From the NCBI RefSeq assembly GCF_030811555.1, contig NZ_JAUSQZ010000001.1, positions 6,073,241 through 6,137,240 of the forward strand: a stretch of DNA of 64,000 nt, given 5' to 3'. Position numbers and translations under genes: made by a program. Below, piece by piece: positions 1 to 64,000 of the stretch (positions are counted from its first letter, which is position 1; each line of letters opens with the position of its first letter). The stretch comes from Kineosporia succinea (GTDB lineage Bacteria > Actinomycetota > Actinomycetes > Actinomycetales > Kineosporiaceae). The notes under the pieces are model-generated. The model worked only from the letters and a program-made list of their open reading frames with translations. It was not told the origin of the DNA and did no database searches.

Positions 1-2
1 TC

Positions 3-728
3 GGCGACCGTGAGGAGCTCCAACGGCTCGACATTCCCCTGCGCAAGCACCTGCCCGGTGTCGGACGCAACCTCCACGATCACATCAATGTGCCGCTCGT
101 CTGGGGTGTTTCTGATGATGCGGAGCTGCCGGCACCGATGCAGGCGGTCACCGGGATGCTCTGGAACCTTTCCGAACCCCAGGCCCCGGCCGCCGTGGTC
201 TACGTCGAGACCTTCCCGGTCGTTGCGCCGCCGATCGCCGCCCAGGGCGGCGTACCCGAGCGTGCGGTGACGTTCCTGACCGGCGTCAGGCTGCGCAGCC
301 GCGGCGACGTCCGCCTGTCGTCGGCAGATCCGGCCACGCCCCCGCTCATCCGCACCGGGTGGCTCAACGATGGATCCGACATCCCGGCTCTCCTGGACAT
401 TGTTGCCCGGGTCACGACCATCGCGGACTCGCCCGAACTGGGCAAGCACCTCAGCGAACGCGTGTTCCCGCCTGCGAACGCCGACCAGGACGCGGTCATC
501 GACTATCTGCGGCGGGGCACCCAAACGTTCTGGCACCAGTGCGGTACCGCGGCCATGGGCCACGGAGCACTGGCGGTCGTCGACTCCCGCCTGCGCGTGT
601 GGGGAACAACCGGCCTCCGCATCGTGGACGCGTCCATCCTGCCCCACGTGCCCGTCGCCAACACGATGGCACCCAGCGTCGCCATCGGCATGCAGGGCGC
701 CGACTTCATCGCCGACGACCTCGCCTGA
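3..728 (+). CDS. GMC-family FAD oxidoreductase, C-terminal part (5' end outside window)
   Basis: The frame is open from the left edge, so the start lies outside; about 241 residues remain. They carry the choline-dehydrogenase/GMC hallmarks: a PGVGRNLHDH stretch near the beginning, and a C-terminal block with FWHQCGTAAMG followed by LRIVDASILP and the NTMAPSVAIG segment, which in this family contributes the catalytic His and closes the FAD site. GMC enzymes oxidise alcohols with FAD; the substrate cannot be told from this fragment. The gene is convergent with the next one and two strong hairpins follow its stop. Confidence 0.88.
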   Translation, partial: GDREELQRLDIPLRKHLPGVGRNLHDHINVPLVWGVSDDAELPAPMQAVTGMLWNLSEPQAPAAVVYVETFPVVAPPIAAQGGVPERAVTFLTGVRLRSRGDVRLSSADPATPPLIRTGWLNDGSDIPALLDIVARVTTIADSPELGKHLSERVFPPANADQDAVIDYLRRGTQTFWHQCGTAAMGHGALAVVDSRLRVWGTTGLRIVDASILPHVPVANTMAPSVAIGMQGADFIADDLA

Positions 729-809
729 GACCTGCTGGAGGGACGAACACCTCCCCAGGACCGGACGACGAAGGCGCCGAAGGCCTTCGTGTCGAGCCGG
801 CTGACTGCT

Positions 810-855
810 CGCCTGCCCGGGCCGGGGCTGATCTCAGCCCCGGCCCGGGCAGGCG
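810..855. terminator. Long perfect hairpin, bidirectional terminator candidate
   Basis: Perfect inverted repeat with 22-bp arms (810-831 and 834-855) and a 2-base centre (TC), about 80 bases after the GMC stop and between convergent genes. There is no U-tract, as is usual in high-GC actinomycetes. Confidence 0.7.
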
Positions 856-954
856 GGTACGGGATCAGACTTTGCCGGGGAACGTCACGCCGACGGTGTA
901 AGCGCCCGACCGTGGCATCTCTTCTGGTCGCTGACGGGTGCGGACTCCGGAAGG

Positions 955-999
955 CCACGGCTCCGGAAGCGTCGTCCCGCAACGCTTCCGGAGCCGTGG
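955..999. terminator. Second intergenic hairpin, terminator candidate
   Basis: Perfect 18-bp arms (955-972 and 982-999) with a 9-base loop, just before the stop of the minus-strand DUF3159/SDR gene. It probably ends transcription of that gene. Confidence 0.7.
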
Positions 1000-1011
1000 A
1001 CCGTTGCTCTC

Positions 1012-2703
1012 TTACGTGCCCTCAGCTGTCGGGGCCCCAGGGGTGCTGATGGGATCTCCCTCGGAGACCGGGAATGAAACTCCCGTCAGCTCCTCGGAGA
1101 TGTGCCAGACGCGCTGGGCGTCCTCATTGCGCAGCGGAGGGTAAAGTTGTTGCTCGGCAGGGCCGCCACCCAGGTGGCCCGGACCGCTGGGGCCGTAGAA
1201 CTGGCCATTGCCGGCCTCGTCGGACGTTGCCGCGTAGAGCGCCGGCAGGGGGGCACTCTCGAGGGTCCCGAGGAGGATCCCACGTCGAGACAGCCCGCGG
1301 ATGAACCGCATTTGAGGGGTGTCCTGGGTGCGCCCGATCTCGGGACGGGCGGCCAGAAGGCTGGTCGGTGCAATTCCGGGATGAGAGATGTTGCTGGTGA
1401 TGCCCCACCCCTCCATCTGGCTGCGCCGGGCCAGCTCGAGCCCGAAAAGGCCAAAGGCAATCTTCGACTGAGAGTAGGCATCTCGCCCGGAGTAGGAGGT
1501 CTCCCACTGCAGGTCGGCCCAATTGATCGATCCACGACGCGCCGCGACACTCAACTGTGATGTCACCCGGGCCCGGCCTGCTCGCAGCAGCGGCAGCAAG
1601 TGGGCGGTGAGCGCGAAATGCCCGAGATGGTTCGTGCCGAACTGTAGCTCGAACCCGTCGACGGTCAGTTGTCGATCAGGCGGGGTCATGACGCCTGCGT
1701 TGTTGATCAGAAGGTGGAGGGGGAGCCCTTCCGCACGCAGCGCATGCCCGAGAGCCGCCACGGAAGCCAGTGACGAGAGGTCCAGCTCGCGCAAGGAGAC
1801 CAGGGCACTGGGTGTTTCCTGGCGGATGCGGACCATGGCTTCTGCACCCTTGCGAGGGTTGCGCACCGGCATGATCACTTCGGCTCCGGCGGCGGCCAGC
1901 CGTCGGGCGATGACCAGTCCCATGCCGTCGCTCGCGCCCGTGACGACGGCCCGCCTGCCGGTCAGATCGGGGATGGAGATATCAGGTGTGCGACGCATTC
2001 TGGTCCTTCCGCTGTGGAAGAGATCCGTCCGTGGGCCGGCGGATGTCTGGGGTACGTGAGCGGCGGCGCGGCGAGCGGCGATCAGCGTGGCGCCCGCCAG
2101 CGCGGCAAGAACGGGGCCGGCAGCGATCCCGACTGCGGCGAGCACCGCAGGCTCGTCGGCGCGGTAGAACGTGAGCCGGAGAACGAAGTTGACGAGATTG
2201 ACCGCCACCGCGGCCGCCGTGGTGAGCGTGTAGACCCGTCGCAGCCGACGGTGGCGATGCCAATCGTGCGGACCGCCCGCGAGCCGGTTGAACATGAACC
2301 CGGTCAGCGGCCGCCCCACCAGCAGGGAGCCGGAGAACGCGATCATGAAGAAGGCAGGGAGCAGGATCGGCAGGATGAAAAAGCCTCGGGCCTCGCCGGT
2401 CACAGCCGCGATCAGGGCGCACACCGCAGCCATGACGAGTCCGGCCAGAGCTCCCCGGACGGGTTCGCGTCGCACCACTCTGATCCCGAAAGCCAGCGTG
2501 GCCGCCGCCGCCAGGGCGATCAGGGCCGGAACGAGGCCGCCGATCGAGTCGGCCACGACGAAGGCAATGACGGGAGCGGCCGTCACGGCGATGCCCATCA
2601 TTCCGCCGGACGTCTGCCAGGCCCGGTGCAGGACCGCGCGCATGCTCAGGTCCTGTTCGGTAGGCATGGGAGGTGGCGGGGGAGTGATGGTGCGCTGGGG
2701 CAT
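1012..2703 (-). CDS. DUF3159-like membrane domain fused to short-chain dehydrogenase
   Basis: A 563-residue ORF with two parts. Residues about 15-225 are a multi-helix membrane domain resembling the DUF3159 family. From residue 236 follows a complete SDR with a nucleotide motif [12 protein letters not shown], and the active-site YSQSK, related to the retinol-dehydrogenase/WW-oxidoreductase type. The start at 2703 was chosen because GGAAGG lies 6 bases upstream. A nearly identical GGAAGG precedes the internal in-frame ATG at 1998, so the SDR could also be made alone (328 residues). A divergent MmyB-like regulator lies at 3251. Substrate unknown. The fusion could be real or reflect a lost stop codon between two genes. 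Confidence 0.75.
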
Positions 2704-3250
2704 CGTCGTCCTTCCGGGGTGGGTGGGGCATTCAGGCTGCCCGGTTCCGGCGGGTGCATCCAGGACTTCCCGATACCAGGCTGGGCGCGTACGCATTCGT
2801 CTGGGCCGCGGGCCGCGGGCCGCGGGCCGCGGGCTGCGGGGTGCGGGGTGCTGGCGTGGGCCAGCGTGGATGCCGGTGGTACACCTGCCTGAGATACCGC
2901 TGAGCTGCGAACAACGTTGTGTGGCACAAGAATGAGCATCTGGGTCAGCGTCCAGTTTCCGGCACCGGGGCAACCCAGGGTTCTCCCGGATCAGTTGTCC
3001 GGCACCGCGACGTCTGCGAATGACGGTGCGTGATGACGCCCTTTCTCACTGCTGCGCAAAGGAAGTGGACGGCCCGCATCTGGCGCATGGTGCCATCACC
3101 GGCAACGAAGTCTCCGGGGCTCGTTGCCTAGACTGGTGCGACCAAGAAGTTCGACAGTAATCGCGGCTGTCGGCACGACCACATGCGGCGTCCGTCCGTG
3201 TCGGCTCACGGACGCCGTGCTACGAAGCAGATCTGGTACCGGAGGTAAGG
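2704..3250. other. Intergenic region between divergent genes
   Basis: About 550 bases separate the DUF3159/SDR gene from the divergent MmyB-like regulator. I see no convincing gene. It holds a GC heptamer repeat near 2803 and must contain both promoters, but no clear -10/-35 pair or operator stood out. Confidence 0.5.
2803..2850. repeat. Short tandem GC repeat
   Basis: About four head-to-tail copies of GGGCCGC, decaying into GGGCTGC and GGGGTGC variants, in the leader of the minus-strand DUF3159/SDR gene. Possibly a slippage-prone tract. Confidence 0.7.
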
Positions 3251-4090
3251 GTGATCGACCGACCGGCCCTGGCGGACTTTCTGCTGCGGCGACGAGAAGC
3301 GTTGCAGCCGGAGGACGTGGGCCTGATGCGCGGGCATCGTCGCCGAACTCGCGGTCTGCGGCGGGAGGAAGTCGCTTCCCTCTGCCACATCTCGGTCGAC
3401 TACTACGCCCGGATCGAGCAGGCCCGGGGGCCCCAGCCGTCCGAGCAGATGATTGCCTCGATCGCGCAGGGGCTGCACCTGTCGGTGGAGGAGCGCGACT
3501 ATCTCCTGTTGCTGGCCGGGCACCAGCCGCCGGCCCGCGGGACGGCCGGCGATCACATCAGCCCAGGTCTGCTGCGAGTGCTGGACCGCCTCGATGACAC
3601 GCCCGCCGAGATCGTCACCGAACTGGGGGAGACGCTCCGCCAGAGCCCGCTGGGGGTGGCCCTGGTCGGCGATGCCACGGCCTACACCGGGCCCTCGCGT
3701 AGTCGTGGCTATCGGTGGTTCGCAGATCTGTCCAGCCGCGACCTGTACCTGCCGGACGATCACCCCGCCATGTCTCGCATGTACGCCTCAGGTCTGCGCG
3801 GTGTCCTGGGGCGGCGGGGCCCGAATTCCCGGGCGGCTGAACTGGCCGGGCTGCTGTCCGAGCAGAGTGAGGAGTTCCGCAGTCTCTGGGCGGAGCAGAC
3901 CGTGGGGTCGAGGCCGGATGAGATCAAGCGTTTCAATCACCCCGAGGTCGGGTACCTGGAGCTGAACTGCCAGAGATTGCTCGACCCTGAACAGTCCCAC
4001 GCCTTGCTGGTTTACACCGCGGTTCCTGGCAGTTCGAGTTATGAGCGGCTGCAGTCGCTCGCGGTCGCGGGATCCGGTGCTTCGATCTAG
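3251..4090 (+). CDS. XRE-family regulator with MmyB-like ligand-binding domain
   Basis: A 279-residue protein. Residues about 8-75 form an XRE helix-turn-helix with the typical RTRGLRREEVA and VDYYARIEQARG blocks. The remainder matches the MmyB-like domain, whose structural homologue binds fatty-acid-like ligands. The GTG start has a GGAGG site 5 bases upstream. In actinobacteria this family very often sits beside, and controls, SDR genes; here it is flanked by a divergent DUF3159/SDR gene and a downstream co-directional SDR. Its ligand is unknown. Confidence 0.88.
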   Translation: MIDRPALADFLLRRREALQPEDVGLMRGHRRRTRGLRREEVASLCHISVDYYARIEQARGPQPSEQMIASIAQGLHLSVEERDYLLLLAGHQPPARGTAGDHISPGLLRVLDRLDDTPAEIVTELGETLRQSPLGVALVGDATAYTGPSRSRGYRWFADLSSRDLYLPDDHPAMSRMYASGLRGVLGRRGPNSRAAELAGLLSEQSEEFRSLWAEQTVGSRPDEIKRFNHPEVGYLELNCQRLLDPEQSHALLVYTAVPGSSSYERLQSLAVAGSGASI

Positions 4091-4942
4091 GCGTTGCGTC
4101 GGTTCGGTCCGAGGACCAGCCGGCAACGTAGAGGGGTAGTCGCCTGGTGCCCAACTTGGGGGCACATTGCGGCCCGGCCGTGGTCTTCGCTGCTCGCTGA
4201 AGCATCAGTGCCGGTGCGGCCCAGACGTTCAGGGCTTCGCGGTGACAGCGGTGACCGGTACTGGTATCGGTGGCTCGGTAGGGCTTGGAGGGCCTGGTCA
4301 GGGCCTGGTCAGGGCCCTGGACAGGTCGTCGACCGTCAGCGGCGCACTGTTCGCGTACGCCACTCGGACCTGCCCTGGCCCGGCGGCCTGGGCTCGGGCC
4401 GGGTTCAGAGCCAGGGGACCTACGTCCTGCAGTGGGCGTTGGACCTCACGCATCTGAGCCGGCGCCTGATCCCGACCGATGGTGGTGTGGGTGGTGGTGA
4501 GGGTCAGGGGAGGTCGTAGGAGCGGGTTGAGGTCGACGGATGGACGGCGGGCACCGCGATCTCCGCTGGCGGACGGCGTTCGGGTGCGGATGTCAGCTTC
4601 GGGGATCTGGATGGTCGGTAACCAGGCACTGTCGATCCCTGTTTGAGCGGGAACCTGATCGCTATTTGGTCATCCGGCACGGGGCCAGGCAGACTTCGCT
4701 CAATCGACAGGTGACGTGACACAGAACCAGGAAAGTGGACCGGTCCGCACTGAGCGACTTCCCGCACCGCCGAGCGGAATTGGACCGCTCCCAGTCAGAG
4801 GCATCGCGTTCCTCGATGAGGATTCGTCAAGGTTTTGTCAACGCCCGTCTTCTGAGCTGAGGGGTATCGGGGATGACCCTGCGGGCCGTCGACCTGTTCT
4901 TCTCACCGAGCGCACGGATCAGACAGAGGGAGTTTTCCAGGT
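4091..4942. other. Non-coding or decayed stretch
   Basis: About 850 bases between the MmyB-like regulator and an SDR gene. Open frames exist on both strands but none shows a recognisable domain or a ribosome site. A short direct repeat (GGGCCTGGTCA twice) occurs near 4290. Upstream control of the SDR at 4943 probably lies in its last 100 bases. Confidence 0.5.
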
Positions 4943-5770
4943 ATGAGGTCAGGAACACCGCCGCGCACCGTTGTCGTGACGGGTGCCAGCTCGGGCATCG
5001 GCCTGGCTGCCGCCCTGCAGTTCGCGGCCCGGGGGGATCAGGTCGTGCTGGTCGGCCGCACCCAGGAGCGGCTCGTCGCCGCAGTGGAGCGAGTTCGTGA
5101 TGCGGGCCAGGAGCCAGTGTCGTTCCAGGCCGACTTCGAGCGTCTGAACGAGGTGGCGAGCCTGGCTCACCGCCTGCGGGAGAGATACCCGAAAATCGAT
5201 GTGCTGGTGAACAATGCGGGAATGCACCTGGGATCCTACCGGCGCACTCAAGACGGCCACGAGGCCACGATCCAGGCCAACCATCTGGCCGCCTTTCTCC
5301 TGAGCAACCTGCTTCACGAACGGCTCGGTGGCGGACGGATCGTGAGCGTGTCGGTACGGCCCGCTCCGAACGCGAGACTGGACCCCGGGCGGCTGGACCC
5401 CGGTGAAGCGGGCTACAACGGCGTTGCGGCCTATCAGAGTTCTAAGGTCGCCAACGTGCTTTTCGCGACAGCTGCTGCCCAACGCTGGCCCGACGTCCTC
5501 AGTTACAGCGTGCATCCCGGTCTTGTCCGCACCGATATCGGTCGGGAAACCAGACTGCGATACTTCTTTCGTCACATGCCGTTCCTCGCCACACCCGAGG
5601 CGGCCGCCCGTCGGGTAGTGCGTCTGGGCACAGCTCCACCTTCGGAGCTGACCAATGGGGCGTTGCACGGGGCGGGCGCGGCGTACCGGCTGGATACGCG
5701 ACGCTTCGCCCCCGAGCGGGCCCTCGAGATGTGGGCCGCTTCCGAGAACGCTGTGAAGGAGTACCTGTAG
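4943..5770 (+). CDS. Short-chain dehydrogenase/reductase
   Basis: A 275-residue SDR. The N-terminus has the NADP-binding TGASSGIG motif at about residues 13-20, NNAG near 91, and the active-site pair in YQSSK near 163. The usual catalytic Ser lies in a less standard IVSVSVRP segment. Length and the C-terminal extension resemble retinol-dehydrogenase/protochlorophyllide-reductase-type SDRs. It probably reduces or oxidises a carbonyl/alcohol of unknown identity and may be a target of the MmyB-like regulator upstream. Confidence 0.85.
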   Translation: MRSGTPPRTVVVTGASSGIGLAAALQFAARGDQVVLVGRTQERLVAAVERVRDAGQEPVSFQADFERLNEVASLAHRLRERYPKIDVLVNNAGMHLGSYRRTQDGHEATIQANHLAAFLLSNLLHERLGGGRIVSVSVRPAPNARLDPGRLDPGEAGYNGVAAYQSSKVANVLFATAAAQRWPDVLSYSVHPGLVRTDIGRETRLRYFFRHMPFLATPEAAARRVVRLGTAPPSELTNGALHGAGAAYRLDTRRFAPERALEMWAASENAVKEYL

Positions 5771-6251
5771 CTACGACCTCCCGGCTGCCGAAGCGGCCGG
5801 CCCAGGAGCGAACCCGGCGAACCCCCCGACGCGGGACCTCGACACTCCCGCCGGCCAGCGAAAGCCTGCGTGTCGCCGAGGGTTGCCGCGCTACGTGAAC
5901 AATTCTTCACGAAGAGCTCATGATCCTTAAAATGATTACGGGTCGCTTGTTTCGAGCACTCACGGTGAAGGCGGACCGTATCTGAAGGTGGGATTGAGAA
6001 GTCCTGGCCAGCGCCGCTGGCTCCGAGCAGAGTGGGTCTCGCGACACCACATCCCGGCAACGTCCACGCGGCGTCCGTCATGCTCGGTGAGCGCGGCGCC
6101 GAATTGCTGGTGCCGTGAACAACAATGCCGCAGTGACCTCTTCGGCGGCCACGCGCGCTTGAAGGCCCCTCAAGCGGGTCTTTCGTGCCCGGCAGCATGA
6201 TCTGCGCCGGGCAAACGCCGGCGCACCACCCGTCTACCGAAAGACAGTGTC
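5771..6251. other. Intergenic region, no gene seen
   Basis: About 480 bases with no supported gene. A perfect 6-bp inverted repeat with a 6-base centre (CGTGAA...TTCACG, 5894-5911) lies in an AT-richer patch and may be an operator. The promoter of the downstream hydrolase is expected here. Confidence 0.45.
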
Positions 6252-7078
6252 TTGCGAAACGTCATACTGCTCGGTGGTTTCTGGCACGGAAGCTGGTGCT
6301 GGAGCCTGGTCACGCCACATCTGGCGGCCCGTGGAATAGCCTCGGTCGCGGTGGACGGGCAAGGTCAAGGGCTGGGCGCACGCTCGCCGAAGGCCCGCTG
6401 GGCCCGGCCGTTCGACGCCGCGGCGTACGCCTCGGAGCCGTCCGGGGTCGCCTCCATCGACGTCGGCACGGCCGCCGGGGCCCTGATCGAGCAAATCCGC
6501 CGGATCGGGAGCGGTGACCCGTGCGTCGTGGTCGCTCACAGTGCCTACGGCGCCGTCGCGACCGAGGCCGCCGAGAGGGAGCCCAGCCTCTTCTCGCATC
6601 TGGTGTATGTCGCCGCCTTCGCACCCACCGCCGGCATGTCCGCCGCCGAGTACGTGGCCTCACCGCAGAACGAGGGCGAGACCGGAACTGCTCTCGGCCG
6701 GGGAAACCCGTTCGAGCTGGGGGCTTCACGGCTGGATCCGGCCGACGGGGAGCATCACGAGGCCTTCCGGACCGCCCTGTACGCCGATGTCGAGAAAGAC
6801 GTCGCCGTGGCGGCCATCGGCCTGCTGAATCCCGACGCGCCGATGGGGTGGCGACCCAGGCCGTGACAGCGACCCGGGAACGCTTCGGGTCAGTACCCCA
6901 CACCTACGTCGTCTGCACCCAGGACAACATGATCCGGCCGGCCCTGCAGCGTCGTTTCGTGCGGGAGATCGACGCTGTCTCACAGCACGCCACCAAGGTC
7001 GTCGACCTCGAGTCCTCGCACTCGCCCTTCCTGTCGCAGCCGGCTGTCCTGGCCGAAGCCATCGCGTCGGCCTGGTAG
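6252..7078 (+). pseudogene. Alpha/beta-fold hydrolase with a one-base frameshift
   Basis: The first 197 or so codons, from a TTG start, encode an alpha/beta hydrolase (LLGGFWHGSWCW oxyanion region; VVVAHSAYG nucleophile elbow). The reading frame is lost at about 6846 and a premature stop occurs at 6864. The missing C-terminal part, including a YVVCTQDN segment and a likely catalytic His in ESSHSPFLSQP, continues in another frame to the stop at 7076-7078. Adding one G to the GGGG run at 6845-6848 restores a single 275-residue protein of normal family length. Either a recent frameshift or a sequencing error in a homopolymer. Confidence 0.82.
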
Positions 7079-7090
7079 CCCGCTCGCTCG

Positions 7091-7135
7091 TCCCGCCGGC
7101 CACGCCCGAGGAACAGAGGGGCGTGGCCGGCGGGA
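7091..7135. terminator. Strong hairpin terminator
   Basis: Perfect 17-bp GC-rich arms (7091-7107 and 7119-7135) with an 11-base loop, 12 bases after the hydrolase stop and before a convergent SDR gene. Confidence 0.75.
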
Positions 7136-7339
7136 CATCGGATGCGTCGGCGATCGAGCTGGCCAGCGCGCAGCGAGCCCATTCCAGCCGTGCGTCACGA
7201 GTCGAGGATCATGAGCTGAACGGCGTTCACCGGGGTTGCTCGCCCCGTGGCAGGACGCCGCCGGAGCTGCCAATAGTGGTGTCGCGGGAGGCATCACAGC
7301 CGGGCGCCAGGACCGAAGCTGTCCGGCCGACGCCCAGGT

Positions 7340-8128
7340 TCACACGGTGGGGACGGTGCCGCCGTCGATGACGTACTCGGCGCCCACGATGGCCGCGGCG
7401 CGCTCGGACACGAGGAACCCGACGAGGTCGGCGATCTCCTCGGGCTGTGCGAACCGTCCCAGCGGGACCCCGCCGAGGGAGTCGTGGATCGTCTGCTTCG
7501 CGGCCTCGCGGGTGAGCCCGTTGCCGTCGGCGATGCGGTCCACGAACCGCTCGTAGGCCTCGGTCTCGATCCCGCCGGGGCTGATCGCGTTGACCCGCAC
7601 GCCCCGGGGCGCGAGCTCGTTGGCCAGGCCCTTGCTGTAGGTGCGTAGCGCCGCCTTGGCCGCCGCGTACGCCAGGGAGGCGTCGTACTGCGGCAGCTCC
7701 CGCTGGATCGAGGTGAAGTGCAGCACCACGCCGGATCCCGACTCGAGCATGGCCGGCAGGAGCGCCCGGTCCAGGCGCACCGCGCCCAGGAGGTTCAGGT
7801 GCAGTTCGGTCAGCCACTGGTCCTCGGTGATGACCGCGAACCCACCCGACGGTGTCGAGGCGCCCCCGACGACGTGCACGAGAATGTCGAGCGGGCCGCC
7901 GGCCTCGGCGAGGCGACCCGCCACGAGCGCGGCGCCCTCGAGGGTCGAGGTGTCCGCCGCGATGAACCGGTCGGGGCGCTCGTACCCGGCGGGCATCGTC
8001 CGGGCGGTGGTCCACACGTCGGCGCCCATCTCCCGCAGGCGGGCGACGACGGCCCTGCCCGTCCCCTTCGACCCGCCCGTGACGAGGGCCCGGCGGCCGT
8101 CGAGGCGGTCCCGTTCGTTGCTGGACAT
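7340..8128 (-). CDS. Short-chain dehydrogenase/reductase
   Basis: A 262-residue classical [11 protein letters not shown] cofactor motif at about residues 17-24, HVVGGAS replacing the usual NNAG, TSI with the catalytic Ser, and YAAAK. The C-terminus ends in the common [10 protein letters not shown] type. It lies 45 bases downstream of the NTF2-like gene, so the two form an operon, divergent from a MerR regulator. Likely a detoxifying or catabolic carbonyl reductase; substrate unknown. Confidence 0.88.
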
Positions 8129-8173
8129 GCTCTGTCTCTCTTCTCTGTGGCGATCAGCAGTGCCGGGACGGGC

Positions 8174-8530
8174 TCAGGCGTGGTTGGCGATGACCAGTTC
8201 GGCCACGAGGCCGCCGCGGAGTGTGAAGCGGTAGTCGAGCTCGGCGACGCCGCCCGGGAAGGTGCCCTCCAGGCGCAGGGTCACCACCCAGTGGTTGTCG
8301 TCGACGCGGTGGGCGCCGATCTGCTCGGTGGTGTACTCGAACTCGGAGCCGGCCTCGCGCAGGAACGTGTGCACCTCGTCGCGGCCCCGGAAGGTCTCGG
8401 CCTGGTCGACGACCACGATGTCCTCGGCGAGGAACGAGGAGGCCGTGTCGGCGTCGTGAACGGTGCTGGCCGCGAGGAAGTCGCGGACGGTGCTCGGGAG
8501 GGCGTCGGACCGGAGGTCGGTGTGATTCAT
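8174..8530 (-). CDS. NTF2-like (SnoaL-type) small protein
   Basis: 118 residues with the NTF2-like fold pattern: an N-terminal helix pair (VRDFLAASTVHDADTASSFL), then AEDIVVVD, and a strand-rich second half. Members of this superfamily are small enzymes or binding proteins with a hydrophobic pocket. First gene of an SDR operon driven by a promoter that looks MerR-controlled. A catalytic role cannot be assigned. Confidence 0.82.
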   Translation of the reverse strand: MNHTDLRSDALPSTVRDFLAASTVHDADTASSFLAEDIVVVDQAETFRGRDEVHTFLREAGSEFEYTTEQIGAHRVDDNHWVVTLRLEGTFPGGVAELDYRFTLRGGLVAELVIANHA

Positions 8531-8537
8531 GGTGCCA

Positions 8538-8567
8538 CCGTGGAGCCTCGCGACGCGGGAGGGTCAA
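8538..8567 (-). promoter_or_regulatory. MerR-type promoter/operator candidate for the NTF2/SDR operon
   Basis: On the minus strand TTGACC (8562-8567) is followed by an imperfect dyad, CCTCCCGCGTCGCGAGG, that fills an over-long -35/-10 spacer. This is the architecture MerR activators twist into an active form. The -10 is poor (CACGGT). The divergent gene encodes a MerR protein. Confidence 0.5.
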
Positions 8568-8608
8568 GCGCTGGACTCTCCCCCTGGGGGAGGCTTCACA
8601 CTGGTCGC

Positions 8609-9412
8609 GTGCTGAGCATCGGGGAGTTCTCTCGACTGACCCACCTGAGTGTGCGGACCCTGCGTCGCTACCACGAGGCAGAGCTGCTGGAACCGGCCGT
8701 GGTGGCCGAAGACACCGGCTACCGCTATTACGCCGTCGAGCAGATCCCGGTCGCACAGGTCATCAACCGGCTCCGCGAGCTCGACGTCCCCCTGAGCGAT
8801 GTGCAGGCGATCCTGCGCACGCCCGACCCCGGTGTCCGCGCGGGCCTGGTCGCGGATCACCTCGAACGTCTGGAGGCCCAGCTCGACCGCACCCGGTCCG
8901 CGGTCGCCTCGCTGCGCCGCCTGCTCCGGCCCGCCTCCACCCCGCTCGAGGTCGAGCTGCGCGCCGAGCCCGCCCGCACGGTCGCAGCGGTGACGGCCGA
9001 GGTCGGCCTCGACGACGTCGATGCCTGGTTCGCAGGCGCGATGGCCGAGCTGGAGATGGCCGTCGGCGCCGCGGCGACCGGCCCGCCCGGTGGCCACTAC
9101 GACAACTCCCTGTTCGAGCAGGGGCGCGGTCAGGTGCTGCTGTACCTGCCGACGGCCGCGCCGCCGCGCACCGGGCGGGTGCAGGCCGCGACGCTGCCCG
9201 CCGCGGAACTGGCGGTGACCACCCACGTCGGCGAGCACGCCGGCGTCGACGTCACCTACGGCGAGCTCGGTACGTGGGTCGTGGCGAACGCGATGTCGGT
9301 GGCCGGGCCGGTGCGGGAGGTCTACCGCGTCGGGCCCCGGGACACGAGCGATCCGGCGGCCTGGCGCACCGAGATCGGATGGCCGGTGTTCCGCGTGACA
9401 TCAGTCATGTGA
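8609..9412 (+). CDS. MerR-family transcriptional regulator with effector-binding C-terminal domain
   Basis: A 267-residue protein. Residues 1-70 are a MerR winged helix (IGEFSRLTHLSVRTLRRYHE, then GYRYYAVEQ), residues about 75-115 the dimerising coiled coil, and the rest resembles a GyrI-like/SRPBCC effector domain. The GTG start was chosen because the MerR motif begins there; the frame is open far upstream but antisense to the neighbouring operon. It likely activates the divergent NTF2/SDR operon in response to a small hydrophobic ligand. Confidence 0.88.
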   Translation: MLSIGEFSRLTHLSVRTLRRYHEAELLEPAVVAEDTGYRYYAVEQIPVAQVINRLRELDVPLSDVQAILRTPDPGVRAGLVADHLERLEAQLDRTRSAVASLRRLLRPASTPLEVELRAEPARTVAAVTAEVGLDDVDAWFAGAMAELEMAVGAAATGPPGGHYDNSLFEQGRGQVLLYLPTAAPPRTGRVQAATLPAAELAVTTHVGEHAGVDVTYGELGTWVVANAMSVAGPVREVYRVGPRDTSDPAAWRTEIGWPVFRVTSVM

Positions 9413-9524
9413 ACGGTTCTCAACCGAGACCGGTCTGTGCCCACGGCCGGAGGGTGCACTCGCCGTCGAGCCGACGATGAGCTGGACAGCACGGGGCCGG
9501 CTCGGGCACACGGCGGGACACGAT

Positions 9525-9544
9525 GCCGGGGGGAGGCCCCCGGC
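9525..9544. terminator. Short GC hairpin between convergent genes
   Basis: GCCGGGGG and CCCCCGGC arms (8 bp) around a 4-base loop, between the MerR gene and the convergent HxlR gene. Confidence 0.5.
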
Positions 9545-9593
9545 GCCGGCAGGATCAACCGGAGCGGCTTCGGCCGGTGGACCGGTTCGAGGG

Positions 9594-9998
9594 TCAGACG
9601 CCGCGGCGCCGGGCGTCGATCGCGCCGATATGGGCTTCGGCCCATTCACGCAGCACCGAGATCGGCCCGTGCAGTGACATTCCCAGCGGGGTGAGCCGGT
9701 AGAACACCTTGGGCGGCACGCTGTCCTCCACCCGCCGCTGCACCAGGCCGTCCGCGGCCAGACGTTTCAGCTCCTGCGACAGCATCCGGTGCGAGATCCC
9801 GGGCATCGCACGTTCCAGCTCCGCGAACCGCAGCTCGGGCGACTCGGTCCGGGCGAGCACGGTGATGATCATCGCGACCCACTTGCTCCCGATCCGGTCG
9901 AGCAGCTCCCGGGTCGGGCACTGGGCGTCGAACAGGTCCCCACGACGGCGGGCGAGATCGTCGACGGCGGTTACCTCGGGATTACCAGGTGACGGCAT
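9594..9998 (-). CDS. HxlR-family transcriptional regulator
   Basis: 134 residues with the complete HxlR winged-helix pattern: CPTRELLDRIGSKW, LRFAELERAMPGISHRMLSQ and the DGLVQRR wing ending in FYRLTPLG. HxlR proteins are dimeric repressors or activators, often sensing aldehydes, quinones or redox stress. It is divergent from an alpha/beta hydrolase gene across 74 bases that contain a dyad, so that gene is its likely target. Confidence 0.9.
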   Translation of the reverse strand: MPSPGNPEVTAVDDLARRRGDLFDAQCPTRELLDRIGSKWVAMIITVLARTESPELRFAELERAMPGISHRMLSQELKRLAADGLVQRRVEDSVPPKVFYRLTPLGMSLHGPISVLREWAEAHIGAIDARRRGV

Positions 9999-10041
9999 AG
10001 TGCGTTCTTCCGGGATCAGAGGGAGTTCCGTACGGTCAGCA

Positions 10042-10058
10042 GGTAATCAAGAGTAACC
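10042..10058. promoter_or_regulatory. HxlR operator candidate
   Basis: The 17-bp element GGTAATCAAGAGTAACC is an imperfect dyad (GGT-A ... T-ACC), AT-rich against its surroundings, in the short space between hxlR and the hydrolase start. Its form resembles known HxlR-family operators. Confidence 0.5.
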
Positions 10059-10072
10059 ACCTGGGAGCCGGC

Positions 10073-10900
10073 ATGACCACGACCCGCACGATCCGGGCCA
10101 ACGGCATCGCGCTGAACGTCGCCACCGCCGGGCAGGGCCCGGCCCTGCTCCTGCTGCACGGCTTTCCGCACACCTGGCAGATCTGGGAACCCGTCCTTGC
10201 GGCCCTGGCCCAACGGTTCACGGTGATCGCGCCCGACCTGCGCGGGCTGGGCGACTCCGAGCGTCCCGAGAGCGGGTACACGGCGATGGACGTGGTGCAG
10301 GACATGGTCGCCCTGCTGGACGTTCTGGAGGTCTCCGGTACGGACGTGGTCGGCATCGACCTGGGCACGCCACCGGCGTTCCTGCTGGCGGCGACCCACC
10401 CGGAACGGGTGCGCCGGCTCGTGGTGATGGAATCACTGATCGGCCCGCTGCCCGGGGCCGAGGACTTCCTGCGTGGGGGCCCGCCGTGGTGGTTCGGGTT
10501 CCACTCCGTCCCGGGTCTGGCCGAGAGCGCCCTGGCCGGGAACGAGGCGTCCTACCTCGACTTCTTCCTGCAGGCGGGCACTCTGGGCGACGGCGTCACC
10601 CCGGAGTTCAGGAAGGCCGTGCACACGGCCTACCGCGGCGGGCCGGCTCTGCGCGCGGCGTTCGAGCACTACCGGGCGTTCGCCGACAGCGGCCGGCAGA
10701 TCGTGCGGGCGCTGGCCGCGTCACGGCTGCGGGTACCGACCCTGACGATCGGGGCGGCACCGGTCGGTGACGCCACCTACCGGCAGCTCGAGCCGGTCAC
10801 GGACACGCTCTCCGGGGTCGTCCTCGACAACTGCGGGCACATCATCCCGCAGCACCGGCCGGAGCTCCTGCTCGAGGCCCTGAACGGCTTCCTGGTCTGA
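10073..10900 (+). CDS. Alpha/beta hydrolase of the epoxide hydrolase/haloalkane dehalogenase type
   Basis: 275 residues. LLLLHGFPHTW gives the oxyanion HGFP motif (about residues 28-31), PDLRGLGDSERP follows, and the nucleophile elbow is GIDLG, with Asp rather than Ser as nucleophile, as in epoxide hydrolases and dehalogenases. NCGHIIPQHRPE near the C-terminus supplies the His. Likely opens an epoxide or dehalogenates a small xenobiotic. Controlled by the divergent HxlR. Confidence 0.85.
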   Translation: MTTTRTIRANGIALNVATAGQGPALLLLHGFPHTWQIWEPVLAALAQRFTVIAPDLRGLGDSERPESGYTAMDVVQDMVALLDVLEVSGTDVVGIDLGTPPAFLLAATHPERVRRLVVMESLIGPLPGAEDFLRGGPPWWFGFHSVPGLAESALAGNEASYLDFFLQAGTLGDGVTPEFRKAVHTAYRGGPALRAAFEHYRAFADSGRQIVRALAASRLRVPTLTIGAAPVGDATYRQLEPVTDTLSGVVLDNCGHIIPQHRPELLLEALNGFLV

Positions 10901-11145
10901 GCGGGCCGACCTCGGCGAGGAAAGAGCCCACGCGTACACCGGGACACGGTGTCGATCCCCGGGGAAGCCGGTTTCCCGGAAGTGCGCTCGGCACAGTGCA
11001 TCACAGTGCGTACGCGAGCGATCACGCGGGAGTTGTGCCCGGTGAACGGGGCGGAACGCGAGGAATCGCCCTCGGGGGCGTGGAGATCATTACATTCTGG
11101 TTCCGCCCGGTGCCCGAGCGACCGGACGAATGGCACCATGCCGGG

Positions 11146-12663
11146 ATGCCCGCCCCGTTCTCGCCGCTCCCGGGCGACCCCGACCAGGTCGCCGGTTACC
11201 AGATCGCCGGACGTCTCGGTTCCGGGGGCCAGGGTGTCGTGTACCTCGGTATCGCCCCCTCCGGCGAGCGGGCCGCCGTCAAGATGCTCCGCTTCCACGA
11301 CGAGGACTCGCACGCGCAGTTCGCCAAGGAGGTCGCCAGCGCCCGGCGGGTGGCCCCGTTCTGCACCGCGCAGCTGCTCGACTACGACCTCGACGTGGCC
11401 GCGCCCTACGTGATCAGCGAGTTCATCGAAGGGCGCTCGCTGCAGCAGTTCGTGGCCGAGCGGGGCCCGCTCTCCGGGCCCCGCCTGCAGCGCCTGGCGA
11501 TCGGCACCGTGACCGCGCTGGCCGCGATCCACGAGGCGGGCGTCGTGCACCGCGACCTGAAGCCGGCGAACGTGATGATGGCGCCCGACGGCCCGAGGGT
11601 GATCGACTTCGGCATCGCCCGCGACCTGTCGACGCTGACCACCCGTACCGGGCAGATGGCCGGCACCCCGTCGTACATGTCGCCGGAGCAGGTGAACGGC
11701 GATCGGGTGGGCCCGGCGAGCGACCTGTTCTCGTGGGCGTCGGTGATCGTGTTCGCGGCCACCGGCCGGTCGCCGTTCGACGCCGGGTCCGCGGTGGCCA
11801 GCATCATCCGAGTCGCGAACCACGAGCCCGACCTCACGGGCCTGCCGGCCGAGCTGGTGCCGGTGCTGCACCAGTGTTTCAGCAAGGAGCCCGGCAGCCG
11901 CCCGAGCGCCCAGCAGGTGCTGACGATGCTGCTCGGGCGGTCCGTGCGGGCCGACCGGCCCACGGCCGTCCTCGAGGCCGGGAGCCAGTTCGCCGCGGCC
12001 GGAGGGGATTCCGCGTCCGCGCCTGCGGCTCGGGACGAGGCGGGCGACGCCCCGACGTGGGCCCGGCGCGGGCCGGTGGTCGGCCCGGCGACGGACCCCC
12101 GGAACCAGCCCCGGCCGACCCGGAAGCTGCGGGTCGCGGGGATGATCGGTGTGCCCGCCCTGCTGGTGGCCGGTATCGGTATCGGCATCGCGCTGGACAC
12201 CGGCGGTACCTCGGACGCCGACCCCGCGAGCCCGGCCCCCGAGCCCTCCGTCAGCGCGACCGGCAGCGCGACCGGCAGCGCCGTCGGGCAGACGGCCGCG
12301 GGCACCCTGCCCTCGACGCTGGCGGGCACCTGGACGGGCACGGTGAACCAGAGCTCGTCGTCCGTCGACGACTGGCAGTGGCAGATCGAGCTCGACCTCG
12401 CGGCCGGACGACGCACGGCGGGCACCATGAAGTCCAGCGATCTCGGGTGCACGTCGCACGTGACGGTGATCGGGACCACCGACGACACCGCGCACCTGCG
12501 GGCACCGGTGACGCCGGCGAACGACCCGCAGGGCGTCTGCTCGCCGCTCGGCCTGATCACGCTCGAGGTGGACAACGCCGCGGGCACCGCGGACCTCTTC
12601 TGGCAGGACACCGAGGACCCGACCAACGTCGGTGAGGCCAAGCTGACCCGGGTCGGCGGCTGA
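11146..12663 (+). CDS. Membrane-anchored Ser/Thr protein kinase (PknB type)
   Basis: 505 residues. Kinase domain about 17-275: glycine-rich loop GSGGQG (25-30), ATP-binding K46, HRDLKPAN catalytic loop (Asp137), DFG at 154-156, and the SPEQ activation segment. A Pro/Ala-rich linker leads to one membrane helix at about 332-352, then an extracellular Thr/Ser-rich linker and a roughly 110-residue domain without PASTA repeats. The ATG at 11146 starts exactly before the kinase fold; the longer frame upstream has no support. The outer domain probably senses an unknown signal. Confidence 0.9.
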   Translation: MPAPFSPLPGDPDQVAGYQIAGRLGSGGQGVVYLGIAPSGERAAVKMLRFHDEDSHAQFAKEVASARRVAPFCTAQLLDYDLDVAAPYVISEFIEGRSLQQFVAERGPLSGPRLQRLAIGTVTALAAIHEAGVVHRDLKPANVMMAPDGPRVIDFGIARDLSTLTTRTGQMAGTPSYMSPEQVNGDRVGPASDLFSWASVIVFAATGRSPFDAGSAVASIIRVANHEPDLTGLPAELVPVLHQCFSKEPGSRPSAQQVLTMLLGRSVRADRPTAVLEAGSQFAAAGGDSASAPAARDEAGDAPTWARRGPVVGPATDPRNQPRPTRKLRVAGMIGVPALLVAGIGIGIALDTGGTSDADPASPAPEPSVSATGSATGSAVGQTAAGTLPSTLAGTWTGTVNQSSSSVDDWQWQIELDLAAGRRTAGTMKSSDLGCTSHVTVIGTTDDTAHLRAPVTPANDPQGVCSPLGLITLEVDNAAGTADLFWQDTEDPTNVGEAKLTRVGG

Positions 12664-12678
12664 GCGCCGCTCCCGCGT

Positions 12679-13614
12679 TCAGCTCCCGCCGCGCACCATG
12701 CCGTGCTGGGCGGCGGTGTGCACGTCGCGGAAGTACCGCTGCAGAGGGCTGCTCATCATCGCCGCTGCCGTCCCGTTCGCGGCGTACACCAGGTCGGTGG
12801 CCCGGGTCGCGTGGCCCGCGGCCGTGACGACGGCGAGTTCCTGATCGGCCTCGCTCCCGTTCGCGAAGGCCTCCAGCAGGAAGGCCCGCCCGGAACCGTG
12901 CAGCCCCCGGGCCTGGTCGGAGCCCCCGAAGTCCTCGATCGCCGCCCGGGCGACACCCAGCATGACCGCGGCCACGCCGAATCCCAGGGCCGACCGGCCG
13001 TACCGGGACAGGGTTCCCGAACCGCGCGCCGGGCCGGTCGGGTCGAAAACCCGTTCCGTGGGGACGAACACGTCGCTCGCGCTGAAGTCGTGACTGCCGG
13101 TGCCCCGCAGGCCCAGCGCGTCCCAGGTGCGGTGGATCGTGACCTCCCCGGCCCGCATCAGGAAGCAGCGGAATCCTTCCGCCGTGTGGGCGCCACCCAC
13201 GATCCAGGTCGCGTGCAGGCAACCGCTCGCCAGCGACCACCGGCCCGTGACGCGGTAACCGCCCTCGACCGCCCGGGCCTCACCCCGCGGGGAGCCGACG
13301 CCGGCCATCACCAGGTTCGGGTCGCTCAGCAGGCTCGCCGCGGTCTCGGGCGGCAGGTAGGTCAGGGCCGTGCCGGTGATCGCCCCGATCATCGCGCACC
13401 ACCCGGTCGAGGCGTCGGCCCGGCCGATCTCCTCCAGCACCGCCACCATCTCACCGGCGCTCGACGGTGTCCCGCCCGGGACGGCGAGCCTGAACACCCC
13501 GGCCTCGGCCAGGCTTTCGATGACCGGGGCGGGGATCTCGCCGTCGGCCTCGACGCGGTCGGCGGTTGCCCGGATCTGGGGAGTGAGTTTCTGGACCCGG
13601 TCGAGCAGCGTCAT
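12679..13614 (-). CDS. Acyl-CoA dehydrogenase-like flavoprotein (type-2, hydroxylase-like)
   Basis: 311 residues of the acyl-CoA dehydrogenase superfamily, group with PF08028-type C-terminus: GWCAMIGA (FAD-site helix), GGYRVTGRWSLASGC, GLRGTGSHD and the closing SSPLQRYFRDVHTAAQH. Relatives include flavin-dependent hydroxylases of two-component systems and true dehydrogenases. It is shorter than the common 380-400 residues, the region after the middle beta domain being compressed. No partner flavin reductase is adjacent. Ends 16 bases from the convergent kinase gene. Confidence 0.82.
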   Translation of the reverse strand: MTLLDRVQKLTPQIRATADRVEADGEIPAPVIESLAEAGVFRLAVPGGTPSSAGEMVAVLEEIGRADASTGWCAMIGAITGTALTYLPPETAASLLSDPNLVMAGVGSPRGEARAVEGGYRVTGRWSLASGCLHATWIVGGAHTAEGFRCFLMRAGEVTIHRTWDALGLRGTGSHDFSASDVFVPTERVFDPTGPARGSGTLSRYGRSALGFGVAAVMLGVARAAIEDFGGSDQARGLHGSGRAFLLEAFANGSEADQELAVVTAAGHATRATDLVYAANGTAAAMMSSPLQRYFRDVHTAAQHGMVRGGS

Positions 13615-13708
13615 GACATTCCCTCGTCTGGTGTGGCTCCTGCCGCCAGCATCGTAGGAGGCGAAAACGGACGCCGCGAAACGAGGAACGCCCGGGACCG
13701 GGCCAGGA

Positions 13709-13727
13709 GGGTCCCGTCCCGGGACCC
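13709..13727. promoter_or_regulatory. Inverted repeat upstream of the acyl-CoA dehydrogenase-like gene
   Basis: GGGTCCCG and CGGGACCC (8-bp arms, 3-base centre), about 95 bases upstream of the minus-strand start. Could be an operator or merely GC-rich symmetry. Confidence 0.3.
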
Positions 13728-13921
13728 CTGATCGGCGATGAACACGACACCGGGGGCCCACGGTGGACGCGCCGGTCCGGTGGGAACCCCGGGTACCCGT
13801 CGGTCGGTGCCCGGCTCCGGGAGGGGCACCGACGCGTCCATCGTTCTCTGCAGCCCCCGCCGGCCGGCCAAGACGCCACGTGTCCCGTTTCGGGCCTTCG
13901 GCCCGCTAGGATCCCGGGGCG

Positions 13922-14734
13922 ATGCGTGCTCGGGTGTGGTTCCGGATCCACGGGCGGATGTTCTCGGCCGGGTGGCGTCGTGGTTCCACCTACCGGGCGG
14001 CGGCCCTGGGCGGGCTGGTCGCCAACGCCGTCTTCGGCTTCCTGAAGGCCAGCGTTCTCGTGGCCGCGGTGAGGGCCGGCGGCGGTGACATCGGGGGCTA
14101 CGACGCCACCGCGATCGTCGCGTACACCTGGCTCGGCCAGGCCCTCCTGGGATCCGTGAACCTCAACGGCCGCAGCGATCTCGCCACCCGCATGAAAGAC
14201 GGCAGCATCGCCGTCGACCTCCTGCGACCGGTCGACCTGCAGACCGCCACCACCGCCCAGGACCTCGGCCGGGCCCTGTTCTCGCTGCTGCCGCGCGGCG
14301 TGCCGCTGATCGCGCTCGGCGTGCTGGCCGGCGGCATGCGCCTGCCCCTCGACCCGCTGATCCTCGCGCTGGGCGCGTTCAGCGTCGTGGCGGGCACGAC
14401 CCTGTCGTACCTCGTCGTGTATCTCGTGGCGGTGGCCGGGTTCTGGATCGTGGAGACGCGCGGTCTGCAGACCGCGTACATGATCGTCTCCGGTTTCCTG
14501 GCCGGGCTGTTCGTGCCGGTGACGCTCTTTCCCGGCTGGCTGCTCACCCTGGCCCGGGCCACGCCGTTCCCCTCGATGCTGCAGACCCCGATCGACGTGC
14601 TGTCCGGGCGCCTGACCGGCGCCGAGTCCGCGCAGGCCGTGCTCGTGCAGCTGGCCTGGATCACCGGAGTCCTCGTCGTGGGACAGGTCGTCACCGGGGC
14701 CGGGCGGCGCCGCCTGGAGGTGCAGGGTGGCTGA
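13922..14734 (+). CDS. ABC-2 type transporter permease
   Basis: A 270-residue integral membrane protein with about six hydrophobic segments and the pattern of the ABC-2/DUF990 permeases (RMKDGSIAVDLLRPVD; FVPVTLFPGWL). First of three overlapping genes encoding a heteromeric exporter with two different permeases and one ATPase. Its stop overlaps the next start by 8 bases, so translation is coupled. Cargo unknown; the family exports drugs, polysaccharides or lipids. Confidence 0.87.
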   Translation: MRARVWFRIHGRMFSAGWRRGSTYRAAALGGLVANAVFGFLKASVLVAAVRAGGGDIGGYDATAIVAYTWLGQALLGSVNLNGRSDLATRMKDGSIAVDLLRPVDLQTATTAQDLGRALFSLLPRGVPLIALGVLAGGMRLPLDPLILALGAFSVVAGTTLSYLVVYLVAVAGFWIVETRGLQTAYMIVSGFLAGLFVPVTLFPGWLLTLARATPFPSMLQTPIDVLSGRLTGAESAQAVLVQLAWITGVLVVGQVVTGAGRRRLEVQGG

Positions 14735-15536
14735 GCACTCGCGCCTGCGTCCCTACCGGGTGCTGCTGGGGGCCCGGGTGCGCGCCCAGAGCAGCTACCG
14801 CGCCAGCTTCGGCCTCGACCTGCTCACCTCGCTGCTCATCGGTCTCGTGGAACTCGCCGAGGTCTGGGTGCTCTACCGGTCGGTCGACGGCATCGGCGGC
14901 CTCGACCTGACGGCCGCCCTGCTCGTGTTCGGCCTGGCCGACACCGCTTTCAGCATCGCCGACCTCGTCGTCGGGCACCTCGACACCCTGCCCCAGTACC
15001 TGCGGGCCGGAACCTTCGACGTCTTCTGCCTGCGCCCCCAGCCCCTCCTGGCCCAGCTCGTCACCAGCGACATCAGCCTGCGGCGCCTGACCCGCGTCGC
15101 GGTCGGCATCACCGTGCTGACCGGCGCCCTGATCACCGCCGACGTCCCCCTCACCCCCGAGAACGCCCTGCTCCTGCTGCTGGCCCTCGTCGCCGGAACC
15201 CTCATCTGCGCAGGCATCTTCGTCGCGGCCGCCGGAGCCCAGTTCTTCCTCGTCGACGCGTCCGAGATGACCAACGCCATCGTCTACGGCGGGCGCTACG
15301 CCTCCACCCATCCCGCGGCGGTCTGGAGCAGGCCCCTCGTCGCCCTGTTCGGATTCGGCGTCCCCATGGCCTTCGCCGGCTACCTGCCCACCCTCACCCT
15401 GCTCGACCTGCCCACCCCCTGGAACCTGCCCGGCTGGGCCGGCTGGCTGGCACCCCTGGCCGCCCTCTGGACAGCCGTCGTCGCCGGGCTCTCGTGGCGG
15501 CTCGGCACCCGGCACTACCAAGGAGGCGGCGGCTGA
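14727..15536 (+). CDS. ABC-2 type transporter permease (second subunit)
   Basis: 269 residues, six predicted membrane helices, same family as the gene before it (LRAGTFDVFCLRPQPLLAQL parallels the cytosolic loop of the first permease). The stop shares bases with the start of the ATPase gene. It forms a heterodimeric channel with the upstream permease. Confidence 0.87.
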   Translation: MAEHSRLRPYRVLLGARVRAQSSYRASFGLDLLTSLLIGLVELAEVWVLYRSVDGIGGLDLTAALLVFGLADTAFSIADLVVGHLDTLPQYLRAGTFDVFCLRPQPLLAQLVTSDISLRRLTRVAVGITVLTGALITADVPLTPENALLLLLALVAGTLICAGIFVAAAGAQFFLVDASEMTNAIVYGGRYASTHPAAVWSRPLVALFGFGVPMAFAGYLPTLTLLDLPTPWNLPGWAGWLAPLAALWTAVVAGLSWRLGTRHYQGGGG

Positions 15537-16504
15537 TGCCCACCGACGGACCCATCATCCGCACCGAAGCCCTCACCCGCCGCTTCCGCGTGCGCAGCAA
15601 GGGATTCCGCAGCCACGAGGTCACCGCCGTCGAAGACCTGACCCTCAGCATCGGGGCCGGGGAGTCCGTCGGCTACATCGGCGCCAACGGCGCGGGCAAG
15701 TCCACCACCATCAAGATGCTCGCCGGGATCCTCACGCCCACCTCCGGCACCGCCATCACCTGCGGCCTGAAGCCCGTCGCCCAGCGCCGCGCCCTCGCCC
15801 GCCGCCTCGGCGTCGTCTTCGGGCAGCGCTCGCAACTGTGGTGGGACCTGCCCCTGGCCGAGTCGTTCCGCATCCTGGCCGCCATCCACGACCTGCGCGC
15901 CGACCGGGAACGCGAGCGCACCGCCGAACTCGTCGAGAACATGGAACTGGCCGAATTCCTGGCCACCCCGGTACGGCAGCTGTCCCTCGGCCAGCGCATG
16001 CGGGGGGAGGTTGCCGCAGCCCTGCTGCACTCGCCGGAACTGCTGATCCTCGACGAGCCGACGATCGGCCTGGACGTCGTCAGCAAACAGCGCCTGCGTG
16101 AGTTCCTCCTGGCCGAACGCGCCTCGCACGGAACGACCCTGCTGCTGACCACGCACGACATGGGCGACGTCAGCCGGCTGTGCGAGCGCATCCTGCTGGT
16201 CGATCACGGCCGCCTGGCCTACGACGGGAGCCTGGCCGGGCTCTCGAAGACCGTCGCCATGCGCCGCGTGCTCGTCGTGGATCTCGCCGCCCCGACCCCC
16301 GACCTGCACGACCTGCCCCACGCCGAGCACCTGGGCAGCGAGGCCGACGGCCTGCGCCAGCGGCTGGCCTTCGACCCCGAGGCCACGACCGCCGCGGCCC
16401 TGCTGGCGGCCGTGTCGCAGCAGGCGGTGGTGCGGGACCTGTCGGTGGAGGAACCCGACGTCGAGGACGTCGTGCGACGCGTCTACCTCAGTCGCGGCCG
16501 GTAG
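15536..16504 (+). CDS. ABC transporter ATP-binding protein
   Basis: 322 residues. Walker A GANGAGKST at 49-57, Q-loop near 97, signature LSLGQ at 149-153, Walker B LLILDEP at 169-175 and the switch His in TTHD. The LSLGQRMRGE wording is typical of ATPases partnered with DUF990/ABC-2 permeases. Start ATG overlaps the preceding TGA. Energises the exporter formed by the two upstream permeases. Confidence 0.93.
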   Translation: MPTDGPIIRTEALTRRFRVRSKGFRSHEVTAVEDLTLSIGAGESVGYIGANGAGKSTTIKMLAGILTPTSGTAITCGLKPVAQRRALARRLGVVFGQRSQLWWDLPLAESFRILAAIHDLRADRERERTAELVENMELAEFLATPVRQLSLGQRMRGEVAAALLHSPELLILDEPTIGLDVVSKQRLREFLLAERASHGTTLLLTTHDMGDVSRLCERILLVDHGRLAYDGSLAGLSKTVAMRRVLVVDLAAPTPDLHDLPHAEHLGSEADGLRQRLAFDPEATTAAALLAAVSQQAVVRDLSVEEPDVEDVVRRVYLSRGR

Positions 16505-16562
16505 CGGCGCGCCGAAAGGGAAGCTGCCCGGCACGAGGCTGATCGTGGCCGGCTGAACGACC

Positions 16563-16592
16563 GGCCCGGCGGGAGGTGTGAGCCGCCGGGCC
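16563..16592. terminator. Hairpin between ABC operon and bioY
   Basis: GGCCCGGCGG and CCGCCGGGCC (10-bp perfect arms) with a 10-base loop between convergent genes. Confidence 0.7.
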
Positions 16593-16598
16593 CCGTGG

Positions 16599-17219
16599 TC
16601 AGCGCCGCGTGGAGCTGGTCAGCTTCCAGATCAGCGGCAGCAGCAGGGCGGCGAGCCCGGCCTTGACCAGGCCGCCCGGGACGAACGGGTAGAGCCCACC
16701 CTCGAGGGTGGCCTGCAGGTCGTGCGGAAGGCCCAGGCGCGCCAGCGAGAACGCCAGCCAGGGCAGACCGACCACGAACGGCACCACGCTGGCCAGGAGC
16801 TGCGCCGCCAGACCGGTGGAAACCCGCCGGTCCCAGCGTCGTTCGGCCAGAGCACCGATCAGCCAGGCCGCGAACACGAACCCGATGACGTACCCGAAGC
16901 TCGGCGCGGTGAGCATGCCCGGGCCGCCCTTCCCGTCGGCGAAGACCGGGGCCCCGGCCAGGCCCACGGCCGCGTACACAACGAGGGACAGCGCACCCCG
17001 GCGAGCGCCCAGCGCGCTGCCGACCAGCAGCACCGCCAGGGTCTGACCGGTGACGGGCACCGGCCACAGCGGAACGGTGACCTGCGCGGACAGCGCGACC
17101 AGCGCCGTGCCGGCCGCGACGAGCACCGCGTTCAGGGCGAGCGGGTGCACCGAGGGCAGCGTGAGCCGGTCGGCCAGGACGTGCCGGGACGGGAGACTTT
17201 CCGGGGTGATCGAGGACAT
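16599..17219 (-). CDS. bioY: Biotin transporter BioY (ECF S-component)
   Basis: 206 residues with six hydrophobic helices and the BioY pattern: VTVPLWPVPVTGQTLAVLL, GARRGALSLVVYAAVGLAGAPVFA, GPGMLTAPSFGYVIGFVFAA. BioY binds biotin in the membrane; it either teams with shared EcfA/EcfT modules or works alone at low efficiency. No EcfA/T genes are adjacent: the nearby ABC genes encode an exporter. Start chosen at the ATG at 17219; the longer frame has no conserved sequence. Confidence 0.92.
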   Translation of the reverse strand: MSSITPESLPSRHVLADRLTLPSVHPLALNAVLVAAGTALVALSAQVTVPLWPVPVTGQTLAVLLVGSALGARRGALSLVVYAAVGLAGAPVFADGKGGPGMLTAPSFGYVIGFVFAAWLIGALAERRWDRRVSTGLAAQLLASVVPFVVGLPWLAFSLARLGLPHDLQATLEGGLYPFVPGGLVKAGLAALLLPLIWKLTSSTRR

Positions 17220-17342
17220 GACGGGAACCCTAGGTCCCGCCCGATCACGCTCTGAAGGCGCGACCGCGACCAAGATCGGGTCCCGGACTTGGCGGGAAGC
17301 TCCAACGGGAGCGCCCGGCACCGGTCCCGGGGCCCACGGGCG

Positions 17343-17816
17343 TCACCGGTTCTCACCCTGCTGCGCGGCCGCGATGATCAGCAGCGACCGAGCGATGTGG
17401 CTGCTCTCCAGCAGGTCCCACGTCGCCGCGGCCGTACCGGCGTCGTCGCCGTTGCCGTCCAGCTCCGCGTTGTTCGTGGCGATCGCGCGCAACGCGGACT
17501 CGGCACTGGTGACACCGGCCCGCATCGACCAGTCCCCGAACAGGCGCACGGGGCGCTCGCCGCGGTGCAGCACCTGAAGATCGAAGTGCAGTTCGTCCCG
17601 GCTGATGCGCTCGTACGTCTGCTCCAGGGCAACGGGGTCGGGACCCTCCAGGAGCTGGACGAAGAAGACGGACCCGGTCGCGGCGTCGTGGATCTGCAGC
17701 AACATGCCGGTGATGCCCGCCTGCGTGTTGCGGGTGCGGCTCGCCCCCAGAAACGTCTCCATCTCCTCGGGGGCAAGATCTACGACACCGCGGCTGCGGT
17801 AGAGGAGCTCATGCAC
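17343..17816 (-). CDS. BLUF-domain blue-light sensor
   Basis: 157 residues; residues 2-98 are a BLUF domain that binds FAD and senses blue light by rewiring hydrogen bonds. All key residues are present: Tyr6, Asn30 (in RNTQAGITGMLL), Gln54 (in FFVQLLEG), Trp96 and Met98. The Asn-to-Gln spacing is longer than in AppA because of a small insert. The C-terminal 55 residues are helical with no output enzyme, so it is a short BLUF protein that must act through a partner. GTG start preceded by GAAAGGA. Confidence 0.9.
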   Translation of the reverse strand: MHELLYRSRGVVDLAPEEMETFLGASRTRNTQAGITGMLLQIHDAATGSVFFVQLLEGPDPVALEQTYERISRDELHFDLQVLHRGERPVRLFGDWSMRAGVTSAESALRAIATNNAELDGNGDDAGTAAATWDLLESSHIARSLLIIAAAQQGENR

Positions 17817-17922
17817 CGGAGTCCTTTCGGTCGTCCACGGCCGGGCGGGGACCTGCGGGTGCGAGCGTACCCACGTCCGGCCGGCAACGCCCGGGCACCG
17901 ACGCCGATCGGAGGCGGTTCCC

Positions 17923-17940
17923 GCCCGGCTCGGGCCGGGC
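17923..17940 (-). terminator. Small hairpin after the minus-strand hydrolase
   Basis: GCCCGGC and GCCGGGC arms around TCGG, between the hydrolase stop (17976) and the BLUF start. Confidence 0.4.
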
Positions 17941-17975
17941 ACGGACGCCGCCTCCGAGGGTTCGTGCCCGGAGTA

Positions 17976-18893
17976 TCAGGCTTCGTAGAGATTCAGGTAC
18001 AGATCGGCGACCTCAGCACGGTTGCCCAGCAGCACTTCCGGCGCGACGACGTCGTGGATCAGCCCGGCGTCCGGCGGGAACCGGTGAATCTGCGGCTCGA
18101 CCCCGCTCGCCGCGGCAACCCGCTCGCAGACCGCCAGCGCGGCCGCCGGATCGATGAACCCGTCCAGCGCCGAGTAGGCGACGCCGACACCCAGAAGCCC
18201 GGGATTGAGCCGGCCCGGAGGCTGGTTGGCCATCACCCGCAGGTACTGGGCCACTCCGTGCAACGTGTAGCCGGTGCCCGGCACGGGCCGGTCGGGCAGC
18301 ACGCCGAGGCCGAACAGCAGCGTCAGTGCGGGCACCGCCCAGCGCGGCGCCTGGGTGGGGTGCGGCCGGAAGAACGGCGCCAGCAGCAGAAGGCGACGCA
18401 CGGACGCGGGCCGGTACGCGCTCAGCCACGTCGCCAGCGCACCCCCTCCCGAGAACCCGATGACCCCCACCTCGTCACCCAGCCCGGCAACCACGTCCAG
18501 AGCCTCGTCCGCGTACCGCACCAGGCCCGCGGCCGACAGCGGCCGCGATCCCGGGCGCAGGCCGTGATGCGGCTCCCGGGGCGCGTAGACGTTGTACCCG
18601 CGCTCGTGAAAGTGCCCGGCCAGGTGGGCGAAGGAGTGCGGAGATCCGGCGTAGCCGTGCAGCATCAGCACGGCCCGGCCGGTGCGCCCCGGGTGAGTGA
18701 GCAGCCGGGTGCGGTACTCCGGCTCGACCTGCGGATCGTCCTCGTCCTGGCGCACCGCGCGCTCACCCGCCGCCCGGGCCTCGGCGAACGACAGGTCGCG
18801 GGCGAGCGTGGTCCGCAGGGACCGGCTGCGCAGGGGAAGGGCCGCGAGCCGGCCGGTGATGAGGGACAGGGCTTCGGCCGACCGGGACGTCAC
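17976..18893 (-). CDS. Alpha/beta hydrolase (esterase/lysophospholipase-like)
   Basis: 305 residues. VLMLHGYAGSPHSF gives the oxyanion loop, APREPHHG follows, and GFSGGG is the nucleophile elbow with Ser. The acid and His are probably in DPAAAL and GLIHDVV. The N-terminal 70 residues are a helical extension. Likely a serine esterase or acyl hydrolase of the monoacylglycerol-lipase group. It ends 8 bases before a broken FAD monooxygenase, and no operon is obvious. Confidence 0.83.
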   Translation of the reverse strand: MTSRSAEALSLITGRLAALPLRSRSLRTTLARDLSFAEARAAGERAVRQDEDDPQVEPEYRTRLLTHPGRTGRAVLMLHGYAGSPHSFAHLAGHFHERGYNVYAPREPHHGLRPGSRPLSAAGLVRYADEALDVVAGLGDEVGVIGFSGGGALATWLSAYRPASVRRLLLLAPFFRPHPTQAPRWAVPALTLLFGLGVLPDRPVPGTGYTLHGVAQYLRVMANQPPGRLNPGLLGVGVAYSALDGFIDPAAALAVCERVAAASGVEPQIHRFPPDAGLIHDVVAPEVLLGNRAEVADLYLNLYEA

Positions 18894-18900
18894 AGGATGT

Positions 18901-19681
18901 CTACGGCCTGTACCCCGTCGAGGGTTCAGCCGTCGTCAGCGAATAGTCCGGCAGGTCAATGTTCTCGGCGGACCGGTCCATCCACGCCATCAGCGGCCTG
19001 AACAGCGGGGACACCGTGAAAAAGGCATGACGGCCGCGCATTCCCAGCGAGGTGCGCGGATCCAGCAGACGGCCCGCGTTGATCTGCCGCGAGACCTTCG
19101 CGTAGCCGGCGAACCGCGACTGGTAGCGGGCGTAGGCCGCGCGATGGTCGCCGTCCGCCCGCCGCAGTTCACCCGCCAGCGCGCAGTCCGGTAGGCCCTG
19201 CGCAGCACACGGCGCTGCTGCCCCACGTCGTCCCGGTCGAAAGCGAGCTGCTCGGAGGCGAAGACGAAGAAGACCGGCGCCTTCACCCCCATGACACCGA
19301 CCATGCGTCCCGGCTCGTTGTACATCGCCCCGGCGATGTCGGTGTCCACGTCCATGTCGACCAGGGCGTAGTAGTAACCGAGGTGCGTCACGTAGTCGGA
19401 CTCCGGGCCGAACGCCAGAGAACGCACCCGGGAATGGATTCCGTCGGCTCCCACCACCAGGTCGAACGTACGGGGCGGCCCGCTCACGAAGGTCACCTCG
19501 ACGCCGTCAGGGGTTTCGACGAGGGACGCGACGGAGTCGCCGAAGATGTACTCGCACGTCCCGGAGGTGCGGTCGTAGAGCAACTGGGCCAGCTCGCCGC
19601 GCACGATCTCGAGTTCACCGGCACTGAGCTCGGCCGGCACCACGGCGACCTTGCGGCCGGCGGCGTTGATCGAGGGACGAC
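18901..19681 (-). pseudogene. Remnant of an FAD-dependent monooxygenase
   Basis: Two blocks in different frames match a PheA/TetX-like FAD monooxygenase. The upstream block (about 19200-19681) starts mid-protein at AAGRKVAVVPAEL and includes the second FAD motif DLVVGADGIHSRVR; the first 90 or so residues with the N-terminal GxGxxG are absent. The downstream block (18901-19197) reads LAGELRRADGDHRAAYARYQ to a stop at 18901. Between them about 50-60 residues, including the expected GDAGYCASP segment, are missing and the frame changes. The GNAT gene abuts the truncated end. A dead gene with at least two lesions. Confidence 0.8.
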
Positions 19682-19687
19682 CGGGAC

Positions 19688-20170
19688 CTACCGGATGGCG
19701 GGGCTCCGTCGTTCGACGAGGGTCACGTCCCGCCAGATGCCGTGGTGGCGGCCGATGCGCTCGCGGGTGCCGATGCTGCGGAACCCGAGACGGTGGTGCA
19801 GTTTCAGGCTGACGGTGTTCTCGGGGAAGATCCCGGACTGGATGGTCCAGATGCCGGCCGCCTCGGTGGAGGCGATCAGTGCCCGCAGCAGTGCGGTGGC
19901 GATACCGCGGCCTCGCGTCTCGGGAGCCACGTAGACGGAGTGCTCGATCACGCCCGCGTAGACGCAGCGCCCGGAGACCGGGACGGCCGCAACCCAGCCA
20001 AGCACGACGCCCTCGTCCAGGGCGACGAAGCGATGCTCGGTGAGCTTCGCTTCGTCGAAGGTCTCCCAGTCGGGGGCGGTGGTCTCGAAGGTGGCGTTGC
20101 CCTCGTCGATGCCGGCCTGGTAGATCCTGAGCACGGGCTCGGCGTGCTCGGGCGTCATGGGAACGATCAC
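19688..20170 (-). CDS. GNAT acetyltransferase, ArsN1/phosphinothricin-type
   Basis: 160 residues of the PAT/ArsN family: FETTAPDWETFDE, HSVYVAPETRGRGIATALL (acetyl-CoA loop RGRGIA), GIFPENTVSLKLHHRLGFR. ArsN1 N-acetylates the organoarsenical antibiotic arsinothricin, and related PATs modify phosphinothricin. The GTG start at 20170 has GAAAGG upstream. It lies directly downstream of arsR and beside arsM, which favours an arsenic-related role over phosphinothricin resistance. Substrate still needs testing. Confidence 0.75.
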   Translation of the reverse strand: MIVPMTPEHAEPVLRIYQAGIDEGNATFETTAPDWETFDEAKLTEHRFVALDEGVVLGWVAAVPVSGRCVYAGVIEHSVYVAPETRGRGIATALLRALIASTEAAGIWTIQSGIFPENTVSLKLHHRLGFRSIGTRERIGRHHGIWRDVTLVERRSPAIR

Positions 20171-20217
20171 GAGCGGCGACCTTTCGGGATCGGCGGGCCC
20201 CGGCGGGGCGGCGAGGG

Positions 20218-20601
20218 TCAGCGGGTGAAGTCGAGGGCGTGGGCGATCTGCCGCAGCCGCCCGGGCACGAGCGTGTAATAGGCCCACACGCCACGTTTCT
20301 CGCGGGTCAGGAGACCGGCGTCCACCAGGATCTTCAGGTGGTGAGAGACCGTCGGCTGCGACAACCCGACCGGTTCGGTCAGGTCGCACACGCACGCCTC
20401 GCCGCCCTCGTGCGCGGCCACCAGCGACAGCAGCCGCAGGCGGGTCGGCTCGGCCAGCGCCTTCAGCAGGCCGGCGAGCCGCTCGGCCTCCTCGACGGTG
20501 CCGATCGGCCCGGGAGAAGGCGGAGGGCAGCACGTCGCGCCCTCGGCCTCGTCCCGTGCGTCGCTGCCGGTGGGGGTCACATCCAGGTGCACGTTCGCCA
20601 T
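20218..20601 (-). CDS. arsR: ArsR-family metalloregulator
   Basis: 127 residues. A winged helix-turn-helix (LSQPTVSHHLKILVDAGLL) preceded by the metal-site motif CVCDLT with Cys70 and Cys72; an N-terminal Cys pair, Cys24-Cys25, could complete an As(III)/Sb(III) site. ArsR represses until trivalent arsenic binds. It is divergent from arsM over a promoter with inverted repeats and is followed 47 bases later by the ArsN-like gene, an arsR-arsN operon. Confidence 0.9.
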   Translation of the reverse strand: MANVHLDVTPTGSDARDEAEGATCCPPPSPGPIGTVEEAERLAGLLKALAEPTRLRLLSLVAAHEGGEACVCDLTEPVGLSQPTVSHHLKILVDAGLLTREKRGVWAYYTLVPGRLRQIAHALDFTR

Positions 20602-20624
20602 GGCACCAGTCTGCCCAAGGCATT

Positions 20625-20680
20625 GACGGATGTCGATGCCTGGTTGACGATCAGACATCGACAAGCATCTATATCTGGTG
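20625..20680. promoter_or_regulatory. Divergent arsR/arsM promoter and ArsR operator candidate
   Basis: GTCGATG (20632-20638) and CATCGAC (20656-20662) form an inverted repeat typical of ArsR boxes. They bracket a -35 candidate TTGACG (20644-20649), followed about 18 bases later by an AT-rich TCTATATC -10 region for arsM. ArsR bound here would block both genes. Confidence 0.6.
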
Positions 20681-20694
20681 GGGGAGTGGTCATC

Positions 20695-21495
20695 ATGACG
20701 GACACGGCCAACGACAGGGCAGCCCAGGTCCGGGAGCAGGTCCGTATCCGGTACGCGGCCGCCGCGGTCCCTGTGACCAGCACCGACGCGGACCCGACGT
20801 CGTGCTGCGGCCCGGACGCCGCAGCCGACGCGCCGGCCCCGGACGGCTCGTTCGGCGCGGGTCTGTACGCCGCCGACGAGGTCGCCGGCCTGCCCGCCGA
20901 GGCCCTGGCCGCATCGGCGGGCTGCGGCAACCCGATGGCGGTCGCGTCCCTGCGGCCGGGAGACCGGGTGCTGGACCTGGGCTCGGGCGGCGGGATCGAC
21001 GTGCTGCTCTCGGCCCGGCGCGTCGGCCCGACCGGGCGGGTGTTCGGGCTGGACATGACCGAGGAGATGCTCGCTGCGGCCCGCGCCAACGCCGCCCGGG
21101 CCGCAGCGACGAACGTGGAGTTCCTCAAGGGCCAGATCGAGGCCGTTCCGCTGCCGGCCGCCTCGATCGACGTGGTGATCAGCAACTGCGTGGTGAACCT
21201 GTCCACCGACAAGAACGCCGTCCTGGCCGAGATGTTCCGGGTCCTGGTGCCCGGCGGGCGGATCGGCATCAGCGACGTCGTGGCGGAAGACCACATCAGC
21301 CCGGCCGAACGGGCCGAGCGCGGCAGCTATGTCGGCTGCATCGCCGGAGCCCTGTCCCGCAGCGAGTACCTCGAGGGCCTGGCCGCGGCCGGATTCACCG
21401 ATGTGGAGGTCGAGTTCACCCACGAGGCCGTCCCGGGCCTGCACGGCGCGATCATCCGCGCCACCCGGCCCACCGGCGCTCCTGAAGCCTCCTGA
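20695..21495 (+). CDS. arsM: Arsenite S-adenosylmethionine methyltransferase
   Basis: 266 residues. SAM-binding VLDLGSGGGIDVLL at about 92-105, and cysteines Cys37-Cys38 (SCC), Cys77 (AGCGNP), Cys165 (ISNCVVNLS) and Cys215 (YVGCIAG). The last three match the catalytic trio of ArsM. It methylates As(III) to mono-, di- and trimethyl species. ATG preceded by GGGGGAG at suitable distance. Divergent from arsR-arsN. Confidence 0.95.
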   Translation: MTDTANDRAAQVREQVRIRYAAAAVPVTSTDADPTSCCGPDAAADAPAPDGSFGAGLYAADEVAGLPAEALAASAGCGNPMAVASLRPGDRVLDLGSGGGIDVLLSARRVGPTGRVFGLDMTEEMLAAARANAARAAATNVEFLKGQIEAVPLPAASIDVVISNCVVNLSTDKNAVLAEMFRVLVPGGRIGISDVVAEDHISPAERAERGSYVGCIAGALSRSEYLEGLAAAGFTDVEVEFTHEAVPGLHGAIIRATRPTGAPEAS

Positions 21496-21543
21496 ACGAA
21501 CTCCCGACCTGAAAACCCAGCTGCCGGACGCGCAGCGGCGCGG

Positions 21544-22971
21544 TCAGGCGTCCCGAACCGCCACCCGGGTCGTGGCGTAGAGCCGGAACCGCCCGTCAGA
21601 ACCCTGGTCCAGGAACGAGACCTGGCCCGCGGCCTGGCCTCCGTCGCCGATCACGGCGAAGGCGTCGCCGTTGAGAGGGCGCAGCTCGCGCCGGGCGGTG
21701 GACGCGGTGGTCCCGGCGAGGAGCGCCATGCTCACGGTCTCGTTCCGCGGGGTGTCCGTCACCCACAGGCGCCCGTCGTCGTCCTGGGTGACCTCGAAGT
21801 GGTTCTGCCGGTTGCGGTAGCGGCCCACGAACGCCTCGGGGGTGCTGACCCGCGTCCCCTCGCCGGGGACGGGCACCGTCGTGGGCGGCGCGATGCCGGC
21901 CAGGTCGGCGAACAGCGGATCCAGCAGGTCACGGGCGACCCTGCCTCCGGCGTCGGCATTGGTCAGCACCGCGGCGGCCAGGTCGTGCTCCGGGGCGATG
22001 CGCAGAACGGAGGCCACGCCCGGGGCGCCGCCACCGTGTTCGGCGATGCCGGCGCGGGGGAGCCACCAGGCCAGGCCCTGGTGGACGGGGGCGGGCGCGT
22101 CCTGGCGGTGCTGCAGGTGCGGCTGGAGCATGAGCATGGTGGACGCGTCGGTCAGCACCGAGGGATTCCTGCCGTCGAGCAGGAACAGTCGGCCCAGGCG
22201 GACGAGATCACGCGCGGACAGGGAGAACTGGGCACCCGCCGCCGGATTCGACAGCGGCATGAGGTCCCACGCACGGCTCGGGCGCAGCGGCTGCCCGGGG
22301 GCGGGGGAGACGTGCCCGATCGCGGTGCTGAAGGCCAGGGCCTGGCCGGCGGTGAAGGCCAGTTCGTGGATGCCGAGGGGCTCGGCGAGGTGGGTCCGGA
22401 GGGCCTGCTCCCAGGTGGTGCCGCGCAGCACCTCGACCAGACGGCCGAGCGTGCCGAAACCGGCGTTGCAGTAGGAGAACCGTTCACCCGGAGCACTGTG
22501 CTGGGAGGCCTGGGTGACCAGGTCGTCCACGAACCGTTCCAGCGCGTCCGTGCCCGTGGTGGTCGGCTGCCACAGATCACCCTCGAAACCGCCGGTGTGG
22601 GTGAGGAGATGGCGGACCGTGATCTTCGCACCGGCGGCCGGGTCGGCGGTGCGGAAGCCGGGAACGTACGTCTGGACGGGCTCGTCGAGGCGCACGAGGC
22701 CCTCGTCGACGAGCTGCATCACCAGGGTGGCGGTGAAAAGCTTCGTGATGGACTGGATCTGGAACAGCGCGTCCGGCGTCACGGGGACCCGTGTGCCGGT
22801 GTTGATCACCCCGGCGGACACCTCGAAGGTGTGCGAGCGCCAGGTGACGGCCACCGACGCGCCGGGTACCCCGTGGAGGCTGAGAAGACGCGGCAGTTCC
22901 GTCTGCAGGTGGCCGTGAAGGTCGTGCTCTGTGCTCGTCACCGATCCGACGCTACTTCGAGGGACGGTCAC
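21544..22971 (-). CDS. Serine hydrolase, beta-lactamase class C/penicillin-binding-like
   Basis: 475 residues. SITK (Ser74, Lys77) is the SxxK nucleophile motif, YCN the second motif, and HGGG replaces KTG. PF00144 proteins include class C beta-lactamases, D-aminopeptidases and esterases. The last 110 residues form a beta-rich domain of the type seen in such esterases/peptidases. No signal peptide, so probably cytoplasmic, which argues against a classical beta-lactamase. Start uncertain: GTG at 22971 or 22941, neither with a good ribosome site. Confidence 0.85.
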   Translation of the reverse strand: MTVPRSSVGSVTSTEHDLHGHLQTELPRLLSLHGVPGASVAVTWRSHTFEVSAGVINTGTRVPVTPDALFQIQSITKLFTATLVMQLVDEGLVRLDEPVQTYVPGFRTADPAAGAKITVRHLLTHTGGFEGDLWQPTTTGTDALERFVDDLVTQASQHSAPGERFSYCNAGFGTLGRLVEVLRGTTWEQALRTHLAEPLGIHELAFTAGQALAFSTAIGHVSPAPGQPLRPSRAWDLMPLSNPAAGAQFSLSARDLVRLGRLFLLDGRNPSVLTDASTMLMLQPHLQHRQDAPAPVHQGLAWWLPRAGIAEHGGGAPGVASVLRIAPEHDLAAAVLTNADAGGRVARDLLDPLFADLAGIAPPTTVPVPGEGTRVSTPEAFVGRYRNRQNHFEVTQDDDGRLWVTDTPRNETVSMALLAGTTASTARRELRPLNGDAFAVIGDGGQAAGQVSFLDQGSDGRFRLYATTRVAVRDA

Positions 22972-23050
22972 CCGGCAACGTCGCCTGGCCTGTCCCCTGT
23001 CGGATCGTTCGGATCCGGGCCCGGGTCCCCGGCCGCCGGAGCCGATCAGA

Positions 23051-23068
23051 ACCGGGCCACGGCCCGGT
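23051..23068 (-). terminator. Hairpin downstream of the SMI1/KNR4 gene
   Basis: ACCGGGCC and GGCCCGGT (8-bp arms, 2-base loop), 36 bases after the stop at 23104 on the minus strand. Confidence 0.45.
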
Positions 23069-23103
23069 CGAAGGCCCCGGGGGCGTCGACCCGACTTTCC
23101 CGG

Positions 23104-23697
23104 TCAGTTGGCGTTCTCCCACGCGAGGACGCCGTCGGTCACCACCGGCACCGCTCGCATCAGGGGGAGTGGGGTGAGGTCGCGGACGGAGGTGGTGACG
23201 TCGGACAGGAACGGCACCAGTCCGGGGGAGACGACCGGGTCCTCGTCGGCGTCCACCTTGTCCCAGTAGCGCACACAGCCCTGCAGCGGGCCGGGACGCT
23301 GGTCGACGAACAGGCCCCCGCCGGAACCGTTCTCGGCGATGAGGACGTACTCGTCCATCCAGGTGCCCATGGTCTGACCGGCGGTGCGGGCCTCGTCGGA
23401 GGTCAGGTCCACGTCGGAGGTCAGGTTCCAGATCTCGTGGATCATCTCGGTGTTGTCGATGGCCCGGTCCAGGTTCAGGAGCCCGCACCGGGGCAGGGGC
23501 GACCCGTGGTAGGCGGGGGTGCAGCCGCCGTGCAGGCCGAACCAGGTCACCAGCTCCGGCAGCAGCGGGCTCGGCAGCACCTGATCGGCGGTCTCGAGGT
23601 CGAGCGGGCCCGGGGCGAGGATCGAGGCGTGGGTCGCGGGCGCCTGGGCCCGGAGCACGTCGAGATAGTCCGTCCAGGCCTGGGTGAGCTCAGTCAT
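23104..23697 (-). CDS. SMI1/KNR4 (SUKH) family protein
   Basis: 197 residues with the SUKH pattern: LLPELVTWFGLHGGC early, a middle IAENGSGGGLFVD segment and a late VVSPGLVPFLSDV. In bacteria SUKH proteins are commonly immunity proteins against contact-dependent toxins, but many are solitary. No toxin gene is adjacent. Start ATG at 23697, 50 bases from the divergent SDR gene. Confidence 0.8.
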   Translation of the reverse strand: MTELTQAWTDYLDVLRAQAPATHASILAPGPLDLETADQVLPSPLLPELVTWFGLHGGCTPAYHGSPLPRCGLLNLDRAIDNTEMIHEIWNLTSDVDLTSDEARTAGQTMGTWMDEYVLIAENGSGGGLFVDQRPGPLQGCVRYWDKVDADEDPVVSPGLVPFLSDVTTSVRDLTPLPLMRAVPVVTDGVLAWENAN

Positions 23698-23747
23698 GCC
23701 CGAATGGTCCCAGATGGGAGGGGCCCGCGGCACAGTATCGTTACGGC

Positions 23748-24494
23748 ATGACGAGAGTTGCGGTAATCAGCGGCGCCAGTAGCGGTATCGGTGCGGCCAC
23801 GGCCCGTGGTCTGGCCGCGGCCGGCTACGAGGTGGTGCTCCTGGCCCGCCGGGAGGAGCGTCTGAAGGAGCTGTGCGACCAGATCGGCCCGCAGGCCCGG
23901 TATCACGTGCTCGACGTCACCGACGCCGACGCGGTCACGGCCTTCGCGGGCACGGTCGAGCAATGCGACGTGCTGGTCAACAACGCCGGCGGGGCGGTCG
24001 GCGCCGACCCTGTGCTGAGCGCGGACCCGGCCGCCTGGCGGGCCATGTACGAGGTCAATGTCATCGGGCCGCTGCAGCTCACGCAGGCGCTGGCCCCGAA
24101 GATGAAGCACACCGACGACGCGGTCATCGTGGTGCTCACCTCCACCGCCGCCGACGTGCTGTACGAGGGCGGCGGCGGGTACACGGCCGCCAAGCACGGC
24201 GAGCACGCCCTGGCGGGCACGCTGCGCCTGGAACTGTGCGGTGAGCCGGTGCGCGTCATCGAGATCCAGCCGGGAATGGTCGCGACGCCGGAGTTCTCGC
24301 TCAACCGCTTCGGTGGTGACCAGGCCAAGGCCGACGCGGTGTACGCGGGGGTGGCGGAGCCGCTGACCGCCGAGGACGTGGCCGACACCATCGTCTGGTC
24401 GATCACCCGGCCGCGACACGTGAACGTTGACCTGATGGTGCTGCGCCCTCGCGCGCAGGCGGCCCAGCACAAGGTGCACCGCGTGACGCAGTAG
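23748..24494 (+). CDS. Short-chain dehydrogenase/reductase
   Basis: 248 residues: SGASSGIG cofactor site (about 8-15), NNAGGAVG near 80, TSTAAD with the catalytic Ser and YTAAK. Pattern and length match the YdfG/serine 3-dehydrogenase-like group acting on beta-hydroxy acids or alcohols with NADP. Convergent with the next SDR-like gene; no regulator of its own in view. Confidence 0.88.
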   Translation: MTRVAVISGASSGIGAATARGLAAAGYEVVLLARREERLKELCDQIGPQARYHVLDVTDADAVTAFAGTVEQCDVLVNNAGGAVGADPVLSADPAAWRAMYEVNVIGPLQLTQALAPKMKHTDDAVIVVLTSTAADVLYEGGGGYTAAKHGEHALAGTLRLELCGEPVRVIEIQPGMVATPEFSLNRFGGDQAKADAVYAGVAEPLTAEDVADTIVWSITRPRHVNVDLMVLRPRAQAAQHKVHRVTQ

Positions 24495-24500
24495 GTGTGG

Positions 24501-24528
24501 GGTGCCCGGCCCTACCGGCCCCGGCACC
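24501..24528. terminator. Imperfect hairpin between convergent SDR genes
   Basis: GGTGCC...GGCACC outer arms with a mismatched GC-rich inner stem, just after the stop at 24494. Confidence 0.45.
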
Positions 24529-24562
24529 GGCATCCGCCGACGAGGTGTGCTCGTAGATCCTT

Positions 24563-25249
24563 CTAGTGCGCGAGCACCCCGCCGTCCACGTACAGGTCGT
24601 GGCCGTTCATGGCCCCGTTGCGCAGGAGGAAGTCGGTGGCGTCGGCGACCTCGTCCATCGTGATGAGCCGGCCGATGGGGGTCTTCGCGACCATGTGGCC
24701 GAGGTCGGTGCCCTCCCAGCGTGGGCTGTTGCCGACCAGGGCCGGATGCAGCGCGTTGATGCGGTGCGGGGCGAGCTCGACGGCGAGGGTCTTGATCAGG
24801 CCGGTGACGGCGCTGTTGAAGGTCGTGATGACGGTCGAGCCCGGGTAGGGACGCTCCTTGGCCAGGCCACCGAACACGACCACGGAGGCCTCGGGGGAGA
24901 AGCGGTCGCGCAGGGCCCGGATCGCCTCGGTGTAGCCCACGAGCTTCGTGGTCACGGCGGTGACCGCCTCGTCGATGTTGAAGTCCTGCAGCGTGTTCGG
25001 TTTCTGGAACGCGCCGGTGACGACCAGATGGTCGACGCGTTCGATCGCCGCCAGTGACCCGGCGATGGTGGACGGACGGGCGAGGTCGACGGCGATACCG
25101 GTGACGTCGGCGCCCATCTCCTTCGCGACCGCCTCGGCCCGGGCCGCGTCGCGCCCGGCGATGATCACCGTGTTGCCGCGGTCGGCGTGGCGCTGGGCCA
25201 TGAACCGGCCCAGGCCGGCGGTGCCACCGATGAAGACCGACGTGCTCAT
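24563..25249 (-). CDS. SDR-fold protein lacking the canonical catalytic Tyr-Lys
   Basis: 228 residues with an SDR fold: IGGTAGLG cofactor loop (7-14), ALAxELAP-like helix and a C-terminal LYVDGGVLAH. At the place of YxxxK it has Ile141 and Asn145 (ITTFN), and the catalytic Ser region reads VVFGGLA. So the standard catalytic triad is missing, though the dinucleotide site looks intact. ATG start at 25249. Divergent from a TetR gene that shares an operator with it; probably repressed by that TetR. Function uncertain: it may be an NAD(P)-binding sensor or use other residues. Confidence 0.82.
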   Translation of the reverse strand: MSTSVFIGGTAGLGRFMAQRHADRGNTVIIAGRDAARAEAVAKEMGADVTGIAVDLARPSTIAGSLAAIERVDHLVVTGAFQKPNTLQDFNIDEAVTAVTTKLVGYTEAIRALRDRFSPEASVVVFGGLAKERPYPGSTVITTFNSAVTGLIKTLAVELAPHRINALHPALVGNSPRWEGTDLGHMVAKTPIGRLITMDEVADATDFLLRNGAMNGHDLYVDGGVLAH

Positions 25250-25270
25250 AGAGTTCCCCAATCCAGTTGC

Positions 25271-25319
25271 TGACCAAGTGGTCATTAAGACTGTAGCCCT
25301 CTTATTGACCACTTGGTAA
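25271..25319. promoter_or_regulatory. Twin inverted TetR operators
   Basis: Two nearly identical 18-bp elements in opposite orientation: TGACCAAGTGGTCATTAA (25271-25288) and TTATTGACCACTTGGTAA (25302-25319), each containing the palindromic core ACCAAGTGGT (or its complement). They fill the 79-base space between the SDR-like gene and the divergent tetR, and the second ends 9 bases before the tetR start. Confidence 0.8.
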
Positions 25320-25328
25320 TCTGGGTCC

Positions 25329-25904
25329 GTGAACCGTCGTCCTCAGCGCCGTGACCCCGAGGGGCACCGCCTCGCCATCCTGGCCGCGGCCCGGGAGTGC
25401 TTCGGCGAGAAGGGGTTCGCCCGCGCCACGGTGCGTGACATCGCCGCCCGGGCCGGGGTCACCCACGGTCTGGTGCTGCGGCAGTTCGGCACCAAGGAGC
25501 AGCTGTTCCTGACCGCGGTCCCGGGGCACCGCGAGCTCGACGCGACGGTGTCGGGTGATCGCGAGAGCCTGCCCGAGCGGGTGGCCCACGCCTTCGTCGA
25601 GCGCATGGAGCGCGACGCGGCCGGCGATCCGCTGGTCGTCCTGCTGCGCAGTGCCGCCTCCGACCAGAAGGTGGCCGCCGGCCTGCTCGAGGCGATGGCC
25701 TCCAACAGCATCGAGGCCTACGGTGAGGTGCTGGGGGACGCGGTGGACGACATCCCCGCCCGGGTCGCCCTGGTCGGCGCCCAGATGATCGGGGTCACCT
25801 TCACCCGGTACATCGCGCCCACCGGGGTGCTGGCCGAGATGCCGGCCGACGACCTGGCCCGGCATCTCAGCCGTGTCCTGCGGCAGATCCTGTTCGCGGA
25901 CTGA
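25329..25904 (+). CDS. TetR-family repressor
   Basis: 191 residues. N-terminal TetR helix-turn-helix (AARECFGEKGFARATVRDIAARAGVTHGLVLRQFGTKEQLF, shown here only to locate it at about residues 17-57) and a ligand-binding helical domain of the common actinobacterial type ending in LARHLSRVLRQIL. GTG start. Twin palindromes immediately upstream mark autoregulation and control of the divergent SDR-like gene. Confidence 0.9.
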   Translation: MNRRPQRRDPEGHRLAILAAARECFGEKGFARATVRDIAARAGVTHGLVLRQFGTKEQLFLTAVPGHRELDATVSGDRESLPERVAHAFVERMERDAAGDPLVVLLRSAASDQKVAAGLLEAMASNSIEAYGEVLGDAVDDIPARVALVGAQMIGVTFTRYIAPTGVLAEMPADDLARHLSRVLRQILFAD

Positions 25905-25920
25905 CGAACAGGGTGACGGA

Positions 25921-26733
25921 TCAGATCTTCGTGGCGCCGTGGTCGAGGGTCAGCTGTGCACCGGTCATCGTCCGGGAGTCGTCACTGGCCAGGAACAGCA
26001 CGCCGTTCGCGATGTCCTCGGGCTCGGAGATCGGCGGGTCGAACAGGATCTGGCCCATCGCGTTCGCGTAGGAAGGGTTGTCCGCGAACACCTTCTGGCC
26101 GTCCGCGCCCATGGCGCCCATCGGCGTCCGGACGCCCCACGGATGGATGCTGTTGACCCGGATCCGGTAGGGGGCCAGCTCCAGCGCCGCCGTCTTCACC
26201 AGCCCGACCACCCCGGCCTTCGCCGCGCTGTAGTGCGCCTGGCCGGGCAGCGACTTGATGCCGGCCACCGAGCTCGTCGCGATGATCGAACCGCCGTTGC
26301 CCGCCTGGATCATCGCCGGGGTGGCGGCCCGCAGGGTGTTGAAGACGCCGGTCAGGTTGATGTCGATCATGTCCTGCCAGCGCCGCGGGTCCATCTCCCA
26401 GAAACGGCCCCAGGTGACGATTCCCGCGTTGGCGACCACCACGTCCAGACGCCCGAGCTGCGAAACCCCCTCCCGCACCAGTGACTCCAGCGCGCCCAGA
26501 TCGCGTACGTCGGCGACCGCGTGAACCACCCGGCGGTCGAGTTTCTCGACCTGAGCCACGGTTTCGGCGAGCTCTGCGGGCGTGGCGGGCTCGTAGTCGG
26601 TCTCGGTGGGGGAGGCACAGATGTCGGTCAGGATGAGGTCGGCCCCCTCCTGGGCGAGTTTCAGCGCCTCGGCGCGGCCCTGGCCGCGCGCGGCTCCGGT
26701 GATGAAGGCGACTCTGCCCTGCAGCTTGCTCAT
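25921..26733 (-). CDS. Mycofactocin-coupled SDR family oxidoreductase
   Basis: 270 residues. TGAARGQGRAEALKLAQEGA at the cofactor site, an insert with DICASPTETDYEP, and YSAAK active site; these match the mycofactocin-dependent SDR family, whose tightly held NAD is recycled by the redox cofactor mycofactocin. Such enzymes oxidise alcohols. The ATG at 26733 has GAAAGG upstream; the longer frame beyond it is antisense. Divergent from a TetR gene with a palindromic operator. Implies that mycofactocin genes exist elsewhere in the genome. Confidence 0.88.
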   Translation of the reverse strand: MSKLQGRVAFITGAARGQGRAEALKLAQEGADLILTDICASPTETDYEPATPAELAETVAQVEKLDRRVVHAVADVRDLGALESLVREGVSQLGRLDVVVANAGIVTWGRFWEMDPRRWQDMIDINLTGVFNTLRAATPAMIQAGNGGSIIATSSVAGIKSLPGQAHYSAAKAGVVGLVKTAALELAPYRIRVNSIHPWGVRTPMGAMGADGQKVFADNPSYANAMGQILFDPPISEPEDIANGVLFLASDDSRTMTGAQLTLDHGATKI

Positions 26734-26813
26734 GACGGGCCTTTCGATGATGAGGGACGCGGGGGTCCGGGTCCCGGGCCCGCGTCGGCTTTCGTCGGCA
26801 GAGTACAACGAGA

Positions 26814-26857
26814 TGTCAGATTCTGACAGGGCGACATCATCTGACATTCGAGTGTCG
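26814..26857. promoter_or_regulatory. TetR operator region with perfect palindrome
   Basis: TGTCAGATTCTGACA (26814-26828) is a perfect 7-bp-arm palindrome. A second, weaker element, TGACATTCGAGTGTCG, lies at 26842-26857. Both contain TGACA/TGTCA half-sites and sit between the mycofactocin-type SDR and its divergent tetR. Confidence 0.72.
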
Positions 26858-26870
26858 GTAGGGTGGCGGC

Positions 26871-27482
26871 ATGACGACGAGCTCGGCCCCGGGAAGACCA
26901 CCACTGGGGCAACGCCGCCGCCAGGCGACCCTCCTGGAGCTGTCCGACACCGCCGCCGAGCTGTTCGTCGGCCAGGGCGTCGCCGCCACGACCGTCCAGC
27001 AGATCGCCGACCGCGCCGGCGTCTCGGCCCGCACGTTCCACCGCTACTTCCCGTCCAAGGCCGACGCGCTCGCGCCGGCCGTCCGCGAAGGACTGATGCG
27101 CTACCTGGCCCGGGTGGAGGCGCTGCCGATCGGCTCCCCGCTGATCCCCGGCCTCTGCGATGCGCTGGAACAGTCCCTCGCCGAACGGCGCACCCTCCTG
27201 GACATCGACGTCGTCCGCCTCGTGGTCGGCACACCGGAACTGACACCGGCCTGGCTGCGCGCCCACGAAGACTGCGCGGTGGCTCTGGTCCCGATCCTGG
27301 CCCGGCATCTCGCCCCCGGCACCGACCCGGTCGAGCTGCGGTACGCCGCGGCCGGCGTCGTCACGGCCAACCGCCTGGGGGTCGAGGCGTGGATCGCGGA
27401 AGGTGGCCCGGTGCGGGCGTTTCTCGAGCGCTGCCTGCATCTGCTGGCCCGCGGGGTCCTGCCGGGAGCGGCGACGACGTGA
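26871..27482 (+). CDS. TetR-family regulator
   Basis: 203 residues. The helix-turn-helix lies at about 24-70 (VQQIADRAGVSARTFHRYF) and the C-terminal helical domain is of the MftR-like actinobacterial group with a long, Leu-rich dimer face. ATG start 14 bases after the last half-site of the operator. Likely represses the divergent mycofactocin-coupled SDR and itself. Confidence 0.9.
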   Translation: MTTSSAPGRPPLGQRRRQATLLELSDTAAELFVGQGVAATTVQQIADRAGVSARTFHRYFPSKADALAPAVREGLMRYLARVEALPIGSPLIPGLCDALEQSLAERRTLLDIDVVRLVVGTPELTPAWLRAHEDCAVALVPILARHLAPGTDPVELRYAAAGVVTANRLGVEAWIAEGGPVRAFLERCLHLLARGVLPGAATT

Positions 27483-27814
27483 CGGACCCGGACCTGCCCA
27501 CCCTCGCCGCGGAGCACTCACCCTCGGCGAAGCCGACGGCCGCAGTACCGATCTGCGCGGCAGGCCGCCGCTGAAAGGCGACGGCACTGTCCTGCTCTCG
27601 AACGGTCACGTGCACGACGGGTTCCTCGCCCTGGTGGCCGGTGCGTCGTCACGGTCGTGAAAGCCTGCCCCCGTGAAGGGGTCCGACGTCCGGGGCTCGG
27701 ACAGTAACTGACGGACGTCTTCCAGACAAGGGCCTTTGGGGCAGCACGCTTTCGGGCAGTCAACCGTGGCAGAAGTGATGTCATGACCGAAATCTCCCGG
27801 AGGGCGGTTCAGGC
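27483..27814. other. Intergenic region, no gene seen
   Basis: About 330 bases. A short open frame ending at 27660 has no recognisable domain or ribosome site. The antiporter promoter is expected in the last 100 bases, where the sequence is less GC-rich. Confidence 0.45.
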
Positions 27815-29116
27815 ATGCACAGCTTTGCTTCGACGGCGGATCTCACGGTGGCCCAGGTGATGGTGGCGATCGCCGCCATGCTCCTGACCGGTGCCCTGCT
27901 GGCCCGCGCGGCCCGGCGACTCGGGCAACCCCCGGTGCTCGGCGAGATCGCGGCCGGCATCGTGCTGGGCCCGAGCCTGCTCGGCCTGCTGCCCGGCGAC
28001 CTGACCGAACGGCTCTTCCCGGCCTCGATCCGCCCGAGCCTGTCCGTGGTGGCCAACATCGGCCTGCTGCTGTTCATGTTCCTCATCGGCTGGTCGTTCA
28101 ACAAGAAGCTGCTGGCGGGCCGCGCGGCCACGGCCGGTGCGGTGTCGGCGTTCTCGGTCGTGGTCGCCTTCGGGCTCGGGGCCGCGCTCGCCCTGGTGCT
28201 GTACCGCCATCACGACCAGGTCGGCGGCCTCCCGGTCGACCGCACCGGCTTCGTCCTGTTCCTCGGGGCGGCGATGGCGATCACGGCCTTTCCCGTCCTG
28301 GCCCGCATCCTTCGTGACTCGGGGCTGATGCGCACCCGGGTCGGCGCGCTGGCCCTGGTGAGCGCGGCGGTGGACGACGTGATCGCCTGGTGCCTGCTGG
28401 CCTGTGTCTCGGCGATCGTGTCGGCGCGGGGGCAGGGCGACCTGCTGGTGATCCTGGCCCTGTCGGCCGGGTACCTGACGTTCATGCTCGTCGTCGTGCG
28501 TCCTCTGCTGGCCCGCGTGGTCGGCCGCCTGGGCACGCCGGAGCGTCTGGTCCACCTGCTCCCGGTCCTGGCCGGAGGCGTCCTCCTCTCGTCGTTCGCC
28601 ACCACCTGGATCGGGATCCACGCCATCTTCGGGGCTTTCGTCTTCGGGTTCGTCATGCCCCGCCCCGCCGCCGACACGAGTGACGCGCTGCCCCTGCGCT
28701 CCCAGCTCGAGGGCATCTCGGCGGTCCTGCTGCCCGTCTTCTTCATCGTCACCGGCCTGAACGTCGACATCGCCGGGCTCACCGCGCGCAACTACCTCGA
28801 GCTGGCCGCGATCCTGCTCGTCGCGATCGCCGGGAAGTTCGTCGGGGCCTGCGTGCCGGCCCGGGCCGGCGGGATGCCCTGGCGGGACGTGGCGACCCTC
28901 GGGGTGCTGATGAACACCCGAGGCCTGACCGAGCTGATCATCCTGAACGCCGGTGTGCAGCTCGGGGTTCTGGACAACCAGATGTTCACCATGATGGTGG
29001 TCATGGCGCTGGTGACGACCGGGATGGCCGGTCCTCTGCTGTCGCTCCTGGCCGGTCGTGGTCAGGACCGGCCCGCCGCACCGGAGCTCGTGGACACCGG
29101 GCGACCGCGGGCCTGA
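27815..29116 (+). CDS. CPA2-family cation/proton antiporter (KefB/NapA-like)
   Basis: 433 residues with about 12 membrane helices. GQPPVLGEIAAGIVLGPSLLG near the N-terminus, ITAFPVLARIL, and SAAVDDVIAWCLL (the ion-binding Asp pair) are the Na+/H+ exchanger signatures; NTRGLTELIILNAG near the C-terminus is also conserved. It exchanges Na+ or K+ for protons. Antiporters of this type occur in several antibiotic clusters, but the link to this cluster is only positional. Confidence 0.9.
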   Translation: MHSFASTADLTVAQVMVAIAAMLLTGALLARAARRLGQPPVLGEIAAGIVLGPSLLGLLPGDLTERLFPASIRPSLSVVANIGLLLFMFLIGWSFNKKLLAGRAATAGAVSAFSVVVAFGLGAALALVLYRHHDQVGGLPVDRTGFVLFLGAAMAITAFPVLARILRDSGLMRTRVGALALVSAAVDDVIAWCLLACVSAIVSARGQGDLLVILALSAGYLTFMLVVVRPLLARVVGRLGTPERLVHLLPVLAGGVLLSSFATTWIGIHAIFGAFVFGFVMPRPAADTSDALPLRSQLEGISAVLLPVFFIVTGLNVDIAGLTARNYLELAAILLVAIAGKFVGACVPARAGGMPWRDVATLGVLMNTRGLTELIILNAGVQLGVLDNQMFTMMVVMALVTTGMAGPLLSLLAGRGQDRPAAPELVDTGRPRA

Positions 29117-29192
29117 GCATCCCAGAAGTCGCCGTGACGACGTCGGCACGGTGACCATCGGAGGTGAGCGCAGTGACACGACGGGGGAGCCG

Positions 29193-30482
29193 ATGTCCGA
29201 ATTCCTGGGTCTGGCGGACCTGTCCCCGGGGGCCACCGAGCCTCCGGGGGCAGTGCTGGGCGAGATCCTCGCCGGACCCGAAACCGGTTGGCTGGAGGGC
29301 GAATGCGCCGAACCCGACGAGTGGAGCGCGGGCCGGGTCCTCGTGGTCCGGGAGCTCCGGTCGTCGATGTACCCGCTGCTGCGATCCTCCCGGGCGGTCG
29401 TCTGCGCCTTCGGGGGACCCGCCGGTCACATGTCGGCCGTCTGCCGGGCCAAGGGCATCACGGTGATCCGGATCCCCGAGGCCGACCTCGTGCGGATGCG
29501 CGGGACGGTACGGATCGACCGTTCCCGGGGCCTGATCGATCTCGGGTCGGCCCGTGGCTCCGCGCCGGGTGTTCCGGCCGACGACGTAAGCCGTTCGGCA
29601 CCACCGGGATCCACCTGCGCGGTCGTCGCGGGCGGGGAGGAGATCGACGCCGTCAACGAATCGGGGTGGGGATCGACGGTCGACCGGTTCTTCGTCCGCG
29701 AGGAGTTCCTCTGTCTCGAGGCCGGTCTCAGTCCGCTCGACCTGCTGGCGGCGGGTCCGGACGGGCAGGACCGGTACGCCCGCGAGATGGCGGCGATGAT
29801 TCTGGGCATGCGCTCGAAGTTGCAGCCGCACCAGAAGATCGTGTACCGCCTCCTGGATCTGCGCTCGGACGACGCGGCCGGCATCACCCGCACGGCCGCG
29901 GTCGGGGAGGAGGCGAATCCCGAACTCGGGCTCCACGGCACCCGCTGGATCGTCGAGACACCCGCCTACGTGGACGTGGTCAGGTCAGTGGTGCGCCGGC
30001 TGGCCGAGCAGGAGCCAGGCATCCACGACAGTCTCGCCCTGGCCGGCCCCTTCGTCGCCGACTGCCACGAATTCTCCCAGCTCGCGGCAGCTCTCGGCCT
30101 TCCCGAACGATGGACGGTGTCGGCGTTCGTGGAGACCCCGGCCGGTGTGTACGACGTGCCGGCGATCTGCCGCGCGGGGGCGGCGGAGGTGTTCATCGGG
30201 ACCAAGGACCTGGTGCAGCTCTTCCTGGCCGCCGATCGCGGGAACCATCGCGTGGCAGGCAGTTACAACACCCGTCACCCGGCGGTGATCGATGCGCTGG
30301 CGCGCGCCATCATGGCGTGCCAGAGCCTGGAGGTGCCGGTGCGGGTCTACAGTTTCGCGCGCGACCTGGACCACTACCTGAGCCGCCTGCCCCGGCCGAC
30401 GGGATACATCATGGACAGTGCGGAACTGATCGCGCGGCTCGGCTCCCACCCCGGCCGGCGGGCTGAGAGGTGCCTCAGATGA
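29193..30482 (+). CDS. PEP-utilising enzyme without ATP-grasp domain
   Basis: 429 residues. Residues about 45-110 form the swivelling phosphohistidine domain (FGGPAGHMSAV, His79). Residues 150-420 form the PEP/pyruvate-binding TIM barrel: LHGTRWIVETPAY, FVETPAGVYD and FIGTKDLVQLFLAADRGN, the last matching the SxGTNDLxQ motif. The ATP-grasp domain of PPDK/PEP synthase and the HPr-docking helices of PTS enzyme I are absent. Start ATG at 29193 with GGGGGAG upstream. It may transfer a phosphoryl group from PEP to an unknown partner. Its last 8 bases overlap the end of the convergent FAD protein gene. Confidence 0.8.
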   Translation: MSEFLGLADLSPGATEPPGAVLGEILAGPETGWLEGECAEPDEWSAGRVLVVRELRSSMYPLLRSSRAVVCAFGGPAGHMSAVCRAKGITVIRIPEADLVRMRGTVRIDRSRGLIDLGSARGSAPGVPADDVSRSAPPGSTCAVVAGGEEIDAVNESGWGSTVDRFFVREEFLCLEAGLSPLDLLAAGPDGQDRYAREMAAMILGMRSKLQPHQKIVYRLLDLRSDDAAGITRTAAVGEEANPELGLHGTRWIVETPAYVDVVRSVVRRLAEQEPGIHDSLALAGPFVADCHEFSQLAAALGLPERWTVSAFVETPAGVYDVPAICRAGAAEVFIGTKDLVQLFLAADRGNHRVAGSYNTRHPAVIDALARAIMACQSLEVPVRVYSFARDLDHYLSRLPRPTGYIMDSAELIARLGSHPGRRAERCLR

Positions 30483-32331
30483 CGGGTTCGAGGCCCAGGA
30501 TGCCGGTCAGGTCCTTCGGGGTGACGGACACGTCGCAGAGTGCCTGCAGGGCCTCCCGGCGGATCGCGACGGTGAGCAGGGGCCGGGTGGCACCCGGCGG
30601 CCAGGGCCGCAGGGCGAGGGAGTCGATGCAGGCCGCGAGGTCTGCCGACAGCGTCTCCCGATCGCCGCGTCCCTGCACGGACAGCCTGCGGATCTCCAGG
30701 TCACGCGCGCGCAGGGCCAGGTCGCCGGCAGGCGTGCCGGGGCGGGCGAAGAGGGCCTCGCGCACCTGCTCGACTCCCGGACCCGCAGCGGTTCGCGGCT
30801 CTTCGAGGGCGTCGAGAATGTCGACGACGACGGACAGCGAGTGGTTCTTGATGGCGGCCAGGTTCAGGGAGAACGCGCCGGAGCGGCCGTTGCGGATGAT
30901 CTCGTCACCCTCGCGCAGGCAACCGACCAGTGCGACCCGGTGGGCGGGCGTCCCGTCCCGGCGCACCGGATGGCCGTACTCGTCGACCTCGAGGCCCCGG
31001 CCGGTGCGCTCGTGCGGGACGGCTGTTCCGGCGGCCAGCAGGTTGCGCCACAGCGGGGAGCCGGCCTTCGTGTAGTCGGGCTGGCGGCCGAAGCTGTCCA
31101 CCACGAGGTCGCAGGCCATCTCGCGGGTCTGCCCGTCCCGGTGCACCAGGCGCACGACCAGGCCGTCGCCGGACGCCGGGCGGATGTCCTCGACCGTGCC
31201 GACGAGGCGGTGCACCTGCTCACCGGAGGCGACCGCGTCGTCCACCGGTGAGACGGCCTGACGCATCGCCCCCACGCGAAGCGTCGCGACAGCCGTACTG
31301 AACTCCTGGAGAAGGGATCTGAGCAGCGGCGTGGCCAGGTGGCTCAGGACGGCGGGGGTGTGCGGTTCCCACGCCTTGGCCACCCGCTCGGACACGATGG
31401 CCTCGGGCAGGTCCGGGTGGCTCGCGCGGGCCCGGGCACAGGCCGTGCGCCACTCGCGCCCGACGGCCTCCAGAAACCGCGAACGGGAGGCGAAGTCGGC
31501 GTCCGCGAAGGCCGGTGCCGGGAGCTCGATGACCTCGTGCGCGTGCTGCTCGGGGTAGGCCCGCAGCGAGGAGCCGGAGCCGGAGGTGAGGTAGATGTCG
31601 CCGGTGTGTCCGCGCCGGAGCAGCAGGGTCGTGGTGTCGTAGGCGCTGAGTACCGAGCCGACGATCAGGACCCGGGCACCGCTGGGCAGGTTCTCCAGGG
31701 TGCGCACGCCTCGGCGGGTGTACGGCTCCCGCAGATAGGCGGGGTGGTCACGCACACGCGCGGCGTACGCGGGCGTGCGCAGCTCGAGACCGGTGGCCAG
31801 GACGACGTAGTCGGCCCTCAGCGTGCGTTCCTCGCCGGCGGCCGACCCGGGCGGGAAAGCGCGGCCCGACACCCGGACCCCGGTGTCGTCGGGGACCAGG
31901 TCGTCGATCCGGCCGTGCACCTCGGTCAGCACGACGCCGGGAGCCGCGTCCCGCCGGGCCCGTTCGAGCCGCTGCTCCAGATAGTCCTGGAAGATGCGGC
32001 GCGGTGCCGGGCTGTGCTCGAGGAACTCCTGCTCACGCCATTCGGCCGGCCAGCCGGTGCGGTCGGCCTCGGTGTTGGCCCAGCGGATGAAGTCGAACGT
32101 GTCCTCTCGGAAGAGGGACATCCGACCCGCCTGGATGTTGAAGATATGGTTCCAGGGGTTGCCCTCCCGGTGGTACGCCGGGCCGGCGCTGCGGAGCTCG
32201 GGGCGCCGTTCCCAGATCTGCACCTCGACGGGAGCCCGGGCAGAACCGAGCAGCCGGACGGCCGTGGCCGTGCCGCCCAGGCCGCCTCCCACGACGACCA
32301 CCACCGAGGGGTGGGTGGGACCGGGACTCAT
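30475..32331 (-). CDS. FAD/NAD(P)-binding protein (PF13454-type)
   Basis: 618 residues. N-terminal dinucleotide site VVVVGGGLGGTATA (15-20 is GGGLGG), then NPWNHIFNIQAGRMS, a second Rossmann motif VLIVGSVLSAYDTT, and a late segment ALVGCLREGDEIIRNGRSGAFSLNLAAIKNH. The family comprises uncharacterised flavoproteins related to ornithine N-monooxygenases; some act in natural-product pathways. RBS GGAGCAG precedes the ATG. Divergent from the unbV-like gene across a 20-bp palindrome, which suggests shared control with the cluster. Confidence 0.82.
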   Translation of the reverse strand: MSPGPTHPSVVVVVGGGLGGTATAVRLLGSARAPVEVQIWERRPELRSAGPAYHREGNPWNHIFNIQAGRMSLFREDTFDFIRWANTEADRTGWPAEWREQEFLEHSPAPRRIFQDYLEQRLERARRDAAPGVVLTEVHGRIDDLVPDDTGVRVSGRAFPPGSAAGEERTLRADYVVLATGLELRTPAYAARVRDHPAYLREPYTRRGVRTLENLPSGARVLIVGSVLSAYDTTTLLLRRGHTGDIYLTSGSGSSLRAYPEQHAHEVIELPAPAFADADFASRSRFLEAVGREWRTACARARASHPDLPEAIVSERVAKAWEPHTPAVLSHLATPLLRSLLQEFSTAVATLRVGAMRQAVSPVDDAVASGEQVHRLVGTVEDIRPASGDGLVVRLVHRDGQTREMACDLVVDSFGRQPDYTKAGSPLWRNLLAAGTAVPHERTGRGLEVDEYGHPVRRDGTPAHRVALVGCLREGDEIIRNGRSGAFSLNLAAIKNHSLSVVVDILDALEEPRTAAGPGVEQVREALFARPGTPAGDLALRARDLEIRRLSVQGRGDRETLSADLAACIDSLALRPWPPGATRPLLTVAIRREALQALCDVSVTPKDLTGILGLEPVI

Positions 32332-32710
32332 GTCGCTGCTCCTGGTGTCGGCTCAGGGAGAGCTTGCGAGAGGAAACCTCTCACCGGGCTAATGGGTACT
32401 ATGCCTCAAACCGGAAGCGGCGGGAAGTGCCACAAATTTGACACCGATTGGTGTCAATGTCTGATGGCCAGGGGCTTTCGGGTCGGACAGTGCCTGCCCC
32501 CGCGGCGATCGTTTCGAACATCGCTCAGCCGCAGCATGATTCGTGCGGCGACGGTCGTGATGTCGTGCCCGGTGGATGAATACGGGCAGGGGCCGCGGCC
32601 TGGTCACGTGGGTGATGGAGCAAGGGACGAGAAGGAAGCCCCTCGAGGCTGTCGCAGACTCGTGGAGCGGGCCCCGCCCCCGAGACTCCCCGGACCCCAT
32701 GGAGAAGACG
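32332..32710. promoter_or_regulatory. Divergent control region at the left edge of the biosynthetic cluster
   Basis: 379 bases between the FAD/NAD(P) protein gene and unbV, with no gene seen. It contains the palindrome at 32438-32457 and is AT-richer than its surroundings near 32395-32465. Expected to hold the promoters of both genes. Confidence 0.55.
32438..32457. promoter_or_regulatory. 20-bp perfect palindrome, operator candidate
   Basis: TTGACACCGATTGGTGTCAA: 8-bp perfect arms around GATT. Each arm begins with TTGACA, a -35 consensus, so a protein bound here could govern both divergent genes. Confidence 0.65.
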
Positions 32711-34696
32711 ATGCCCCTGAAAGATCGCCTACGACGACTTGTTCCCGGAGTCGTGACCCTACTGGTGGCGGCCCTGATGTTCACGGGCGTCCAGGTGGGT
32801 CACGGGACTCCGTCGAGTGCCGCGGTGAGCGAAGGGTATTCGTTCAAGGGCCAGCCGCTCGCGATGCCGCCCGGCTACGACGACCAGCCCATGAACACCG
32901 TGCGCCGGGTCAATCCCGAGTACGAGAACATCAAGGCCTGGATCTCCTCCGTCGGCGCCAGCATCGCGATGAACGACCTTGTCGGGAACGGGCTTTCCGA
33001 CGGCGTCTGCGTCGTCGACACCCGCACCGACGCGGTCGTCGTCACCTACACCCCGACCGCGCCCGACGCAGACCGGTTCACGCCGTTCGTGCTGGATCCC
33101 GTCGCGCTGCCGATGGACGCGGCCATGGCCCCGACCGGCTGCACGCCCGGCGACTACAACGGCGACGGGCGGATGGACATCCTGGTCTCGTACTGGGGAC
33201 GCACACCGATCGTCTTCCTGGCGAAGTCCGGGGCCACGGAACTGAGCAACGCGGCCTACCACCCGGTCGAACTCGTACCTCACGAGTCGCCGGACGGCCG
33301 CTACCACGGGCCGCGGTGGAACACCGACGCGATCTACGTGGGTGACCTGGACGGCAGCGGGCACCCCTCGATCGTCGTCGGGAACTACTTCCCGGACTCC
33401 GACGTGCTCGACCCGAACGGGCTGAAGAACACCACGATGAACACGTCGCTCTCCAGCGCGGTCAACGCCGGGGGTGACCACGTGATGCAGTGGCTCGGCG
33501 GCACCTCGGGTGAGAAGCCGACGGTCTCGTACGTCGAGAACAAGAAGGCGATCCCGTACGCGGACGCCACCGGCTGGACGCTGGCCATCGCCGGTGCCGA
33601 GCTCACCGACAGCGGCCTGCCGGACCTCTACATCGCCAACGACTTCGGGCGCGACCACCTGCTGCACAACATCTCCACCCCCGGCAACATCCGGTTCAAG
33701 ACCGTGAAGGGGGAGCGGACCCCGACCACGCCCAAGTCGTTCGTGCTGGGCAAGGACTCCTTCAAGGGCATGGGGGTCGACTTCGCCGACATCAATGGCG
33801 AGGGCAAGTTCGACATCCTGGTCAGCAACATCGACCAGGCGTGGGGCCTGGAGGAGAGCAACTTCGTCTTCGTGAACAACAGCGAGAGCCGAGCCGACAT
33901 GGCCGATTCGCTGAGCAAGGGCGTGGCGCCCTTCACCCAGGAGGCGGCCGACTACGGACTGGCCTGGACCGGCTGGTGCTGGGACGTCAAGGCCGGCGAC
34001 TTCCTGAACAACGGCGACATGAGCGTCGTGCAGGCGACCGGCTTCGTCCAGGGCGAGACCGACCGGTGGGCCTGGCTGCAGGAGATGGCCATGATGAACG
34101 ACGTGCTGCTGAGCACGCCCAAGATGTGGCCGAAACTGACACCTGGTAGCGACATCTCGGGCCACAACGTGCTCGCCTTCTACGCCCGCTCGTCCAAGGA
34201 CGGGGCATACGTCAACATCAGCAAGGAACTGGGGATCACCGACGACACGCCCACCCGGGCGATCGCCACCGCCGACACGACGGGAACCGGCGCCCTCGAC
34301 TTCGCCGTCGCCCGGCAGTGGGGCCCGCCGGTCTTCTACGCCAACACGGCCACCGACCGGGGCAACGCCCTCGACCTGAACCTCTACCGGCCCAGCGTCG
34401 ACGAGGCGTCGGCCGGAAGCGGCCTGGCAGGCCTGGGAGCCCCGGCCTACAACGCCACCGTCACCGTGAAAACACCGTCGGGCACGCAGACCTCGCAGCT
34501 GGACGGCGGTGGTGGCCACAGCGGGTTCCGCAGCTTCGGGGTCCACTTCGGGCTCGGTGACCACTCCGGCGCGACGTCGGTGGAGGTGAAGTGGCGGGAC
34601 GTGGACGGCACCCTGCACCGCGAGACCACGCAGCTGGCCCCGGGCACGCACAACCTGATGCTCACCGACACGATCGAGGAGGTTTCCGGACGATGA
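32711..34696 (+). CDS. unbV: UnbV-like secreted protein (FG-GAP repeats plus ASPIC/UnbV domain)
   Basis: 661 residues. A Sec signal peptide (basic KDRLRR, then a hydrophobic stretch to about residue 28). Beta-propeller-type FG-GAP/VCBS repeats carry calcium-type loops NGDGRMD (near 152), DGSGHPS (near 214) and NGEGKFD (near 361). The ASPIC/UnbV domain is at about 577-655. UnbV is one of the accessory genes conserved with the enediyne PKS; its biochemical role is not settled. The ATG at 32711 has GGAGAAG just upstream; the frame is open further up but unsupported. Overlaps the unbU start by 4 bases. Confidence 0.85.
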   Translation: MPLKDRLRRLVPGVVTLLVAALMFTGVQVGHGTPSSAAVSEGYSFKGQPLAMPPGYDDQPMNTVRRVNPEYENIKAWISSVGASIAMNDLVGNGLSDGVCVVDTRTDAVVVTYTPTAPDADRFTPFVLDPVALPMDAAMAPTGCTPGDYNGDGRMDILVSYWGRTPIVFLAKSGATELSNAAYHPVELVPHESPDGRYHGPRWNTDAIYVGDLDGSGHPSIVVGNYFPDSDVLDPNGLKNTTMNTSLSSAVNAGGDHVMQWLGGTSGEKPTVSYVENKKAIPYADATGWTLAIAGAELTDSGLPDLYIANDFGRDHLLHNISTPGNIRFKTVKGERTPTTPKSFVLGKDSFKGMGVDFADINGEGKFDILVSNIDQAWGLEESNFVFVNNSESRADMADSLSKGVAPFTQEAADYGLAWTGWCWDVKAGDFLNNGDMSVVQATGFVQGETDRWAWLQEMAMMNDVLLSTPKMWPKLTPGSDISGHNVLAFYARSSKDGAYVNISKELGITDDTPTRAIATADTTGTGALDFAVARQWGPPVFYANTATDRGNALDLNLYRPSVDEASAGSGLAGLGAPAYNATVTVKTPSGTQTSQLDGGGGHSGFRSFGVHFGLGDHSGATSVEVKWRDVDGTLHRETTQLAPGTHNLMLTDTIEEVSGR

Positions 34697-35754
34697 CCAC
34701 GACCGCAGAACAGCAGGCCGCCGACAGCGCCGGAACGCAGCGACCATCAACTCCGGCACCCACGACGCAGCCCGGGCCGACGTCACCCTCCGGGCCGGCC
34801 ACCCCGCCGGGGCCCATCGCCGAGAAGAAGCCCGCCGACCCGCGCTACCTGGCCCTGCGTAACTTCGCGATCTCGATCAGCATCTTCAACATTCTCGGTT
34901 ACACCGTGCTGGGCTTCGAGCAGCCCTGGCTGTGGCCGATCATCTCGGTGCTGTTCGCCTACAGCGTCGAGATCGTGCTGGAGTACGTCAGCGCCTGGGC
35001 CCAGCAACGCGAGCCGCGGTTCCAGGGCAAGGGCGCGCGGGGGATGTACGAGTTCCTGCTGCCCTCGCACATCACCGCGCTGGCCGTGAACATGCTGCTC
35101 TACGCGAACGACCTGATTCTGCCGATCCTGTTCGGGGTCTTCGTCGGGGTCGCCGGCAAGCACGCCCTGCAGGCACCCATCAACGGGCGCATGCGGCACT
35201 TCATGAACCCGTCGAACTTCGGGATCGCCGCCACCCTGCTGTGTTTCGGGTCCTGGGTCAGCATCTCGCCGCCGTACATGTTCGTCGAGCACGCCAACAA
35301 CCTCTTCCGGCTCCTCGTCCCCATGCTCATCCTGACGTCCGGAACCGTGATCAACGCACTCCTGACCAAGCGGGTGGCGCTGATCATGGGCTGGGTGGGC
35401 GGGTTCGTGATCCAGGCCCTCATCCGCTGGGCCATCTGGGACATCTCGCTGTACTCGGCCCTCGGGCCGATCACCGGGGTGGCCTTCGTCCTGTTCACCA
35501 ACTACATGATCACCGACCCGGGCACGACCCCGACGAAGGCCCGGGCGCAGTTCATGTTCGGCGCGTCCGTGGCCGGGGTGTACGGCATCCTGATCGCGAT
35601 GAACGTCGTCTACACGCTCTTCTTCGCCACCGCGATCGTCTGCGGGCTGCGAGGTCTCGGCTGGTGGGCGGTGCACTGGCGGCGCACGTACGAGGCGCGC
35701 GCCGCCGCACCGCAGCCCGAGGCGCGTGAGGCGGTTCCCGCACCCGTGGCCTGA
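34693..35754 (+). CDS. unbU: UnbU-like membrane protein (RnfD/NqrB-related)
   Basis: 353 residues. A Pro/Thr-rich cytosolic N-terminus of about 45 residues, then roughly nine or ten membrane helices with RnfD/NQR2-type features (MNPSNFGIAATLL; TNYMITDPGTTPTKARAQ, cf. the flavin-Thr region of RnfD). UnbU is a conserved enediyne-cassette membrane protein proposed to take part in redox or transport; this is not proven. Translation is coupled to unbV (ATGA overlap). A 15-bp hairpin follows 18 bases after the stop. Confidence 0.85.
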   Translation: MTTTAEQQAADSAGTQRPSTPAPTTQPGPTSPSGPATPPGPIAEKKPADPRYLALRNFAISISIFNILGYTVLGFEQPWLWPIISVLFAYSVEIVLEYVSAWAQQREPRFQGKGARGMYEFLLPSHITALAVNMLLYANDLILPILFGVFVGVAGKHALQAPINGRMRHFMNPSNFGIAATLLCFGSWVSISPPYMFVEHANNLFRLLVPMLILTSGTVINALLTKRVALIMGWVGGFVIQALIRWAIWDISLYSALGPITGVAFVLFTNYMITDPGTTPTKARAQFMFGASVAGVYGILIAMNVVYTLFFATAIVCGLRGLGWWAVHWRRTYEARAAAPQPEAREAVPAPVA

Positions 35755-35771
35755 CCCGGGAACCTCCCGGT

Positions 35772-35808
35772 CGGTGAGCGTGGACCGTGGTTCGGTCCAC
35801 GCTCACCG
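35772..35808 (+). terminator. Hairpin terminator after unbVU
   Basis: Perfect 15-bp arms (35772-35786 and 35794-35808) with a 7-base loop, immediately downstream of unbU. It separates the unbVU unit from the DUF1702 gene, which must have its own promoter or be read through. Confidence 0.75.
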
Positions 35809-36003
35809 GCATGCCCGTCACCGCCGCCCGGCGAACGGGCACGCTCGAAGATGCACGGCCGCCGACACCACTGTCAGGCTGGTCGAGCCCGCGTCCTGCG
35901 CCCGTGACAATCCTGATCGGGGTCGCGAGCGGCATCCCACGGCCCGCTCGATCCGCGCCGTTCGATGCTCCTGTGTCCGCATGCAGCAGTAGGGAGATGC
36001 TTG

Positions 36004-36978
36004 ATGAGCACGAGCACGTGGGGCCGGTTACGCACGACCTTGCTCATGCCCGACCAGTCCGAGGTCACCTTCGCCCGCCGGGGATTCACCCCCGGTGAGC
36101 CGCAGGCCCAGAAGCGGCTGGAGGAGACGGGAGCGACCTTCCTGCACGGTCTGGAGCTGGCGCTGCAGAGCCGCCGGCCCTCGGACTTCACCGGGACCCT
36201 CGACCGTCTCGAGCCCCAGCTCCGCGGGTTCGCCTACGAGGGCGCCGGCATGGGCATGGCCATCGGCGACGCGGTCTCGGCGTTCCCCCGGCGTCAGTCG
36301 GCCGCCCTGGCCGCGGGGGCCGGTGCCGCCCACAAGTACATGCTCCAGGTCGGGGTCGGCTGGGCCATGGCCCGGGTGCCGCGGATGCTCTGGGGCCGGC
36401 TCGACCTGCACGACCCGCTGCTGCGCTGGCTGGCCCTGGACGGGTACGGCTTTCACGAGGCCTACTTCAGCACCGAGAAGTACGTGCGCCGTCAGGCCCC
36501 GATCCGGATGCGCCCGCCCTGGCCCGACCCCTCGGGTTACGCGCCCCGGGCCCTGGATCAGGGAGTGGGCCGGGCGTTGTGGTTCGTCTGCGGCGCCGAC
36601 GTGGAGCGGGCGGCGGCCCAGATCTCGTCGTTCGCCCCGTCGCGTCAGTCCGACCTCTGGGGCGGTCTCGGGTTGGCGGCCACCTACGCCGGTTACGTTC
36701 AGGGCGATCAGCTGGAGCGGCTGCGGGTGCTGGCGGGGCCGTACGAGCCCGACCTGGCGCAGGGATCGGCGTTCGCCGCCCAGGCCCGGCTGCTGGCCGG
36801 GCTGGTGGTCCCGCACACCTCGACGGCGGTGCGGGCCCTGTGCGGCACCACGGTCGAGGAGGCCGGCGCGCTGACCGACGAGGCGCTGCACGACCTCCCG
36901 GCGGACGGCCCGCGGGAGCCGGCGTTCGAGGTCTGGCGCCGCCGGATCAAGCAAGCGCTGCCGGTCGCCGCTCCCTGA
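36004..36978 (+). CDS. unbL: DUF1702 family protein, UnbL-like
   Basis: 324 residues of DUF1702, the family of the conserved enediyne protein UnbL: FLHGLELAL, a LRGFAYEGAGMGMAIGD block, the VGVGWAMARVPR helix, LALDGYGFHEAYF and GVGRALWFVCGADVERA. Soluble, function unknown; conserved in enediyne clusters. The ATG at 36004 follows AGGGAG. Codon 9 (36028-36030) is TTA, the rare Leu codon that makes many actinomycete secondary-metabolism genes depend on bldA tRNA. A second, diverged copy is at 41034. Confidence 0.83.
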   Translation: MSTSTWGRLRTTLLMPDQSEVTFARRGFTPGEPQAQKRLEETGATFLHGLELALQSRRPSDFTGTLDRLEPQLRGFAYEGAGMGMAIGDAVSAFPRRQSAALAAGAGAAHKYMLQVGVGWAMARVPRMLWGRLDLHDPLLRWLALDGYGFHEAYFSTEKYVRRQAPIRMRPPWPDPSGYAPRALDQGVGRALWFVCGADVERAAAQISSFAPSRQSDLWGGLGLAATYAGYVQGDQLERLRVLAGPYEPDLAQGSAFAAQARLLAGLVVPHTSTAVRALCGTTVEEAGALTDEALHDLPADGPREPAFEVWRRRIKQALPVAAP

Positions 36979-37086
36979 CGCCTGGTTCGCGCACGGACGC
37001 GTTGATGCGAGGAACGCCGGACCGGTTGCCCCGGTCCGGCGCACAGGATCAGGGACCCGGGCCCGGCGCGGTGGAGGAGAACGCTC

Positions 37087-38145
37087 ATGTGGCAGGTGCC
37101 GGTGCGAAAGATGCTGCGCGGCAAGTCGTTCGCCCAACTCCGGCACGTGGCGCCGGTGACCCGGGGCGCAGGCGTGGACCGCGTGTACCGCGAGATGGAG
37201 CAGGAGTTCGGGATCCTGGCGCCCCCGATGCTCCTGCACGCCTCCAGCCCGCCCGTGCTGTCGGCGGCGTGGAACCTGTTGCGGGAGACCCTTCTCGTGC
37301 CCCGGGAGGCCACCCGCGCGGAGAAGGAGACCGTGATGGTGACCGTCTCCGAGGCCAACCGCTGCCCCTACTGCGTCGAGGTGCACTCCGGCATGCTGAC
37401 CGGACTGCTCGGGCCACAGGCCCGGCCCGGCCGCCGGCCGGAGCGGGTGGACGCGCTGGCCCGCTGGGTGCAGGCGGGTCGTGATCCCGAAATCATTGCG
37501 GCGCAACCACTCTGGTTAGGTGCCCCCGTGGGTGAGCTGATCGCCGTGGTGACCATGATGGAGTACCTGAACCGCGTGGTGAGCGTCTTCCTGGGGGACA
37601 AGCCGCTGCCCCCGGGCGCGCCGCCGGTGGCCGCGAGGGTCGTCGGCCCGGTGCTGGCCCGGCTGCAGCTGCACGCCGAGCGCACCCCGCCGGTTCCGGG
37701 CCGGGCGCTCGACCTCCTGCCCGCCGCCGCGAACGATGCCGATCCCCGTGCCGACCTGGGCTGGGACCCGGGTGACGACGGGCTGACGGAGGCACTGCGT
37801 CGCGTGCGGGCGGCGATCGAGGCGGCGGGGGAGAGGTCCGTGCCGGTCGGGGTCCGCGAGTGCGTCCGGGACGTGGTCGCGCGCTGGAGCGGCGAGGCGC
37901 CGCCGCTGGGTCGCGCCTGGCTGACCTCGGCCGTGGACGGCCTGCCGGCCGCCGAGAGGGCCGCGGGGGAACTGGGCGTCCTCACGGCCCTGGCGGCCTA
38001 CCGGGTCGAGGACGCCACGGTCGCGGCCTTCCGCGCCGCCGGGGGTGACGACGCGGCGCTCGTCGAGCTCACCGCGTGGGCGAGCCTGACCGCGGCCTTC
38101 GAGATGGGCCGCCGCACCGCGTCGCGGCTGGGGCTGGGCGTCTGA
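37087..38145 (+). CDS. AhpD-like/carboxymuconolactone decarboxylase-family protein
   Basis: 352 residues. EANRCPYCVEVH (89-100) is the EX3CX2CX3H motif of AhpD-like alkylhydroperoxidases, with redox Cys93/Cys96 and His100. The protein is twice the usual 175 residues; the second half (after about 200) is helical and may be a degenerate second copy without the Cys pair. It may detoxify peroxides or radicals, or act as a redox step, in the cluster. GGAGGAG precedes the ATG. It contains a TTA codon at 37516-37518 (codon 144), like its upstream neighbour. Confidence 0.8.
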   Translation: MWQVPVRKMLRGKSFAQLRHVAPVTRGAGVDRVYREMEQEFGILAPPMLLHASSPPVLSAAWNLLRETLLVPREATRAEKETVMVTVSEANRCPYCVEVHSGMLTGLLGPQARPGRRPERVDALARWVQAGRDPEIIAAQPLWLGAPVGELIAVVTMMEYLNRVVSVFLGDKPLPPGAPPVAARVVGPVLARLQLHAERTPPVPGRALDLLPAAANDADPRADLGWDPGDDGLTEALRRVRAAIEAAGERSVPVGVRECVRDVVARWSGEAPPLGRAWLTSAVDGLPAAERAAGELGVLTALAAYRVEDATVAAFRAAGGDDAALVELTAWASLTAAFEMGRRTASRLGLGV

Positions 38146-38261
38146 GACCGGGCGTCGGCGGGCGCCGCTGAGAGGCCTGCGGGTTTTCGTCAAGGGGCGC
38201 CTGCTTGAGGACGCGCCGGTCACCCCGGGAGCGCGGGTCACCGCCCGGATCGGTCGGCTGG

Positions 38262-38660
38262 TGCGGTGGTCGGGCTGTGCGGTGCTCTCGGTGCGCGGTG
38301 CTCTCGCTGTGCGGCGGTCCGGGCCTGGTTTGGGCCTGGGCCGGTCCGGTCCGGTCCGGTCGTGGGCATTCCGGCTGTGTGCGGACCGGATCGCGAGAGG
38401 ACAGGCCCGTCTGGCGTTCTGCCCGGTCCGGCGATCTGCCCCGGCCGGACCGTGACGGGCTGCGTGTCGTCTGGTGCCCCGCCGTGGGTCCTCGGTGAGC
38501 CCCCGAGAGACCCCCCGAGAGCCCGCCGAGAGCCCGCCGAGAGCCCGCCGACAGCCCGCCCTGAGCCCGCCGCGAGCCCTTCGCGAGCCCGCCCTGAGCC
38601 TGCCGCGAGCCCCCGTGAGCCCTTCGTGAGCCCGCCCTGAGCCCGCTCTGAGAACCCCGT
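38262..38660. repeat. Cluster of short degenerate tandem repeats
   Basis: Two arrays. Near 38338-38360 the pentamer CCGGT is repeated about four times. From about 38497 to 38655 there are some 15 degenerate copies of a 9-12-base unit, consensus GAGCCCGCC(G), with spacing variants. Strongly skewed strand composition (C-rich top strand). Confidence 0.75.
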
Positions 38661-39112
38661 GAGCCTTCTGCCGCCCCGGGTCGTCCTGGTGCCGCGAGCG
38701 TCGGGCTCTGTCTGCCTGAACCCCGCCCGGGCGACTCCTTTTCGGCCCTCCCGTCGCGGTCCGCCGAGCGTCCGGCGTCCCGGCTCCGTGGCTTCGCGCG
38801 CCGGCCGGACCTCAGGGTGCGGTGTGACTGATTGCTGTCCGGACAACCGATCTGGCGCGAGCGGCGACCGCCACCCCTCGTCACGAATCAGAATCCCGCT
38901 CTGCGCTCTGGGGATGCCCGCGCCCGGGGTACGGCCGCTGCAGACCCAAAGCGCCCTTGCCGTAGATGATCTCGGCTCTCTGGCGGCCGGTGCGAGAGAG
39001 TCGATCATGGCGCGTCCGGGTGAAGGTCAAACCGGCTCTGCGGTAATGAATTACGCAACATCGGGGAAACCTATTCTCTGACTTTCCTTTAAAATAACGC
39101 CTGCTCGCCAAG

Positions 39113-39128
39113 TTGTTCCGTCGAACAA
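39113..39128. promoter_or_regulatory. Palindrome upstream of the AraC-type gene
   Basis: TTGTTCCGTCGAACAA: 6-bp arms around CGTC, 36 bases before the chosen ATG. Candidate autoregulatory operator. Confidence 0.55.
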
Positions 39129-39163
39129 TGGTGACCTTTCCGTGGTGCGCTTACAGTCAATCC

Positions 39164-39673
39164 ATGAGCATCCTGGTCGAGGGGCGCGAAAGTATCGGGT
39201 GGGCCGAGGAAAACAATGTTCACCGGCGCTTCGCTCGTCATGAATTGGCGGTACTCCGCTCCATCAACCTGCTGCGGGCCAATCTTTCCGATCAGCCGAC
39301 CGTGGCGATGATGGCGGAATGGGCCTTCTTCAGTAAATTCCATTACACCCGTGTTTTTCAGCGCATGATCGGAATGGCGCCCGGGCAGTTCCTGTCCGAG
39401 TACCGGATGGTGCTGGCCGAGGAACTGCTCGACGAGACCGATCTGAGTTTCACCGAGATCACCTATCGGGTGGGGTATGCCAGCGTCGGCACGTTCAGCT
39501 CGCGGTTCAAGAAGATCGTGGGCGTGCCACCGACGACCTTCCGGCAGCGACGCCGGCGGCCCTGCCCGCCCGAAGAGGACTGTCCCCGGGGCGAAGTCCG
39601 TCCCGAGGCCCGGATGGTCCTGATGGCGATCGAGAACGCCAAGAGCGTGGCGGACGCCGACCTGCCGTTCTGA
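39164..39673 (+). CDS. AraC-family regulator, DNA-binding domain only
   Basis: 169 residues. Two helix-turn-helix motifs of the AraC family: first about residues 43-75 (VAMMAEWAFFSKFHYTRVFQ), second about 92-120 (FTEITYRVGYASVGTFSSRF) ending in GVPPTTFR. There is no ligand or dimerisation domain, only a 35-residue N-terminus and a 45-residue tail. The start is uncertain: 39164 has a weak ribosome site, and a possible ATG at 39128 overlaps the palindrome. Likely a pathway regulator of the cluster. Confidence 0.82.
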   Translation: MSILVEGRESIGWAEENNVHRRFARHELAVLRSINLLRANLSDQPTVAMMAEWAFFSKFHYTRVFQRMIGMAPGQFLSEYRMVLAEELLDETDLSFTEITYRVGYASVGTFSSRFKKIVGVPPTTFRQRRRRPCPPEEDCPRGEVRPEARMVLMAIENAKSVADADLPF

Positions 39674-39716
39674 GCCCGGTCCCTGCCGTCCCGGTGGGAG
39701 TCTCAGGGGGAGCCCC

Positions 39717-40694
39717 TCAGGAGGGGCCGGGCAGGGCGGTCGCCTCGTCGGCGTCGGCGGCACGGGCCTCGAGGTCGCGGGCCATGATCATCCAGGCCCG
39801 GGCCGCCTGCCGGATCAGCCGCACCGTGGCGTCCAGGCGGTGGGCGGGTACCCCGAGGGTGAGGCGGTTGCTGTCGTCACCCGTCAGCACCATTCCCCGC
39901 AGCCGGGCCAGCAGTTCGCGACCACCGGCCGTTCGGCACATCGCCGGATCCCGCACCAGCCGCTCCAGCAGGATGCTGGGCAGGGCGGCGGCGGGCAGGT
40001 CGTCCATCGCGCCGGTCACCATCCGCAGCTCCGGTGAGGCGGGCACCGGCTGCGGGTCGCCCGAGCTCAGGAGTTCCCGGTGCACGCGGTGGGCGGTGCC
40101 GAGGGATATGCCCGCGGCCGCGGCGACCTGGCGCTGAGTCGCCTCCGGGTTCGCCAGGAACAGTTCCCGGGCCACGAGTTTCCCGGCCTCCGTCGACAAC
40201 GGGCGTCGCCGGCCGTCGGCCCCTCGGCGCACGACCTCGCCCGCCGGCGTGTTCGACTGGCCCGTTGGAACGGTTGAACAGGTGCGCACCCGGGCCACCG
40301 TTCCCGGGGAGACCCCGGCGAGGGTGGCCACGTGCCGGTTCGACAGGTCGGGACTCAGCTCCAGCACCCGGGCCACCGCCTGCCGGCGGTCGGCCCTGGT
40401 CAGCGGCAGCCCGTGCCGGGCGTTCGCGCTCAGGGACAGGCTCAGGAGATCCAGCTCGCTGCCGCTGACCAGCTTCGCGGTGATGGTGTGCCGTCCGGCG
40501 TGCAGCGCGGCCGCCACCCGGTGGGCTCCGTCGATCAGCTCGAGCGATGCCCGGTTCAGCAGGATGGGGGGAATGTCGTCCAGGACCTCGACGAGGCGTT
40601 CGACGTGCTGCTGGTCGAGGCCACCCAGGCGCAGTCCCGGGCCCGGACGGATCGCCTCGAGAGGAACATCGTCCTCCACCACGGCGCTGGGCAT
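39717..40694 (-). CDS. StrR-like ParB/Srx-fold transcriptional activator
   Basis: 325 residues. Residues 10-90 are a ParB/sulfiredoxin-like domain with IDGAHR (54-59). An HTH follows at about 119-137 (RHVATLAGVSPGTVARVR) and a second one at about 190-206 (VAAAAGISLGTAHRVH). This is the layout of StrR, the pathway-specific activator of streptomycin, and its homologues in many glycosylated or aromatic antibiotic clusters. A StrR-box-like sequence lies within its own coding region at 40251-40279. Convergent with the AraC gene, divergent from the second DUF1702 gene. Confidence 0.87.
   Translation of the reverse strand: MPSAVVEDDVPLEAIRPGPGLRLGGLDQQHVERLVEVLDDIPPILLNRASLELIDGAHRVAAALHAGRHTITAKLVSGSELDLLSLSLSANARHGLPLTRADRRQAVARVLELSPDLSNRHVATLAGVSPGTVARVRTCSTVPTGQSNTPAGEVVRRGADGRRRPLSTEAGKLVARELFLANPEATQRQVAAAAGISLGTAHRVHRELLSSGDPQPVPASPELRMVTGAMDDLPAAALPSILLERLVRDPAMCRTAGGRELLARLRGMVLTGDDSNRLTLGVPAHRLDATVRLIRQAARAWMIMARDLEARAADADEATALPGPS
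40251..40279. promoter_or_regulatory. StrR-box-like element inside the StrR-like gene
   Basis: GTTCGACTG, then 11 bases, then CGGTTGAAC. The published StrR consensus is GTTCGACTG-N11-CAGTCGAAC; the left half is exact and the right half has two mismatches. It overlaps codons about 139-148 of the regulator, just after its first HTH. Confidence 0.6.
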
Positions 40695-41033
40695 GGATGG
40701 CTCACGTCCCCCCTGCTAGTCCCGACGTGAGGACCAGTCCTTCGCCGTCGCGAAGAAGGACTGATGCTCGTGACCCTAGGTCGTCGGCCGCGGTCCCCCT
40801 ACTTTTCGCGTGCCGAACGTCGTCTGCGACCTCACGATAGGTCACTTTGCACACAATGGACCCATTCCTTCACGCGTGTCACGCCCATCGTCGGATTTGC
40901 GCACGATCGTTCCTGGTGACCGTGAGCGTCCGTGAGCACGCCAGGAGGTGGTCGCACCGGGCCCGGCACCGGACATTGGTCGCAGGTGGGTGCGCCCGTC
41001 GCGTACCTGGTTGTCGCGGAGGGAGTCCGGCCG
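40695..41033. promoter_or_regulatory. Divergent region between the StrR-like gene and the second DUF1702 gene
   Basis: 339 bases, no gene supported. Includes an imperfect hairpin at 40735-40763 (CAGTCCTTCGC opposite GCGAAGAAGGACTG) in the leader of the StrR-like gene. Promoters for both directions are expected here. An alternative, earlier GTG for the DUF1702 gene is at 40932. Confidence 0.45.
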
Positions 41034-42089
41034 GTGCATGCACTGATGGCAAGGATCCGGTGGGGGCTCCTCGGGGTCCCCGAACGGGAGGTCGATCCCG
41101 AGCGGAGGGGTTTCGCCGAGTGGGAGGCGGGCCCGTCCCGCTGCGAGGACGTCGGGCGCTCGTTCCTCACCGGGTACCGGGCGGGTCTGGTCGAGCCGGG
41201 GGCGGTGAGCGCCGTCCGGTCGCTGGCGGACCTGGACGACGATCTGCGGGGTTTCGCCATGGAGGGCCTGGGCATGGCCGCGGCCCTGCGGGACGTTCTC
41301 CGGCCGGGCGGCCGGCACTTCCGCGACCTGCTGGCCTGTGCCGGTGAGCGGCACGTGTACATGATCCACGTCGGCCTCGGCTGGGCCCTGGCCCGCACCC
41401 CGCGCCCGCTGTGGCCCTCGTTGAGCCGGCTGGACCCGGTGCACGCGGCCCTGGTCCTGGACGGGTACGGGTTCCACGAGGTGTTCTTCCGGACCCGCCG
41501 GGTCTTCGACGAGCTCGGGGTCGGCTTTCCCCTGTCCGCCTGGCCCGGCCGTCCGCAGGACGCGCACCAGCACCTGATGCAGGGCGTCGGCCGGGGCCTG
41601 TGGTTCGTGGCCGGTGGCGGCCCGGCCCGGCTGGCGGACTACGTCGGCCGTTTCGCGCCCTCGGCGGCCGGTTCCCTGTGGGCCGGCGTCGGCCTGGCCG
41701 CCGCCTACGCCGGGGGCCGCGACGAGGCCGGCCTGCGCGAACTGCGGGCCACCAGCGGTGAGTACAGCCCGTGGCTGCGGCAGGGCGCGACCTTCGCCGT
41801 CGGCGCCCGGGACCGCGCCGGAGCCAGCGTGGAACACACCCACCTCGCCGCCCGCGTCCTGTGCGACGGGACGGTGGAGACCGTGCACGCCCTGGCCCGG
41901 GCCCATCTGCCCCGCTCCGGGGTGGTGGACGCGGGGGACTGGTCGGCCGCGGCCCGCTGGCGCTGCGAGGTGGCCGGGTACTACGCCACCCACGCCCCCG
42001 ACCGCGACGGCCACGACGGCCACGACGGCCACGAACCCGTCGACCGAGACGTCGACGCGGTGGGCGCCCGGCTGGTGGGTGCCCGGTGA
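41034..42089 (+). CDS. DUF1702 family protein, second copy
   Basis: 351 residues, clearly paralogous to the 324-residue DUF1702 protein at 36004: FAMEGLGMAAALRDV, HVGLGWALARTPRPLW, LVLDGYGFHEVFF, GVGRGLWFVAGGGPARLA. I chose the GTG at 41034 because GGAGGGAG lies 8 bases upstream and the alignment with the paralogue begins just after it. The C-terminus carries a short Asp-His-Gly repeat (DRDGHDGHDGHE) that could bind metal. The stop overlaps the P450 start (GTGA), so the two are translated together. Function unknown; enediyne-associated family. Confidence 0.8.
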   Translation: MHALMARIRWGLLGVPEREVDPERRGFAEWEAGPSRCEDVGRSFLTGYRAGLVEPGAVSAVRSLADLDDDLRGFAMEGLGMAAALRDVLRPGGRHFRDLLACAGERHVYMIHVGLGWALARTPRPLWPSLSRLDPVHAALVLDGYGFHEVFFRTRRVFDELGVGFPLSAWPGRPQDAHQHLMQGVGRGLWFVAGGGPARLADYVGRFAPSAAGSLWAGVGLAAAYAGGRDEAGLRELRATSGEYSPWLRQGATFAVGARDRAGASVEHTHLAARVLCDGTVETVHALARAHLPRSGVVDAGDWSAAARWRCEVAGYYATHAPDRDGHDGHDGHEPVDRDVDAVGARLVGAR

Positions 42090-43294
42090 GCGGCTGGGCG
42101 CACCTCGGCCCGGCGCAGACCGCCCGGACCCTGGTCGTGATGATGCGGGACAAGCTCGCGACCCTCACCCGGCTGAGCCTCGAGCACCCCGAGGGCGTGG
42201 TGGTCCGGCTGCCCCGGCGCCGGCTGATCGTGCTCAGCGACCCGCAGCAGGTGCGGCAGCTGCTGGTCGACGAGGCGGACAAGTACGCGAAGGGCCTGGG
42301 CCAGGCCGAGTCCGGGCGCTGGCTCGGGCACGGGGTGCTGGTCGCGCACGGCACCGAGTGGAGCGACCAGCGCACCCCGGTCGCGAGCCGGCTGGCCGCC
42401 CGCCGCGTGCAGCGCCTGGGCCCGCAGGTCGACGAGCTGGCCCGGGCCAGCGTGGCGGCCTGGGCCGGGCCGGAGTGGACGGACCTGGACCCCCGTCACC
42501 ACGTGGCCCAGTACACGCTCGACTGCCTGGGCCTGGCCATGGGTTTCACCGCTCCCCGCGCCGACGAGGTGGTGCCCTCGTTCGACCGGATCCAGGACCA
42601 GATCATGTTCGAGACCATCACCCAGCAGCTCGTGCCGACCTTCGCGCGTCCGTTCGCCTCCCGCCGCGCCCGCGCCGACCAGGAGCTTCTGCTGGAGGCG
42701 GCCCGCCGCGCCCTGGCCACCGGCGACACCCCCGACGCGGCCTGGGCGACCCCGGACCGGCTGCTCACCCTGCTGCTGGCCGGCTACGAGACGACGGCGG
42801 CCACGATCGCGTGGGCCCTGATGTACCTGAGCCGCCGCCCGGAGATCCAGCGCGCGCTGGCCCGCCCGCCGGAGGACCCCGCCGCCGTCTCCCTCACCGC
42901 GGTCTTCCGGGAGGTGACGCGGCTGCGCCCACCGGTCTGGCTGATCAGCCGGCGGGCACTGACCTCGCACCGGATCGGCACCGAGCGGGTGCACCGGGGC
43001 GACGACGTGGTGGTCTGCGTCCACGCCCTGCACCACGACCCGGCCTGGAGCCGCGAGGGCAGGTTCGAGCCCGGGCGCTCGCAGAGCGGGCGGCGCCTGG
43101 ACTTCGGGCAGGGACCGCGGGCCTGTCCCGGGGGCGCGCTGGCCGACCTCGAGGCGGCCACCTGGCTGCGCCGGGCCTGCCAGGAACTGGAGTTCGACCT
43201 GGTGCCCGGGGTGGTCCCGGATCCCGTGGCCCGGATGTCGCAGGCTCCCGGGCCGTTCACCGTCCGGGTCCGGGCGCGCCGTCCGGCCGCCTGA
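42086..43294 (+). CDS. Cytochrome P450
   Basis: 402 residues. I-helix AGYETT (232-237), ExxR as EVTR (276-279) and heme motif FGQGPRACPGG with the thiolate Cys347. The HGTEWSDQR and LISRR wording is closer to the multi-substrate CYP102/CYP4-like bacterial P450s than to CYP107. Hydroxylation or another oxidation of a pathway intermediate is likely. Coupled to the DUF1702 gene by a GTGA overlap. A hairpin terminator follows the stop. Confidence 0.9.
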   Translation: MSGWAHLGPAQTARTLVVMMRDKLATLTRLSLEHPEGVVVRLPRRRLIVLSDPQQVRQLLVDEADKYAKGLGQAESGRWLGHGVLVAHGTEWSDQRTPVASRLAARRVQRLGPQVDELARASVAAWAGPEWTDLDPRHHVAQYTLDCLGLAMGFTAPRADEVVPSFDRIQDQIMFETITQQLVPTFARPFASRRARADQELLLEAARRALATGDTPDAAWATPDRLLTLLLAGYETTAATIAWALMYLSRRPEIQRALARPPEDPAAVSLTAVFREVTRLRPPVWLISRRALTSHRIGTERVHRGDDVVVCVHALHHDPAWSREGRFEPGRSQSGRRLDFGQGPRACPGGALADLEAATWLRRACQELEFDLVPGVVPDPVARMSQAPGPFTVRVRARRPAA

Positions 43295-43316
43295 GCGGTT
43301 CCACCCCTCGGACGTG

Positions 43317-43352
43317 ACGGAGGCGGCCGCCCCTCGGGCCGGCCGCCTCCGT
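43317..43352. terminator. Bidirectional hairpin terminator
   Basis: 12-bp perfect arms (43317-43328 and 43341-43352) with an additional inner GCCC/GGGC stem, between the P450 (+) and the methyltransferase (-). Confidence 0.75.
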
Positions 43353-43369
43353 GCTTTGCCGGAAAGTGC

Positions 43370-44365
43370 TCAGGCCGCGGCCAGTTCGACGACGGACATG
43401 AAGGAGCGCCCCGGAACGGGGTGCACGGCCCGGACGCCCAGGCCCGCCTTCGCGCCCAGGGCCGCGATCGCGTCCAGACCCCGTTCGCGTCCTCCCATGT
43501 ACACCATCATCCGCAGGTCCATCGCGGTGTCCGGGGCCTCTCCTCCGGCCCCGATCGCCTCCACGACCATCACGCGGCCCCGTGCCCCGGCCGCGTCGGC
43601 GCAGCCGGTCAGCAGCGCGACCGCCGCCTCGTCCGACCAGTCGTGCAGGACCGCGGACAGCAGGTAGGCCCCGGCCCCGGCCGGGAGCGGGTCGAAGAAG
43701 CTTCCCGCGACCACGTCGGCCCGCCCCTCCAGCCCCCGCTCGAGGAACGTCCGGCGGGCCTGGGCGGCGGGCCCCGGCAGGTCGACCAGGGTGCCCCGCA
43801 GCCCGGGGTGAGCCGTCAGCAGGTCGGCCAGCAGGGTGCCGTTGCCGCCACCCACGTCGACCACGTGCCGCAGCGCCCCCCAGTCCAGGCTCTGCGCCAG
43901 CCCCCGCACGTCGGTGCGGGTGTGCCGCGCCATCAGGGCGTCGAACGAGCGGGCCAGGTGCGGGTCGTGATCGAGGTCCTCCCAGAACGTCCGCCCGTTC
44001 CGGACCGGGTAGGCCGGTTCCCCGGTCCGGACCGAGTGCAGGAGGTCGACGAAGCTCAGATCGCCCCGCCCGACCGCCCCGGCGACGTCGAGCCAGTCCC
44101 GGGAACGGTTCTCCTGCAGTTCTTCCCCCAGGGCGGTGAGGCGGTAGGCGCCCTCGTCCCGTTCCAGCAGGCCGGTCGTCACCAGGTGGTCCAGCAGCCG
44201 CCCGAGCGCGTCCGGGTCGGCGTCCACCTGCCGGGCCAGCCGCTGGGCCGTGGCCGGGCCGGCCGCGAGCCGGTCGGCCAGGCCCAGGGTGGCCGCCACC
44301 CGGATCGCCATCGGGGTCGCCAGATCGGCCAGGGACCGCACCCCGGCGCGCCTGTTCGCATCCAT
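43370..44365 (-). CDS. SAM-dependent O-methyltransferase
   Basis: 331 residues, plant-caffeate/DnrK-like O-methyltransferase family. N-terminal dimerisation winged helix (about 1-95), SAM loop VDVGGGNG (169-176), and HDW with the probable catalytic base His241. Length and domain order match NcsB1, which O-methylates the naphthoic acid of neocarzinostatin. Here it most likely methylates a phenol on the aryl acid made by the local PKS (inference). Single gene, divergent from the reductase/P450 pair. Confidence 0.88.
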   Translation of the reverse strand: MDANRRAGVRSLADLATPMAIRVAATLGLADRLAAGPATAQRLARQVDADPDALGRLLDHLVTTGLLERDEGAYRLTALGEELQENRSRDWLDVAGAVGRGDLSFVDLLHSVRTGEPAYPVRNGRTFWEDLDHDPHLARSFDALMARHTRTDVRGLAQSLDWGALRHVVDVGGGNGTLLADLLTAHPGLRGTLVDLPGPAAQARRTFLERGLEGRADVVAGSFFDPLPAGAGAYLLSAVLHDWSDEAAVALLTGCADAAGARGRVMVVEAIGAGGEAPDTAMDLRMMVYMGGRERGLDAIAALGAKAGLGVRAVHPVPGRSFMSVVELAAA

Positions 44366-44550
44366 GATTCTCCGCCCGTCCGCTGTCGTCCGTCGTCGTC
44401 CGCCGGGCTCCAGCCTGCCGCGACGACCGGCCGGTGCCCTTGTCGCAGGGTGCTCGGTCCGGGCCCGGAAGCGTTACGGCACGCGGGAACACGCCGGCGC
44501 CGTCCCGGACGGGTCATCGTGGGTCCGGTGGTACGTCGGGAGGAGTGACG

Positions 44551-45543
44551 ATGGGCCCGGGCAGCATCGGGACGAAGGTCGGGACGATGGACGGGACGAA
44601 GGCGAGTCTGAGGGTGCGGTCCAGGACCCTGGTCGCCCGGGACGTCGTGGCCCTGGAACTGGAGGCCGTGACCGGCGCACGGCTGCCGGACTGGACCCCC
44701 GGCGCCCACATCGAACTGGAACTGCCCGGCGGCCTGGTCCGCCCCTACTCGCTGTGCGGCGACCGGCACGACGCGGGCCGGTACCGCATCGGGGTCCGCC
44801 GCGAACCGGCCGGCCGGGGCGGTTCGGCCTACGTCCACGACCGGCTCGACGTCGGCAGCGAGGTCGCCGCGTCCGCTCCCCGCAACCGGTTCCCCCTGAT
44901 CCCCGCGGTGCGCTACCGCTTCGTGGCGGGGGGCATCGGCATCACGCCGCTGCTGCCGATGATCTATCAGGCGCAGTGCACCGGGGTGCCCTGGGACCTG
45001 CTCTACCGGGGCCGGGCGCGCGCGGGGATGCCGTTCCTGGACGAGCTGGCCACCTACGGCGACCGGGTCACCGTCAGCGCCGGGGACGAGCACGCCCGCC
45101 CGGACGTCGCCGCGTGGATCGGGGCGGCCGGCCCCGACGCCCTCGGGGAACACGTCTACGTCTGCGGCCCGGCCCCGCTGATCGACGCCGCGCGCGCCGC
45201 GACCGCCGGGCGCCCGGCCGGCCTGTTCCACAGCGAGCGTTTCGTGGCCCGGGCGCAGGAGTCGTCCGGGGGCCCGGACACGTTCGAGGTGGTCCTGGCC
45301 CGCCGGGGGCGGACGGTCACCGTCGGCCCCGGCGTCTCGGTCCTGGACGCGGTGCGCGCGGCGGGCGCGGAGGTGATGTCGTCGTGCGGGCAGGGCGTCT
45401 GCGGCACCTGCGAGACCGTCGTGCTGGAGGGGCGTCCGCATCATCGTGACTCGGTGCTCGAGGACGACGAGCGCGAGGAGTCGGGCCTGATGTATCCCTG
45501 CGTCTCGCGCTCGCACGGCCGCCGCCTGGTGCTGAACCTCTGA
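44551..45543 (+). CDS. Ferredoxin-reductase-type flavoprotein, PDR/VanB family
   Basis: 330 residues in three parts: a flavin barrel with RPYSLCG (about 64-70), an NAD domain with GGIGITPLLPM, and a C-terminal plant-type [2Fe-2S] domain with Cys279, Cys284, Cys287 and Cys317. It moves electrons from NAD(P)H to an oxygenase in one polypeptide, like the vanillate demethylase reductase. GGGAGGAG precedes the ATG at 44551. The stop overlaps the start of the next P450 (TGATG), strong evidence that this is its redox partner. Confidence 0.9.
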   Translation: MGPGSIGTKVGTMDGTKASLRVRSRTLVARDVVALELEAVTGARLPDWTPGAHIELELPGGLVRPYSLCGDRHDAGRYRIGVRREPAGRGGSAYVHDRLDVGSEVAASAPRNRFPLIPAVRYRFVAGGIGITPLLPMIYQAQCTGVPWDLLYRGRARAGMPFLDELATYGDRVTVSAGDEHARPDVAAWIGAAGPDALGEHVYVCGPAPLIDAARAATAGRPAGLFHSERFVARAQESSGGPDTFEVVLARRGRTVTVGPGVSVLDAVRAAGAEVMSSCGQGVCGTCETVVLEGRPHHRDSVLEDDEREESGLMYPCVSRSHGRRLVLNL

Positions 45544-46793
45544 TGGACGGGGAGCCCGGCCGCCGGCCGCCGGAGATCGACGTCGACCCGTTCGACGAGC
45601 GGGTGCTGGCCGATCCGTACCCGCTGGACGCGACGATCCGGGACACCGCGGCCGTCGTGCGGCTGCGCGCCCACGACGTCTACGGCATCGCCCGCTACCA
45701 GGACGTGCGGGCGGCCCTGCAGGACTGGCAGACCTTCCGGTCCGGGGCGGGCGCCGGCCTGGTCGACTTCTGGGCCCGGGAACCTCGTCGTCCTCTCAGC
45801 GTGGTGCTCGAGGCGGACCCACCGTGGCACGACGCCCCCCGCCGGATCCTGGAGGACCTGCTGGGCCCCTCCACCCAGCGCCGGATGCGGGAGGAGTGGA
45901 CGCGGGCCGCCGACGAGCTGGTGGACCGAGTCCTGCCGCCCGGATCCGGGGAATCCCGGGAATTCGACGGTTTCGGCGATCTGGCCCGGACCTTTCCGCT
46001 GAACGTCATGGGAACGGCTCTCGGCATCCCGGAGGAGGGCCGTGAACACATTCTCGAATTCAGCGACTTCCTGCTGAACGGTTTCGGGCCCCGCAACGAG
46101 CTGGCCCGGGCCGGGAGGAATCAGGCCCCGTGGCTGGCGGAATGGGTCGCCCGCAACTGTGAGCGCGACGTCTTCACCCGGGGGAGTCTCGGCGACCAGA
46201 TCTGGTCGGCGGCCGACCGCCGGCAGATTCTTCCCGCCCAGGCGCTCGGTCTGGTGCGTTCCATCTTCGCCGCCGGTTTCAACACGACCGTCCATTCGCT
46301 GGCGGCGGCGCTGCACGCGTTCTCGACCGAACCGCGGCAGTGGGAGTTGCTGCGCGACGACCCGGCCCTGCTGCGTCACGCCTTCGACGAGGTGCTGCGC
46401 TGGGCGAGCCCGATCCAGACGTTCTTCCGAACCACCGCGGCCCCGGCGGTGATTGACGGCCTGACCATCCCGCCCGGCAGCAAGGTGCTGCTGTTTCTCG
46501 GTGCGGCCAACCGGGACCCGCGCCGCTGGAAGGATCCCGAACGCTTCGACCTGACCCGAGACCCGTCCGGGCATCTGGGTTTTGGGTTCGGCGTGCACCA
46601 GTGCGTCGGCCAGCACCTGGCCCGGCTGGAGGCGGAATGCCTGCTGGCCGCGCTCCGGCGCCGGGTCCGGCGGCTGGAACCGGCCGGGCCGCCGCGCCGC
46701 CGCCTGAACAACACGGTGCGCGCCTGGGAGTCGTTGCCGCTACGGGCCGAGCTGGTCAGCGGCGTGCGGACGTCTGCGCCGGGTCCGGGCTGA
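45543..46793 (+). CDS. Cytochrome P450, benzoate-type (CYP199-like)
   Basis: 416 residues. Heme motif FGFGVHQCVG with Cys354, ExxR as EVLR (283-286), and an I-helix AAGFNTT (243-249), where the usual acidic residue is Asn. Overall wording resembles CYP199-like P450s that oxidise substituted benzoates. With the fused reductase upstream it forms a two-gene oxygenase. A hydroxylation or O-demethylation of the PKS-derived aryl acid is the natural guess, parallel to the P450 NcsB3 in neocarzinostatin. Confidence 0.88.
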   Translation: MDGEPGRRPPEIDVDPFDERVLADPYPLDATIRDTAAVVRLRAHDVYGIARYQDVRAALQDWQTFRSGAGAGLVDFWAREPRRPLSVVLEADPPWHDAPRRILEDLLGPSTQRRMREEWTRAADELVDRVLPPGSGESREFDGFGDLARTFPLNVMGTALGIPEEGREHILEFSDFLLNGFGPRNELARAGRNQAPWLAEWVARNCERDVFTRGSLGDQIWSAADRRQILPAQALGLVRSIFAAGFNTTVHSLAAALHAFSTEPRQWELLRDDPALLRHAFDEVLRWASPIQTFFRTTAAPAVIDGLTIPPGSKVLLFLGAANRDPRRWKDPERFDLTRDPSGHLGFGFGVHQCVGQHLARLEAECLLAALRRRVRRLEPAGPPRRRLNNTVRAWESLPLRAELVSGVRTSAPGPG

Positions 46794-46911
46794 GCTTTTC
46801 GTCGCAATGGCGCTACTAACGGTTGCTAGACTGAACTGTACGGGGGATCAGCGCGGCCATGCATTTTTCGTCCCTCGGGTTCACCTGCTCACAGACGAGA
46901 GGAAAGAATGC

Positions 46912-48414
46912 GTGTCGGTCTCAGACCCCAACTCGCAGACGGAGCAGTCCAGCGCCGCAGATCGCCTAGAAATAAAACATGATTCGGATTCTCGCCGATG
47001 GCGGGTTCTCGTTCTGCTCTGCGTTCTGCAGGCCATGATCCTTCTCGACATGACGATGGTGAACATCGCCCTCCCGCAGATCCAGGACGGGCTGGGATTC
47101 AGCCGGGCGGGCCTGGTCTGGGTCGTCGACGGATACGCACTGATGGCCGGCGGGTTCCTCGTGCTGGGCGGCCGCCTGGCCGACGTGCTCGGCCGCCGTC
47201 GGCTCCTGATCAGCGGCATCGTCGTCTTCGGGATCTCCTCGATGATGTCCGGCCTGGCCCCGAACCCCGGAGTCATGGTGGCGGGCCGATTCGGGCAGGG
47301 CCTCGCCGAGGCGCTCGCCGCACCGGCCTCGCTGGGCCTTCTCGCCCTGCTGTTCACCGACCCCAAGGAACGCACCAAGGCGTTCGGCGCCTGGGCCGGG
47401 ATCAGCGGCATGTCCGCCACCCTGGGCTACATCCTCTCCGGCGTCATCACCGAATTCCTCGACTGGCGCTGGCTCTTCTTCATCAACGTCCCGGTCGCCG
47501 TGGTCGCCCTGGTCCTCATTCCCCGCATGGTCGGGGAGAGCCGGATGCGCTCACAGGGCCGCGTCGACTACGCCGGGGCCCTCGGCCTCACGGTCGGCAT
47601 GGTCGCCCTGGTCTTCGGCCTGGTGCGGGCCTCCTCGCACGCCTGGACCTCGACCCAGGTCCTCGTGCCGGTGCTGATCGGCGTGGCGGTGCTCGCCGTC
47701 ACCGTCGTCATCGAGGCCCAGGTCAGCAACCCGCTGGTGCCACTGTCGTTCTTCGCCAACCGCACTCGCTCGGTGATGAACTTCGCGTCGGTGTTCTTCA
47801 TGGCCGCGTTCCTGTCGTACACGTTCATGCTCACCCTGTTCAACCAGCAGATCCTCGGCTACTCGCCGCTGATCACCGGCCTGGCCTGGCTGCCGCTGTC
47901 CGTCGGCATCGGTGTCGGCATCGGCATCGGCACCGCGCTGGTGCCCCGCCTGGGCGTGAAGGCCGTGTGCGCGGTGTCGTTCTTCGTCGCCGGCGTCGGG
48001 CTGCTCATCAGCAGCCTCCTGCAGCCGGACAACCCCTACTGGACAACGCTTCTGCCGGGCATGGTGGTCTTCGGCCTCGGCGCCGGCCTGGGCATGCCCT
48101 CGGGCACCAACGCCGCCCTGCACAAGGTCACCGCCGACAACTCCAGCCTGGCCTCAGGGGTTCAGAGCACCGCCCAGCAGATCGGTGGCGCACTCGGAGT
48201 CGCCGTCCTGGTCACGCTCGCCATCCGCTACGCGGAAGACCACATGGCCACCGGCGCGAGCCCGGCCCAGGCCACCACCGACGGCTACGCCCTGGCCCTG
48301 CGCATCGGAGCCGGGCTGGCCATCTTCTGCGCCGTCCTGGTCGCGGCCCTCCTGGAACGCGTCGACACCGAAATGCGCGACCCCATCGCGGAACAGGCCA
48401 CGAACATCCACTGA
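46912..48414 (+). CDS. MFS exporter, DHA2 family (14 helices)
   Basis: 500 residues. LDMTMVNIALPQIQ is the DHA2 motif in the first helix, GGRLADVLGRRR the motif A loop, and hydropathy gives about 14 helices. Such proton-driven exporters commonly secrete the antibiotic of their own cluster and give self-resistance. The GTG at 46912 was chosen: GAGAGGAAAG precedes it, and the N-terminus then is a normal 30-residue soluble tail. An earlier in-frame ATG at 46807 would add an unlikely segment. A TAGACT -10-like hexamer lies near 46826. Confidence 0.9.
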   Translation: MSVSDPNSQTEQSSAADRLEIKHDSDSRRWRVLVLLCVLQAMILLDMTMVNIALPQIQDGLGFSRAGLVWVVDGYALMAGGFLVLGGRLADVLGRRRLLISGIVVFGISSMMSGLAPNPGVMVAGRFGQGLAEALAAPASLGLLALLFTDPKERTKAFGAWAGISGMSATLGYILSGVITEFLDWRWLFFINVPVAVVALVLIPRMVGESRMRSQGRVDYAGALGLTVGMVALVFGLVRASSHAWTSTQVLVPVLIGVAVLAVTVVIEAQVSNPLVPLSFFANRTRSVMNFASVFFMAAFLSYTFMLTLFNQQILGYSPLITGLAWLPLSVGIGVGIGIGTALVPRLGVKAVCAVSFFVAGVGLLISSLLQPDNPYWTTLLPGMVVFGLGAGLGMPSGTNAALHKVTADNSSLASGVQSTAQQIGGALGVAVLVTLAIRYAEDHMATGASPAQATTDGYALALRIGAGLAIFCAVLVAALLERVDTEMRDPIAEQATNIH

Positions 48415-48475
48415 ACAGCGCTCGCTGTCCACCTGCACGGCCATCGTCACCGATCACCGAGGAGCGTCTCTTCCT

Positions 48476-48778
48476 ATGGCACAGGCAAAGTCCGAGTCAA
48501 AGTCCGAGGCAGAGCCCGACACCACGTTCACCGAGACCATCCAGAAGCACACCAACGGATGGACCTGCGTCTTCATGGCCGGATCGGGTGACTACTTCGG
48601 CACCCGCAAGGCCATCAAGGTCGGCGGTCTGATCGACGGCGAACACGAGTTCAAGGCCACGCTGATGCCGATGGGCGACGGAACCCACATGGTGCCCATC
48701 AACACCGCGCTGAAGAAGGCCATCAAGAAGGATGTCGGCGACGAGATCACCGTCCGCATCAACGCCCGCTTCAGCTGA
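48476..48778 (+). CDS. DUF1905-like small protein
   Basis: 100 residues. A charged N-terminal tail of about 17 residues, then a small beta-barrel-like domain with the DUF1905 pattern (GLIDGEHEFKATLMPMGDGTHMVPINTA stretch, located at about 53-80; KKAIKKDVGDEITVRI near the end). Function unknown; family members often accompany YdeI-like proteins. 61 bases downstream of the MFS gene and followed by the VOC gene, so it is probably in the same operon. Confidence 0.75.
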   Translation: MAQAKSESKSEAEPDTTFTETIQKHTNGWTCVFMAGSGDYFGTRKAIKVGGLIDGEHEFKATLMPMGDGTHMVPINTALKKAIKKDVGDEITVRINARFS

Positions 48779-48835
48779 TCCGATCCGCGGCCAGCTGAGT
48801 CCACGCAGAACGCAACCCGGAGGAAGAACCGCGTC

Positions 48836-49198
48836 ATGAGCGAAAACACCCCCTCGTCCGCCACTCCCGGCTGGTTCGACATCTCCACCCCCGACTCCCC
48901 CCGGAGCCGGGCCTTCTACGGCGATCTCTTCGGATGGGCCGTGCAGGGCCTCGACGACAACTTCGCCATGGTCAGCGGGGGCGAAGGCCAGCCTCCGGCA
49001 GGCAGTATCGCCACCGCGGTCGAGGGCAGCCCCTACGTCGGGCTGGTGCCCTACTTCCCGGTGGCGGACATCGAGCAGTCCCTGGCCCAGGCCGAGAAGC
49101 TGGGCGCCGAGGTGCTGATGACGGTGCGGGAGACGCCCACCGGGCGCATCGCGGCGTTCAAGGACCCCGACGGCAACGTGGTCGGCCTGATGGGCTGA
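48836..49198 (+). CDS. VOC superfamily protein (glyoxalase/bleomycin-resistance fold)
   Basis: 120 residues forming one VOC module pair: PGWFDISTPDSPRSRAFYGDLFGW, here located at about 11-34, and the C-terminal FKDPDGNVVGL signature. VOC proteins can bind and sequester bleomycin- or enediyne-type drugs, or act as metal-dependent lyases/dioxygenases. Last gene of an MFS-DUF1905-VOC operon, which makes a self-resistance role plausible but unproven. GGAGGAAG precedes the ATG. Confidence 0.85.
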   Translation: MSENTPSSATPGWFDISTPDSPRSRAFYGDLFGWAVQGLDDNFAMVSGGEGQPPAGSIATAVEGSPYVGLVPYFPVADIEQSLAQAEKLGAEVLMTVRETPTGRIAAFKDPDGNVVGLMG

Positions 49199-49214
49199 TC
49201 TCACCGGATCACCA

Positions 49215-49250
49215 CAGGAGGGCGGGACCCGTACGGGTCCCGCCCTCCTG
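49215..49250. terminator. 36-bp perfect palindrome, bidirectional terminator
   Basis: Arms 49215-49232 and 49233-49250 are perfectly complementary (18 bp, effectively closed by a CGTACG centre). Sits between the convergent VOC operon and the PKS-side genes. Confidence 0.75.
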
Positions 49251-49264
49251 CCGTATCGGCGTTC

Positions 49265-49570
49265 TCAGTCGCCGAAGCCGTACTCCCCGATCAGGGTCGC
49301 ACCGCTCGGGCGGGCCCCGGCCGGGGCCCGGTCGGCCATGCCCGCCGCGAACTCCTTGAACGCGTCCAGGGCCGGCAGCGGGCTGTCGCCCTCACCCTCG
49401 TACCGGCCCACGTGCACGAAACTCACGCCGTCGGCCAGGCGGAAACTGGCGTACGACAGGCCCGCCGGCGCCTTGGCGGCCAGTTCGGCGAACACGGCTT
49501 CGACCAGACGCTGGTTCTCGTCGGCCTTTTCGGACGACGTCTCGTACTGGACGACGAAGGCGTTCCCCAT
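49265..49570 (-). CDS. Small protein, probable dimeric alpha/beta-barrel (ABM-like)
   Basis: 101 residues with the secondary-structure pattern of ferredoxin-like dimeric barrels: FVVQYETSSE strand, a helix ADENQRLVEAVFAEL, then YASFRLADGVSFVHVGRYE strands and a closing helix. Such proteins include antibiotic-biosynthesis monooxygenases and small cyclases; no catalytic residues can be assigned. The GGGAGG site supports the ATG at 49570. Last gene of the PKS-epoxide hydrolase operon. Confidence 0.7.
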   Translation of the reverse strand: MGNAFVVQYETSSEKADENQRLVEAVFAELAAKAPAGLSYASFRLADGVSFVHVGRYEGEGDSPLPALDAFKEFAAGMADRAPAGARPSGATLIGEYGFGD

Positions 49571-49593
49571 GACTGCGACCTCCCGGGTTCGGT

Positions 49594-50760
49594 TTACCGC
49601 TGACTGATGGTGCGCGCGAACGAACGGATGTCCTCGACGAACAGGTCCGGCTCCTCCAGGGCGGGGAAGTGCCCGCCCCGGTCGTGTTCCGTCCACTGCA
49701 CGATGTTCGGGAGCATCGGTTCCGCGAAACGGCGCACGGGCAGCGCCGCGTCACCGGGATAGACCGAAACACCCGAAGGCACGGGCACAGGCGGCGGGAG
49801 AGGCGGGGGCGTTGCCGCTGACGGCATGACATCCCTGTTGTCGTAGTAGAGGTTCGCCGACGTACCACCAGAACGAGTGAGCCAGTATACCGACGCGTTC
49901 ATCAGCAGTCGATCGCGGCTGATGGCGTCCTCGGGCAGCTTCTCGGTGTCGGCCCAGTCGTGGAACTTCTCGATGATCCAGGCCAGCTGACCCACGGGCG
50001 AGTCACTGAGCGAGTGGGCCAGCGTCTGCGGCCGGCTGGCCTGGAGGGCCATGTACCCGACGCCGTCGTCGGCGAAGCGCTGCAGCAGGCCGAGTCTCGC
50101 GCCCTCCTGCTCGGTCAGGCCGGCCAGGGCGGCCGGATCCCCGGGAGGCGGCGGCGTGATCAGGAAGTTCAGGTGGGCGCCCGCCACGTGGGGTGCGTCC
50201 ATGACCGCGAGGGTCTGGGTGACCCACGCGCCGATGTCGCCGCCCTGCGCGATGTAGCGCTCGTAGCCCAGCTGGTGCATCAGCGAGGCCCACATGCCCG
50301 CGATCCGGGGAAGTGTCCATCCGTATTCCGGCTGGGGGCCGGAGAATCCGAACCCGGGCAGCGACGGCACCACGACGTGGAAGGCGTCCGCCGGGTCACC
50401 GCCGTGCGCCCGCGGATCGCTGAGCGGGCCGATCACGTCCAGGTACTCCACGAACGAGCTCGGCCAGCCGTGCGTGAGGATCAGCGGCGTGGCGTCCGGC
50501 TCGGGCGAGCGCGCGTGCAGCACGTGCACGTCCAGGCCGTCCAGCCCGACCAGCGACTGGCTGATCCGGTTGATCTCGTCCTGGGCCTCGTACCAGTCGA
50601 ACGTGTCGGCCCAGTAGGCGGCCAGTTCCTGGAGGTAGGGCGTGGGCACGCCCCGCGACCAGTCCGTCGAGGGGCCGGGGGCCGGCCAGCGGGTGGCCCG
50701 GATCCGGGCCCGCAGGTCCTCGATCTCGGACCGGTCGATGTCGATACGGAACGGGTTCAT
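49594..50760 (-). CDS. Epoxide hydrolase (EHN-domain, microsomal-type)
   Basis: 388 residues. Residues 3-108 are the EHN N-terminal domain; then HGWP (97-100) oxyanion motif, nucleophile Asp175 in GGDIGA, and catalytic His364 in GGHFPALEEP. Enediyne clusters encode close relatives (SgcF, NcsF1/F2) that open an epoxide of the core to a diol used for attaching side groups. Immediately downstream of the PKS (37-base gap), thus co-transcribed. A detoxifying hydrolase is the alternative. Confidence 0.92.
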   Translation of the reverse strand: MNPFRIDIDRSEIEDLRARIRATRWPAPGPSTDWSRGVPTPYLQELAAYWADTFDWYEAQDEINRISQSLVGLDGLDVHVLHARSPEPDATPLILTHGWPSSFVEYLDVIGPLSDPRAHGGDPADAFHVVVPSLPGFGFSGPQPEYGWTLPRIAGMWASLMHQLGYERYIAQGGDIGAWVTQTLAVMDAPHVAGAHLNFLITPPPPGDPAALAGLTEQEGARLGLLQRFADDGVGYMALQASRPQTLAHSLSDSPVGQLAWIIEKFHDWADTEKLPEDAISRDRLLMNASVYWLTRSGGTSANLYYDNRDVMPSAATPPPLPPPVPVPSGVSVYPGDAALPVRRFAEPMLPNIVQWTEHDRGGHFPALEEPDLFVEDIRSFARTISQR

Positions 50761-50797
50761 CGATGGCTCCTTTCGCTGGTGTCGGACGGTGCGGGGC

Positions 50798-53700
50798 TCA
50801 TGCCCCGTCCGTGCTCATCACGGACACGGCCTCGGCCGGCTCCACCCCGCGCAGGGTGTCGTGCACGTGACGGCTGAGCGCGGTGATGGTGGGCTTGGCC
50901 CAGAGCACGGTCGGGGGCAGGTCCAGGCCGTAGCGGCGGTGCATCCGCACCCGCAGGGCCACCGTCATCACCGAGTCCATGCCGAGCTCGACCAGGGGAC
51001 GCTTGAGCGGGACGGCCTCGGGGTCGAGGTTGAGCTCGGCCCCCACCTGCTCGCGCACGTCACGCAGCACCAGGTCCAGGGACTCGTCCTCGGGCAGGGC
51101 GGCCACGTCGAACCCGGCCCCGTCGTCGTGGGTGCCGCCCGCGTCCGAGACCACCTCCAGATCGCGGAACATCGGCAGCCGGGGGCCTCCCGGCGGGGTC
51201 GGCAGAATCCGCATGACGGCCTGGTACGGCGTGCTGAACCGGTCGCCGAAGTCCCACGCCCGGAACGCCTCGGCGGTCGAGACCGCCTCCAGCCCGCGGA
51301 GATTGGCCTCGAGCATGGTCGCCTCGATGTTCTGGGACAGGCCGACGCCGCGCCAGGCCGTCCAGCCGATGCTGATGGTCTCCTCACCACCCGCCGCGAA
51401 CCGGTGCTGGGCCAGCACGTCCATGAAGGAGTTGGCCGCCGCGTAGGCGGCCTGCCCGGTCAGGCGCGCGAACTGCCCGCAGGAGGAGAACAGCACGAAG
51501 AAGTCCAGGGAGCCGGGCGGGAACATCTCGTGCAGGTTCAGCGCCCCCAGGGCCTTCGGCCCCAGCACCTGCTGCAGCGCGAGCCGGTCCAGGTCGTCCA
51601 CCAGCGCGTCGTGCACCACCCCGGCGGCGTGGACGATGCCGGTGATCGGGGGCAGTCCCAGGGCACCGGGGGCCAGGGCCCGGCGCACCGCGGCGCGGTC
51701 GGTGATGTCGAGCGACAGGACGGTCACGCTGACGCCCGAGCTCTCCAGGGCCAGGACCGCGTCGATCTGCGGGCGGGACTCGGGACTGGCCTGCGCCCAG
51801 GTGCTGCGCGGCGGCAGCCCCTCGCGCCCGACCAGCAGCAGCCGCCGGGCGCCCCGGTCGGCCAGCCACCGGGCGACCTCGAGGCCCAGGGCCCCCAGAC
51901 CCCCGGTGATCAGGACGGTTCCCGAGGACGAGCAGCGCAGCGCGGTGCCGTCGGCACTGCGCTCGAGCCGGGCCAGCCGCTGCGCCGAGATGCCCTCGGC
52001 GTCCACCGAGAGCACGTCCTCGGCCGCCGGCTCGCCGCTGAGGGCCCGGACCAGATGGGCGACCGTGGCGGCCGAGGTGTCGCCGGGGGAGACGTCGATG
52101 CAGCCGCCCCAGATCTCCGGGTGCTCACCGGCCGCGATGCGCGAGACGCCCCACATCGGCGCCAGGGCGACCGCGGCCGCCTCCCGGCCCGAGCGGACCC
52201 CTTCGGTCAGGGCCCACACCCGGGTGGACGCCGAACGGCCGGTCGCGCGGACCACCTCCTGGACGGTGGTGGTCAACGACCAGGCCGCGGTCACGGCGTC
52301 GTCGAGGCCGAGGGCGCTGTGCCCGGGCGCCACGATCACCGCCGTCGGCCGGTCCAGAGCGCCCGGGGGAAGCTCCACCCGGCCCTCGGCGTCCGTGGCC
52401 ACCTCCCGGGCGGGCATCCCGGCCGCCCCGAACGCGGTCGCCCAGGCCGTGGTGTGCGCCGCGGGGCCGACCAGGAGCACCTGGACGGGTGCGCCGGACG
52501 CCACGGGCTCGGCGGGCACCGGCTGCCAGCGGATCTCGTGGACCAGCTCGCGGGGGACGGCCGTGCTGCCCATGTGCTCGACCGCCGCGAACCGCAGACC
52601 CGTGGCCAGGCAGACGATCTCGCCGTCCTCGGTGGCCACCACCACGTCCACCGAGTCGTGGGGGGAACGCGGCGAGCGGGTGCTGTGCACCACGATGCGG
52701 GCCGGTGGCTCGCCCTTCCAGGCCACCCGGTCGATGGTGCGTGACATCCACAGCTCGGTCGCGTCACCGGGCGAGACCACCATCGCGCTGATGGTCAGGG
52801 CCCCGTCGATCACGTGGGCCCAGCTCATCGCCCGCTCGGCCGGGGGCGGCAGCAGGTCGAGGGTGGCGATCTGCTCGTGCTCGTCGTAGCGCAGCTCGCT
52901 CATGGTCCAGGGGAACGCGTAGCCCTCCACGCCCATCCGGCCGAACATCTCGTCGGCCCGGGACGTCGACCCGACGGGCAGGCGTGGCCGGATCGACGCG
53001 GCGTCCAGGAACCCGCTCACCCCCTGCGGGCCGGTCTGCACCACCGCCGTGCTGTGGGTGATCCACTCCTCGCCCGTGCTCCCGGCGGCGTCCTCGGCCA
53101 GCCGGGTCGCCAGCAGCAGCTGGTCGGCCTCGCGGATCACCTGCACGATGCGCGCGGGCTGCACCGCCAGCGGCGTGCGCAGGACGATGTCGGTCAGGTC
53201 CACGACCGACCCGGTGCCCGCGGCCCCGGCGAAGCTGTTCAGGATCGAGGCGGCCGGGGTCACCTCCACCCCGACCAGGCCGTGGCTGAGCGGGTAGGGC
53301 CGGGTGTCCATGTCCAGGCGGGTCTGCCAGACCCGGCGCACCGGAGCGCCGCTGATCGTCACCTGGCCGCCCAGCAGGCTGTGCGTGTCCGGCTCGTGTC
53401 CCCGCCCGAGGCCCGCCTGCGCCTGGTCGTCGGGGAAGATCCAGTACGGGCGGTGCTGCCAGGCCGCCGCCGGCACCGGCACCGGGGCCGGCGTGCGTCC
53501 GGTGTCCGGCCAGTCCACCCGGGCGCCCTGCGCGTACAGGTGGGCGAGAGCGCCCAGCAGAGCCTGGGTCTCGTCCTGGTCGCGGCGCAGGGTGCCGACG
53601 GCCAGGCCGTCGATGTCGTGGTGCAGCAACGCCTCCCGGATCGAGTGGGTCACCACCGGGTGCGAGGAGATCTCGACGAACAGCCGGTGCCCGTCCTCCA

Positions 53701-56086
53701 CCGCGGCCTGCACCGCCTCGGCGAAACGCACGGGCCGGCGCAGGTTGGCGGCCCAGTAGCCGGCGTCCCTCGGCGCCGTGGAACGCGCGTCGGGCAGCGT
53801 GGAGCTGTACAGCGGGATCACCGGCGGGCGGGGCCGCAGGTCCTCCGCGCCGGCACGCACCTGGTCCACCGCCGCGTCCATGTGGGCGGAGTGGAAAGCG
53901 ATGGTCGAGGCCACGGGACGCAGCGTCAGGCCCTGCGCCGTCCACTCGTCCGTGAGGCGCAGCACCGCGTCCCGGTCACCGGACAGCACACTGGCCCCCG
54001 GGTCGGCCGAGATCGCGGCGTCGACCCCCGGGCGGTTGCGCACCCGTCGCTGCAGGTCGCCGAAGGCGAGCGGGGCCATCGCCATCGCGCCCCGGCCCTC
54101 CAACGGCTCGAGCGCGGCGGAACGACGGCACGCGAAACGCGCCGCCTCGTAGAGGTCGAGCGCCCCCGCGGCCACCGCGGCGGCGATCTCCCCGACCGAG
54201 TGCCCGATCACCGCACCGGCCCGCAGACCCCGGCGGTGCCAGACGGCCGTGAGGCCGACCTGCACCGCGAAGGTCAGCGCCTGCACCTCGACCGCGCTCC
54301 ACCCGCCCTCGCGCAGCAGGACCTCCCGCGGCGTCCAGCCCAGTTCCTCGGCGAAGACCCCGGCCAGCGAGTCGATCACCCCGGCGAAGACCGGGTCCTG
54401 CGCCAGCAGGGTGCGGCCCATACCCGGCCACTGGGCCCCGTGGCCGGAGAACACCCACACCGGGCGGGTGCCCTCCTGCGGCGCCCCCGCCGGCGTCTCA
54501 CCGGTCTCCACCCCGCGCGCGGCCCGGTTCTCCGAGACCCGCCGCAGGCCCGCCACCAGCTCCGGCACCGACCCGGCGACGATCCCGGCCCGGTGACTCA
54601 GATGCGAACGGCGGCTGGTCAGCGTGTGGTGCAGCTGCTGCAGATCGGTGTCCGGACGGGCCTCCAGCCAGTCGGCGACCAGACCGGACAGGTCCCGCAG
54701 CCCCGCCTCGGACATCGACGACACCGGGAAGACCTGGGCCCCGGCCGGGGCCGGGGCGGCGACCGGGCCGCCCGCCACCGGGGCCGGGGCCTCCTCCAGC
54801 ACCAGGTGGGCGATGGTCCCGCCCACGCCGTAACTGGAGACGCCGGCCCGGCGCGGGGACTCGCCGCGCTCCCAGTCCAGGGAACGGTCGGCCAGCCGCA
54901 GACCGGCCGCCTGCCAGTCCACCCGGGTGGTCGGCGCGGTGTGCAGCGACGGCGGGATGACCCCGTGACGCAGTGCCATGACGGCCTTGACGACGCCGGT
55001 GATGCCGGAACCGCCCTCCACGTGGCCGACGTTCGGCTTGATCGACCCGATCACGCAGGGCCGCTCCGGTGTGCGCCCGGCCCCGAAGACCTCGGCGATG
55101 GCACTGAGCTCCTCACCGTCGCCGACCGGCGTGCCGGTGCCGTGGGCCTCGACGTAACCGACCGTGGACGGCGAGATCCCGGCCCGGCGGTAGACCTCGC
55201 GCAGCATGTGCGTCTGGGCCGGGCCACTGGGCGCCATGAACCCGTCCGAGCGGCCGTCCTGGAACACGCCGCTTCCCCGGATCAGCGCCAGGACCGGGTC
55301 GCCGGCCGCCTGGGCGTCGGAGAGCCGCTTGAGCACCACCACGGCGGCGCCCTCACCCCGGCCGTAACCGTCGGCGCCGTCGTCGAACGCCTTGCTGCGC
55401 CCGTCCTGCGACAGCGCCCCCGTCCCGTCCAGGGCCACGTTCAGCGTCGGGGTGGAGATGATGTTCATCCCTCCCACGATCGCCAGCGGGATCTCCCCGG
55501 AACGCAGGCTCTGACAGGCGTAGTGCAGCGCGGTCAGCGACCCCGCGCACGCGGTGTCCACCGCCACGCTCGGCCCCCGCAGGTCCAGGAAGTACGACAC
55601 CCGGTTGGCGATCCCGTAGAACGTGGTGCCGTTGACCGCGTAGGCCCCCGTCAGCGGGATGTCCTCCAGCAGCCGGCGACCGTAGTCGTTCGTGTTGGCG
55701 GCGGTGAAGACTCCCGCCTCGGTGCCCCGCAGATCGAACGGCGCCGTCCCCGCGTCCGCCAGCGCCTCCCAGGTCAGCTCCAGCATGAATCTCTGCTGCG
55801 GGTCCAGGTAATCGGCCTCACGGGGCGAGATACCGAAGAACTCGGCGTCGAAACCCTCGATGTCGTCCAGATAGGCGCCCCGCAGGGGGACGTTCCGCAG
55901 GATCGACGTGGCCTGCGGGCTGGTCGCCGCGTAACCCTTCCACCGCTTCTCAGGCATGTCCCGAACGCTGTGCCGTCCCTGGGAGATGAACTCCCACAAC
56001 CGTTCCGGCGAATTCAGGTCGGGGGCGAATCGGCAGCTCATCCCGGTGACGGCGATTGCCTCGCCCGCAGGCTGACCTTCAGTCAC
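50798..56086 (-). CDS. Iterative type I polyketide synthase, KS-AT-DH-KR-ACP (6-MSA/naphthoate synthase type)
   Basis: 1762 residues. KS (10-430) with Cys180 in VDTACAGS, His315 in HGTGT and His355 in NVGHVEG. AT (545-835) with Ser630 in GHSVGE and the malonyl-type AFHS motif near 730. DH (900-1165) with His935 in the HxxxGxxxxP motif. KR (1388-1580) with GGLGALG (1395-1401) and Tyr1548/Asn1552. ACP with Ser1705 in LGMDS. No TE, no PPTase domain. Order and length match bacterial aromatic-acid synthases such as ChlB1 (6-methylsalicylate) and NcsB (naphthoate, neocarzinostatin); orsellinate synthases lack the KR. GTG start with GAGGGAG upstream. Divergent from the aryl-acid ligase. Confidence 0.93.
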
Positions 56087-56339
56087 GGTCCATCTCCCTC
56101 TCAGGTCCGATGTCAGACGGGCCGGCGCTCCGCGAAAGGATCTGGCGGCGCGCCACATCTGATGCCCGGCGCGCTCATCCTGCGCCGGGAAACGCCTTTC
56201 GGGCATCTTCACGACTGCCCTCCTGGGGTGGCCCTCGCGCCCCGGGCACCGTCGCGGCAAGTGCGCACCTGACAAGACAGCCGCCCCATCCGGGCGAACT
56301 ACTCTGACGCTCAGGTTCCGAGGGAAGGAATGGTCTACT
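56087..56339. promoter_or_regulatory. Divergent promoter region between the PKS and the aryl-acid ligase
   Basis: 253 bases separating the PKS (minus) from the ligase-halogenase unit (plus). No full StrR box was found by eye. Expected to be the main control point of aryl-acid synthesis. Confidence 0.45.
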
Positions 56340-58025
56340 GTGCAACGCCTTTCGTCGAATTCGGGCGCGCTCGGGGTGCCCTGGCCCCAGGACGCCGCGC
56401 GACGCTACCGGGCCCTGGGCCTGTGGGAGGGCCGGTCGCTGGCCTCCCGGATCACCGAGGCGGCCCGACCCCGGCCCGGCCAGGTGTGCCTGGTGGACGG
56501 CGACGTCCGCATCACCTACGGCGAGCTCATGGCCCGCGCCGACGGACTGGCCGAACGCCTGGCCGGCCGGGGAATGCGCCCCGGCGACCGGGTGGTCGTC
56601 CAGATGCCGAACTGCTGGGAGTTCGTCGTGGTCACCGTGGCCTGCCTGCGCCTCGGCCTGATCCCGGTCTGGAGCCTCATGCAGTTCCGCCGCTCCGAGC
56701 TCGCGGGCGTCGTGGACCGCGCCCAGGCGCGGGCCCTCGTCGTGATGGACCACCACCACGGCTTCGACCACGAGCAGCTGGCCCACGAGGTGGCCGCCGG
56801 CTCCGGCACGCTGGAGCACGTCCTGGTCGCGGGAACACCGTCACGGCCCGCGAGTCTCGACCTGCGTTCACTGCTCGGGCCCGCCGCCGACCCGGCGGCC
56901 GCGGCCGCCCGCCTGGACGCCCAGGACCCGGGCGGCTCCTCGGTGGCGACGCTGTTGCTGTCGGGCGGAACCACCGGCGTCCCCAAACTCATCGCCCGCA
57001 CCAACGACGACCTCGGCTACATGATGCGGGAAGCGCTGCGCGTGTGCGGTTTCGGGCCGGACACCGTGCTCCTGTGCCTGCTGCCGGTCGCCCACGGCTT
57101 CACCAACCTCGGGCCCGGCCTCCTGGGCACGCTGATCGCGGGCGGCCGGGTGGTGATGGCGCGCTCGCCCTCCCCGGAGCTGGTCTTCGGCCTGATCGAG
57201 CGGGAACGCGTGACCGCGGCGGCGGCGGTCCCGGCGGTCGTGGACACCTGGGTCCGGGCCCACCGCGACGAGGGCACCGCCGACCTCTCCTCGCTGCGGC
57301 TGCTGCAGGTGGGGGCCGCGAAGCTGCACCCCGGCCCGGCCGCGCGGATCGGCCCGGTGCTGGGCGCACGCCTGCAGCAGGTGTTCGGCATGGGGGAGGG
57401 CCTGCTGTGCATGACCCGGCCCGGCGACCCCGACGACGTGGTGATGAACACCCAGGGGCGTCCGGTCTCACCCCACGACGAGGTGCGGATCGTGGACGAG
57501 GAGGGGCTCCCCGTGCCGGACGGTGAGGGTGGCCTCCTGCTGACCCGGGGCCCGTACACCCCGGTCGGCTACTACGACGACCCGGTGCGCACCGCGGAGT
57601 TCTACCCCTCCGGGTGGTACGTCACCGGTGACCTGGTGCGCCGCGCCCCCGGAGGCAACCTGGTCGTCCTGGGCCGGCAGAAGGACCTGATCAACCGGGG
57701 CGGGGAGAAGATCGACGCGGCCGAGATCGAGGAACTGGTCGGGCAACTCGACGGCGTGCGCGAGGTGGCCGCCGTCGCCGTGCCGGACGAGCGCCTGGGC
57801 GAGGCCCTGTGTCTGTACCTGGTGCCGGAGCCGGGCAGCGAGCCGTCCCTCGACGACGTGCGCGCGTTCATGACGGCCCACGAGGTCGCCCGGTTCAAGC
57901 TGCCGGCCCGGATGGTCGTCGTGCCGCACCTGCCGCGCACCGCCATCGGCAAGATCGACAAGCGGGCCCTGGGCCGCGAGAGCACCTCTGTCCCCGACGG
58001 GTCGCCCGGCCCGGCGGCAGCCTGA
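56340..58025 (+). CDS. Aryl-acid adenylating enzyme (AMP/CoA ligase, DhbE/NcsB2-like)
   Basis: 561 residues of the ANL superfamily. Phosphate loop [11 protein letters not shown] (about 206-216), [11 protein letters not shown] in the aryl-ligase wording, [11 protein letters not shown], and the catalytic Lys in IGKIDKR (near 540). It belongs with 2,3-dihydroxybenzoate/salicylate-AMP ligases. At the substrate pocket it reads AHGF where DhbE-like enzymes have AHNY, so the Asn that contacts the ortho-hydroxyl is replaced by Gly. Likely activates the PKS-made aryl acid for transfer. GTG start; an 18-base gap to the halogenase. Confidence 0.88.
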
Positions 58026-58043
58026 CGCACGAGGAGAACAGAC

Positions 58044-59609
58044 GTGACCGAGCAGATTCGCAGGATCCTGATCGTCGGCGGTGGCACTGCGGGCTGGCTC
58101 TCGGCGGCCTACCTGAACCGGGCCTTCGGCGAGAAGGTCGAGATCACGCTGGTGGAGTCGCCCCGGATCCCCCGGATCGGCGTCGGCGAGGCCACGGTGC
58201 CGACGCTGCGCACGACGTTCAGCTTCCTGGGGATGGAGGAGTCGGACTGGATGCCGAAGACCCAGGCGGCCTTCAAGTCCGCCGTCCGCTTCAACGACTG
58301 GCGCAAGCCGGCCGCGGGGCAGTCGCGGCACGTCTACTACCACCCGTTCTTCACCGTCCCCGAACCGCCGGTCCCGTACTTCGAGAAGCCGTTCCACAAG
58401 CGGTTCGGGCGCGGTGTCTCGATGGCCCACTTCTGGCTGAAGGCCCACCTGGAGGGGGACACCCGGGTCCGCGACACCTTCGGTGACGCCGGCATGGCCC
58501 TGCAGCACCTGTGTGAGCTGAACAAGGCACCCAAGCCCCTGCCGGGTTCGGAGGAGGCCGACCCCGGCTTCCGCTACGCCTACCACTTCGACGCGGCGCT
58601 CATCGCGCAGTACCTGGCGGAACTGGCCGGGTCCCGGGGGGTTCGACGGGTCCTGGCCGATGTGCGCGACGTGAGGGTGGACGAGCACGGCGTCATCGAG
58701 CACGTCGTGATCGAGGACGGCAGCGTCCTGACCGCCGACCTCTACCTCGACTGCACCGGTTTCCGGGGGCTGCTGATCAACCAGGCCCTCAAGGAGCCGT
58801 TCGTCAGCGCGTCGGAGTACCTGCTGTGCGACTCCGCGGTGGCGATGCCCGCCGCCCACAAGCCGGGTGACCTGGCCCCCTACACCTCGGCGACCGCCCG
58901 CGACAACGGCTGGATCTGGGAGATCCCGCTGCTCGACCGGGAGGGCACCGGCTACGTCTACTCCAGCCGGCACACCGGGCCGGACGAGGCGGAGAAACAC
59001 CTGCGCGACTACCTGGGCGAGCGCGCCCACGACGTTGAGGCCAACCACATCCGGATGCGGGTCGGGCACAACCGCCGCTCGTGGGTCGGGAACTGTGTCG
59101 CGGTCGGTCTTTCCAGCTGTTTCGTGGAGCCGCTGGAATCCACGACCATCGCCCTGATCGAGTACCAGCTGGCGCTTCTGGTGCTGCACTTCCCCGACCG
59201 GCACGACAACGAACTGCGCCGGGGGCGTTACAACGACCTGATGGTCGACGCGTTCGAGGACCTGCGCGACTTCATCGTCATGCACTACACGCTGACCGAC
59301 CGGGACGACACCGAGTTCTGGACCGACGTGCGCAAGGCCCCGATCCCCGAGAGCCTGAGCCGGAAGTTCGCCGAGTACGCCCGCAGCGTGATCATTCCGG
59401 ACGGCAGCCAGCTGCGGCTGTTCGAGACCCGCAGCCTGTGGGCGATCCTGTCGGGCATGGGTTTCCCCTTCACCCAGGCGCCACCGGCCGTCGAGATGAT
59501 GGACGACGCGGCGGCCTGGGAGATGCTCGCCCAGATCGACCGGGAGCGCGAGCAGTACGGACGCAGTCTGCCCGGCCACCGTGAGTACCTGCAGTCCCAG
59601 CGGGGCTGA
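58044..59609 (+). CDS. Flavin-dependent halogenase (tryptophan-halogenase family)
   Basis: 521 residues. FAD motif GGGTAGWLSA (12-21), then IGVGEATVPT, and the halogenase signature GWIWEIP (about 289-295) that blocks monooxygenation. Full length for this family. It needs a separate flavin reductase, not obvious nearby. Because it is coupled to the aryl-acid ligase and divergent from the PKS, the likely substrate is the aryl acid (or its activated form) rather than free tryptophan. AGGAG precedes the GTG. A strong terminator follows. Confidence 0.92.
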   Translation: MTEQIRRILIVGGGTAGWLSAAYLNRAFGEKVEITLVESPRIPRIGVGEATVPTLRTTFSFLGMEESDWMPKTQAAFKSAVRFNDWRKPAAGQSRHVYYHPFFTVPEPPVPYFEKPFHKRFGRGVSMAHFWLKAHLEGDTRVRDTFGDAGMALQHLCELNKAPKPLPGSEEADPGFRYAYHFDAALIAQYLAELAGSRGVRRVLADVRDVRVDEHGVIEHVVIEDGSVLTADLYLDCTGFRGLLINQALKEPFVSASEYLLCDSAVAMPAAHKPGDLAPYTSATARDNGWIWEIPLLDREGTGYVYSSRHTGPDEAEKHLRDYLGERAHDVEANHIRMRVGHNRRSWVGNCVAVGLSSCFVEPLESTTIALIEYQLALLVLHFPDRHDNELRRGRYNDLMVDAFEDLRDFIVMHYTLTDRDDTEFWTDVRKAPIPESLSRKFAEYARSVIIPDGSQLRLFETRSLWAILSGMGFPFTQAPPAVEMMDDAAAWEMLAQIDREREQYGRSLPGHREYLQSQRG

Positions 59610-59620
59610 GTCACCGACGA

Positions 59621-59660
59621 GAAGAGGGGCGGGGCCGCGACCGCGGCCCCGCCCCTCTTC
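59621..59660. terminator. Strong hairpin terminator
   Basis: Perfect 19-bp arms (59621-59639 and 59642-59660) with a 2-base loop, 11 bases after the halogenase stop and between convergent genes. Confidence 0.8.
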
Positions 59661-59685
59661 GCTCGAACCACCCGCCGGGACGGAC

Positions 59686-60975
59686 TCAGTCGTCCGGCCC
59701 GGCGGCCCGCGGGTACGGGCTGCCCCCGACCCGCCGGGCCGTGGCGACGAGCTCGGCGTTGGCCCGCCGCATCGCGTCCAGCACCTCCCGGTCGCCGCCG
59801 GGAGCCGTGCGCTGCAGACCGAACAGCACGCTGTACGGGTCGGCGGCCCGGGCCACCCCGGGGGCCTCCAGCCGGTGCGTGGGGAACGCGTAGAGCAGGA
59901 TCGATCCGCCGGCGCCGAGCAGGGATCCGCTCAGGCCGTCGAGGGTCCGCCGGACGATCGCGGCCGCGTGCCGGCCCGGCAGGACGACCGTGCAGCGGGG
60001 ATGCCGGCGGTGCCAGCTCCCGTCGGCCCGCTGCTGTTGCTCGACGGCGTCGAACCGGAAGAGCCAGTCCGGGAAGGGCGTGACCCGGACGTCGTCCAGC
60101 TCGCCGCCGAGATCGCTGACCAGTTCCCCGGCGGCGACGTCCAGGTCCAGCTCGTCGTCCAGGTCGAGGTCGAGCAGGGCGTCGGTGGTGAACCGCCAGC
60201 CGTCACCGGTGCGGCGGACCATGCCCTCGAGGTGCGTGAACCGGCCGTCGAGAGCCCGGAACTGGCTCTGGAGAGCAGCTTCCGGGCTGTCGTGGCCCAG
60301 GCGCAGCCACAGCCGCCGGGAGGGCGCGCGCCGCAGCGGCAGGACGGCGCGGGTGATGATGCCGTGACGGCCGCTGCCCCCACGGACCGCGTCGAACAGA
60401 TCCGGGTGGGTCTGGGCCGAGCAGGTGACGAGTTCGCCCGCCGGCGTGACCACCTCGAGCTCGCGCACGGTGTCGGCCTGACTGCCGAAATGCTGGGTGG
60501 CGCCACTGAACCCACCGGCCGCCAGCGTCCCCCCGACCGTCAGGCCGAGGTAGTCGGGCAGGACCGGGGGGATGAGCCCGCCGGGCAGGGTGTGCCCGAC
60601 GACGTCCCGCCACCGGGCACCGGCCCGGGCGCTCAGCAGGTGCTCCCCGCGCGGGTCGACGTACGACTCGACGGATGACAGGTGCCGGGTGTCGACGACG
60701 ATGCCGCCCGGGGCCAGGCACAGCCCCTCGGTGGAGTGCCCGGCCCCCCGGGGGACCACCGGGACCCCGTGGTCGTGGGCGAGGCGGCAGACCTGGGCCA
60801 GCTGGTGCGGCCCGGCCGGCCGCACCACCGCCAGGGGACGCCGACGGTACAGCCGGCCGAAGTCCGTCGAGGCCTCGGCCAGGTCGGACAGCCGGGTCAC
60901 GACCCGGGGGCCGAGGATCCGGTCCAGTTCGGGCAGCACGGGAACGGCGAGCGGGACGACCGGGTGACGTGTCAT
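59686..60975 (-). CDS. FAD-linked oxidase (PCMH-type, cytokinin-dehydrogenase-like)
   Basis: 429 residues. The FAD_binding_4 domain occupies about 40-220; RGAGHSTEG places His80 at the position that in cytokinin dehydrogenases carries covalent FAD. GGTLAAGGFSGATQHFG and RGGSGRHGIITRAVLPL are further family signatures, and the C-terminal half matches the cytokinin-binding-type substrate domain. Such oxidases dehydrogenate C-N, C-O or C-C bonds and occur as tailoring enzymes. ATG at 60975 preferred over the GTG at 60993, but evidence is thin. Third gene of a three-gene minus-strand operon. Confidence 0.83.
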   Translation of the reverse strand: MTRHPVVPLAVPVLPELDRILGPRVVTRLSDLAEASTDFGRLYRRRPLAVVRPAGPHQLAQVCRLAHDHGVPVVPRGAGHSTEGLCLAPGGIVVDTRHLSSVESYVDPRGEHLLSARAGARWRDVVGHTLPGGLIPPVLPDYLGLTVGGTLAAGGFSGATQHFGSQADTVRELEVVTPAGELVTCSAQTHPDLFDAVRGGSGRHGIITRAVLPLRRAPSRRLWLRLGHDSPEAALQSQFRALDGRFTHLEGMVRRTGDGWRFTTDALLDLDLDDELDLDVAAGELVSDLGGELDDVRVTPFPDWLFRFDAVEQQQRADGSWHRRHPRCTVVLPGRHAAAIVRRTLDGLSGSLLGAGGSILLYAFPTHRLEAPGVARAADPYSVLFGLQRTAPGGDREVLDAMRRANAELVATARRVGGSPYPRAAGPDD

Positions 60976-61006
60976 CCCGGCCGCCCCGCCCACCGTGGGC
61001 CGATGA

Positions 61007-61864
61007 TCATCCGGCGAAGAACTCCATCAGGTTGGGAGCCCACGCCACCTGGTCGAACAGGTGGTCGAAGCCCTCCCGGACCAGGAGTTCCGCGGTCGGG
61101 ATCTCCTCGACCAGGCGCGCGCACGCCTCGTGGATCTCCTTCACCCCGATGGTCCCGCTCATCACCAGCGTCGGCACCGTGATCCGCCGGACCTCCTCGT
61201 AGGGGATCTCCAGGTGCCGGCAGCCGATCAGCGCGTCGTAGTACGCGGAGGGAGCCATCGACTCGAAGGCCGCCCACGCCGGGTGGCTCTTGAACGCCTC
61301 GATGTTCTCCGGCTTGACGAAACTGGCGATGTCCCGGGCGAAGACGGTGACGATCTCCGTCCTGTCGTCCTGGTCCACCAGCTCGCGCAGGTGATCCAGG
61401 TCGTTCTCACTGGTGCGCCACGACCAGTAGGGCGGCTCGTACACGGCGAGTTTGCGCATCGGCACGCCGCGGGCGGCGGCGAGCACCGAGATCACCCCGC
61501 CGGTGCAGTTCCCGAAGACGTGCGCCGGCTCGCCGACCGCCCCCAGAACGGCCTTGAGGTCGTCGATCTCGGCCTCGATCGACCAGGTGTCCAGGTCGCC
61601 GAGGTCGCTGTCCCCGCGTCCGCGCCGGTCGTAGTTGACCACCGTGAACTCGGAGGCCATGCTCGTGGCCAGGGGCGTGAACATGACGCGGTCGTTGAGA
61701 CCGGCGCCGACCACGACCACCGGCGGCCCGGAACCGATGCGCTCGAACGCGATCCGGGTGCCGTCCCGCGAGGTCACCTTCTCCACGACCCGGCCCTCGA
61801 GCTGGTCGAAGTCGTCGTCGAGGTGGATCACGCGGCCGTCGTAGGATTCCTTGTCCGTCGTCAT
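61007..61864 (-). CDS. Alpha/beta hydrolase with Cys at the nucleophile position
   Basis: 285 residues. A 25-residue N-terminal extension, VVVVGAGLNDRV oxyanion region, NYDRRGRGDSD, then FGNCTGG at the nucleophile elbow: Cys120 stands where Ser is normal. EGFDHLFDQ provides the likely catalytic His268. Similar to the actinobacterial group of small hydrolases near antibiotic clusters. Start overlaps the P450 stop by 4 bases (ATGA), so it is translationally coupled. It could be a thiol hydrolase, a cyclase or a non-hydrolytic fold. Confidence 0.82.
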   Translation of the reverse strand: MTTDKESYDGRVIHLDDDFDQLEGRVVEKVTSRDGTRIAFERIGSGPPVVVVGAGLNDRVMFTPLATSMASEFTVVNYDRRGRGDSDLGDLDTWSIEAEIDDLKAVLGAVGEPAHVFGNCTGGVISVLAAARGVPMRKLAVYEPPYWSWRTSENDLDHLRELVDQDDRTEIVTVFARDIASFVKPENIEAFKSHPAWAAFESMAPSAYYDALIGCRHLEIPYEEVRRITVPTLVMSGTIGVKEIHEACARLVEEIPTAELLVREGFDHLFDQVAWAPNLMEFFAG

Positions 61865-63111
61865 ACGAGCGCTCCCACGGGTGCCCCCTCCAGGTAGACC
61901 GGCACCTCGGCGTGGCCGTTGACCACGAAGCTGCCCTGGCCCACCAGGTCGTCCTTGGGGACAGCCAGGGCGATGTCCGGGAAACGCTCGAACAGGGCCG
62001 GGATCCCGGTCATCCAGGCGCTCTTGGCGAGCCGGGCGCCGAGGCAGTAGTGCACCCCGAACCCGAACGACAGGTGGGTCTTGTCCTCGCGGTTCACGTC
62101 GAACTCGTTCTTGGTGTCGCCGTGGTTCTTCGGGTCACGCCCGATACCGGCGAAGTCGACGAGCATGACGTCTCCCTTGGACACCTGGTGCCCGCCGATC
62201 TCGACGTCCTGGGTCGCGAACCGGAACGGCAGGTGCGCCACCGGGGACTCGACCCGGAGGGTCTCCTCGAACACGTCGTCCCACGAGACCGCGCCGGACC
62301 GCACGTCCGCCAGCAGTTTCGGGTCGTTCATGAGCGCGACCGAGGCGTGGGCCAGGGCGTTGACCAGGGTCTCCGAACCGGCCCCGAGGAGCAGGTGGAG
62401 CGTCCCGATCATCTCCGAGTCGCTGAGGGCCGAGCCGTCCTCGTTCTTCGCGGCGATCATCCCCGAGGTCAGGTCGTCGCCCGGGTTGGCGCGCTTGTAG
62501 GCGACCAGCTCGGTGATGGCGTCCTGCCACTGCTCGAGGTTGGCCTCGGCCACGTCGCTGGAGATCCGGGTGTCGATGTTCTTGTGGCCGCCGGCCAGCA
62601 CGTCGGCGCGGCGCTCCTCCGGGACGCCGAACAGGTCGCACATGAGCCGGGTGGGCAGCTCCATGTGGAACAGGCCCTTGAGGTCCACCACCGTGCCGGG
62701 TTCCTGAGCCGCCAGGTTGTCGAGCAGCTCACCGACCGTCGCCTCGATCTTCGGCTTCATGGCGTCGACCCGGCGCTGGGTGAACGCGCGCAGCAGCAGG
62801 CTCCGCAGCCGGGCGTGGTCGGCGCCGTCCTGGGTCGCCATCGTGTCCATGGCCGCCCACGTGATCAGGGGCCAGCCGTTGGAGATCTCGCCCCGGATGT
62901 ACTCCGGCCAGCTCTTGCGCGGGTTCTTGGACCACAGTTCCTGGTTGCCCATGATGGCCTTGCCGAGCTCGTAGTCGTGCACCGACCACGCGAGCACGCC
63001 GTCGGGCAGCTCGACCCGGGCGATGGGCCCCTGGTCGCGCAGCTTGTCGGTCTCCCCATGGGTGTCGGCGCCATCGGGGTCCAGAACGTACGGGCACACA
63101 CTGGCAGACAT
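61861..63111 (-). CDS. Cytochrome P450 (CYP105/107-like)
   Basis: 416 residues. I-helix GAGSET (243-248), ExxR as ETLR (283-286), heme motif FGFGVHYCLG with Cys356. Wording (DGADHARLRSLLLRAFT) is typical of soluble actinobacterial P450s that need external ferredoxin. The start ATG at 63111 has GGAGG 8 bases upstream; the frame is open further but unsupported. First gene of an operon with the hydrolase and the FAD oxidase. Probable tailoring oxidation, substrate unknown. Confidence 0.9.
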   Translation of the reverse strand: MSASVCPYVLDPDGADTHGETDKLRDQGPIARVELPDGVLAWSVHDYELGKAIMGNQELWSKNPRKSWPEYIRGEISNGWPLITWAAMDTMATQDGADHARLRSLLLRAFTQRRVDAMKPKIEATVGELLDNLAAQEPGTVVDLKGLFHMELPTRLMCDLFGVPEERRADVLAGGHKNIDTRISSDVAEANLEQWQDAITELVAYKRANPGDDLTSGMIAAKNEDGSALSDSEMIGTLHLLLGAGSETLVNALAHASVALMNDPKLLADVRSGAVSWDDVFEETLRVESPVAHLPFRFATQDVEIGGHQVSKGDVMLVDFAGIGRDPKNHGDTKNEFDVNREDKTHLSFGFGVHYCLGARLAKSAWMTGIPALFERFPDIALAVPKDDLVGQGSFVVNGHAEVPVYLEGAPVGALV

Positions 63112-63429
63112 CGTCACGACCTCCACAGCCGTTGATTTCGGTTCGCCGGAAGATACGAGCACACCGCCCGACTCCCGCCGCCCACGCTAGGCAGCGGGCC
63201 CGGCACGGGTCTTCCTCTGGCTTGCGCACTCTCGTTCGCTGAGGCCACCCGGGTCCCGGGGCGTGAGAGCGCACGGCAGGAGGCGGCCGGGGTGCGGGGA
63301 CCGGGTCGAGACTGTCGTCAGGGCCGGCGTCCCGCACGTGGGCCCGCCGGCATTCCGAGCCGGAGCAGAGTCCGGAGCGGAGAGCCGCATCACGAAGCCG
63401 GATCACCAAGCCGACCAGGGACGGGTTGC
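63112..63429. promoter_or_regulatory. Divergent promoter region at the right end
   Basis: 318 bases between the P450 operon (minus) and the DUF5987-like gene (plus). No gene seen, and no clear operator. Confidence 0.4.
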
Positions 63430-64000
63430 ATGGACCAGCGGTACCCGGGACTCAGCCCGGATCAGATCCTGACCCTCGAAGCGTTCGCCGACACCGTGAT
63501 TCCCGGCCGGCGGCGCAGTGAGGACGACGTGGCGATCAGCGGGGTGCACGACACCCCGGGCGCGGTCGAGGCGGGGGCCCTGGACGTGCTCACCGACCCG
63601 GCCGCCGGACTCTCCGACGGGATCGGGGAGATGGCCGACCTGCTGCACGAGCGGGTGACCGAACTGATTCCGGCCGAACAGGTTCCGTCCCCGTCCGTGG
63701 TGGACGGCCGGGAGGTCCCGGTCTTCGTGCGGCTCACCTACGAGCAGCGCCGCCTGGTGGTCGCCGCGCTCACCGAGTCGTCGTACCCCGAACGCGAGAT
63801 CTGGTTCCTGGTGGCGCTGTTCGCGTACATGGCCTACGACAGCGCGCCGCACCTGGACACCGCCAAGGCCGTGCGGGACGGGCATCCGGGGCTCCTGCAG
63901 CTCGGTTTCGACCAGCCCGGCGACGACGGCCTCTGGCGCAACGACAAGCCCGGGTACGGCCGCCCGACCGCCCGGCCCCGGCCGGGGACCGACGAGAGAG
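63430..64000 (+). CDS. DUF5987-like protein (gluconate dehydrogenase subunit 3-like), cut by the right edge
   Basis: At least 190 residues; the frame is still open at the window end. LTLEAFADTVIPGRR, DTPGAVEAGALDVL and LTYEQRRLVV give the pattern of small partner subunits of GMC-type oxidoreductases (gluconate 2-dehydrogenase subunit 3-like; I recall it as DUF5987). No obvious twin-arginine signal. Enediyne clusters contain a conserved small protein next to an FAD oxidoreductase, and this could be that pair's first member (inference from memory). A GMC oxidoreductase gene is predicted just outside the window. Confidence 0.7.
   Translation, partial: MDQRYPGLSPDQILTLEAFADTVIPGRRRSEDDVAISGVHDTPGAVEAGALDVLTDPAAGLSDGIGEMADLLHERVTELIPAEQVPSPSVVDGREVPVFVRLTYEQRRLVVAALTESSYPEREIWFLVALFAYMAYDSAPHLDTAKAVRDGHPGLLQLGFDQPGDDGLWRNDKPGYGRPTARPRPGTDER

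Follow-up and report, generated by a model that had tools for sequence, protein, structure and literature searches.

Gene content of the locus

The window analysed here is a stretch of 64,000 nucleotides (G000:C1:6073241-6137240) in a genome that consists of a single contig of 8,065,021 bases (8.07 Mb). It encodes UnbV, UnbU, two DUF1702 proteins, a type I polyketide synthase (PKS2) and tailoring enzymes, and it ends within a gene that leads into the core genes of a cluster for an enediyne, a known type of antibiotic that cuts DNA. We searched the whole genome for ketosynthases and listed the genes over 77 kb to the right of the window. Homologue counts refer to the fetched flanks of the best 80 of 571 confirmed stretches in a scan of named genomes with an alignment of the enediyne polyketide synthase (PKSE); the scan may omit genomes closely related to that of the window. 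The window holds:

29253-30482, +, PEP-utilizer mobile and PEP-binding domain protein (PF02896, PF00391)
30475-32331, -, FAD/NAD(P)-binding oxidoreductase (PF13454)
32711-34696, +, UnbV, FG-GAP/ASPIC protein with an N-terminal signal-like stretch (PF07593, PF13517)
34693-35754, +, UnbU, RnfD-like membrane protein
36004-36978, +, DUF1702-1, UnbL/E3-type (PF08012, 397.9 bits; cut-off 25)
37087-38145, +, carboxymuconolactone-decarboxylase-like (CMD) protein (PF02627; homologue at 32 of the best 80 loci)
39113-39673, +, AraC-type regulator (PF12833)
39717-40694, -, HTH regulator (PF13412; homologue at 6 of the best 80)
41034-42089, +, DUF1702-2, diverged extra copy (PF08012, 273.7 bits; cut-off 25)
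42086-43294, +, cytochrome P450 (a) (PF00067)
43370-44365, -, O-methyltransferase, best solved relative 3i53
44551-46793, +, ferredoxin-reductase-like protein and P450 (b)
47035-48414, +, MFS exporter (PF07690)
49594-50760, -, epoxide hydrolase 1 (PF06441; 62% homologue in the Asanoa siamensis PKSE locus L106)
50798-56041, -, PKS2, type I PKS of 1747 residues, KS-AT-DH-KR-ACP
56340-58025, +, aryl acid ligase (CoA or AMP) (PF00501)
58044-59609, +, flavin-dependent halogenase (PF04820, 471.8 bits)
61861-63111, -, cytochrome P450 (c)
63430-64000, +, DUF5987 protein, crossing the window edge to C1:6137254 (PF19449; homologue at 33 of the best 80)

To the right of the window, in order, are:

C1:6137251-6138846, GMC oxidoreductase, just after the DUF5987 gene (homologue at 31 of the best 80)
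next, DUF2505 protein
next, mycothiol-isomerase-like protein
C1:6140332-6140772, +, hot-dog thioesterase, E10-type, matching solved enediyne thioesterases
next, flavin reductase
C1:6141372-6141770, -, SgcJ homologue (NCBIfam SgcJ/EcaC and PDB 4i4k)
next, DinB/mycothiol-transferase-like protein
C1:6142487-6143497, -, DUF1702-3
C1:6143778-6149720, +, PKSE, 1980 aa
next, FAD-binding monooxygenase-like protein
C1:6151142-6152329, +, second epoxide hydrolase

The PEP-utilizer gene is the probable left edge of the cluster. One of the best 80 loci, that of Saccharothrix carnea (L138), has a 41% homologue of the product of this gene close to the PKSE, and the FAD/NAD(P)-binding oxidoreductase has homologues near the PKSE at two of them (46% at L138 and 53% at L136).

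UnbV scores 51.4 bits against PF07593 (cut-off 23.4) and 61.6 bits against FG-GAP_3, and is the only PF07593 match in the genome; none occurs in 14 control genomes. Its start at 32711 is that of an earlier note on this DNA and lies in frame in the open reading frame; scans and trees used 32753. UnbU, the sole copy found in the genome, matches no Pfam family at E ≤ 0.001 when searched alone and reaches only E = 0.044 against PF03116 (NQR2_RnfD_RnfE). That family is matched at E ≤ 0.1 by 35 of 45 aligned UnbU proteins (best 2.2e-7), so the description 'RnfD-like' given in the earlier note holds as a remote relationship. The frames of both genes are open.

DUF1702, UnbV and UnbU, which we take to be E3, E4 and E5 respectively, are thus all present. 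UnbV and UnbU each have homologues at 60 of the best 80 PKSE loci; where these loci extend at least 9 kb on both sides (61 loci), UnbV is present in 50 and absent in 11, so a PKSE with a more distant UnbV is not rare. The available portion of a 2016 survey likewise records E5 or E10 sometimes apart from E (PMC5181780).

The enediyne core beyond the window

The earlier note had seen neither a PKSE nor a hot-dog thioesterase in the window, in agreement with our gene list for the 64 kb, and had proposed either that the core genes lie past base 64000 or that the accessory proteins are re-used without an enediyne. The sole ketosynthase match inside the window is PKS2, a protein that the note does not mention. 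The genome has 15 such matches, however, and one of them, 6.5 kb to the right, belongs to an open frame of 2014 residues (C1:6143784, +). The missing core follows the window end (C1:6137240) closely, the thioesterase starting 3.1 kb and the PKSE 6.5 kb beyond it; this bears out the first proposal and, at this locus, refutes the second. Both proteins that the note had suggested looking for in the right flank, a PKSE of about 1900 residues and a thioesterase of about 150, are there. Their neighbours beyond the window include an SgcJ homologue, DUF1702-3 and the second epoxide hydrolase. PKSE, thioesterase and SgcJ homologue occupy the interval 3-13 kb past the edge and, with the three DUF1702, UnbV and UnbU, all fall within 44 kb. 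The genes of the window make up the left-hand portion of an ordinary enediyne cluster that spans some 50 kb; its enediyne gene set is of an already known kind, and the mosaic cassette and spare DUF1702 are its points of interest.

Pfam reports KS, AT, KR and DH domains in the PKSE and no ACP or PPTase domain. An alignment with 11 relatives shows that KS C215/H348/H387, AT S656 and DH H1496 are kept, and locates an ACP motif, LHLSS, at 986-990 and a PPTase-like CDLEPV motif; the two sources together give the order KS-AT-ACP-KR-DH-PPTase. Over KS-AT the protein is at most 58% identical to 96 other rows, one of which (L077) is no PKSE. The thioesterase is nearest to 4i4j ('ACP-polyene thioesterase'; 215 bits), followed by CalE7 (201 bits) and DynE7 (129.5 bits). 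The SgcJ homologue exceeds the NCBIfam SgcJ/EcaC cut-off and matches SgcJ (4i4k), and the second epoxide hydrolase is nearest to 4i19/4qa9 (744 bits over 386 residues; next 482). None of the core reading frames is interrupted.

DUF1702 copies and ring size

Trees were built from 133 DUF1702, 73 UnbV and 97 KS-AT rows, after removal of matches with low coverage or low scores. UnbV, UnbU and DUF1702-1 cluster among their counterparts from other PKSE loci rather than apart from these. DUF1702-1 falls with two Actinomadura genes (L132/L092; support 97/87), apparently outside the main E3 clade. Both window copies exceed the PF08012 cut-off, and the second is diverged, as the note had described. The DUF1702-2 gene overlaps that of P450 (a) by 4 bases, and its branch is very long (2.1), with an unsettled placement in the tree; 23 columns are invariant in a 50-member family alignment that includes it, so it does not look broken. 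The genome has three DUF1702 in total, the third just outside the window. Among the best 80 of 571 PKSE loci, only Lentzea L123 has three in its flanks, and 26 have two. Across 394 genomes of the same class, the window's own included, DUF1702 is matched in 25, and over the cut-off in 24, compared with none of the 14 control genomes.

The clade of DUF1702-3 also holds a gene of CB02414 (L105) (40 rows, support 100; in a second tree, 11 of 39 rows, support 100/100). The accessible text of the survey gives CB02414 as a predicted 9-membered producer, E3/E4/E5/E/E10 as common to all known enediynes, E2 as exclusive to 9-membered ones and R3 as the gene that goes with 10-membered ones (PMC5181780). 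From the CB02414 gene and the DUF1702 pairs at 26 of the best 80 loci, we infer that this clade is E2; DUF1702-3 would then provide the E2 of a 9-membered enediyne. A simple E2 rule has one case against it: Phytohabitans flavus (L124), placed in the 9-membered PKSE clade in the part of the source consulted (PMC7692728), shows no DUF1702 other than one of E3 type up to 10 kb from its PKSE.

No PF00960 apoprotein scores over the cut-off in the genome; the best match reaches 19.1 bits and comes from a frame of 2799 residues that contains several of them. NCS and C-1027 have an apoprotein. The survey, as far as its available text goes, counts one in 7 of 21 predicted 9-membered clusters (PMC5181780), so it is not required for this class.

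Histories of UnbV, UnbU and PKSE

Among the matches listed, the nearest UnbV proteins (65-69%) are those of Actinospica durhamensis L168, Streptomyces sp. HPF1205 L102 and G161. The UnbU proteins of these loci are also close to that of the window (62-70%), and two Actinomadura loci reach 71% among the matches listed. The PKSEs of L168 and L102, however, belong to another clade than the window PKSE, and that of G161 is 50% identical to it. Three further loci (L074, L075 and L094) are also discordant: their PKSEs share the larger clade of the window's, but their UnbV proteins belong to a distant clade.

Approximately unbiased (AU) tests were made on 23 hand-picked loci, with the two groups (A and B) chosen after the first trees; this set leaves out nearer PKSE kin, namely L138, L090, L098 and L104 (no UnbV in flanks) and L089 (part of UnbV). 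The window UnbV groups with Actinospica, Streptomyces HPF1205 and five others (8 rows, support 100/99), whereas the PKSE KS-AT region groups with Saccharothrix, Amycolatopsis and others (8 rows, support 100/99). Forcing UnbV into the PKSE's group is rejected (AU p = 3.5e-44), as is forcing the PKSE into UnbV's group (p = 0.004, with long PKSE branches of 1.08 for the window and 1.04 for L162). UnbU forced into the PKSE's group gives p = 4.2e-8, and its placement with the kin of UnbV has support of only 72/88. By these trees and AU tests, the UnbV/UnbU pair has its origin in one enediyne lineage and the PKSE in another, which makes the cassette a mosaic. UnbV and UnbU were probably brought in from a lineage other than that of the PKSE, which would explain their distance of 35-38 kb from it.

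PKS2 and the aromatic-acid module

PKS2 is probably iterative and for an aromatic acid. The best named model for the adjacent aryl acid ligase is 2,3-dihydroxybenzoate-AMP ligase, at 507 bits, below its cut-off of 724. Equivalents of NcsB, NcsB1, NcsB2 and NcsB3 are presumably the marks of a naphthoate-bearing (NCS-type) enediyne; here the O-methyltransferase is nearest to 3i53 (379 bits, next 248), which we take to be NcsB1, and the PKS, ligase and P450 are, by their kinds, candidate equivalents of NcsB, NcsB2 and NcsB3. With the second epoxide hydrolase nearest to 4i19/4qa9, this makes an acyl group of one of two types, naphthoate or methylsalicylate, likely.

We searched 26 genomes, each with some PKS match, for relatives of PKS2; full-length relatives of more than 45% identity occur in at least five places in four genomes. 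Four of those listed are in Amycolatopsis (61-63%). In A. thailandensis, one (L191) adjoins a ligase (57%) and a halogenase (75% to that of the window). Another adjoins a ligase, an SgcJ homologue and a methyltransferase (57%). The two are on short contigs, and the PKSE found is on a different one. In A. coloradensis, a relative lies with a ligase and a methyltransferase on a contig of 844,625 bases, not on the two contigs with PKSE loci. The module thus occurs also apart from a PKSE. In Actinoalloteichus caeruleus, a 47% relative is about 36 kb from the PKSE.

Proposed pathway and alternative explanations

The window genes very probably belong, as its accessory section, to a complete enediyne cluster whose product is most likely 9-membered, with a naphthoate- or salicylate-type acyl group that may be halogenated; the product itself is a prediction. 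In the proposed pathway, the PKSE would make a polyene and the thioesterase would release it; co-expression of a PKSE and thioesterase gives a polyene (heptaene), according to the part of the report available (PMC8725005). UnbV, UnbU and the E3-type DUF1702 would turn the polyene toward the enediyne core, which the E2-type DUF1702, flavin reductase and GMC oxidoreductase may help to finish as a 9-membered ring. The epoxide hydrolase would open an epoxide to a diol, and PKS2, the methyltransferase, P450s, halogenase and ligase could make and attach the aromatic acid.

The re-use of UnbV, UnbU and DUF1702 in a pathway without an enediyne would suit a window that lacks PKSE and thioesterase, and it has parallels: in four other genomes (G330, G055, G131 and G315), DUF1702 occurs without UnbU (0 of 4) or a full-length PKSE match. 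The best PKSE matches there score 191-237 bits within residues ~137-961 of 1980, compared with 1570 bits over residues 3-1895 in a control, G161. In G330, four DUF1702 genes stand in tandem behind a KS-AT-DH-KR-ACP PKS, accompanied by a type II thioesterase and FAD enzymes; the single DUF1702 of G055 has glycosyltransferase, methyltransferase, ferredoxin and dehydrogenase genes in its vicinity; and in G131 the neighbours have like N-termini. Re-use is therefore real in those genomes, which offer a way to ask what DUF1702 does alone. At the present locus, however, the PKSE, thioesterase and SgcJ homologue 3-13 kb past the window leave it a negligible chance.

We consider it improbable that two separate clusters adjoin here, one for an aromatic polyketide (in the window) and one for an enediyne (to its right), with UnbV/U/L as a stranded remnant. 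The Amycolatopsis PKS2 relatives on contigs other than those of the PKSE fit such an arrangement, as does the history of UnbV/UnbU, which differs from that of the PKSE. However, no further copy of UnbV or UnbU was found in the genome, the frames of both are open, gene types of PKSE loci (CMD, DUF5987 and GMC, at 32, 33 and 31 of the best 80 loci) stand on both sides of PKS2, and A. caeruleus has its 47% PKS2 relative about 36 kb from the PKSE. That the cluster is degenerate and makes nothing, as the long branches of PKSE and DUF1702-2 might suggest, is more improbable still, given the open core frames, the kept PKSE motifs and the invariant DUF1702 columns.

Beyond the predicted 9-membered enediyne, we put forward as a speculative and rather unlikely extension that the cassette is modular, the UnbV/UnbU unit of one lineage working with the PKSE of another, and that the fast-evolved additional DUF1702 and its overlapping P450 do an extra core step absent from known clusters, yielding a new type of non-chromoprotein enediyne. 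The apparent paradox of enediyne accessory genes without an enediyne PKS is gone, as the core is just past the window. The cluster may merit a place in enediyne lists, given that its PKSE is no more than 58% identical over KS-AT to the rows compared, and the mosaic is a natural experiment on whether the UnbV/UnbU of one enediyne lineage can take the place of another's.

Comparison with known enediyne clusters

With the content of the neocarzinostatin (ncs) cluster and the source organism of 4i19/4qa9 taken as we assume them to be, the present cluster resembles ncs in its PKSE cassette, aryl ligase and aromatic-type PKS, and in the nearest solved relatives of its O-methyltransferase (3i53) and epoxide hydrolase (4i19/4qa9). 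It differs in the absence of a PF00960 apoprotein over the cut-off in the genome, in the presence of a halogenase and in the absence of a glycosyltransferase family among the 40 proteins scanned. N1999A2 is described, in a title among the references of PMC10381858, as a 'non-protein enediyne antibiotic similar to neocarzinostatin'; an absent apoprotein together with an aromatic-acid module would fit this compound, although the link is a guess. The amycolamycin (acm) cluster differs, according to the available text of a review (PMC8037709), in its aminosugar genes, its glycosyltransferase and its A-PCP protein of NRPS type, families not matched in the 40 proteins scanned here. The likeness to acm lies in the genes that the same text lists as E and E2-E11, a 6-methylsalicylate synthase, a CoA ligase and a halogenase (PMC8037709), beside the enediyne genes, PKS2, aryl acid ligase and halogenase of the present cluster.

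DUF1702 genes apart from the enediyne synthase

In one genome (G330), a polyketide synthase of 1919 aa with the architecture KS-AT-DH-KR-ACP, which is not of the PKSE type, is followed immediately by four DUF1702 genes in tandem.

L077:122-13619 (within G330:C13:101001-121000), DUF1702 array and polyketide synthase block

The block also encodes a type II thioesterase, a halogenase-like FAD protein, a FAD monooxygenase-like protein and a Na/H exchanger. Searches of the whole genome returned no match to UnbU and no full-length match to PKSE. The locus seems to be a polyketide cluster that employs DUF1702 without an enediyne.

Three further loci carry a single DUF1702 gene each, in similar surroundings.

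L082:5910-12703, lone-DUF1702 block
L083:4019-12111, lone-DUF1702 block
L085:6686-13539, lone-DUF1702 block

The neighbours, scanned for families in L082 only, include a glycosyltransferase, methyltransferases, a PNPOx-like protein, a ferredoxin and an alcohol dehydrogenase. In the DUF1702 tree, the lone copy clusters with those of L153, L144 and L154.

Candidate self-resistance genes

Two genes adjoining the MFS exporter are possible self-resistance genes.

Window 48476-49198, DUF1905 protein and glyoxalase/bleomycin-resistance-like protein

Enediyne-type loci in other genomes

Outside Actinomycetota, homologues of UnbV, UnbU and DUF1702 share a locus with PKSE in seven cases.

L112, L117 and L120, cyanobacteria
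L131, Methylococcales
L139, Planctomycetota
L149, Chlorobiota
L161, Phyllobacteriaceae

The PKSE and UnbV trees disagree for L074 and L075 (genomes G283 and G391) and for L094 (Nocardiopsis sp. ATB16-24), as they do for the window.
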